The position numbers and the translations under genes were made by a program. 33,971 bases of DNA from assembly GCA_949297365.1 (NCBI GenBank), contig CASFSL010000035.1, positions 1-33,971 on the forward strand, read 5' to 3'. Origin of the DNA: an uncultured Bacteroidales bacterium (GTDB lineage Bacteria; Bacteroidota; Bacteroidia; Bacteroidales; UBA932). The notes under the pieces were generated by a model. It made no database searches and had not been told where the DNA came from. It saw only the letters and a program-made list of their open reading frames with translations. Of this stretch, positions 1 through 33,971 are shown one piece after another (the first letter of the stretch is position 1; each line of letters opens with the position of its first letter).

Positions 1-127
<127 letters not shown>

Positions 128-204
128 TTGGAGCTTTCCGATCGGTTAGAGATTATTCTCTCCTTTTTCACCCGGATGCTATTATTTTTTTATGTATATT
201 ATTC

Positions 205-278
205 AGTCCCGTAGCTCAGTTGGTTAGAGCACTACACTGATAATGTAGGGGTCAGCGGTTCAAGTCCGCTCGGGACTA
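205..278 (+). tRNA. tRNA-Ile (anticodon GAT)
   Basis: A complete 74-nt cloverleaf. The 7-bp acceptor stem pairs 205-211 with 271-277, the anticodon stem pairs 232-236 with 244-248, and the anticodon GAT lies at 239-241. The T-loop is TTCAAGT and the discriminator is A278. The terminal CCA is not encoded. It lies in the 16S spacer, as tRNA-Ile does in most bacterial rRNA operons, and should be processed from the rRNA transcript. Confidence 0.97.
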
Positions 279-310
279 CATTCAGTGCTTAAAGGACTGA
301 ATATTTTCAT

Positions 311-384
311 GGGGGACTAGCTCAGTTGGCTAGAGCACCTGCCTTGCAAGCAGGGGGTCAAGGGTTCGACTCCCTTGTTCTCCA
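311..384 (+). tRNA. tRNA-Ala (anticodon TGC)
   Basis: A complete 74-nt cloverleaf. The acceptor stem pairs 311-317 with 377-383 and includes the G3:U70 identity pair (G313/T381). The anticodon TGC is at 345-347, the T-loop is TTCGACT and the discriminator is A384. The next bases are CCC, so CCA is not encoded. It is 32 nt after tRNA-Ile and only 8 nt before an intrinsic terminator. A degenerate copy of its central part lies about 735 bp downstream. Confidence 0.97.
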
Positions 385-392
385 CCCAAGTC

Positions 393-425
393 AAAGCAGT
401 TACAGTTTCTGTAGCTGCTTTTTTT
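393..425 (+). terminator. intrinsic terminator directly after tRNA-Ala
   Basis: A 13-bp stem pairs 393-405 with 409-421, with one G-T wobble and a TTT loop (406-408). A T-rich tract runs through 425. It begins 8 nt after the tRNA discriminator base, so it would end the 16S-tRNA-Ile-tRNA-Ala transcript before any 23S gene. An attenuator role cannot be excluded, but no rRNA gene follows in the next 33 kb. Confidence 0.85.
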
Positions 426-484
426 ATTTCTCATTGTCTGATGCTTTTCTCATCAACAATAAATGCATTTTGAGGATAAAAATG

Positions 485-492
485 TATATTTG
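485..492 (+). promoter_or_regulatory. candidate -7 element for the HEPN/MNT pair
   Basis: TATATTTG matches the Bacteroidota -7 consensus TAnnTTTG exactly and ends 19 nt before the HEPN start codon. No TTG lies at the expected 19-21 bp spacing upstream, so the -33 part is weak or missing. The predicted transcript would have a very short leader. Confidence 0.4.
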
Positions 493-511
493 CCGTATAA
501 ACGCTTGATTT

Positions 512-793
512 ATGACAGATAAGGTGAGATATTGGGTAGAGTTGTCTGACTATGATTTGGATACGGCACAGGCCATGCTGGAGACAAGAAGATATCTTTA
601 TGTAGGGTTTATGTGCCATCAGGTCATAGAAAAGATACTTAAGGCTTACTGGGGCAAGGTACTGGTCGAGCCGCCTTTGAGGATTCACCATCTGTCAAGG
701 CTTGCCGCAAAGCCAGTTCTGACTCAGGAGTATTGTTCTGATTTGATTGACAAGACAAAAGCACTTCAGCTATGGATAAAAGACAGGCTATAG
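512..793 (+). CDS. HEPN-domain protein, apparently internally deleted
   Basis: A 93-residue protein of the HEPN family, the RNase-toxin partner of MNT nucleotidyltransferases. The N-terminal helices are recognisable (residues 1-45, including CHQVIEKILKAYWG), followed by a HHLSRLA segment. The sequence then passes almost directly to a final amphipathic helix ending in QLWIKDRL. Family members are usually about 120-135 residues and carry the catalytic R-x(4-6)-H segment between these blocks; I see no such segment here. An in-frame deletion of roughly 30-40 residues would explain both the length and the missing motif, so toxicity is doubtful. The reading frame overlaps the MNT gene by 22 nt, so the two are probably translationally coupled. 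Confidence 0.75.
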   Translation: MTDKVRYWVELSDYDLDTAQAMLETRRYLYVGFMCHQVIEKILKAYWGKVLVEPPLRIHHLSRLAAKPVLTQEYCSDLIDKTKALQLWIKDRL

Positions 794-1068
794 AAATTGC
801 AAGGAAATACAAAGCAATGGTGGCTGAGCACTTGCCGTTGAAGGCATTGTATCTCTATGGTTCATACAGCAAAGGAAATTATACAGAGGAAAGTGATATA
901 GACATAGCTGTCATAGTGTCAAAGCGAAGTGACAATTATTTTGAGGATACGCCCTTGCTGTGGAAACTGGGCAGAAAAATAAGTTATCTTATAGAACCGG
1001 TTCTGCTGACAGAGGATGACAGCAGTCCTCTTTATTCGGAAATTCTTAAAACCGGGATACTTCTGTAA
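772..1068 (+). CDS. MNT-type nucleotidyltransferase (antitoxin-like)
   Basis: A 98-residue minimal nucleotidyltransferase of the DNA polymerase beta fold. The signature is intact: GS at residues 30-31 in LYGSYSKGN, then the metal-binding pair D42 and D44 in SDIDIAV, and an acidic candidate third ligand in the later IEPVLL strand. In type VII toxin-antitoxin pairs such enzymes inactivate the HEPN partner by AMPylating it. The length is normal for the family. Because the neighbouring HEPN protein seems to lack its target segment, this gene may be a survivor of a decayed module or may have another substrate. Confidence 0.88.
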   Translation: MDKRQAIEIARKYKAMVAEHLPLKALYLYGSYSKGNYTEESDIDIAVIVSKRSDNYFEDTPLLWKLGRKISYLIEPVLLTEDDSSPLYSEILKTGILL

Positions 1069-1069
1069 T

Positions 1070-1103
1070 GCACTTGCCTTGCAGATAGGGCAAGAGTTTG
1101 ACT
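1070..1103 (+). pseudogene. degenerate partial copy of tRNA-Ala
   Basis: Aligning 1070-1103 with tRNA-Ala positions 335-371 gives 28 identities and 6 mismatches, with one 3-nt gap. All six mismatches are transitions. The copy spans the anticodon arm through the T-loop; the acceptor stem and D arm are not recognisable. The first part can also fold as a 6-bp hairpin (1073-1078 with 1089-1094) ahead of a T-rich stretch, so it may act as a weak terminator for the MNT gene. Alignment was by eye. Confidence 0.55.
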
Positions 1104-1238
1104 TTTTGGTGCGCCGGTAATGGCGTATGGTGCAGTGTATGGTATGAAAACAGTGCGCTACTGCAGTTAGGAGTGGAAAAGCAGTGAATTTAGTGGGAAA
1201 TGGGGATGAGAACGGCAGAGAATCCTCATTTTTTGCGA

Positions 1239-1269
1239 TTGCCGGGCCTGGCCGGTCGGGATACCTTTG
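1239..1269 (+). promoter_or_regulatory. promoter of the haem-uptake operon
   Basis: TTG at 1239-1241 and TACCTTTG at 1262-1269 are separated by 20 bp, matching the Bacteroidota primary-sigma promoter (TTG, 19-21 bp, TAnnTTTG). The transcript would start near 1276, about 30 nt before the first lipoprotein's start codon. I see no clear operator such as a Fur-like palindrome around it. Confidence 0.7.
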
Positions 1270-1304
1270 CAGCGTCATTTGTAAACATTAAAATTCAAAA
1301 TACA

Positions 1305-2144
1305 ATGAAGCTGATAGAAATTATCTCTCTGGCCGCTGTAGCGGTCTTCGCAGCATCCTGCGAGAAAACTGGAAACCAGAATCAGGAACCCGAGGTGAAT
1401 CTTTCCGAGACGGTGGCCGGAACATATACCGGTTATTCGACAGCGGAATTCCAGTATTCGTCTACGCCTATGGTCAGTCAGAACCAGTCCCTGAAAGTCA
1501 CGGCAGAGGAGGGCGGAACGGTCTCCGTAAGCTATACTTCCGATACCTGGGGCACATTCTCTCTGACGGGAGTGACGGTTACGGAAAGTAACGGCTCTTA
1601 CAGCCTGAGCGGCAGCGGCAAGACAGTAATGGGCATGTCGGCTGACTCTCAGAGCGAGTACGACTGCACTCTTTCGGCGACAGTCAAAAGTACGGAAGAC
1701 TTCACTTTTGCGTTTGATGTTCCGGCAGTGATGGGCGGTCTGAAGATTACTCTTCTTCCCGGCAATCCTCCTGCCGAGCTGTTGCTCAGCGGTTCTTACA
1801 CCGGAACTTTGACAATGTCGGTCATGGGAACGGCCATGGATCCGATGGAGGAGGCTCAGGTGTCCCTTACCGCTGAAGGTGATGTATGGACACTGACACT
1901 TCCGGAGATGGGTATGGGCACAATGTCCATGGAGTCCATATCCGTGGAGGTGGAACTGGCCGAATCCGCTGACGGCTACACTTTAAGTGCGGAAAGCATA
2001 GAGGCTGTGTCCGGCGAGACCAGTATAACCGGTTCTCTGACCGGGACAGTCAGCGCGGACGGCAGCACTATGACTCTCAGTGCCGAGATCACTCCGGGTG
2101 CCATGCCTATGGCCATCAATGTGGATTTCGAAGGAACGAAATAA
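1305..2144 (+). CDS. Met-rich lipoprotein with two calycin-like domains
   Basis: A 279-residue predicted lipoprotein. The ATG at 1305 is preferred over an in-frame ATG at 1200 because it directly begins a lipoprotein signal (lipobox AASC, Cys19) and follows the promoter. The mature part holds two similar beta-rich repeats, about residues 35-155 and 157-279, each opening with a G-x-Y-T-G motif (GTYTGYST, GSYTGTLT). They resemble the calycin-like domain of Bacteroidota lipoproteins, probably a tandem duplication. The protein contains no histidine but 16 methionines, clustered around residues 168-181 and 200-209. As first gene of a haem operon, 0 nt before hmuY, it is a candidate surface haem-binding protein. 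That role is inferred; haem binding for this family is not something I can confirm. Confidence 0.8.
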   Translation: MKLIEIISLAAVAVFAASCEKTGNQNQEPEVNLSETVAGTYTGYSTAEFQYSSTPMVSQNQSLKVTAEEGGTVSVSYTSDTWGTFSLTGVTVTESNGSYSLSGSGKTVMGMSADSQSEYDCTLSATVKSTEDFTFAFDVPAVMGGLKITLLPGNPPAELLLSGSYTGTLTMSVMGTAMDPMEEAQVSLTAEGDVWTLTLPEMGMGTMSMESISVEVELAESADGYTLSAESIEAVSGETSITGSLTGTVSADGSTMTLSAEITPGAMPMAINVDFEGTK

Positions 2145-2819
2145 ATGGAAAGAATCCCAAAGCCATTATTGATAATGTTGCCGGTGGGAGCGGCCATGCT
2201 GTCGCTCCCCTCGTGCAACGGTCTTTTCGAGGGCATATATGACGAGCCGCTGGCCGATACCGAGTTCGGGTTCACGAAGGTGGATCAGGCTAAGTCATCG
2301 GGTACGATATACATCGATGCCACCTCGTACACCAAGTGGACCTATATCGACTTCGAGACGTTCTCCATAGACACCACGGTGATTGCTGAGGACGGCACGG
2401 AGACCGGAGAAGTGATGGAGGGCTGGGATCTGGCCGTACACCGTTACGACACCAAGACCAACGGCGGTGCGGTTATCGAGACTGAGTTCACCTCGCTGGA
2501 TGAGTTCCTGGCATCGGGCAGGCTTCCGGACGGAGAGTATGTGGAGGATGTCTGGACAGAGGACAGGATAACGGTCGATATGTCGCAGATGATGGACGGG
2601 ATTATCCTCTACGCCCCGTCCTGGTATAATCCAGAACTGTCCAAATGGCTCAATGTGGACACCTCCACCATGCCGCCGGTGTATACGATGTCCGGCAAGG
2701 TGTACGTGCTGATGACGCAGGACGGCAAGGCGGCGGCCCTGCAACTGACCAACTATATGAATGACAGCAAGGTCAAGGGTTTTATGACTATTGATTATGT
2801 ATATCCGGTAGAATTCTGA
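2145..2819 (+). CDS. hmuY: HmuY-family haem-binding lipoprotein
   Basis: A 224-residue lipoprotein with lipobox LPSC (Cys24). The HmuY family is visible in SGTIYIDATSYTKWTYIDF (residues 52-70) and GWDLAVHRYDTKTNGG (93-108). HmuY is a haemophore that passes haem to the TonB receptor HmuR. Porphyromonas gingivalis HmuY uses two histidines as axial ligands. This protein has one histidine in total (H99, in the conserved structural AVHRYD segment), so a bis-His site is impossible. Methionines at 146, 149, 150, 176, 182, 190 and 205 are candidate ligands, as reported for several other Bacteroidota HmuY-like proteins. The start codon directly follows the upstream stop, and hmuR follows 2 nt after its stop. 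Confidence 0.9.
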   Translation: MERIPKPLLIMLPVGAAMLSLPSCNGLFEGIYDEPLADTEFGFTKVDQAKSSGTIYIDATSYTKWTYIDFETFSIDTTVIAEDGTETGEVMEGWDLAVHRYDTKTNGGAVIETEFTSLDEFLASGRLPDGEYVEDVWTEDRITVDMSQMMDGIILYAPSWYNPELSKWLNVDTSTMPPVYTMSGKVYVLMTQDGKAAALQLTNYMNDSKVKGFMTIDYVYPVEF

Positions 2820-2821
2820 CC

Positions 2822-4963
2822 ATGAACAGGATAATCTTTTTGCTCGTAATGCTTTCGCTGGCGGCTCAGAGTCTTTTCGCCTCCGCATCCGTAACCGTCA
2901 CCGGTGCGGTCAGGGACAGCAGGGGAGAGCCGCTTTCCGGTACAGTCGTGACAGTCGTCGGAAACGACAGACTGTATGCTGTGGCCGGAGATGACGGCAG
3001 ATATACTATAAGCGTACCGGACGGTGCGGCAGTGCTCAGGTTTCATCTTCTGGGCTATCTGACTCAGGACATACCGTTGGAGAAAGTGAAGGACAATCTC
3101 CTGAATGTGGTGCTGGAAGAGGATCTTATGAATCTGGAGACAGTAGTCGTCACCGGAACCAGGACACCGAGACTTCTTAAGGAGAGTCCTATCCTGACCA
3201 GGGTTATAACCGATCTGGATATTCAGAGGGTGGATGCCCTCAATATCGGTGACTTGCTGGAGTCGGAACTGCCCGGCATAGAGTTCTCGTATGCGATGGA
3301 CCAGCAGGTGACCCTGAATATGCAGGGCTTCGGAGGCAATTCGGTTCTCTTTCTGGTAGACGGGGAGCGCATAGCCGGTGAGACTTTGGACAACATAGAC
3401 TACAACCGCCTGAATCTGGATAATGTCCAGAGGGTCGAGATAGTCAAGGGTGCGGCCTCGTCCCTGTACGGCTCCAATGCCGTGGGCGGGGTGGTCAATC
3501 TCATCAGTGCCGGGGCGACCGAGCCCTGGTCTGTAAACGTCAACGCCCGATACGGAGCCCACAATGAGCAGCGGTACGGCGGCTCGGTAGGTTTCCAGGC
3601 CGGGAAACTGAACAGCATGACCAATGCCCAGTACACCAGCATCGATTCCTACTCCATGCCCTCGGAGGGCGATTACAGCACCTTCTATGGCGGCTACAAC
3701 TGGAGCGTCAAGGAACGTCTGCAGTATGAGCCTTTGGACGGTCTTAAATTCACAGCCCGAGCCGGCTACTTCTTCCGCGAGAGGGATCTGCAGAGCGATA
3801 CCAGGGACCGTTACCGCGATTTCAGCGGAGGTCTGAGAGGAGAATGGGATATCAACGACCGCAACCGTCTGGAACTCTCCTACGGCTTCGACCAGTACGA
3901 CAAGAGCGATTACCTGCTCTTCAATGAAACCGATGTCCGGGACTACAGCAACGTACAGCATGTGGTGCGCGGAGTCTATACTTACAGTCTGGGAAAGGAG
4001 GGACAGCACACCATGATACTCGGAGGCGACTATATGCGCGACTACCTGATGTCCTATCAGTTTGAAGGCAACGGTTACTATGTCCAGCATACGGCGGATG
4101 TCTTCGGCCAGATAGAGGCTAAGCTGAGCGAGAGGTGGCATCTTATCGGAGGTCTGCGCTACGACTTCTTCTCCCAGAAGCGGCTCAGCCATTTCTCTCC
4201 GAAGCTGAGTCTGATGTACAGTCTCAAGAACTGGTCGTTCAGAGGCTCTTACTCCGGCGGCTTCCGGGCCCCGACCCTCAAGGAGATGTACATGTCCTTC
4301 GACATGGCCAGCATCTTCATGATTTACGGCAACCCTGACCTTGAACCTGAGTCCAGCGAGAACCTCTCCGTCTCGGCCGAGTACAACTGGAAATACCTCT
4401 CCGCCTCTGTCTCAGGCTTCTACAACTTCGTGGACAACCGTATCACCACCGTCTGGAACGAAGAGCTCGGCGGCATGATGTACACCAACATGAGCCCCCT
4501 GCAGGTACGCGGAGTGGACGTGTCCGTCTCGACCCGCCTGCCATTCGGTCTCGGGGCCCGGCTGGCCTATACCTTTACCGACGAGGCCATACGCGCCGGC
4601 GAGCCCCTGCTCTCCCAGACCCGTCCCCATTCGGCTACAGCCCGCATCGAGTACGGCAAGTCCTGGAAGAACTACGGCTTCAACGTGGCCATCAGCGGCC
4701 GCATCCTCTCCTCCGTGACCACCGAGGTCTACACCTCCGCCACCAACTACGAAGACACCGAGACCCAAACCTACCCGGCCTACACGATATGGAAACTGAC
4801 CGTGTCGCAGGACATCTGGCGGGGCATACAGCTCAACGTGATAGTGGACAACCTCTTCAACTACAGGCCCGACTATTACTACAGCAGCACCCCGAGCACC
4901 GTCGGAACAACGGCCGCAGTCTCCCTTTCGATGAATATCGAGGAGTTTTTCAATAAAAAATAG
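2822..4963 (+). CDS. hmuR: TonB-dependent haem receptor HmuR
   Basis: A 713-residue outer-membrane receptor. A signal peptide (about 1-22) is followed by a carboxypeptidase-regulatory-like domain (about 24-98), a TonB-box-like segment (LETVVVTGTR, 105-114), the plug (about 118-230) and a 22-strand-type barrel ending in an aromatic-rich C-terminus. The haem-receptor boxes FRAP (481-484) and NPDL (504-507) are both present. In many haem receptors a His lies between these boxes. Here the 19 intervening residues contain no His but four Met, inside KEMYMSFDMASIFMIY. It lies 2 nt after hmuY and 18 nt before hmuS. The substrate is most likely haem or another porphyrin. Confidence 0.92.
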   Translation: MNRIIFLLVMLSLAAQSLFASASVTVTGAVRDSRGEPLSGTVVTVVGNDRLYAVAGDDGRYTISVPDGAAVLRFHLLGYLTQDIPLEKVKDNLLNVVLEEDLMNLETVVVTGTRTPRLLKESPILTRVITDLDIQRVDALNIGDLLESELPGIEFSYAMDQQVTLNMQGFGGNSVLFLVDGERIAGETLDNIDYNRLNLDNVQRVEIVKGAASSLYGSNAVGGVVNLISAGATEPWSVNVNARYGAHNEQRYGGSVGFQAGKLNSMTNAQYTSIDSYSMPSEGDYSTFYGGYNWSVKERLQYEPLDGLKFTARAGYFFRERDLQSDTRDRYRDFSGGLRGEWDINDRNRLELSYGFDQYDKSDYLLFNETDVRDYSNVQHVVRGVYTYSLGKEGQHTMILGGDYMRDYLMSYQFEGNGYYVQHTADVFGQIEAKLSERWHLIGGLRYDFFSQKRLSHFSPKLSLMYSLKNWSFRGSYSGGFRAPTLKEMYMSFDMASIFMIYGNPDLEPESSENLSVSAEYNWKYLSASVSGFYNFVDNRITTVWNEELGGMMYTNMSPLQVRGVDVSVSTRLPFGLGARLAYTFTDEAIRAGEPLLSQTRPHSATARIEYGKSWKNYGFNVAISGRILSSVTTEVYTSATNYEDTETQTYPAYTIWKLTVSQDIWRGIQLNVIVDNLFNYRPDYYYSSTPSTVGTTAAVSLSMNIEEFFNKK

Positions 4964-4981
4964 GAAATATAAAAACGCAGC

Positions 4982-7900
4982 ATGATTCAAAAAACGGCAA
5001 AACTCATCACTCTCATAGTAGTATCCATCCTGGCAGTCCTCATCCTGTGGGGACTCTGGGCGTTTCTGGCTGCCCCTACGCGGGTGGCCTTCCTGAACTA
5101 CCAGGTCATCACCCTCGGTCAGATCTCCAAGGCCAATGACAGCCGCATGGTCCGCCTCTACGAGCTCACCCATGAGGATGCCTCCAAGGCCGGTCATTAC
5201 GACATCCTCCTGATCAACGGCATGGGCCTGAGAATCACCGAGGAACAGCGGGCGCAGATACAGAAGGCCGCCGACCGGGGCCTGCCCGTGCTCTCGACCA
5301 TGGTCACCAACCCGGCCAACGACATCAACACCGTGGACTCCACCCTCGCCCCGGAGCTTCAGGCCTACCTTTCCAACGGCGGTCCGGTGAACTATCGCAA
5401 CATGCTCGCCTTCATCCGCCGCAGGATCGACCGCAAGGTCATCGCCGCCCCTCAGCCCGCTCCCGCCGAGGAATACACGGTGGAGAACATCTACCACCCC
5501 TCGCCGGACGGCAGAGGAGGGGAGGAGGAGGGCTTCCGCTCCATCGCAACCTATAATCAGTGGCTCAGGGACAATGGCCTCTGGAAGGAAGGCTCTCCCC
5601 GCATCATCGTCACCGGCCAGATGGGCGACCCCACCGACCTGATAGCCTCCCTCGAGGCCACGGGCAATGTCGTCTATCCGATCCGCAGCACCATGCCCAT
5701 GCTCCGCACCGGGCAGCTCGACTCCATCGCCCCTTCAGCGGTGATCAACATGGCGCACGGCCGCTTAGGCGACGGGATGGTCAGGTTCCTGGAAAAATAC
5801 AACATCCCCCTCTTCTCTCCCCTGAATGTCAATTCCCTGGTCTCCGACTGGGAGGCCGATGAGATGGGCATGGCCGGGGGCTTCCTCTCCCAGAGCGTGG
5901 TGACTCCCGAGATAGACGGAGCCATCCGCCCTTACGTGCTCTTCGGACACTACGAGGATGAGGACGGGCTGCAGCGGCTCGAGGCCATTCCGGAGCGTCT
6001 GCAGGAGTTTACCGAGACGGTCAACCGCTATCTGGAACTCAGGCGCAAGCCCGAGAGTCAGAAGAAGATAGCCATATTCTACTACAAGGGCGCGGGACAG
6101 AATGCCCTGACGGCCGCCGGCATGGAGGTGGTGCCCTCGCTGTACAATTTTCTCAAGGCTCTGCAGTTGGCAGGGTACAATGTGGAGGGGCTGCCGTCCT
6201 CTCCCGAGGCCCTGGCTGCTCTGATTCAGAGCCGCGGCGCGGTCTTTGGCTCCTACGCCGAAGGGGCCGCCTCCCGCTTCATGGACGAGGGCGCTCCCGA
6301 GTGGGTGGACGCTCCGACATTTGCCCGCTGGGCTCAGGATGCCCTGCCTCAGAGGCTGCGCGAGGAGGTGGAGGCCCTGAACGGGGAGTTCCCAGGGCCC
6401 TATATGTCGAGAGACGGCCGTCTGGCCCTGGCCCGGATCGAACTGGGCAATGTGGTGCTGCTGCCGCAGCCCGCAGCCGGCGGCGGTCAGAACGACTTTC
6501 AGATGGTACACGGTACGCACGCCGCACCTCCGTACAATTATATAGCTGCTTACCTCTACGCCCGTTACGGCTTTGAAGCCGATGCTATGATTCACTTCGG
6601 AACCCACGGCAGCCTCGAGTTCACTCCGAAAAAGCAGGTGGCCCTGAGCCGGTACGACTGGCCGGACCGCCTGGTGGGTACCGTGCCGCATTTTTACCTG
6701 TACACCATTTCCAATGTCGGGGAGGGGGTGATGGCCAAGCGCCGCGCCTACGCTACGCTCCAGTCCTACCTCACCGCTCCTTTTATGGAGAGCAATGTAA
6801 GGGGGCTGTACCGCGACCTCTCGGAGGAGCTTTCGCACTATGAGGACGCTCTTTACGGGGAGAGGCCGGATGCTGCCCGCGCCGAGGACATAGCACTCAG
6901 AATCAAGGGGCTGACCATAGAGATGGGCATTGCCTCCGACCTCGGGCTGGATACCCTGGACAGGGGTGTGCCCTACACTGAGGAGGAGGTCCTGCGCATC
7001 GGGAATTTTGCCGAGGAACTGGCCTCCGAGAAGGTGACGGGCCGGCTCTACGTGATGGGGGAGCCCTATCTGCCGGCTCAGATCGAGTCTACGGTCTATG
7101 CCATGAGCACGGAGCCGGTGGCCTACGGTCTTTTAGGTATTGACAGGGCCAGGGGCAAGGACGTGGACGGGGTGGAGAAGCAGCTGTCAGTGTTCAACCG
7201 CAGGTATGTGGCCCCGGCAAAGAAGATAGTGGCCCGGCTGCTGGCCCAGGGCCGTCCGGCGGATGACCGGCAGCTCTGCTCGATAGCCGGAATCACTATG
7301 GAGGAACTTGCCCGCGCCAGGGAGGTGGCCGCTTCGCTCCAGACCCTGCCCGACATGATGTCTATGATGGCTCAGATGGCCGGTATGCAGCAGCTGAGGA
7401 AGGACTCAGTTGCCGGCCGGGGAATGAGCGAGATGATGTCGGCTGTGGGCCGGCAGATGATGGGTGGACGGGGAACTCAGCCGACGCAGCAGGAGAAGGA
7501 TTTTGCCCGGGCGGTGACTGAGATAGAACAGGCCGTGCTCAATGTGTACAACTACCGCAGGGCCCTGTTGGAAAGCCCTTCCGCCGAGTTGGGCAGTATG
7601 CTCAACGCCTTGGACGGCGGCTATACCTCGCCCTCGCCCGGAGGTGATCCCGTGGCCAATCCCAATACCCTGCCTACCGGTCGCAACCTCTTCGCCGTGA
7701 ACGCCGAGGCCACCCCGACCCGCAGTGCCTGGGAAAAGGGCGTAGCCCTGGCCGAGAATACCCTGCGGCTCTACCGTCAGCGGCACTGCGATTCCCTGCC
7801 CCGCAAGGTCAGCTACACCCTGTGGAGCAGCGAGTTCATCGAGACGGAGGGCGCGACGATAGCCCAGATATTCTACATGCTGGGAGTCGAGCCGGTCTAC

Positions 7901-9178
7901 GACAGCTTCGGCCGCGTGACCGATATCCGCCTGGTACCGTCGGAGAAGCTCGGCCGTCCGAGGATAGACGTGGTGGTGCAGACCAGCGGCCAGCTCCGGG
8001 ATATTGCGGCCTCGCGCCTCTTCCTGATAGACAGGGCTGTGCGCATGGCGGCGGAGGCTCAGGACGGGGAGTATGTCAACAATGTGGCCGAGGGTATCCG
8101 CGAGACCGAGCGGATACTCACCGAGAAGGGCGTGACTCCGGCCGATGCCCGCAGGATGTCCTCCTACAGGGTCTTCGGCGGGGTGAACGGCAACTACGGC
8201 ACCGGCATTCAGGGCATGGTGACCGCCTCCGACCGCTGGACCTCCAGTTCGGAGATAGCGCAGGTCTACATGAACAATATGGGAGCCTACTACGGCAGCG
8301 AGGAGGGCTGGGAGGAGTTCTCCCGGTATGCCTTCGAGGCGGCCCTCTCCCGCACTGACGCCGTGGTGCAGCCCCGTCAGAGCAATACCTGGGGTGCCCT
8401 CAGTCTCGACCACGTGTACGAGTTCATGGGCGGGCTCAATCTTTCCGTGAAGGAGGTGACGGGCAAGGACCCCGACGCCTATCTGAGCGACTATCGCAAC
8501 CGCAACCGCGTGAGGATGCAGGAACTCAAGGAGGCGATAGGGGTGGAGAGCCGCACGACGATATTCAATCCCTCGTACATTGCCGAGAAACTCAACGGCG
8601 GAGCGGGAGATGCGGCCGCCATAGCGGAAACTGTCACCAATACCTTCGGCTGGAACGTGATGAAGCCGGAGGCCGTCGATGACCGGGTCTGGGACGAGAT
8701 ATACGAGGTGTACGTGCAGGATAAATTTGACCTCGGAGTGCACGAGCATTTCAAGGAGGTCAATCCGGCGGCCCTCGAGGAGGTGACGGCCGTCATGCTT
8801 GAGTCGGTCCGCAAGGGTCTCTGGAACGCTACGCCGGAGCAGGTGGCCGATATCGCGGAGTTGCACACCGGCCTGATAGAGGAGTTCGCGCCCTCTTGCT
8901 CCGGCTTTGTCTGTGACAATCCGGCCCTGCAGGACTACATCGCCTCAGCCCTGCCCGAGGTCTCCGCCTCAGAGTACCGCGGGGCTATCCGGCAGATCCG
9001 GGAGGCATCGGTAAGCGACGCTTCGGACGGTATGGTGCTCCGCAAGGACAGGCTGCAGAGTGAGACGGAGAAGGAAACCACGCTGGTAAGCAACATAGCC
9101 GTGGCGGTGCTGATCATCGCCCTGTTCATCGGTGGCGGACTGCTGATACGCCGCCGCAGGAAGTCCAGCGGCATTTAA
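4982..9178 (+). CDS. hmuS: CobN/Mg-chelatase-like HmuS, membrane-anchored
   Basis: A 1398-residue member of the CobN/BchH large chelatase-subunit family. The family signature HFGTHGSLEFTPKKQVALS has H538 and H542; a second CobN motif, GGDPVANPNTLPTGRN, lies near residues 886-901, and CSGFVCDNP (C1306, C1311) is near the C-terminus. One helix at each end (about 7-31 and 1369-1388), with basic residues on the outer flanks, places both ends in the cytoplasm and the catalytic body in the periplasm. Ordinary cobaltochelatase CobN is soluble and works with CobS and CobT, which are absent. In Bacteroidota the hmu homologue has been reported to remove iron from haem, leaving protoporphyrin. The region at residues 792-827 is strikingly methionine-rich. 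Confidence 0.9.
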   Translation: MIQKTAKLITLIVVSILAVLILWGLWAFLAAPTRVAFLNYQVITLGQISKANDSRMVRLYELTHEDASKAGHYDILLINGMGLRITEEQRAQIQKAADRGLPVLSTMVTNPANDINTVDSTLAPELQAYLSNGGPVNYRNMLAFIRRRIDRKVIAAPQPAPAEEYTVENIYHPSPDGRGGEEEGFRSIATYNQWLRDNGLWKEGSPRIIVTGQMGDPTDLIASLEATGNVVYPIRSTMPMLRTGQLDSIAPSAVINMAHGRLGDGMVRFLEKYNIPLFSPLNVNSLVSDWEADEMGMAGGFLSQSVVTPEIDGAIRPYVLFGHYEDEDGLQRLEAIPERLQEFTETVNRYLELRRKPESQKKIAIFYYKGAGQNALTAAGMEVVPSLYNFLKALQLAGYNVEGLPSSPEALAALIQSRGAVFGSYAEGAASRFMDEGAPEWVDAPTFARWAQDALPQRLREEVEALNGEFPGPYMSRDGRLALARIELGNVVLLPQPAAGGGQNDFQMVHGTHAAPPYNYIAAYLYARYGFEADAMIHFGTHGSLEFTPKKQVALSRYDWPDRLVGTVPHFYLYTISNVGEGVMAKRRAYATLQSYLTAPFMESNVRGLYRDLSEELSHYEDALYGERPDAARAEDIALRIKGLTIEMGIASDLGLDTLDRGVPYTEEEVLRIGNFAEELASEKVTGRLYVMGEPYLPAQIESTVYAMSTEPVAYGLLGIDRARGKDVDGVEKQLSVFNRRYVAPAKKIVARLLAQGRPADDRQLCSIAGITMEELARAREVAASLQTLPDMMSMMAQMAGMQQLRKDSVAGRGMSEMMSAVGRQMMGGRGTQPTQQEKDFARAVTEIEQAVLNVYNYRRALLESPSAELGSMLNALDGGYTSPSPGGDPVANPNTLPTGRNLFAVNAEATPTRSAWEKGVALAENTLRLYRQRHCDSLPRKVSYTLWSSEFIETEGATIAQIFYMLGVEPVYDSFGRVTDIRLVPSEKLGRPRIDVVVQTSGQLRDIAASRLFLIDRAVRMAAEAQDGEYVNNVAEGIRETERILTEKGVTPADARRMSSYRVFGGVNGNYGTGIQGMVTASDRWTSSSEIAQVYMNNMGAYYGSEEGWEEFSRYAFEAALSRTDAVVQPRQSNTWGALSLDHVYEFMGGLNLSVKEVTGKDPDAYLSDYRNRNRVRMQELKEAIGVESRTTIFNPSYIAEKLNGGAGDAAAIAETVTNTFGWNVMKPEAVDDRVWDEIYEVYVQDKFDLGVHEHFKEVNPAALEEVTAVMLESVRKGLWNATPEQVADIAELHTGLIEEFAPSCSGFVCDNPALQDYIASALPEVSASEYRGAIRQIREASVSDASDGMVLRKDRLQSETEKETTLVSNIAVAVLIIALFIGGGLLIRRRRKSSGI

Positions 9179-9195
9179 ATCATCCGAATGCGCCT

Positions 9196-9909
9196 ATGTA
9201 CAGTCTAGTCGTTATACTCATGGTGCTGGTCTGCTTCAACTTCGTGCTGAAGCAGTCCTGGCACAAATGGTGGTCGGTCCTGGCCCATGCCGCCGCGGCC
9301 GCCCTCTTCACCGGTCTGATGTGGCCGGTGGCAGTGCGTCAGTCCCGCTCCCAGATCGAGACCTGGCTGGCCAACCCGGACCTGATGCTCGACACCTCGG
9401 TGGTTATCACCCTCGAGGTTATCCTCCAGATATCCTTCTGCCTGCTGTCGGTGCATCTGCTCAGCTCCGGTAAACTGAAGTCCTCCACCGTCTGGGGCTA
9501 CCGCATCCTGCGCTGGTTCCCGGGGGTGCTGATATTCGGGGTGCTGTTCAGTTTCCTGGTCTATCTGATATTTGCCTTCCCGGGTGTATCCTTCCCCTTA
9601 GTGGCCTGGAGTGCCGCCGCCGTGGTCTTCGTGGTGATAGCCGGAGGGGCCTGGCTCATGCGCCTGCTCTTTCCCGACAAGGAGAGCCGCCTGGAGATGT
9701 TCTTCCTGACCAATGCCCTGACAGGGATAGTGGCGGTGATAGCCACCGTCAACGGACAGACGGCCGTGGCCGGGGTGAGCGATGTGGACTGGAGGGCTCT
9801 TGCCGGGGTCTTAGGGCTTATCGTCGCAGGGGTTCTGGCCGGTTCCTTCGTGAGGACGGCCCGGCCTTTCCGGAGATTTTTAAAAATGAACTATAATTTA
9901 AAAAAGTAA
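9196..9909 (+). CDS. hmuT: HmuT-like polytopic membrane protein
   Basis: A 237-residue integral membrane protein with about six or seven hydrophobic helices (near 2-18, 30-48, 67-90, 108-130, 134-156, 168-186 and 197-219) and a basic C-terminal tail. I see no transporter or enzyme motif. It is named by position: in hmuYRSTUV loci the gene between hmuS and the ExbB-like hmuU encodes such a protein. It may hold HmuS and the HmuUV unit together or carry porphyrin or iron across the membrane; this is inference. It starts 17 nt after hmuS and is followed by an A-rich leader for hmuU. Confidence 0.75.
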   Translation: MYSLVVILMVLVCFNFVLKQSWHKWWSVLAHAAAAALFTGLMWPVAVRQSRSQIETWLANPDLMLDTSVVITLEVILQISFCLLSVHLLSSGKLKSSTVWGYRILRWFPGVLIFGVLFSFLVYLIFAFPGVSFPLVAWSAAAVVFVVIAGGAWLMRLLFPDKESRLEMFFLTNALTGIVAVIATVNGQTAVAGVSDVDWRALAGVLGLIVAGVLAGSFVRTARPFRRFLKMNYNLKK

Positions 9910-9925
9910 TAAAATATAAAAAAGT

Positions 9926-10561
9926 ATGAACTACATATCTGATGTTCTCTTCTGGATTTCCAACGGACTGCTCGTACCGGTAGTGGTCCTGCTGATCCTG
10001 TTTTTCCTTCGGTCGCTGCTGCTGATTGGCAATTTCTTCGGACAGTACCTGCAGATACGCAAGGTGGACCGCCTCTTCATGACCAAGGTCGAGGCTCTGA
10101 CTCCGGCTACCGTCGGGGAGCTGAGGGCTTCCCTGCCTGCCAATACTAAGTCCCCTCTGCTGAACTGCCTGGCCGGTATGCTGGACACCACCAGGGACCG
10201 GGCGCACCGCCAGCTGCTGCTCTCCGACTACGAGATAGCCGCTGACAAGGACCTGGGCACCTCCAAGACCCTCTCGAAGATGGGCCCTATGCTCGGTCTG
10301 ATGGGAACCCTGATTCCTATGGGTCCGGCTCTCGTGGGCCTGTCCACCGGCGATATCGGCTCGATGGCTTACAACATGCAGGTGGCCTTTGCCACGACCG
10401 TCGTGGGCCTGTTCTCGGCCGCGATAGGCTTCATCACCCAGCAGGTCAAGCAGCGCTGGTACACCCGCGACCTGAACCGCTTAGAGTTCGTGTCGGAGGT
10501 GCTGGACGGATGCGCAGGTGTGCAGGAAGTGGAAACCAGGACAGGGGAGGAAGTGCGATGA
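9926..10561 (+). CDS. hmuU: MotA/TolQ/ExbB proton-channel protein HmuU
   Basis: A 211-residue protein with the ExbB/TolQ layout: one N-terminal helix (about 8-34), a cytoplasmic loop, then two helices (about 116-140 and 150-172). The second helix carries PMLGLMGTLIPMGPALVGL and the third carries AFATTVVGLFSAAIGF, with T157 and T158 where ExbB/TolQ proteins keep channel threonines. It overlaps hmuV by 4 nt, as expected for a stoichiometric pair. The probable role is to form a proton-conducting pentamer-like stator with HmuV that energises a partner, most likely HmuS given the operon. Energising HmuR through TonB is the alternative. Confidence 0.88.
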   Translation: MNYISDVLFWISNGLLVPVVVLLILFFLRSLLLIGNFFGQYLQIRKVDRLFMTKVEALTPATVGELRASLPANTKSPLLNCLAGMLDTTRDRAHRQLLLSDYEIAADKDLGTSKTLSKMGPMLGLMGTLIPMGPALVGLSTGDIGSMAYNMQVAFATTVVGLFSAAIGFITQQVKQRWYTRDLNRLEFVSEVLDGCAGVQEVETRTGEEVR

Positions 10562-10884
10562 AGAGAAGAAGACTGCTGGGAGGGGACGAGGAGAACGACC
10601 CGATGAGCGTGGTGGGAAACCTCTTCGACGTGGCCATGGTCTTCGCCGTGGCCCTTATGGTCGCCCTCGTGACCCGCTACAACATGACCGAGATGCTTTC
10701 GCCCGAGGACTTTACGATGGTCAAGAATCCCGGCAAGGAGGACATGGAGATCATCGTCAAGCAGGGACAGAACATCGACCGCTACACCCCTTCCGATGAC
10801 CAGTCCAAGTCCGGTCAGAGGGGTAAGCGCGTGGGCATAGCCTACGAGCTGGAGAACGGGGAGATTATCTATGTCCCTGAATAG
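10558..10884 (+). CDS. hmuV: DUF2149 protein HmuV, ExbD-like
   Basis: A 108-residue protein with a short basic cytoplasmic start, one membrane helix (about 18-38) and a periplasmic domain, the topology of ExbD and TolR. The helix contains NLFDVAMVFAVALMV, which lines up with the ExbD/TolR helix so that D24 falls on the essential proton-carrying Asp. DUF2149 proteins regularly follow an ExbB-like gene in hmu loci. The ATG at 10558 overlaps the hmuU stop region (ATGA). The last 20 nt overlap the convergent bioC gene, leaving no room for a terminator between them. The ExbD analogy is my inference from topology and that Asp. Confidence 0.85.
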   Translation: MKRRRLLGGDEENDPMSVVGNLFDVAMVFAVALMVALVTRYNMTEMLSPEDFTMVKNPGKEDMEIIVKQGQNIDRYTPSDDQSKSGQRGKRVGIAYELENGEIIYVPE

Positions 10885-11686
10885 GATGCCGGGCGATGAG
10901 GTAGACAGGGTGGTAAGTGAGTGTGACGTTGCCGTCCGGTGTGCCGAAGCGGAGCAGGTATTCGTCGGAGAAGCGGGCCAGTCGGGCGGGTGTCCAGGAG
11001 GTGCGGGTGATGCCGTTTACTCCTGTATGTTTGAGATGCCGTATTACCTCTATGGCTGAGGGAAAATCCAGCACGATGCTTTCTTCTTCTGCAGTGACAG
11101 TCTCCAGACCGGCCGAGGACAGCATCTGCCGTAGCCGCTCCAGTGGCGGATAGTCCAGTCCGCTACTTGTAATGCTCCTGATCTCGTGGAGGTTGTAGGG
11201 GCCGAAGGTGCTTAGGGCCAATATACCGCCCGGAGCGAGCAGGTCATGGCAGCGTCTGATGAACCGTTCGGGATCTTCGAACCATTGCATCACGGAGCAC
11301 GAAGCGATGAGGCTCTGTTCCCTTGGCAGATCACAGTGCTCGGCGTCTCCACAGACAAATCGTATCACGCATTCCCGGGGACGGGAAGATACAGAGGAGT
11401 CAGGTACCGGTCCGCTGTCGTCAGTGGCCATGATATCTGTCAGGGTTTCGCGGACTTCGGGGCAGATGTCGTTGAGGATCATCCGGGCAGGGTGGAAATG
11501 CTGCATGAAGAGGCGGGTAAATGTGCCGGTGCCGCAACCGATCTCCAGTACGTCGGCCGGTCTGTCGGACAACAGTGGGCGGAGCATGGCGCACATCCGC
11601 CCGGCTATCATCTGCTGGGCCCGGGCATATTCGGCATAGCTGCGCACCGAGCGGGCAAAGCGGCGGCGTATCAGGGTCTTGTCCAT
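10865..11686 (-). CDS. bioC: malonyl-ACP O-methyltransferase BioC
   Basis: A 273-residue SAM-dependent methyltransferase. Motif I is VLEIGCGTGTF (residues 47-57), with the class I Rossmann order continuing through CGDAEHCDLP and the GGILALSTFG strand. BioC methylates malonyl-ACP so that it can be elongated by fatty-acid synthesis as a disguised primer toward pimeloyl-ACP. It is last in the bio operon, overlaps bioG by 16 nt, and pairs with BioG, which removes the methyl group at the end. The 3' end runs 20 nt into hmuV on the other strand. Confidence 0.92.
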   Translation of the reverse strand: MDKTLIRRRFARSVRSYAEYARAQQMIAGRMCAMLRPLLSDRPADVLEIGCGTGTFTRLFMQHFHPARMILNDICPEVRETLTDIMATDDSGPVPDSSVSSRPRECVIRFVCGDAEHCDLPREQSLIASCSVMQWFEDPERFIRRCHDLLAPGGILALSTFGPYNLHEIRSITSSGLDYPPLERLRQMLSSAGLETVTAEEESIVLDFPSAIEVIRHLKHTGVNGITRTSWTPARLARFSDEYLLRFGTPDGNVTLTYHPVYLIARHPIQGHR

Positions 11687-12351
11687 AGCTCATCCTCATA
11701 CAGCAGCCGCCTGAACAGGCCGGCGTCGTAGTGTGCTGCATCTGTGTCTGTTATCGGTACGTTCAATTCTTCCCAGGCGTGGTGCTGACCGGCGGGCGGG
11801 AATATCATGTCCCGGTCTCCTACGACAGCTTTGTCCCATCTTAAAGGACTTGAAACTGTGTTCCTGGCCCTGTCACCTATGGCGGCAAGCTCATCGCGCA
11901 GTTCCTCCGCACTTCGGTTGAGACCGCAGGCGAGCAGACTTTCAAGAGTGTCGGACGAGCCGCACATCCTCCGGCGGAATTTGGCCAGAGTCCGCTCGGA
12001 AAGGCCGTTGAGGGTACCGTCAAAGATGGCCGTGGGGATACCTCTGCTATCATCTATGGGGAATGGTGTTCCGTTCACGGCCAGCCTCGGACCGTTTACC
12101 ATGCCGGCCTCGCCCAGTGCTTTGCCTGCGGCCCACACACCCATGGACCAGGCCAGCAGGCTTATCCTGCAGTATCCGCGCAGCAGGTCCGGGTCCAGAG
12201 TCATGTCCCGGTAGTCCCACAGCATCAGTATGTTCCTGCCCGGGCCCGTATCTGAGTCAGAGTAGAACATGCCGGGCTCGCTTCCCCAGCCGGAGAAGAA
12301 CAGCAGCAGCTCGGAACTGCCTGAGTGATGTCTTAGAAAGGTGTGTCTCAT
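11671..12351 (-). CDS. bioG: pimeloyl-ACP methyl ester esterase BioG
   Basis: A 226-residue alpha/beta hydrolase of the BioG (DUF452) type. The nucleophile is S69 in LLAWSMGVWAA, and the oxyanion-region FFSGWGSEPG is near residues 18-27. A later VGDRDMIFP and a final AHYDAG supply the Asp and His of the triad. BioG cleaves pimeloyl-ACP methyl ester, ending the BioC-initiated elongation cycle; it replaces E. coli BioH. It overlaps bioF by 4 nt upstream and bioC by 16 nt downstream. Confidence 0.92.
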   Translation of the reverse strand: MRHTFLRHHSGSSELLLFFSGWGSEPGMFYSDSDTGPGRNILMLWDYRDMTLDPDLLRGYCRISLLAWSMGVWAAGKALGEAGMVNGPRLAVNGTPFPIDDSRGIPTAIFDGTLNGLSERTLAKFRRRMCGSSDTLESLLACGLNRSAEELRDELAAIGDRARNTVSSPLRWDKAVVGDRDMIFPPAGQHHAWEELNVPITDTDAAHYDAGLFRRLLYEDELWTRP

Positions 12352-13508
12352 ATACTGTCGCAGAGCCGTTCTATGTCACTGTCTGTGAGACCGGCGGTAA
12401 GGGAGAAACGCAGTCGGGAAGTGCCTTCGGGTACTGTCGGCGGCCTTATGGGCAGGACGTAGAAGCCTTTGCGCCGCATATCCTCGGCTTTGAGGACGGC
12501 TTCTGTCGCCGTGCCTGTGATAAGCGGTACTATATGGCTTTCGGATGGAGTTCCGAATCCTTTTGCCTGTAGGGCCTGTCTGAATTGTGTAGAGTGCCGT
12601 TGCAGCCTTTCACGCTGTCCCTTGAAGCCGGAGAGCCGTTCCATGACGAACAGAGTCCAGGCCATGTTGAGCGGAGGCAGGGCAGTGGTGAAGATAAGGG
12701 TACGCATCCGGTTGACAAGATACTCCTTGATTACCCGGTCACAGATGACGAATGCTCCTACTGAGGCCAGGGCCTTGCCGAATGTGCCGCACAGCAGGTC
12801 TATGTCCGCGATGCAGCCGGTCTCCTCGGCCAGTCCCAGGCCGCGCTCTCCGCGTACCCCCACGGCGTGAGCCTCGTCTACATAGAGCATTATATTGTCC
12901 CGGCGGCGTTTTAATTTTGTCAGACGCTGCAGCGGGGCCGTGTCTCCGTCCATGCTGAATATGCTTTCGGTGACTATGATTATCCTGTCGCAGCCGGAGT
13001 ACTCCTTTTCTATCAGCGTTTCCAGCTGGCCGTAGTCCTGATGCCGATAGCGTATGCAGCGGGCTCCGCTCAGGCGGATGCCGTCGATGAGACTGGCGTG
13101 TACCAGTTTGTCAGCCAGGATGAGCGTGTCTTTGCCGCACAGGGCCGGGAGGATGCCTGCGTTCATGTGATAGCCGCTGCTGAGCACCAGTGCGTCTTCC
13201 CGTCCATAAAGGGAGGCCAGAGTATCCTCAAGGGCATTGAACACCCCGAAATTGCCGGTCAGCAGGCGGGATGAGGACGAGGACAGCGGCAGCTGTTTTC
13301 CGGTGTTCCTGAGCCATTCACGGAACTCCTTCATCAGAGCGGTGTCGGAGGCCAGCCCGAGATAGTCGTTGGAGGACAGATTGAGCATCCGCTGTCCTCC
13401 GCAGAGGATCCAGCGGCCCTCATGCAGGCCGGACGGCAATGTCCGCAGATTGCCGGAGGCTTTCAGAGCATCCAGTTCCTCCGCATATTTCTCATATATT
13501 GCTCTCAT
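12348..13508 (-). CDS. bioF: 8-amino-7-oxononanoate synthase
   Basis: A 386-residue PLP enzyme of the alpha-oxoamine synthase family. The Schiff-base lysine is K245 in [14 protein letters not shown]211 and H214 in [10 protein letters not shown] hold the cofactor, and SSNDYLGLA is near residues 46-54. It joins pimeloyl-ACP with alanine, releasing CO2 and ACP. The length is normal (about 385). It overlaps bioA and bioG by 4 nt each, so translation is probably coupled. The close glycine-using relative Kbl is less likely given the complete biotin neighbourhood. Confidence 0.95.
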
Positions 13509-14800
13509 GCCGGTATCTCTTTTACTATTTTCAGCATCCTGGAGGTCAGTGCGGACAACTCTCCGGGTTCAATGATGAAGGGCGGCATGGTGTATACCAG
13601 CCTTCCGAAGGGCCTGAGCCAGATGCCTTCCTCTACGAAGCGCCTCTGCATCCAGGCCATGTCCACCGGCTGCTTCATTTCAAGTACTCCTATGGCTCCG
13701 AGCACCCTCACGTCCGCTACCGACGGTATCCGGCGGGCGGGAGCCAGTTCTTCCCTCAGCTGCGCCTCTATCCTGCGCACCTTCTCCTTCCAGCCGCTCT
13801 CTAGCAGCAGGCGGGTGGATGCGACGGCGACGGAGCAGGCCAGCGGATTGCCCATGAAGGTGGGTCCGTGCATGAATACCCTCGGGTCGTGCGAGGAGAT
13901 GGTGTCCGCCACAAGGTCATTGGCCAGCACCGCCGAGAAAGTCATGTAACCTCCGGTGAGGGCCTTGCCGATGCACATGATGTCCGGCTCCACCCCGGCG
14001 TGCTCCCAGGCGAAGAACTTCCCGGTGCGGCCGAATCCGGTGGCTATCTCGTCGAATATCAGCAGCAGCCCATGCTTCCGGCAGAGGGCGGCCGCCTCCC
14101 TCAGGTACTGGGGATGGTAGAACCGCATTCCCCCGGCTCCCTGCACTATCGGTTCGAGGATAAGGGCCGCTATGCCCTTTCCGTGCTGCTCTATGATCTC
14201 CCGCAGCGGGTCTATGTCGTGCGGGTCCCAGCCTCCGTCGAAACGGCTGTGGGGTGAGGGTGCGAAGTACCTCACCGGCAGGGCTGAGCCGAAGAGGGAG
14301 TGCATCCCGGTGACAGGGTCGCAGACCGACATGGCGTTCCAGGTGTCGCCGTGGTAGCCGGTGCGTATGGTCACGAAATTGGTCCTGTCGGGATGTCCGG
14401 CGGCCACTTGGTACTGCACTGCCATCTTCATGGCCACCTCCACGGCCACCGAACCGCTGTCGGCGTAGAAGATGTGGCTCATTGACGGAGGAGCGATGCT
14501 CAGCAGCAGCTTGCCCAGTTCTATGGCCGGCTCATGGGTCAGTCCTCCGAACATGACGTGGGCCATGCTGTCCAGCTGCCGGCGGACGGCCTCGTTGAGC
14601 ACCGGATGGTTGTAGCCGTGTACGGCACACCACCATGAGGACATGCCCTCGATAAGCTCCGTGCCGTCCTCAAGGGTTATCCGGCAGCCCTGTGCGCTGC
14701 GCACCTTGTAGGTGGGCAGTGGGTTGATGGTGGAGGTATAGGGATGCCACAGATGATCGCGGTCAAATATGTCGAAATTGGGATTTTTCTCAGAGTTCAT
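13505..14800 (-). CDS. bioA: adenosylmethionine-8-amino-7-oxononanoate transaminase
   Basis: A 431-residue class III aminotransferase. Visible features are DHLWHPYTS (14-22), [13 protein letters not shown] (54-66), [12 protein letters not shown]250 in [15 protein letters not shown] and the PLP lysine K279 in [11 protein letters not shown]. The enzyme makes 7,8-diaminononanoate using SAM as amino donor. In some Bacteroidota and other bacteria BioA is fused to BioD; the length here shows an unfused BioA. It overlaps bioB by 11 nt and bioF by 4 nt. Confidence 0.96.
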
Positions 14801-15746
14801 ATCCGGCGGTTTTTATCAGTTCTTTGTCCTCGGCCACCTTTGAGCCGATGGTGGTCAGCAGGTCTCCGGCTATGGCCGAGTTGATGCCGGTGCGCATGGC
14901 CTCCAGCACTGTCTGGCGGGAAAGTCTGGCCCGTCCTCCGGCGAAGCGCAGGTATGCTCTCGGATGAATGAACCGGAATATGGCCACCGTGCGCAGCACC
15001 TCATCCTCGGAGATGAGCGGTGTGTGCTCCAGCGGTGTTCCGGGGATGGGTGACAGTATGTTCAGGGGGATGGACTGTACTCGTAACTCTTTGAGAGTAA
15101 ATGCGAACTCGACCCTCTGAGCCACAGTCTCGCCCATACCGATGATGCCTCCGGAGCAGATATCCATTCCTACGCGGCGGGCGGCTTCAAGAGTCTCGAT
15201 TTTCTGCTGCTGGGTGTGAGTCGAGCACAGTGAGGGAAAATAGGACGGAGCGGTCTCCAGGTTGCAGTGGTATCTGGTTACTCCCGCCTCGTAGAGTTTG
15301 CGCAGGCTGTCCTCGGAAAGCAGTCCCAGGGACGCGCAGACACGGATGCCGCTGTTGGCACGTATATGGCGTACACGGGCGCATACCTCGTCCACTTCCC
15401 GGTCGGAAAGTCTGCGGCCGCTGGTCACCAGTGAGAAGCGGCCTATGCCGGAGGCTTCGTTGACCCGGGCGTGGCGCAGGCATTCTTCCTCTGACACCAG
15501 AGGGTAGATTTCCGAACCTGTATGATAGTGGGCGGACTGGGCGCACCACTTGCAGTCTTCGGGGCAGCGGCCCGACTTGGCATTGATGATCGAGCACAGG
15601 TCGAACCGCCTGGGTGCGCACTGCGCTGTAATCTCCTGTGCAACATCCAGCAGCGGCCTCAGTTCCGCCTTCTCAGCCAGCCACAACGCTTCTTCCGGGC
15701 ATATCTCCTGTCCGGACTGTATCTTTTCTTTCAGACTTTCCAGCAT
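14790..15746 (-). CDS. bioB: biotin synthase
   Basis: A 318-residue radical-SAM enzyme inserting sulfur into dethiobiotin. The [4Fe-4S] motif is C61-x3-C65-x2-C68 in [19 protein letters not shown]. Residues expected to hold the [2Fe-2S] cluster are in [17 protein letters not shown] and the Arg of [10 protein letters not shown]. It is the first bio gene and starts 11 nt after the purN stop, so it probably depends on the purN promoter. I see no BirA-type operator in that short gap. Confidence 0.96.
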
Positions 15747-15757
15747 CAGATCTGATT

Positions 15758-16360
15758 TCAGAGTTGTGAGATGTATCCTTCAATAACCTCAGGGTAGGCA
15801 CGCTCTAGTTCGTGAACTTTGGCGAATAACGTCTCCGGGGTGTCTTCCGGGGTGACGGTGCAGCGGGCCTGATATATGGTCTTCCCGTGATCGTACTGAT
15901 TGTCCACTACGTGAATAGTGATGCCCGACTCTTTCTCGCCGGCCGCGATGACCGCCTGGTGTACGTGATCACCGTACATGCCTTTGCCTCCGTATGAAGG
16001 CAGCAGGGCGGGATGGATGTTGAGTATCCGTTCCGGCCATTCCGCGATAAGGTATTCGGGGACTTTCAGCAGGAATCCGGCCAGGATGATGAAGTCGGTC
16101 CCGAGCTCGTGGAGGACATCGGTAAGTTTCCGGCTCTCTTCTTTATATATTAAAGTGTTGTTGCGGAATTCCGAAGCGGTGAAAGTATAGTGCGGCACTC
16201 CCAGCCTTTCAGCTCTGGTGAGTACGAAAGCGTCCTTGCGGTTGCAGAGAACGGCTGTGACGCGGTAAGTTTTACGATTCTGTGCCCAGTTTATGATATT
16301 TTCGGCGTTAGAGCCTGATCCTGAAGCGAATATGACGATATTGGGAACGCTTTTCTCCAT
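15758..16360 (-). CDS. purN: phosphoribosylglycinamide formyltransferase
   Basis: A 200-residue folate-dependent GAR transformylase of purine synthesis. The phosphate-binding [10 protein letters not shown] (11-20), catalytic N114 and H116 in [11 protein letters not shown], and D157 in VVDNQYDHG are all present, and the length is typical. It heads the minus-strand transcript that continues into bioB. It diverges from acpP across a 115-bp AT-rich gap. Its link to biotin genes looks like operon sharing and not a pathway link. Confidence 0.96.
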
Positions 16361-16475
16361 CGGGTTTTATTATTGGATTCTTGCAAAGTTCCATAAAAAT
16401 TTTAAAATTCCGAAAATTATTTGTTAGTTTGCAGCAAATTTTATTACAAACTAATTATTAACTAAAATTTAGACC
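16361..16475. promoter_or_regulatory. divergent promoter region, purN and acpP
   Basis: An AT-rich 115-bp gap between divergent genes. On the plus strand TTAGTTTG (16424-16431) is one mismatch from TAnnTTTG and lies 44 nt before acpP. On the minus strand GAACTTTG (16391-16384) is also one mismatch away and lies 23 nt before purN. Neither has a TTG at the right distance, so both are weak predictions. Confidence 0.4.
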
Positions 16476-16712
16476 ATGGCAGATATTGTTTCAGAAGTAA
16501 CAGCCATCATCGTCAACAAACTCGGAGTTGATGAAAGCGAAGTAACCCGTAATGCAAGTTTTACAAATGATTTAGGTGCTGATTCTCTCGACACAGTTGA
16601 GCTCATTATGGAATTTGAGAAGAAGTTCAATATAGAGATTCCCGACGATGCCGCTGAGAAGATATCTACAGTAGGCGAGGCTATCGACTATATCGAGGAG
16701 CACACCAAATAA
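16476..16712 (+). CDS. acpP: acyl carrier protein
   Basis: A 78-residue acidic four-helix acyl carrier protein. The phosphopantetheine serine is S37 in [15 protein letters not shown]. It carries acyl chains as thioesters during fatty-acid synthesis and also supplies the malonyl-ACP and pimeloyl-ACP used by the neighbouring BioC, BioG and BioF. It is 7 nt upstream of fabF and shares its transcript, the common acpP-fabF arrangement. Confidence 0.98.
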
Positions 16713-16719
16713 ATTGTAC

Positions 16720-17970
16720 ATGGGATTGAGAAGAGTTGTAGTTACCGGTCTCGGTACGATAAATCCTTTAGGAAAGACTGTTGAGGAGTATTTCTCCAAT
16801 CTGGATAAAGGTGTAAGCGGAGCAAGGCTGATAACATCATTTGACACGACTCTTTTCAAAACCAGGTTTGCATGTACGGTTGAGGACTTCGATCCTTCCC
16901 GGTACGGTATAGAACGCAAGGAACTCAGGCGTATTGACCGTTTTGCCCAGTTCGCTATGGCGGCTGCGGCTACGGCTTTGGCTGACAGCGGTCTGGATCT
17001 GCAGAAGATAGATCTGGACAGGGCAGGAGTGATTCTTGGTTCCGGTATCGGAGGTATTGAAAGTCTTACCGAAGGGATAATGGACTACTGCGCAGGAGGA
17101 TGTATTCCGCGCTTTAGTCCATTTCTTATTACCAAGATGATATCGGATATGGCTCCCGGTCTGATATCCATCAAATACGGTTTTGCGGGGCCTAATTATA
17201 CCACGACATCGGCCTGCGCCTCATCGTCTCATGCGATGGGGGACGCCCTCAATCTGATCCGTCTGGGTAAGGCCGATATAATCCTGACAGGAGGAGCGGA
17301 AGCCCCTGTCTCAGTACCTTCCATAGGCGGCTTTGACGCTTCCAAGGCACTTTCCACCAACAATGACGAGTACGCTACGGCTTCCCGTCCCTTCGACAGG
17401 ACCCGGGACGGTTTTGTGATGGGAGAGGGCTCGGCTGTCCTCGTGTTTGAGGAACTTGAACATGCCCTGGCCCGCGGTGCGCGTATATATGCCGAGGTCG
17501 CCGGAGCCGGGATGAGTGCGGATGCCTATCATATCACTGCACCGTTGCCGGACGGTTCAGGCGCTGTCAAGGTGATGCGCCTGGCGCTGGAGGATGCCGG
17601 ACTGAGGCCTGAGGATGTGGATTACATCAATGTTCACGGAACATCTACACCTCTGGGGGACGTGGCCGAACTCAAGGCTGTAAAGAGTCTTTTCGGGGAG
17701 TATGCCTACAAACTGAATATCAGTTCCACCAAGTCCATGCACGGACATCTGCTCGGGGCTGCCGGAGCGGTGGAGGCTTTGGCCTGCATCCATGCCATAA
17801 GAGACTCAATAGTTCCTCCGACCATCAATTTCCGGTATGAGGACCCGGATATTGACTACAATCTCAACCTTACGCTTAACAAAGCGCAGAAAAGAACAGT
17901 AAAGGTGGCCCTCAACAATACGTTCGGTTTCGGAGGCCACAACTCCTGCCTTGTCTTCAAGGCTTTTTAA
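16720..17970 (+). CDS. fabF: beta-ketoacyl-ACP synthase II
   Basis: A 416-residue condensing enzyme. The Cys-His-His triad is C166 (TTSACASSSHAMG), H306 (NVHGTSTPLGD) and H343 (SMHGHLLGAAGA), with K338 beside it. The start is placed at the ATG at 16720; an in-frame TTG two codons earlier is unlikely, because MGLRRVVVTG is the usual FabF beginning. The enzyme elongates acyl-ACP with malonyl-ACP. The gene ends only 10 nt from a convergent gene with no evident terminator. Confidence 0.97.
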   Translation: MGLRRVVVTGLGTINPLGKTVEEYFSNLDKGVSGARLITSFDTTLFKTRFACTVEDFDPSRYGIERKELRRIDRFAQFAMAAAATALADSGLDLQKIDLDRAGVILGSGIGGIESLTEGIMDYCAGGCIPRFSPFLITKMISDMAPGLISIKYGFAGPNYTTTSACASSSHAMGDALNLIRLGKADIILTGGAEAPVSVPSIGGFDASKALSTNNDEYATASRPFDRTRDGFVMGEGSAVLVFEELEHALARGARIYAEVAGAGMSADAYHITAPLPDGSGAVKVMRLALEDAGLRPEDVDYINVHGTSTPLGDVAELKAVKSLFGEYAYKLNISSTKSMHGHLLGAAGAVEALACIHAIRDSIVPPTINFRYEDPDIDYNLNLTLNKAQKRTVKVALNNTFGFGGHNSCLVFKAF

Positions 17971-17980
17971 GCAGCAGTAT

Positions 17981-19354
17981 TTATTGCATCAGTCCGTAAG
18001 TGATGGTCAGAGTCGGCCTTCTCTCTGCGGCAGGACCATTGAGAACAGTCTTGTTGTAGTTGTAATTGTCAAATTCATAGACTCTGGTATCTGAGATATT
18101 GACCTTGTATTTCATGGGTGCTATCCACAGATCCTGGTCCTCGTTGATATCTGAGGAATCTGTATTGATGATATTCTGTACGTATGCGGTTATATCCATG
18201 CTGTATTCCAGCAGCGACCTGTTGATGCTGCCGTAGTTGGATGTGTTGTATACCTCACTCAGCGGCTGATAGTAGTAGAGGCTGTCATTGTCGGACGTCG
18301 GAACTCTTGTAAATGCGTAGATGTAGGGAGGATGCTCCATGTCAAATCTTCCGTAGTCAACGGGTTCTTCATACGGGAACTTGAGTTCTGCCCTTGAGAC
18401 GGCTATGGTCTGTCCTTCCAGTCCCTCTTCCTGAATCCAGTTGTCAAGCATCTCTTTGAGATCTGCCGCCGCAATATGGGGCTTGATGCCGGAAAGACTC
18501 TCGATGTACAGCTCTTCGCCCGGTGTCTCGTTGCTCAGACTCTCTGAGCCGGTGCTGAAATAGTTGAAAGCCTCGTAACCGCTGTATCCGAAAGCGAACG
18601 ACTCGGTAGTGTCCAGATCGGTTATCCCGCGTTCGGGGTCGTTGAGCGTGTAGTTGAGATTGATGGTTGAGTTCCCCAGACTGAGAAAGTTCATCCGTCC
18701 TCCGACAGTACCCATAGACGGCTCCGTCTGGATATAAAGTCCGGGAATGCGTTTCAGGAATTGCGAAATATCCTCAAATTCCTCGGGAGTGGTGTCAAGC
18801 AGTTCCTGTGCGAACTCGTCTTTCAGTTCAATGCGGATTTCCCCTTCTCCGTAAATAACGGGGTCACTTACAGTAATCGGCTCAAGGCTGAAGTCTTCCG
18901 ATGTCAAAGAGTTGCAGAAAGCCATATCGGTACTGTCCAGCGATGTCAGAAGCCGGTATATTTTTATTCTTTGATGTATTCCTTTTTGGTCTTCTTCAAG
19001 ATAGTAGGTTGAGTCTATTGAAAGATTGAGGTATGCAGACAGCAGTTTGGGGCTGTCTCCGAAGTCTGTGGAATTGGAATAGGGGACGATGTACGTCGCG
19101 GCACTGGACTCGACAGTCCCGAAAACGGGGTCGGTCATGGTTCCGACCATCATTTTTATGCTGTTCGCGGCCTGAACCGAAGGGCTTACACGGTTTGTTA
19201 CCGGCAGATCGAAAGTCTTTGTGCCGAGAGTCAGTATGGATTCGTCCGGAAGAAGTCCGCTTCCGAGGGAGCGGTCATTCTCTACGCATGATACGGCGGC
19301 TGTAAGCGAGGCTGCAATAGCGCAGAGCGTAGCCGTAAGAGTCTTTTTAGGCAT
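17981..19354 (-). CDS. DUF4270 lipoprotein
   Basis: A 457-residue predicted lipoprotein. The ATG at 19354 is preferred over one at 19384 because it gives a clean signal (MPKKTLTATLCAIAASLTAA) ending in lipobox AVSC, and only an 8-nt overlap with the upstream gene. The mature protein is beta-rich, with the early SLGSGLLPDESILTLGTKTF segment and the ending RRPTLTITYGLMQ typical of DUF4270. This family is specific to Bacteroidota and has no assigned function as far as I know. Pairing with the starch-synthase-like gene is recurrent in the phylum. Confidence 0.82.
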   Translation of the reverse strand: MPKKTLTATLCAIAASLTAAVSCVENDRSLGSGLLPDESILTLGTKTFDLPVTNRVSPSVQAANSIKMMVGTMTDPVFGTVESSAATYIVPYSNSTDFGDSPKLLSAYLNLSIDSTYYLEEDQKGIHQRIKIYRLLTSLDSTDMAFCNSLTSEDFSLEPITVSDPVIYGEGEIRIELKDEFAQELLDTTPEEFEDISQFLKRIPGLYIQTEPSMGTVGGRMNFLSLGNSTINLNYTLNDPERGITDLDTTESFAFGYSGYEAFNYFSTGSESLSNETPGEELYIESLSGIKPHIAAADLKEMLDNWIQEEGLEGQTIAVSRAELKFPYEEPVDYGRFDMEHPPYIYAFTRVPTSDNDSLYYYQPLSEVYNTSNYGSINRSLLEYSMDITAYVQNIINTDSSDINEDQDLWIAPMKYKVNISDTRVYEFDNYNYNKTVLNGPAAERRPTLTITYGLMQ

Positions 19355-20177
19355 CTTGTTCCAGTAATTTGTCGTAAAAATCATTGAACTTCTGAATGTA
19401 GGTGCCTTCAGGATGGTCTATGGGAAAATATTGAAGCACTGGAATGCCCCTCTTTTCCGAGAACTCCGTAAGCTCCGGTCTTATGCTTTCGGAGCCAAGT
19501 ATGACGGCATCTGCATATTGAATGGCCAGTTTTGCAAGATTTATGCCATCGGGAGTCTTGAATGTCTCCAGATCCTTGGACTTGATGCCGGATACGGGAA
19601 TCTTGCTTTTCATCTCCGGATTGAATCTGCTGTCCGGGTATTCATCGTAAAGCGAGAGGACAACCTTGGCATCTGAGAATATAGGGTCGTTTTTAAACGC
19701 CTTTTTCAGATACAGCGGGACCAGATGCGATATCCAGCCGGAGCAGTGTACTATGTCCGGTTTCCAGCGGAGTTTCTTGACAGTCTCGAGTATGCCCCTC
19801 GCAAAGAAGATGGCTCTTTCGTCGTTGTCCTCCAGAAAGTTGCCCTCGGCATCCTCGTATATGGATTTTTTGTGAAAATAGTCGTCGTTGTCAATGAAGT
19901 ACACCTGCATTCTGGCAGATGATATGGATGCCACCTTAATCACCAGCGGACGGTCGATGTCGTTGATGACCATGTTCATCCCGGAGAGCCTGATAACCTC
20001 GTGCAGCTGGTTGCGTCTTTCGTTGATGCAGCCGTAGCGGGGCATGAAATTCCGTATCTCCTTGCCGGACTCCTGAATGCCCTGAGGGAGATACCTGCCG
20101 ATGACGGAGATGGTGCTCTCCGGCAGATACGGATAAATCTCGGAATTTACGAACAAAACTCTTTTGGGATCTTTCAT
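19347..20177 (-). CDS. glycogen/starch synthase-like protein, N-domain only
   Basis: A 276-residue protein resembling the N-terminal (GT5) domain of starch synthase: VLFVNSEIYPYLPES at the start, then IDNDDYF, WKPDIVHCSGW and ADAVILGSESI. It lacks the C-terminal glycosyltransferase domain of full synthases (about 480 residues). The ADP-glucose-binding K-x-G-G loop is replaced by PESTISVIG. Similar short proteins are annotated as glycogen synthase in Bacteroidota, but catalysis is doubtful and a binding or regulatory role is possible. It is first in a two-gene unit with the DUF4270 lipoprotein. Confidence 0.75.
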   Translation of the reverse strand: MKDPKRVLFVNSEIYPYLPESTISVIGRYLPQGIQESGKEIRNFMPRYGCINERRNQLHEVIRLSGMNMVINDIDRPLVIKVASISSARMQVYFIDNDDYFHKKSIYEDAEGNFLEDNDERAIFFARGILETVKKLRWKPDIVHCSGWISHLVPLYLKKAFKNDPIFSDAKVVLSLYDEYPDSRFNPEMKSKIPVSGIKSKDLETFKTPDGINLAKLAIQYADAVILGSESIRPELTEFSEKRGIPVLQYFPIDHPEGTYIQKFNDFYDKLLEQDA

Positions 20178-20193
20178 TGCAGATTCTTTTTTG

Positions 20194-20201
20194 CAAATAT
20201 A
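20194..20201 (-). promoter_or_regulatory. candidate -7 element, starch-synthase-like gene
   Basis: Read on the minus strand this is TATATTTG, an exact TAnnTTTG match, 16 nt before the start codon at 20177. No TTG is seen at 19-21 bp upstream. Confidence 0.45.
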
Positions 20202-20235
20202 ATAATAAAAAATCTAAATTAATTATCTTTTTATT

Positions 20236-20243
20236 TATCTTTG
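20236..20243 (+). promoter_or_regulatory. candidate -7 element, ftsX
   Basis: TATCTTTG is an exact TAnnTTTG match, 23 nt before the ftsX start. The -33 position is A/T-rich without TTG. It lies back to back with the minus-strand element in the same 89-bp gap. Confidence 0.5.
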
Positions 20244-20266
20244 AGGGATTTATCTAGTGTAAACAG

Positions 20267-21130
20267 ATGGCGGAAAGAGAGAGTAATATCCTGTATAGAA
20301 GACTATTGAGGTCTTATTTCTCATCAGTAATCAGCATTAGTCTGGTGCTCTTCCTGGTGGGAATGACGGGCGCGCTTATCGTCAACGCCAAGTCGGTCTC
20401 CAATTATTTCAAAGAAAATATTACGGTTTCCGCGGTGCTTAATGTAGAGGCGGATGAGGCGGATGCGTCGGCTATGGCGGACAGGCTTGAAAATACCCCT
20501 TACGTCAAGGATATACGGATCATCACAAAAGAAGAAGGTGTGGAGGAGATGAAGGAGATTCTGGGAGATGACTTTATGGATGTGTTTGAGGTCAATCCGA
20601 TACCAGTGTCGCTTGAGCTTCAGATAGCTGCGGATTATATCTCTGCGGACAGTCTGAGTATAATAGAGGAGGCTCTGTACGGTTATCCGGCCGTGGATGA
20701 TGTGGTGTATCAGCAGTCGCTGGTAGAGCTGCTCAATGCCAACATCGAGCGGATAGGCATTGTCGCCGGGGTATTCGTCGCGCTGCTCCTGTTTATCTCA
20801 GTGGTGTTGATCAATAACACTGTGAGGCTCAGTGTGGATTCCAAGCGGTCTTCGATCAGGGTCATGCGCCTGGTTGGCGCCACAAAGGGATTTATAACGA
20901 GACCTTTTGTCGGACAGGCTTTTTTCCAGGGACTGATTGCCGGGGCTGCCGCGGATATATTCATTCTTACTGCCCTGTACTTTGTCCGTAATGAGTTCTA
21001 TCAGTTGTTCTCCCTGTTCGATGCCATGCTGCTCGGGCTGGTTATGGCCTTAGTCATAGTTCTTGGTATATTGATCTGCATGATTTCCACGGCGGCGGGA
21101 GTGAGAAGTCTGATTAATGATGAAAGATGA
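20267..21130 (+). CDS. ftsX: cell division protein FtsX
   Basis: A 287-residue inner-membrane protein with the FtsX layout: one helix (about 18-40), an extracytoplasmic domain (about 45-155) containing the LENTPYVKDIRIITKEEGVE segment, then three helices (about 162-184, 214-236, 250-275). With the ATPase FtsE it controls peptidoglycan hydrolases at division. FtsE is not encoded here; in Bacteroidota it is often elsewhere. The stop overlaps an in-frame ATG of the next gene region. DUF3098 and uppP follow in the same direction. Confidence 0.93.
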   Translation: MAERESNILYRRLLRSYFSSVISISLVLFLVGMTGALIVNAKSVSNYFKENITVSAVLNVEADEADASAMADRLENTPYVKDIRIITKEEGVEEMKEILGDDFMDVFEVNPIPVSLELQIAADYISADSLSIIEEALYGYPAVDDVVYQQSLVELLNANIERIGIVAGVFVALLLFISVVLINNTVRLSVDSKRSSIRVMRLVGATKGFITRPFVGQAFFQGLIAGAAADIFILTALYFVRNEFYQLFSLFDAMLLGLVMALVIVLGILICMISTAAGVRSLINDER

Positions 21131-21147
21131 TTTTAATAATAAATAAA

Positions 21148-21387
21148 ATGGATAAGTTTGCTATTCCCAAAGAGAATATCCTGTATCTGATTATCGGTTT
21201 CGCTGTGATGCTGGTCGGTTATCTTCTGCTGCTCGGCGGCGGAGCTGACAGCCCCGAGGTGTTCAACTACGCGCTTTTTAGTTTCACGAGGATGTATGTC
21301 GCGCCTCTGCTGATACTCATCGGATTTGCGATAGAGATAGATGTGCTTTTGAGAAAGAAACCGATTAAACTGTTCAAACGGAAATAA
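21148..21387 (+). CDS. DUF3098 small membrane protein
   Basis: A 79-residue protein with two hydrophobic helices (about 13-33 and 46-66) and a basic C-terminal end. The start at 21148 gives [13 protein letters not shown], the typical DUF3098 beginning, after an A-rich leader. A start at 21127 would overlap the ftsX stop by 4 nt and add seven residues; I prefer the shorter form. The family lies between ftsX and uppP in many Bacteroidota. Function is unknown to me; the context suggests an envelope role. Confidence 0.8.
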
Positions 21388-21395
21388 TCCGGGGT

Positions 21396-22229
21396 ATGGA
21401 GTGGTTTCAAGCTGTGGTCCTGGGGCTGATTCAGGGCCTTACGGAGTTCCTGCCTGTGAGCAGCAGCGGTCATCTGACAATATTCAAGGCGATATTCGGG
21501 ATTGAGGCGGACAACCTCAGTTTCGAGGTAGCTGTCCATGCCGCCACGGTGCTCAGTACTATCGTTGCTTTCCGCAAGGAGATATGGGACATCATCTGCG
21601 GTGTCTTTAAGTTCAGGTACAACAGTCAGACTCAGTATTTCCTGAAGATATGCGTCTCCATGATACCTGTGGCCGTAGTGGGCTTCTTCTTCAAGGATCA
21701 GGTGGAGGCTGTCTTCGGCTCGGGACTGTTTGTCGTCGGCAGTATGCTTCTGCTTACGGCTGTGCTGCTTTTTGTCTCTGAGACATTGTCCAACAGACAG
21801 GCCCGTAAGGCTGTGTCGGAAGGCCGCGAGGCTGGAAAGGAGGTGGGATATAAGGAGGCGTTCATCATAGGTCTGTCGCAGGCTCTGGCTGTGCTGCCGG
21901 GGCTTTCCCGTTCCGGCACCACGATATCAACAGGCCTGATGCTCGGAGTAAGAAAAAGTTCCATGGCTCAGTTTTCATTTCTGATGGTACTTATACCGAT
22001 TCTGGGAGAGGCTTTCCTACAGCTGGTGGGCGGAGATTTCTCGGCCGAAGCCTCCGGCATATCCACGCTGTCGCTGCTGCTCGGTACTCTGACAGCCTTT
22101 GTCTCCGGTTATATAGCCTGCCGCTGGATGATACGTATCGTGCAGAAGGCCCGTCTGCGTTACTTCTCCATATACTGCTGCGTGGCAGCGGCTTTCTGTT
22201 TTATATTCGAGATAGTTCAGAATGTCTAG
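21396..22229 (+). CDS. uppP: undecaprenyl-diphosphatase UppP/BacA
   Basis: A 277-residue polytopic membrane protein. Both catalytic regions are intact: [18 protein letters not shown] near the N-terminus and [16 protein letters not shown] near residues 167-182. It dephosphorylates undecaprenyl diphosphate so the lipid carrier can be reused for peptidoglycan and surface glycans. It follows DUF3098 by 8 nt and overlaps lpxH by 8 nt, so the two are probably translationally coupled. Confidence 0.96.
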
Positions 22230-23040
22230 GTCCTATTTTATCTCCGATGTGCATCTGGGTGCGGCTTTCTGTGACAGGAAAGCCTTGGAGCAGAGATTTG
22301 TTACTTTGCTTGACCGCATTAGGGAAGAGAGAGCCGACGCTGTCTACCTGCTCGGGGATATCTTCGACTTCTGGTATGAATACAGATACGTTATCCCACG
22401 CGGACATACCAGGGCTCTCGGTGCCTTGGCCCGGCTTTGTGACAGTGGAGTCAAGGTGTATTTCTTCAGAGGCAACCACGATGTCTGGGTGTATGATTAT
22501 TTCGAGCGGGAACTGGGGATGACCGTGTTGAACCAGCCGTATGTGGCGGAGATAGACGGAAAGTTGTGCTGTCTCGGACACGGTGACGGCCTGGGTCGTA
22601 CCGACACTATGTTCCGGCTGATACGCTGGGCTTTCCATAACCGCGTTCTACAGGTCCTGTTCAGTGCCCTGCATCCGAGATGGGCTTTCGGTCTGGGCTA
22701 TGCCTGGGCCGGTCATTCCAGAAAGATGAAGAATGCTCCGGACAATGAGGGACGTTATGTATTCCGGGGTGCGGAGGAGCCGCTTTATCATTATGCCGAC
22801 GCTTTCGGACGGGATTACAGAGCGTGTCACGGCGGTTGTGGTATAGATTACTATATTTTCGGGCATTATCATACCCCGGGCACAGTGGAGATTCCGTCAG
22901 GAGGCCAGATGCATATTCTGGGCTGCTGGGTGGACGGTGGTGAGTATGCCGTGCTTGAGAACGGCAGCCTGCGCATTATTTCTGCGGTATGTCCAGACGG
23001 GAGCGCACGACCGGCTCCGGCGGATTCTTCCCGAAGATAG
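22222..23040 (+). CDS. lpxH: UDP-2,3-diacylglucosamine diphosphatase, LpxH type
   Basis: A 272-residue calcineurin-like phosphoesterase. Metal-binding motifs appear in order: ISDVHLG (D9, H11), [10 protein letters not shown] (45-54), GNHD (84-87), LGHGDG (H120) and GHYHTPG (H215, H217). LpxH-type enzymes hydrolyse UDP-2,3-diacylglucosamine to lipid X in lipid A synthesis. The FDFWYEY and HGDG contexts favour LpxH over general phosphoesterases. The final 65 nt overlap the 3' end of the convergent DUF4294 gene. Confidence 0.88.
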
Positions 23041-23641
23041 ACCTGTAGGTCTTGTTGAACTCACCTTTATTATATAATGCGACCAGCTCTTCGGTCTGCT
23101 TGTCCTCGCCGTCGGGGTCGAATGGCTTTTTCATATCCGAGCCGAAGAGTTTGGCTATGCCCTGCCAGAATCCGGCTGCGGCCTTTCCCTTGTAGTCCTT
23201 TATGATCTCGTAGGGAGTGATGCCTGTCTGCCTGTCTATCAGTCTCAGCAGCAGTTTCCCCTGGCTGATGGTCAGGTTTCTCAGCGGTTTCTCGAATGTG
23301 TCGAACAGTTCTTTCTGCAGGATGTTGATATACCGGTTCTTCTGCCGTTTGTTGAATCCTTCGACGGCAATGGTGGAGTCAGCGTCCCGGAGTTTCTCCT
23401 CTGCCAGCAGTGCGTAGGGATAGGCCTTTGCGAAGTTGTGTACCAGGCGGTAGTATTTTCTCCAGGACTTGCCTTTCCTTTTGGCCGTCTTGTATATCGG
23501 TTCCATGCTGTCCAGATAGACAGTGTCCCCGTTCTTGTCCACTATATATTGCATAAGCGTCCCGTCTTCATCCCGGTTTTGTGACCGGAGCTGCGGTACT
23601 GTCATCAGCAGAACCAAGATGATGAGGACGGGACGCTTCAT
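22976..23641 (-). CDS. DUF4294 protein, exported
   Basis: A 221-residue protein with an N-terminal signal sequence (about 1-20, no lipobox) and a largely helical, basic mature part. It contains YIVDKNGDTVYLDSMEPIY (32-50) and SWRKYYRLVHNFAKAYPYAL, which I recognise as DUF4294. The family is Bacteroidota-specific and I know no function. It follows the glucosamine-6-phosphate deaminase-like gene by 17 nt on the same strand. Its last 65 nt are also coding, in the opposite direction, for the LpxH C-terminus. Confidence 0.8.
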   Translation of the reverse strand: MKRPVLIILVLLMTVPQLRSQNRDEDGTLMQYIVDKNGDTVYLDSMEPIYKTAKRKGKSWRKYYRLVHNFAKAYPYALLAEEKLRDADSTIAVEGFNKRQKNRYINILQKELFDTFEKPLRNLTISQGKLLLRLIDRQTGITPYEIIKDYKGKAAAGFWQGIAKLFGSDMKKPFDPDGEDKQTEELVALYNKGEFNKTYRSIFGKNPPEPVVRSRLDIPQK

Positions 23642-23658
23642 TGCGGTAATGCGAATGT

Positions 23659-25974
23659 CTAGATGCTGGTCATGGACTTCTGGAGTTCACGGGCTGACTG
23701 GAGGAATTCCTCCACGTTCATCTCCTTGAAGAAGAGCAGACCGTGAGTAGTCCTGAGTCTCGGGCTGGAGTTCTGGTAGAAGAAAGGCTTGCCGAGGACT
23801 CTCTGGACTTTGGCCAGCTGGTCTACCCAGATGTTCTTGGCCAGGTCGCTGAACTTTCCGTCCAGCATGTAGCTCGGGAAGTCTGCGTCTACCTGGGAAG
23901 CGTAGCAGTTGCAGAAGGCATTGTCAAACACGCTCATCGCGTTGAGCGATACAGGAACGATGTGAGTGGCCTCGGAAGGCAGGAACCGGTACCATACGTT
24001 GCGGTATCCCCAGATCTTGAGATTGCTCAGGTCGGCCTCCTTGCCCCATTCGCGGATGGCTTCCGCTATGGCCTGCAGTACCTTGTAGTGGGTGTCAGGA
24101 CCGCTGCCCTCCGGATCGAATGCGATGCTGATTATTGTGGGCTTGATAGTCCGCAGCTCATTCAGTATCGGGACTACGTCACGTTCCTTGTTGGGCTGCT
24201 CTGTGAATATGTCGCCGGTGTAGAACCCGAGTCGGAGATGGTGTACGTCCTCGTTTCTGATACCGAAGAATCCCCAGACCAGCTCCTCCTCGAACTCGCG
24301 GATCATGCCCTTGAGCAGCCGGATGTCGGCGGACATCTTCTGCCCGTCATAACTTTTCCTGGTCTCGTCGATTACGTCCATAATCTTCTTGCGCAGCTCT
24401 TCCTGATTTTTCACTCCATATATCTCGATGAAGTCCCTTACCAGTCTGTGCGCCCTGCCTCTCTTGCGCTCCTCCGCATTGCCTGAGGCTACGTTGATCA
24501 GGAAGTGGTAGATGTCCTTCTCGCGTTTCTCTTTCCAGCCGTGCTCGAAGAAGTCCGGATACCGGGTCATCTCGATGCGGCCGCCGTCCAGGAACCGGAG
24601 CGTCTCCTCAAGTGCGTTGATGAGGAACTTGTTGGTGACGGCGTTGAAACCCGAGGTCATGACTGAGAAGTGCGACTCGTTGGTCTCGTTTCTGGATACT
24701 CTGTGAATGTGCGGCAGCAGGCCCAGCAGAATGTCGTCGTGGTGCGGGCCGGTATAGTAGAACACCTGGTTGCTCCATGTAGAAGTTCCTCGGGCAATCT
24801 TCTTGGTCAGAGAACTGATGACGCTGTCCATGGTGTGCTCGTTCAGGTCCGGAATCATGCTGCAGTACTCGTCGGCCCTGAGGTCCTCGAGAGTGATCTT
24901 GTCTCCGTACTTGTTGAGCCTGTTGCAGCAGTCGATGACGGCCCTGTCGGTCTTCTCCTGAGACCAAGGGGAATCAGCATAGTAATGGTATACGGATTCG
25001 TGCAGCATGGATGCCGCTCCGGTAGTCAGGTAGAATCTGGCGTTGGGCAGTTTGGACAGCACTGAGGCGGGGTAGAGGTTGCAAGGTGTCTTCTCGAGCG
25101 CGTCGGCTACAACGGGGGCCTTGGCCTCTCCGGCTGCGAAGATAATCGCTACTGCGTCCGGGTTGTGGGTGATGGTCTCCAGACCGATGGTTATCACCGG
25201 TTTGATCCGGGATATCTCGATGCCTCCGAGATCGCTGGCAGCGGCGGCCTGTGTCTCGTAATTGGTATGGGTGAGGCGGGTGGTGGAATTGGGATCGCTG
25301 CCCCGGACATTGAAGGCGATGTGTCCGTCGGGACCGATGCCTCCCAGGAAGAAACCGATGCCTCCCAGGTCCCGTACTTTCTGGTCGTACTCCGAGCACC
25401 AGTTGTCGATCATGAAGATGGACCGCTGGCGGAGCTTCTCGGCGGCCGATTTCGCATCACGGTAGCGCAGGCTCAGGTCGATGACCCCGTCGGGGAACAC
25501 GTCCCTGAAGTTCATGCCGTCGGCCAGGGGTATCTCGTCGCAGTTGATAAACAGACCTTTGGATGCGTCCAGACCGAAGTCCTCGACGTAATATTTCTGA
25601 ACGTAGTTGTAGAAACTGTTGTGCTGCTTCGGGTCGATGGGATAGAACTCGTCTATCTGGACGAAATGCAGTCCGCGCAGATCGGGTTTGCGTGTTACGG
25701 TAAGTCCGCTTTCGGCGCGCGATGCGGCTCCTTCCTTCGTGTCCCATTCGGTCAGTATCTTCTTGACCCATGCGATGAAGTATTCCGGAGTCTTGCCGGT
25801 GGGCAGGCTGATGACTCCGTCCGGATGCTCCGCCGCCCATTCCAGGAAGCGGAATGCAGTAAGTTTACCAAGTTTAGGAAAGTTCTCTACAGTGATATAG
25901 GGAACGTTGGAGTGGAATCTGTGTTTCGCTGAGCCTATGTAGGCCTTTTCGACACTTGTAAAATCGGTACACAT
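23659..25974 (-). CDS. NagB-like deaminase fused to a PIG-L-like domain
   Basis: A 771-residue two-part protein. Residues about 25-330 match glucosamine-6-phosphate deaminase: SLPTGKTP (56-63), VQIDEFYP (D108, E109) and GGIGPDGHIAFN (211-222). The second part carries TGPHHDDILLG (H411, H412, D413, D414), like the zinc motif of PIG-L/LmbE deacetylases, and extends with a long C-terminal region. Such fusions occur in Bacteroidota, where the deaminase and deacetylase activities could act in sequence on N-acetylglucosamine derivatives. That coupling is inference. Substrate residues of the NagB part differ slightly (SLPTGKTP against the usual ATGSTP), so the exact sugar is open. Confidence 0.85.
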   Translation of the reverse strand: MCTDFTSVEKAYIGSAKHRFHSNVPYITVENFPKLGKLTAFRFLEWAAEHPDGVISLPTGKTPEYFIAWVKKILTEWDTKEGAASRAESGLTVTRKPDLRGLHFVQIDEFYPIDPKQHNSFYNYVQKYYVEDFGLDASKGLFINCDEIPLADGMNFRDVFPDGVIDLSLRYRDAKSAAEKLRQRSIFMIDNWCSEYDQKVRDLGGIGFFLGGIGPDGHIAFNVRGSDPNSTTRLTHTNYETQAAAASDLGGIEISRIKPVITIGLETITHNPDAVAIIFAAGEAKAPVVADALEKTPCNLYPASVLSKLPNARFYLTTGAASMLHESVYHYYADSPWSQEKTDRAVIDCCNRLNKYGDKITLEDLRADEYCSMIPDLNEHTMDSVISSLTKKIARGTSTWSNQVFYYTGPHHDDILLGLLPHIHRVSRNETNESHFSVMTSGFNAVTNKFLINALEETLRFLDGGRIEMTRYPDFFEHGWKEKREKDIYHFLINVASGNAEERKRGRAHRLVRDFIEIYGVKNQEELRKKIMDVIDETRKSYDGQKMSADIRLLKGMIREFEEELVWGFFGIRNEDVHHLRLGFYTGDIFTEQPNKERDVVPILNELRTIKPTIISIAFDPEGSGPDTHYKVLQAIAEAIREWGKEADLSNLKIWGYRNVWYRFLPSEATHIVPVSLNAMSVFDNAFCNCYASQVDADFPSYMLDGKFSDLAKNIWVDQLAKVQRVLGKPFFYQNSSPRLRTTHGLLFFKEMNVEEFLQSARELQKSMTSI

Positions 25975-25996
25975 ATTTATATTATTAATGCGGGTA

Positions 25997-26027
25997 CAAA
26001 ATTAAGAAAGTGTTTCGAGATTTTCAA
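25997..26027 (-). promoter_or_regulatory. promoter of the NagB/PIG-L-like gene
   Basis: On the minus strand TTG (26027-26025) and TAATTTTG (26004-25997) are separated by 20 bp, a full match to the Bacteroidota promoter pattern. The start codon is 22 nt beyond the -7 element. Confidence 0.7.
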
Positions 26028-26183
26028 TAGAAATCTTATATGGATGCCATAGGTGCAGTCGTGTCCAAAATATGTTTTCTGAAAATGTTCATAATTTCGC
26101 AACGTTCTGATGTCCCGTTTATTGACCTTCAAATTCTCCGGTCAAAAATGTGTGAAAAATTTTCAATAAAAATGTCAAAAAAG

Positions 26184-26214
26184 TTTGGTGTTACAGGAAT
26201 TTGTAATATCTTTG
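26184..26214 (+). promoter_or_regulatory. promoter of the rplP ribosomal operon
   Basis: TTTG (26184-26187) and TATCTTTG (26207-26214) are separated by 19 bp, an essentially perfect Bacteroidota promoter. It lies about 68 bp upstream of rplP and shows that the ribosomal block starting at rplP is transcribed from its own promoter. Confidence 0.8.
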
Positions 26215-26282
26215 CAGCCCCGTTTAATGGGAGAATTGTATTTATTTGTTTGAAAATAATAGACTTACAAAAAGTATAGACA

Positions 26283-26705
26283 ATGTTACAACCAAAGAAA
26301 ACCAAGTTCAGAAGGCAGCAGAAGGGCCGTATGAAAGGTAATGCTCACCGTGGTACGGAGCTTTCTTTCGGATCTTTCGGCATCAAGACCCTTGAGTCCG
26401 CATGGCTCACAGGTCAGCAGATAGAGGCTGCCCGTCAGGCTGTAGTGCGTTACATGAAACGTGAAGGTAAGATTTGGATTCGCGTTTTCCCTGACAAACC
26501 TTACACAAAGAAACCTGCTGAGGTACGTATGGGTAAAGGTAAAGGTAATCCCGAGGGATTCGTTGCCCCCATCACTCCGGGCCGTATGCTCATAGAGGCC
26601 GAGGGTGTGCCTTTGGAGGTTGCCAAGGAGGCTCTCCGTCTGGGCGCACAGAAGCTGCCTGTTACTACCAAGTTCGTGGTACGTAGAGATTATGTAGAAC
26701 AGTAA
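26283..26705 (+). CDS. rplP: 50S ribosomal protein L16
   Basis: A 140-residue uL16, starting [19 protein letters not shown] and containing the Arg-rich 23S-contacting surface and [17 protein letters not shown]. The length is normal. L16 helps position tRNAs near the A site. In most Bacteroidota rpsJ to rpsC precede it; here a divergent metabolic gene does, so it has become the first gene of the operon. Confidence 0.98.
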
Positions 26706-26710
26706 TAAAT

Positions 26711-26717
26711 GGAGGAG
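26711..26717 (+). promoter_or_regulatory. Shine-Dalgarno site, rpmC
   Basis: GGAGGAG, 5 nt before the rpmC start, complements the CCTCC tail of the 16S fragment in this window. Most genes here lack such a site. Confidence 0.7.
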
Positions 26718-26722
26718 AAGAT

Positions 26723-26929
26723 ATGAAACCCAAGGAAATCAGAGAAATGTCAATCAAGGACCTGCGCGAGCGCATCGAGACCGAGAAGGCCAACCTCGCA
26801 CAGATGAAGATCAACCATGCCGTCTCCCCCATCGAGGATACATCAAAGATCAGAAAGGCCGGAAAGGATATCGCACGTATGCTTACCATCCTGACTGAAA
26901 AGGAAAACCAGGCTAAATCAGAAGAGTAA
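26723..26929 (+). CDS. rpmC: 50S ribosomal protein L29
   Basis: A 68-residue helical-hairpin protein, with [19 protein letters not shown] and the later [18 protein letters not shown] typical of uL29, which lies at the peptide exit tunnel. It has a clear Shine-Dalgarno and is 17 nt after rplP and 5 nt before rpsQ. Confidence 0.97.
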
Positions 26930-26934
26930 TTCGT

Positions 26935-27189
26935 ATGGAAAGAAATTTACGTAAGGAAAGAATCGGTGTGGTGGTGAGCAACAAGATGGACAAGTCGATC
27001 GTCGTTGCTGTAAGAGTTAAGGAAAAACACCCTGTTTACGGCAAGTTCGTGAACAAGACCACCAAGTTCGTCGCTCACGATGAGAAGAACCAGTGCGACG
27101 AGGGCGATACGGTCCGCATCATGGAGACCCGTCCCCTGAGTAAGACCAAACGCTGGAGATTAGTAGAAATAGTAGAAAAAGTGAAGTAA
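26935..27189 (+). CDS. rpsQ: 30S ribosomal protein S17
   Basis: An 84-residue OB-fold protein, with [18 protein letters not shown] near the N-terminus and the [19 protein letters not shown] ending that identify uS17. It binds 16S rRNA early in assembly. It lies 5 nt after rpmC and 1 nt before rplN, so the three are probably translationally linked. Confidence 0.98.
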
Positions 27190-27190
27190 A

Positions 27191-27556
27191 ATGATACAAC
27201 AGGAATCACGTTTAATGGTAGCTGACAACAGCGGTGCTAAAGAGGTGCTCTGTATCCGTGTTCTCGGAGGTACCCGCCGTCGTTATGCCAGCGTCGGCGA
27301 CAAGATCGTAGTCGCTGTCAAGAGCGCAATCCCCGGCGGTGACGCCAAGAAGGGTTCGGTCTCAAAGGCCGTTGTAGTGCGCACCAAGAAAGAGATCCGT
27401 CGTCCGGACGGCTCATATATCCGTTTCGATGACAATGCCTGCGTGCTTTTGAACAATCAGGGTGAGGTCCGCGGCACACGTATCTTCGGCCCTGTTGCCC
27501 GCGAGCTCCGCGACAACTACATGAAGATTGTCTCTCTTGCACCCGAAGTACTATAA
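27191..27556 (+). CDS. rplN: 50S ribosomal protein L14
   Basis: A 121-residue uL14, with [19 protein letters not shown] at the start and the conserved [17 protein letters not shown] region near the C-terminus. It sits at the subunit interface. The length matches the family (120-123). Confidence 0.99.
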
Positions 27557-27561
27557 TATAT

Positions 27562-27567
27562 AGGAGG
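27562..27567 (+). promoter_or_regulatory. Shine-Dalgarno site, rplX
   Basis: AGGAGG with 7 nt to the rplX ATG, an ideal spacing. Confidence 0.75.
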
Positions 27568-27574
27568 TACAGAC

Positions 27575-27898
27575 ATGAACAGGAAATTACATATCAAGAA
27601 AGGCGATATGGTCTATGTGAACGCCGGCAATGACAAGGGCAAGACCGGAAAGGTTCTCGAGATCATCACCAAGAAGGACCGCGCCATCGTGGAGGGTGTC
27701 AACATGGTGAGCAAGCACACCAAGCCCAATGCAAAGCATCCTCAGGGCGGTATTATCAAACAGGAAGCAGGAATCCATATTTCCAACCTTCAGGTAGTGG
27801 ATCCCGCCAAGGGAGGCCCCACCAGGATCGGCCGCCGTATGGGCGAGAACGGGAAATTGGTCCGTTATGCTAAAAAATCAGGAGAGGAGATCAAGTAA
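27575..27898 (+). CDS. rplX: 50S ribosomal protein L24
   Basis: A 107-residue uL24 with the KOW motif at the N-terminus ([20 protein letters not shown]) and [12 protein letters not shown] in the middle. It initiates large-subunit assembly. Its stop overlaps the rplE start by one base (TAATG), indicating coupling. Confidence 0.98.
27881..27889 (+). promoter_or_regulatory. Shine-Dalgarno-like site, rplE
   Basis: GGAGAGGAG inside the end of rplX, 8 nt before the rplE start. Confidence 0.6.
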
Positions 27899-28500
27899 TG
27901 GCAAAGAAAAAAGTAGAAGAGACCAAGCAGGAGCAGGTAAGCTTGGCAGGATACGTTCCCAATCTTCAGAAGAAATACAAAGAGGAGATAGTGGCCAGGC
28001 TCCAGAAGGAGTTCGGCTTCGCTACTGTAATGCAGGTGCCCAAGCTCGTCAAGATAACCCTCAACCAGGGTATCGGTGACGCTACAGGTGACAAGAAGCT
28101 CGTAGAGGTCGCTCAGCAGGAGCTCACCGCCATCGCAGGACAGAAGGCCGTGACCACATATTCAAGGAAGGATATCTCCAACTTCAAGCTCCGTCGCGGA
28201 CAGGCTATCGGAGTGAAGGTTACTCTCCGTGGCGCACGTATGTACGAGTTCCTTGAGAGGCTCATCGCCGTGTCACTTCCCCGTATCCGTGACTTCAACG
28301 GTATCAACGAGAAGTTTGACGGCCGCGGCAACTATACTCTCGGTATCAAGGAGCAGATCATCTTCCCCGAGATCGACATCGACAAGATCACCAAGATCTT
28401 CGGCCTCGAGATTACCTTTGTAACCTCCACTGAGAAGGATGAGGAGGCTTATGCTCTTCTCCGTGAGTTCGGACTGCCTTTTAAGAACAAAAAATCGTAA
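27898..28500 (+). CDS. rplE: 50S ribosomal protein L5
   Basis: A 200-residue uL5 that binds 5S rRNA in the central protuberance. Recognisable blocks are [51 protein letters not shown] and FPEIDIDKI. It has about 15 extra charged residues ([14 protein letters not shown]) before the usual start. An internal start is not needed, because a Shine-Dalgarno-like site precedes the first ATG. The 5S gene it serves is not in this window. Confidence 0.98.
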
Positions 28501-28509
28501 ATAGAAGAT

Positions 28510-28779
28510 ATGGCAAAAGAATCAATGAAAGCCCGCGAGGTCAAAAGGGCAAAGCTGTGCGCGAAATACGCAGAGAAACGTAAAGCATTAAAGGAAGCCG
28601 GCGACTGGGCCGCTCTCGACAGACTCCCCAAGAATTCGAGCCCCTGCCGTCAGCACAACCGCTGCTCTATTACAGGACGTCCCAAGGGATATATGCGTGT
28701 TTTCGGCATCAGCCGTATTCAGTTCCGCGAGATGGCCAGCAAGGGTTTAATACCTGGAGTAAGAAAGGCATCATGGTAG
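28510..28779 (+). CDS. rpsN: 30S ribosomal protein S14
   Basis: An 89-residue uS14 of the zinc-free type: no paired CxxC motifs, although single cysteines remain at 17, 46 and 52. [20 protein letters not shown] is the conserved core. It belongs in the head of the small subunit. An unusual 214-bp gap follows before rpsH. Confidence 0.97.
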
Positions 28780-28782
28780 ACG

Positions 28783-28903
28783 GCTGCACTTTCTTCGAAC
28801 GATTTTCTGCGTTTTGCTCACTCGGCGATATCCTCATTTACGACAGTAAACTCCGGTGTCTCCTCGCTCGCAGGCCTTGAAAATCGCCCGAATAAAGCAC
28901 AGC
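28783..28903. repeat. inverted-repeat (MITE-like) element in the spc operon
   Basis: The two ends, 28783-28807 and 28879-28903, are inverted copies with 20 of 25 positions matching. Inside, TGCG/CGCA, GATATC/GGTGTC and TTTAC/GTAAA (loop GACA) pair as well, so the whole element can fold into one long imperfect hairpin. No clear target-site duplication is visible beside it. On the minus strand a reading frame stays open across most of it. It could be a small non-autonomous transposon, a dispersed palindromic repeat or a structured mRNA element; one copy cannot decide. Confidence 0.65.
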
Positions 28904-28953
28904 AGTTGTAAAAAAGAAAATTAACAAAATTATTTATAAACCATTGGATATCG

Positions 28954-28969
28954 GGCGCTGAAAAGCGTC
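28954..28969 (+). promoter_or_regulatory. GAAA-tetraloop hairpin before rpsH
   Basis: A 6-bp stem (28954-28959 with 28964-28969, one G-T pair) closed by a GAAA tetraloop, 24 nt before the rpsH start. The bases between it and the ATG are almost all A and C, so the start is left unstructured. A role in protein binding or mRNA stability is possible but unproven. Confidence 0.45.
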
Positions 28970-28993
28970 GAACCACAAAAACAAAACAAACAA

Positions 28994-29389
28994 ATGACTG
29001 ATCCAATAGCAGATTACCTGACGAGAGTCAGGAACGCATATCTCGCAAAGCACAAGATCGTCGAGATCCCTGCATCGAAGATGAAGATGGAGATTACCCG
29101 TATTCTCCACGAGAAAGGTTACATCCTCAGCTACAAGCTGGTGGAAGGCACTCCCTACAACACTATCAAGATAGCCCTCAAGTATCATCCTGAGACAAAG
29201 CAGGCCGCTGTCAAGAAGATCATGAGAGTGTCAACCCCCGGTCTGAGACGCTATGTAGGAGTCGAGGACATGCCCCGCGTGCTCAACGGCATGGGTATCG
29301 CCATCCTCTCCACATCGAAGGGTGTCATCACCGACAAGGAGGCCAAGGACATGAATGTCGGCGGCGAGGTCCTCTGTTATGTTTATTAA
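28994..29389 (+). CDS. rpsH: 30S ribosomal protein S8
   Basis: A 131-residue uS8, with MTDPIADYLTRVRNAYLAKH at the start and the ILSTSKGVITDKEAKDMNVG region at the end. S8 binds the central domain of 16S rRNA and in E. coli represses its own spc operon. Here it is separated from rpsN by the inverted-repeat element and a further 90-nt leader. No Shine-Dalgarno is present. Confidence 0.98.
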   Translation: MTDPIADYLTRVRNAYLAKHKIVEIPASKMKMEITRILHEKGYILSYKLVEGTPYNTIKIALKYHPETKQAAVKKIMRVSTPGLRRYVGVEDMPRVLNGMGIAILSTSKGVITDKEAKDMNVGGEVLCYVY

Positions 29390-29408
29390 TATTTAAAACG
29401 AAGTAATA

Positions 29409-29969
29409 ATGTCAAGAATTGGAAAATTGCCTGTACACCTGCCGCAGGGCGTTACCGCAACAGTGGGCGCCGACAATGTGGTAATGGTTAAAGGACCGCT
29501 CGGACAACTGAGTCAGAAAGTTGATCCTGACATCAAAGTATCCGTTGAAGGGAATATTATTACGGTCAGCCGTCCTACGGACCAGCCCCGTCACCGTTCC
29601 CTGCACGGACTCTACCGCGCACTCATTCACAATATGGTGACTGGAGTATCCACCGGCTTCACCATCAAGCAGGAGCTTATCGGTGTGGGTTACCGCGTGG
29701 AGGTCAAGGGACAGATCCTTGAGCTCGCCCTCGGATATTCACACGATATACACTTCATGCTTCCCTCGGAGATCAAGGCCGAGGCAGAGCCTGTGAAGAA
29801 GGGACAGAACCCTGTTCTTGTTCTCAAGAGCTGCGACAAACAGCTGCTCGGCCAGGTAGCCGCCAAGATCCGCTCTATGCGTGCTCCCGAGCCGTATAAG
29901 GGTAAAGGTATTAAGTTTGTGGGCGAACAGCTTCGCCGCAAGGCCGGTAAGTCAGCCGGAGCTAAATAA
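29409..29969 (+). CDS. rplF: 50S ribosomal protein L6
   Basis: A 186-residue uL6 made of two related domains, with MSRIGKLPVHLPQGV at the start, GVSTGFTIKQELIGVGYRV in the middle and RAPEPYKGKGIKFVGEQLRR, the 23S-contacting signature, near the C-terminus. It is 19 nt after rpsH and 15 nt before rplR. Confidence 0.98.
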   Translation: MSRIGKLPVHLPQGVTATVGADNVVMVKGPLGQLSQKVDPDIKVSVEGNIITVSRPTDQPRHRSLHGLYRALIHNMVTGVSTGFTIKQELIGVGYRVEVKGQILELALGYSHDIHFMLPSEIKAEAEPVKKGQNPVLVLKSCDKQLLGQVAAKIRSMRAPEPYKGKGIKFVGEQLRRKAGKSAGAK

Positions 29970-29970
29970 T

Positions 29971-29976
29971 AGGAGG
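29971..29976 (+). promoter_or_regulatory. Shine-Dalgarno site, rplR
   Basis: AGGAGG with 8 nt to the rplR ATG. Confidence 0.75.
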
Positions 29977-29984
29977 ATAAGAAT

Positions 29985-30347
29985 ATGGCAATGACTAAGA
30001 TAGAAAGAAGACAGAGAATACGCTACCGTATCCGCAAGGTCGTCAACGGTACTCCCGAGAGACCCAGGATGTCCGTATTCAGAAGCAACAAGCAGATATA
30101 TGTTCAGGTTATCGATGACACCAAGGGCGTGACCCTGGTATCGGCCGGCTCTACTGACAAGTCTCTCGCAGAGGCAACCAAGGGCAAGACCGCCACTGAG
30201 GTTGCGGCTATGGTCGGAAAGCTCATCGCTGAACGTGCGACAGAAAAAGGTATCTCCACCGTCGCTTTCGACCGCGGAGGATATCTCTATCACGGAAGAG
30301 TTAAAAGTTTGGCAGACGCAGCCCGCGAGGGCGGTCTTAAATTCTAA
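29985..30347 (+). CDS. rplR: 50S ribosomal protein L18
   Basis: A 120-residue uL18 with the basic N-terminal tail, [19 protein letters not shown] and [20 protein letters not shown]. It binds 5S rRNA together with L5. It has a strong Shine-Dalgarno and is followed 6 nt later by rpsE. Confidence 0.98.
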
Positions 30348-30353
30348 GAGACT

Positions 30354-30872
30354 ATGGCAGATATCAATGTAAAGAAAGTGAAAACCACCGATCTGGAGCT
30401 TAAGGACAGATTGGTAGCAGTACAGAGGGTTACCAAGGTAACCAAGGGCGGCCGCCACTTCAGCTTCGCTGCTATCGTAGTAGTAGGCGATGAGAAGGGT
30501 GTCGTAGGTTATGGTCTCGGAAAGGCCAACGAAGTCACCACCGCTATATCCAAGGGTATAGAGGACGCCAAGAAGAATCTCGTCAAGGTGCCTCTGAACA
30601 AGAGGACCATTCCTCACGAGCAGGAGGCCAAGTTCGGCGGAGCAAGGGTATTCATGAAGCCCGCCGCTCCCGGTACCGGAGTGAAGGCCGGAGGTGCGAT
30701 GCGCGCCGTGTTCGAGTCTGTAGGTGTTCAGGACGTGCTGGCTAAGTCCAAGGGCTCGTCCAACCCCCACAACCTCGTCAAGGCTACTATCGCTGCCCTC
30801 GTTGAGCTCCGTGACGCCTACACCGTAGCCGGTGTGCGCGGTATTCCCATGCAAAGAGTATTTAAAGGATAA
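30354..30872 (+). CDS. rpsE: 30S ribosomal protein S5
   Basis: A 172-residue uS5 with the double-stranded-RNA-binding-like N-domain ([19 protein letters not shown]) and the C-domain containing [19 protein letters not shown]. It helps mRNA entry and decoding accuracy. Its stop is 12 nt before rpmD. Confidence 0.98.
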
Positions 30873-30877
30873 GGAGG
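30871..30877 (+). promoter_or_regulatory. Shine-Dalgarno site, rpmD
   Basis: AAGGAGG with 7 nt to the rpmD ATG; it overlaps the last bases of rpsE. Confidence 0.75.
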
Positions 30878-30884
30878 ACGAACG

Positions 30885-31067
30885 ATGGCAAAAGTTAAAG
30901 TTACTCAGATTAAGAGCAAGAACGGTTCAACCCAGAGGCAGAGAGCCAATCTCGCATCCCTCGGACTGCGCCGTATGCACCAGTCAGTGGAGATAGAACT
31001 TACCCCTGTGACCAACGGTATGATCCAGAAGGTTCTACATCTTGTAAAAGTTGAGGAAATAAACTAA
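30885..31067 (+). CDS. rpmD: 50S ribosomal protein L30
   Basis: A 60-residue uL30: KVKVTQIKSKNGSTQRQR followed by ASLGLRRMHQSVEIE, the normal size and pattern for the bacterial protein. It has a strong Shine-Dalgarno and lies between rpsE and rplO, the standard order. Confidence 0.97.
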   Translation: MAKVKVTQIKSKNGSTQRQRANLASLGLRRMHQSVEIELTPVTNGMIQKVLHLVKVEEIN

Positions 31068-31083
31068 ATCAAGCTAAAAAGAG

Positions 31084-31530
31084 ATGAAACTACATAATTT
31101 AAAACCTGCAGAAGGTTCCACCAAGAGAGTAAAGCGGGTCGGAAGAGGTGAGGGCTCCGGACACGGCGGACAGTCAACCCGCGGTATGAACGGTGCCAAG
31201 TCCCGTTCCGGTTACCGTCACAAGATCGGATTCGAGGGCGGTCAGATGCCTATCCAGAGACGTCTGCCCAAGTTCGGCTTCAAGAACCCCACCAGAGTGG
31301 AGTATAAGGCAGTGAACCTTTCGATGCTTCAGTCTCTCAGTGAGAAGAGGAACATTACCGTTATAGATTTCGATACACTCGTATCGGCCGGTCTTGTATC
31401 CAAGAACGATAAGGTGAAGATTCTCGGCAACGGCGAGCTCAAGGCTAAGCTCGAGGTTACCGCAGACGCTTTCTCCAAGTCTGCCAAGGAGAAGATCGAG
31501 GCTCTTGAAGGAAAGGCTATAGTACTTTAA
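31084..31530 (+). CDS. rplO: 50S ribosomal protein L15
   Basis: A 148-residue uL15 with the glycine- and arginine-rich N-terminal arm (RVGRGEGSGHGGQSTRG) that threads into 23S rRNA, then EGGQMPIQRRLPKFGFKNP and a globular C-domain. It is 15 nt upstream of secY. Confidence 0.98.
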   Translation: MKLHNLKPAEGSTKRVKRVGRGEGSGHGGQSTRGMNGAKSRSGYRHKIGFEGGQMPIQRRLPKFGFKNPTRVEYKAVNLSMLQSLSEKRNITVIDFDTLVSAGLVSKNDKVKILGNGELKAKLEVTADAFSKSAKEKIEALEGKAIVL

Positions 31531-31545
31531 AAACAATAGCGGCCG

Positions 31546-32865
31546 ATGAAAAGATTTTTTCAAACAATCAAGAATATCTTCAAGATTGAGGAGCTTAGGA
31601 AGAGGTTGGGTTACACCTTCCTCCTCCTGCTCGTTTACCGTCTGGGCAGTTTCATCGTAGTGCCGGGTATCGACCCTACCATGCTCCAGAACCTCGAGGC
31701 CCAGGCCTCGACCGGTCTCCTCAGTCTGTTGGATATGTTCTCCGGCGGCGCCTTCGGCAACGCTTCCATCTTCGCGTTGGGAGTGATGCCGTATATCTCC
31801 GCTTCCATCGTCATCCAGCTCCTGGGTGTGATGGTCCCCTATTTCCAGAAGATGCAGAGAGAAGGGGAAAGCGGACGTAGAAAAATGAACCAGTGGACAC
31901 GCTACCTGACAATTGTAATCCTTCTGCTTCAAGGACCTGCGTACATTACCAACCTTCACGCACAATTGCCCCCGGAAGCGTTCTTAGTACAGGGTTTCGG
32001 ATTCAACATTTTCGCAACCATCGTGCTGATGGCGGGAACGATGTTCGTGATGTGGCTCGGCGAGCGCATTACCGACAGGGGTATCGGCAACGGTATCTCC
32101 CTTATCATTATGGTCGGTATTATCGCACGTCTGCCCTTCGCCCTCTTCGCTGAAGCCGCGCAGAGATTCAGCCAGACCAATGGAGGTCCTCTTATGTTCC
32201 TCATTGAGATCGTGATTCTCTTCCTCGTCTTCATCGCCACCATCGCCCTCGTGCAGGGACAGCGCAAAGTGCCTGTACAGTATGCGAAAAGAGTAGTCGG
32301 AAACCGTCAGTACGGTGGAGTCCGTCAGTATATACCTCTGAAAATAAACGCGGCCGGCGTAATGCCGATTATTTTCGCACAGGCCCTGATGATGTTCCCG
32401 CTCCTGCTCTCGCGTTTCGACGCCTCGCAGGGACTCGCGGCTACACTTAGCGACTATACCGGATTCTGGTATAATGCCATCTTCGCAGTTCTCGTGATAG
32501 TGTTCACTTACTTCTACACCGCAGTAACCGTGAACCCCAACATGATGGCTGAGGAGATGAAGAAGAACGGCGGTTTTATTCCCGGAGTGAAGCCCGGAAA
32601 GAAGACTGTCGACTACCTCGATGCAATCATGTCGCGTATCACCCTGCCCGGATCATTCTTCCTGGCTATCGTGGCGATACTTCCGGCATTTGCGATGATG
32701 TTCGGGATAAACAACCAGTTCTCCCAGTTCTACGGAGGTACTTCGTTGCTTATCCTTGTAGGCGTAGTGCTCGACACCCTGCAGCAGATCGAGTCGCATC
32801 TGCTCATGCGTCACTACGACGGTTTGATGAAGACCGGACGTCTTAAAGGCCGTTCGGGGATGTAA
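31546..32865 (+). CDS. secY: protein translocase subunit SecY
   Basis: A 439-residue polytopic protein, the channel of the Sec translocon, with about ten membrane helices. Visible signatures are YRLGSFIVVPGIDP in the first periplasmic region, LGVMPYISASIVIQLL in helix 2, RGIGNGISLIIM and QRKVPVQYAKR. It should export the signal-bearing proteins encoded in this window, including the Hmu and DUF4270 lipoproteins. Its position after rplO is standard. Confidence 0.98.
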   Translation: MKRFFQTIKNIFKIEELRKRLGYTFLLLLVYRLGSFIVVPGIDPTMLQNLEAQASTGLLSLLDMFSGGAFGNASIFALGVMPYISASIVIQLLGVMVPYFQKMQREGESGRRKMNQWTRYLTIVILLLQGPAYITNLHAQLPPEAFLVQGFGFNIFATIVLMAGTMFVMWLGERITDRGIGNGISLIIMVGIIARLPFALFAEAAQRFSQTNGGPLMFLIEIVILFLVFIATIALVQGQRKVPVQYAKRVVGNRQYGGVRQYIPLKINAAGVMPIIFAQALMMFPLLLSRFDASQGLAATLSDYTGFWYNAIFAVLVIVFTYFYTAVTVNPNMMAEEMKKNGGFIPGVKPGKKTVDYLDAIMSRITLPGSFFLAIVAILPAFAMMFGINNQFSQFYGGTSLLILVGVVLDTLQQIESHLLMRHYDGLMKTGRLKGRSGM

Positions 32866-32886
32866 TTCTCAAAAAGTTCTTTGAGT

Positions 32887-33660
32887 ATGATAAGAATAAA
32901 ATCCGAAGAAGAAATCGAGATTCTCAGAGAGAATGCGATCCTCGTCTCCAAGACGTTGGCGGAAGTCGGCAGGCACGTTGCGCCCGGTGTCACCACCATG
33001 CAGCTCGACAAGATTGCCGAGACATTCATCCGTGACAACGGGGCGGAGCCGGGCTTCTTGGGATACGGCGGCTTCCCCTACACTCTCTGTGTCTCCGTCA
33101 ATGACGTGGTGGTCCACGGTTTTCCGTCGGACTACAAGCTCAAGGAGGGCGACATAGTGTCCGTGGACTGCGGTACCGTATATAAAGGCTACTATGGTGA
33201 CTCGGCCTACACTTTCCCTGTCGGGAACGTGGACGAGGAGACGGCAACTCTCCTGAGAGTCACGAAGGAGTCCCTTTATCTCGGTATAGAGAAAGCGGTC
33301 GCCGGCAACAGGATAGGGGACATCGGACATGCTGTCCAGTCTTACGCCGAGAGTTTCGGCTTCTCGGTTGTCCGCGAGATGGTGGGACACGGAATCGGCA
33401 AGGATATGCACGAGCATCCGGAGGTCCCCAACTACGGAAAGGCGGGCACCGGAAAGAAGCTCGTAAAGGGTATGACGATATGCATCGAGCCGATGATCAA
33501 CGCCGGAGGCAAGTCAATCTACCTCCACGAGAACGGATGGGCTGTAAGCACTTCTGACAAGAAGAACTCAGCGCATTTCGAGCTCACGGTCGCCGTCGGG
33601 GACGGAAAAGCCGATATTCTTTCTACTTTTGACTTTATAGAAGGTAAGAGACAATACTAA
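32887..33660 (+). CDS. map: methionine aminopeptidase, type I
   Basis: A 257-residue enzyme removing initiator methionine. The metal ligands are present: Asp in [16 protein letters not shown] (two), His in [20 protein letters not shown], Glu in CIEPMI and Glu in AHFELTVAV. The start is placed at the ATG at 32887; a TTG two codons upstream is in frame but unnecessary. It sits between secY and infA, as in most Bacteroidota and many Firmicutes. Confidence 0.97.
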
Positions 33661-33680
33661 GTTGTAAGAGACAAGTACTT

Positions 33681-33899
33681 ATGCCCAAACAGGATTTCAT
33701 AGAAAAGGACGGCACTGTAATCGAGGCTCTCTCCAACGCCATGTTCCGCGTGGAGCTGGACAACGGCCATGTGATTATAGGCCACCTCTCAGGCAAGATG
33801 CGTATGCACTACATCCGTATCCTGCCCGGAGACAAGGTCAGAGTAGAGATGTCCCCTTATGATTTATCAAAAGGAAGAATTTCTTTCAGGTACAAATAA
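33681..33899 (+). CDS. infA: translation initiation factor IF-1
   Basis: A 72-residue OB-fold protein, with [20 protein letters not shown] and [20 protein letters not shown], the normal length and sequence for IF-1. It blocks the A site of the 30S subunit during initiation. It is 20 nt after map and 12 nt before rpmJ. Confidence 0.99.
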
Positions 33900-33911
33900 A
33901 AATTTACGACA

Positions 33912-33971
33912 ATGAAAGTTAAAGCATCCATCAAGAAGCGCAGCGAGGATTGCAAAATAGTAAAGCGCAAA
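33912..33971 (+). CDS. rpmJ: 50S ribosomal protein L36 (partial)
   Basis: The first 20 codons, beginning MKVKASIKKRSEDCKIV, match the start of bL36 (38 residues in full), and the frame is open to the window edge. Only one cysteine (C14) is present where zinc-binding versions have a CxxC pair, so this is probably the zinc-free form. rpsM, rpsK, rpsD and rpoA would be expected next. Confidence 0.93.
   Translation, partial: MKVKASIKKRSEDCKIVKRK

Follow-up and report, generated by a model that had tools for sequence, protein, structure and literature searches.

The closest known counterpart of the HmuS considered here is that of B. theta (PDB 9d26 and 9p4s), for which the conversion of haem to PPIX is reported in PMC12583661, and PMC13227078 reports that the proteins of P. 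gingivalis and of B. fragilis lose haem in vitro. According to the available part of PMC12583661, purified HmuS without its anchors and without HmuT, HmuU and HmuV makes PPIX from haem with NADH, uses up two protons in the demetallation and halts after 1–2 turnovers. HmuS is reported to be stimulated far more strongly by the inner membrane of P. gingivalis than by E. coli membrane (PMC13227078). The soluble fraction of a lysate gave 36% PPIX, in which the authors suspected solubilised HmuS. It should be noted that hmuS was disrupted in B. theta by transposon insertion, with effects on downstream genes being possible. As for the neighboring genes, PMC12583661 gives HmuU and HmuV to the receptor HmuR and describes the function of HmuT as unclear, while PMC13227078 states that HmuT, HmuU and HmuV may affect HmuS activity and elsewhere treats HmuTUV as a haem transporter. 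In the literature that we searched, we found no HmuU or HmuV mutant and no paper assigning the pair to HmuS, to which our own reading gives it.

Like the class I chelatases ChlHID and CobNST, HmuS is built on a protein of the CobN/ChlH family with a catalytic His and Glu, but those enzymes are driven by ATP through AAA+ subunits. HmuU belongs to the family of the channel subunits of ExbBD, TolQR and MotAB, ZorAB being another ion-driven motor of this kind. In common with these motors are the TM2/TM3 threonines and a one-helix partner with a membrane carboxylate, whereas here a DUF2149 protein with a small C-terminal beta domain is the partner, and a chelatase-type enzyme is proposed as the client. 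The Zur-regulated PA1922–PA1925 operon of P. aeruginosa, induced by zinc starvation, likewise combines a TonB receptor with CobN-like, ExbD-annotated and DUF2149 genes, as compared by its published description (PMC4542158, PMC9431628, in the parts available).

The stretch analyzed (33,971 nucleotides from an uncultured Bacteroidales bacterium, hereafter the window) contains a complete hmuYRSTUV operon on the forward strand. The first two genes encode a haemophore-like protein, HmuY (2145..2819; PF14064, E 4e-37), and the receptor HmuR (2822..4963; PF00593 and PF07715), whose best NCBIfam match, the haem receptor model TIGR01785, was under its cut-off. They are followed by hmuS (4982..9178; PF02514, E 8e-291), encoding a membrane-anchored CobN-type haem dechelatase that matched 9d26, the HmuS heme dechelatase, with 1778 bits in the PDB search, ChlH being second with 392. 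The operon order, both anchors and a methionine-rich insertion (approximately 7346..7486) are shared with B. theta (PMC12583661, as far as its available part describes them), and so are the B. theta site-1 and site-2 residues. By alignment, the site-1 haem ligands Met-79 and His-254 correspond to M81 (5222..5224) and H259 (5756..5758), and the catalytic His-538 and Glu-577 of site 2 to H542 (6605..6607) and E581 (6722..6724), while the equivalence of H1144 (8411..8413) to His-1209 rests on a pattern match and was not read from the alignment. Hydropathy places hydrophobic anchors at residues 1–38 (4982..5095) and 1364–1392 (9071..9157). As K or R residues are found at the extreme N-terminus and directly past the C-terminal segment, the positive-inside rule locates the body of HmuS in the periplasm, in agreement with the initial annotation, which had predicted an enzyme anchored at both ends with a periplasmic body.

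Downstream lies hmuT (9196..9909), encoding a polytopic membrane protein that belongs to no Pfam family and whose all-helical AF2 model (mean pLDDT 81.8) resembles no fold in the PDB at E ≤ 0.001. The product of hmuU (9926..10561) is a predicted MotA/TolQ/ExbB-type channel subunit (PF01618, E 1e-10, scoring 41.8 bits where 22.9 are required), with MotA and TolQ as its PDB profile matches (best E 0.00097). The initial annotation had noted in it the three-helix pattern of ExbB/TolQ, with TM3 threonines T157 and T158 (10394..10399). The family and T158 stand, but in the HmuU–TolQ alignment, judged by eye, T157 falls off the TolQ threonines, and the pair matching those of TM2 and TM3 is T128 (10307..10309) and T158. 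T128 is Thr in all 102 sequences compared, T158 in 94 and T157 in 86. For hmuV (10558..10884; PF09919, E 7e-34), the ATG at 10558 was chosen over the mechanical start at 10510 by reference to homologues. In the AF2 model of HmuV (mean pLDDT 70.5), the sole helix, residues 15–47, holds D24 (10627..10629), as had been proposed, followed by a small beta domain. This position is Asp in 104 of 105 sequences, the window included, and Glu in one (Runella), so that D24 is near-invariant in DUF2149, where a lack of conservation had been named as a ground for giving up the idea.

The relation of HmuV to ExbD should be considered separately. PMC10100974, in its available part, claims strong similarity in both sequence and structure, yet at the profile level HmuV as a detectable ExbD homologue is unsupported: hhalign gave probabilities of 0.7% and 0.4%, PF02472 was not matched, PF09919 being the sole Pfam match of HmuV, and neither our home-made ExbD profile nor a TonB profile found a match in the window. 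No PDB fold matched the HmuV model at E ≤ 0.001, and a sequence match to the designed protein 8qag, in which no stretch passes alone, was treated as chance.

The absence of AAA+ partners noted in the initial annotation is borne out for the window, where neither PF01078 nor a home-made AAA+ chelatase profile, which was made from 7 plasmid proteins and may be escaped by divergent ones, found a match. In the window's genome as a whole, PF01078 matched YifB strongly and gave two further, short matches (E 1.6e-5 and 1.9e-4), the ChlD/CobT and CobS families being outside this search. We then compared loci chosen by HmuV, namely the best 80 of at least 555 confirmed genome places, from many phyla. 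Among these best 80, a search out to 8 kb gave no AAA+ chelatase partner, hmuU was adjacent to hmuV in 77, and a CobN gene lay within 6 kb in 73, with a C-terminal anchor in 50 of the 55 complete CobNs. When complete CobN ORFs were divided by the presence of both U and V within 6 kb, those with the pair had a detected AAA+ partner in 0/77 cases and a C-terminal anchor in 69/77, as compared to 14/31 and 3/31 for those without it. The three anchored exceptions are two archaeal proteins with UV elsewhere and one (L067) that has V, with U off the contig end. A further 14 complete CobNs lack UV and also showed no AAA+ gene. ORFs shorter than 1000 aa and near-copies were dropped, as were, for these two-by-two counts, ORFs cut at the locus end.

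The C-terminal anchor thus tracks the presence of HmuUV among CobN relatives. Anchors were called at a hydropathy cut of 1.6, and none was found at the C-terminus of the 28 CobNs that make up two UV-less groups. At a cut of 1.2, it is seen in 75/79 V-linked CobNs and in 0/28 of these groups. In the CobN tree, a single branch with 82 rows (SH-aLRT 100) takes in the V-linked proteins, comprising 79 with V, the 2 archaeal ones with UV elsewhere and 1 exception (L183), which has neither the UV pair nor a C-terminal anchor. With 4 label changes on this tree, the association goes back for the most part to a single ancient event, and the tallies should therefore not be regarded as independent trials. 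Fisher tests were set aside as evidence for the same reason, as the rows share ancestry.

Closer to the window, U and V adjoin one another and CobN in 15/15 loci of its order with a recognizable V, two more loci having been fetched whose V is weak or partial. Among 198 genomes of the order, PF02514 was found in 16, each of which carries PF09919 as well. This draw took the place of one across the phylum, likewise of 198 genomes, in which the window's genome alone had DUF2149. Conversely, CobN is present in 16/16 genomes with a strong DUF2149 match, and the two CobN-less ones carry weak or partial DUF2149. The pair and CobN together range from gut bacteria to methane-making archaea, and genomic context ties the relatives to B12, nickel and zinc besides haem.

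Our preferred reading, to which we give a probability of about 0.54, is that HmuU and HmuV form a proton-conducting membrane motor akin to those of MotA, TolQ and ExbB, with HmuS as its dedicated client in place of the outer-membrane receptor. We infer that the pair contacts HmuS and that proton flow through it drives one step of the cycle. Protons would pass between D24 of HmuV and T128 and T158 of HmuU, and the movement would be relayed to the anchored periplasmic enzyme by the enzyme's own membrane helices or by the small domain of HmuV. Such a stroke would open and reset HmuS between cycles, for substrate loading and for release of PPIX or Fe2+, while demetallation itself would rely on reductant together with the enzyme's His/Glu sites. 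HmuUV would then take the place held by AAA+ subunits (ChlI/D, CobS/T) in soluble ChlH and CobN. As purified HmuS works with neither UV nor a gradient, and as the soluble lysate fraction also gave PPIX, the chemical step can do without the motor. As the enzyme manages its few turnovers alone, the motor more probably helps in resetting or in releasing product than powers the chemistry. The halt of the purified enzyme after 1–2 turnovers and its stimulation by P. gingivalis inner membrane also speak for the motor. The replacement of AAA+ partners by a proton motor, as first suggested, is thus favored by the occurrence of UV with CobN across phyla and cargoes, by the non-detection of AAA+ genes and by archaea with no receptor or ExbD match, but its strict form, in which dechelation itself is proton-driven, disagrees with the formation of PPIX from haem with NADH by anchorless HmuS in the absence of T, U and V (PMC12583661, available part).

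Some observations count against this motor reading. PPIX release persists in B. fragilis without both CobN-like proteins (PMC6460266), and CobN was not found in 2 of 19 genomes searched, both being MAGs with UV. The survey of PMC10100974, which used a 30% identity threshold, lists, in its available part, 981 species in which R, T, U and V occur but S went undetected and 337 having only T, U and V, in conflict with our sample of 198 genomes, and this lowered our confidence slightly. The profile results for HmuV and the TonB receptors found near V, described below, also weigh against the motor.

The S-less sets of this survey fit a second explanation, namely that HmuSTUV is a proton-driven inner-membrane transporter, in which UV and T move haem, porphyrin or freed metal in or out and HmuS binds and demetallates as a periplasmic front end. 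Carriage of haem across the inner membrane by HmuTUV was indeed proposed in PMC13227078 (available part), and the nickel, B12 and zinc contexts (for zinc, PMC4542158, available part) suggest metal supply. A polytopic partner is also frequent, be it HmuT, DUF2162 or a urease-accessory-type protein: DUF2162, whose PCPxC motif is invariant in 16 sequences, lies no more than 8 kb from V at 46 of the best 80 of at least 555 places, 8 of the 9 archaeal loci among them. This partner varies, however, as hhalign gave no clear homology between HmuT and DUF2162 (probability 36%), and the gene table for Azospirillum and a Comamonadaceae plasmid, which is incomplete, shows no T-type gene among cobN, U and V (PLSDB matches H1, H2 and H6 lie outside the fetched set). 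Moreover, we know of no ExbB-type motor that moves solutes itself, and we thus regard the transporter as possible, if doubtful.

That HmuU and HmuV are an ExbB/ExbD pair which, with TonB from elsewhere, energizes HmuR is stated in PMC12583661 and PMC10100974 (available parts). Besides the ExbB family membership of HmuU and the similarity claimed for HmuV, this explanation is favored by the presence of HmuR as a possible client in the window and by TonB receptors lying no more than 8 kb from V at 51 of the best 80 of at least 555 places. Against it, apart from the profile results for HmuV, the window's genome holds two further ExbB–ExbD sets, T. lovleyi keeps a full exbB-exbD-tonB set beside its U-V-CobN genes, and no receptor is listed within 10 kb of U-V-cobN on the Comamonadaceae plasmid, although that table is incomplete. 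Also against it are the 9 loci titled archaeal within the best 80 of at least 555, several of them MAGs of uncertain completeness: CobN was matched in 9/9 of these HmuV-bearing genomes, while matches to the TonB-receptor plug and to ExbD were 0/9 each. Energizing HmuR is therefore unlikely as the conserved job of HmuUV, and we consider it improbable in the window as well. Least probable of all is a passive role for HmuUV, as a scaffold or proton wire keeping HmuS at the membrane and feeding protons to the pyrrole nitrogens with no mechanical coupling. Two protons are indeed consumed per demetallation, and the carboxylate and threonines are conserved, but the periplasm can provide protons without a channel, and the core conserved in the MotA/TolQ/ExbB family belongs to motors whose parts move.

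Should HmuUV be the motor of HmuS, DUF2149 would gain a function, the cycling of an ATP-less periplasmic enzyme would be explained, and a chelatase would join the few known clients of ExbB-type motors. More tentatively, and with somewhat less than even odds, the CobN/ChlH superfamily may have two engines, AAA+ ATPases for the cytosolic members and proton-driven HmuUV for an ancient, anchored extracytoplasmic branch of archaea and bacteria, working metals out of or into chelates, among them haem, corrinoids and complexes of nickel or zinc. This would give a first testable role to many archaeal and bacterial CobN-like proteins without a surrounding B12 pathway, and it bears on how gut commensals obtain iron from dietary haem.

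Among the HmuS positions matched to B. theta, that of M81 is, as aligned, Met in 13/17 hmu proteins. The H259 position is His in 16/17 of them and Phe or Leu in 44 of the 62 other UV-linked CobNs, and the H1144 position is His in 17/17 and Asp in 52/62, respectively.

Consecutive genes for hmuY, hmuR, hmuS, hmuT, hmuU and hmuV lie on the plus strand of the window. PF02514, the CobN-type family, covers the length of HmuS (E 8e-291), for which the top structure match was the B. theta haem dechelatase 9d26 (1778 bits), followed by ChlH (392). HmuS had been described as anchored at both ends, and a single hydrophobic segment was indeed found at either terminus; as the outer ends of these segments carry positive residues, the sequence indicates that the body should be periplasmic. 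HmuU scored above the MotA/TolQ/ExbB family cut-off, and HmuV belongs to DUF2149. Home-made profiles for an AAA+ chelatase partner, ExbD, TonB and DUF2162 gave no matches in the window, in agreement with the earlier statement that the AAA+ partner is absent here.

We favor, with a probability of about 0.54, the reading that HmuU and HmuV work as a proton-driven motor for HmuS-type enzymes, where we infer the contact, the proton flow and the driven step. The initial annotation relied on HmuV D24 being conserved in DUF2149, and this site is Asp in 104 and Glu in one of the 105 sequences with a letter there, the window included. Among 102 HmuU-profile sequences, Thr is found at T128 in all, at T158 in 94 and at T157 in 86. 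When aligned by eye with TolQ, T128 and T158 fall on the TM2 and TM3 threonines, which we take to be residues 145/178 of E. coli TolQ and 148/181 of ExbB. Of the T157/T158 pair originally proposed, T158 was thus correctly placed; T157 does not fall on the TM3 threonine, and T128 in TM2 had been overlooked.

Within the order of the window, which we take to be Bacteroidales, 18 of 198 sampled genomes contain DUF2149 (17 above the cut-off) and 16 contain CobN, all 16 together with DUF2149. Seventeen loci were fetched, and HmuU and CobN lie beside HmuV, with CobN upstream, in all 15 that have a recognisable HmuV. HmuT was recognised between CobN and the HmuU-HmuV pair in 14 of these 15, and its sequence varies much more, with local matches at 21-87% identity as against 61-88% for HmuV. 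Locus L035, from a genome with no CobN match (G330), may be what is left of a degenerating hmu operon, as it holds a short HmuU-like frame (128 aa) and part of a DUF2149.

A genome scan with the DUF2149 alignment yielded 555 confirmed places, and the following counts rest on the best 80 of these. HmuU adjoins HmuV in 77/80, HmuV being at or near a contig end in the remaining three, and CobN lies within 6 kb of HmuV in 73/80. Within 8 kb of HmuV, a TonB receptor was found in 51/80, DUF2162 in 46/80 and an AAA+ chelatase partner in 0/80. Gene order is variable, CobN lying downstream in 60 loci and upstream in 13, with HmuU and HmuV staying paired, and 50 of the 55 complete CobNs among the 73 linked to HmuV have a C-terminal anchor. 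Five of the seven loci with no CobN nearby are in genomes that carry it elsewhere; in the other two, both MAGs, CobN was not found. One stretch of Desulfospira joergensenii (L128) contains two HmuS and two HmuV copies. DUF2162, a membrane protein, occurs in many of the loci from archaea and Desulfobacterota, and in 16 aligned sequences (L043, L119, L121 and others) it has an invariant PCPxC and an invariant His, a pattern that might fit a metal permease. A tblastn search of plasmids with HmuV gave 11 records; HmuU, HmuV and CobN occur together in seven of the eight loci examined, while in the eighth, from Paracoccus, HmuV is partial and CobN was not found nearby. B12 genes and a separate exbB-exbD-tonB set accompany the Trichlorobacter lovleyi locus, nikR is in the vicinity of that of Azospirillum, the Runella locus has hydrogenase maturation genes, and no TonB receptor is listed within the fetched stretch of the Comamonadaceae plasmid locus.

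Complete CobN frames of at least 1000 aa were then split by whether HmuU and HmuV both lie within 6 kb. Those with the pair have an AAA+ partner in 0/77 cases, a C-terminal hydrophobic segment in 69/77 and an N-terminal one in 61/77; for those without it, the numbers are 14/31 for AAA+ and 3/31 for the C-terminal segment. One of these three exceptions is L067, which has HmuV but whose HmuU lies beyond the end of the contig; the other two, L201 and L202, belong to archaeal genomes that carry the pair at another place. Both kinds of CobN coexist in several genomes. In a quick, midpoint-rooted tree of 109 CobNs, a branch with SH-aLRT 100 places 82 on one side, namely 79 with HmuV, the two separated archaeal proteins and L183. 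The latter (L183:7038-10880) is the second CobN of a genome of the window's order; it has neither the pair nor a C-terminal anchor, and a TonB receptor adjoins it. As the HmuV-linked CobNs lie on one side of the tree, their association with HmuU and HmuV is, on this phylogeny, ancient and retained, and not a set of independent events. That the CobN/ChlH superfamily uses two engines, AAA+ for the cytosolic members and the HmuUV motor for an anchored extracytoplasmic branch, is a tentative extension that we hold somewhat short of even odds.

The B. theta residues Met-79, His-254, His-538 and Glu-577 align to M81, H259, H542 and E581 of HmuS, and His-1209 was matched by pattern to H1144. We compared 17 hmu proteins (the window, the complete CobNs of its order, L048, L123 and L129) with 62 other UV-linked CobNs. 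H542 and E581 are kept in all 17 and in 56/62 and 59/62 of the others, respectively. H1144 is His in 17/17 and Asp in 52/62 of the others, and H259 is His in 16/17 and Phe or Leu in 44/62. M81, as aligned, is Met in 13/17 and 36/62, and is therefore neither universal nor hmu-specific. Most haem-specific ligands are thus particular to HmuS, whereas its relatives, which probably act on other chelates, have the catalytic core and the proposed motor in common with it.

Several published findings, taken here from excerpts of the papers, should be considered. Dechelation is NADH-dependent and does not require ATP, purified HmuS performs 1-2 turnovers, and most of the activity goes with the membranes, which gave about 80% PPIX against 36% for the soluble fraction (PMC12583661). 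HmuS is stimulated by P. gingivalis inner membrane and much less by E. coli membrane (PMC13227078). B. fragilis without both CobN-like proteins grows poorly on haem iron and still releases PPIX (PMC6460266), which argues against a simple reading. Iron limitation induces the operon in three Bacteroidota (PMC10434189), and a P. aeruginosa zinc-starvation (Zur) operon contains receptor, CobN-like, ExbD-annotated and DUF2149 genes (PMC4542158, PMC9431628, which names the domain, PMC11761036, PMC8456098, PMC13083405). Because the chemistry proceeds without it, the motor would most likely act at loading, reset or release.

The strongest rival, which we nevertheless regard as unlikely, is a transporter built from HmuT, HmuU and HmuV for which HmuS serves as the front end. 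PMC13227078 depicts HmuTUV as transporting haem, and the excerpted survey of PMC10100974, which likens HmuU to ExbB and HmuV to ExbD, reports 2,170 complete operons, R, T, U and V without detected S in 981 species, and T, U and V alone in 337. In our six-frame sample, however, S-less sets were limited to two genomes with weak or partial DUF2149, a difference that could come from split hmuS annotation or from the identity threshold. Because of these published sets, we lowered the motor from 0.57 to its present value and the two-engine proposal slightly, and slightly raised the transporter and the idea that HmuU and HmuV energise HmuR.

The archaeal loci bear on the latter. Among the best 80 of 555 there are nine, with HmuU beside HmuV in eight (in the ninth, HmuV is at a contig end), CobN within 6 kb in five, and a CobN match in all nine genomes; the three complete CobNs beside the pair (L114, L119, L121) have both anchors. 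Energising of HmuR, to which PMC12583661 in the excerpted text assigns HmuU and HmuV, is improbable, since neither a TonB-receptor plug nor ExbD was matched in any of the nine archaeal genomes (several being MAGs whose completeness is not established), which argues against outer-membrane receptor energising as the conserved job.

Past hmuV, minus-strand genes at 10868-15746, including matched methyltransferase and class-III aminotransferase genes, look by eye like a biotin-synthesis cluster. The first feature of the contig (1-1068) is the 3' portion of a 16S rRNA gene. Two tRNAs come next, and protein genes after these, among them a pair encoding HEPN and nucleotidyltransferase proteins at 512-1068. 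A 23S gene had no match within the window, and this arrangement points either to rRNA genes that are not linked or to a join made during assembly. Near the far contig end, at 27898-32862, lies a ribosomal-protein cluster with L5, L6 and SecY.
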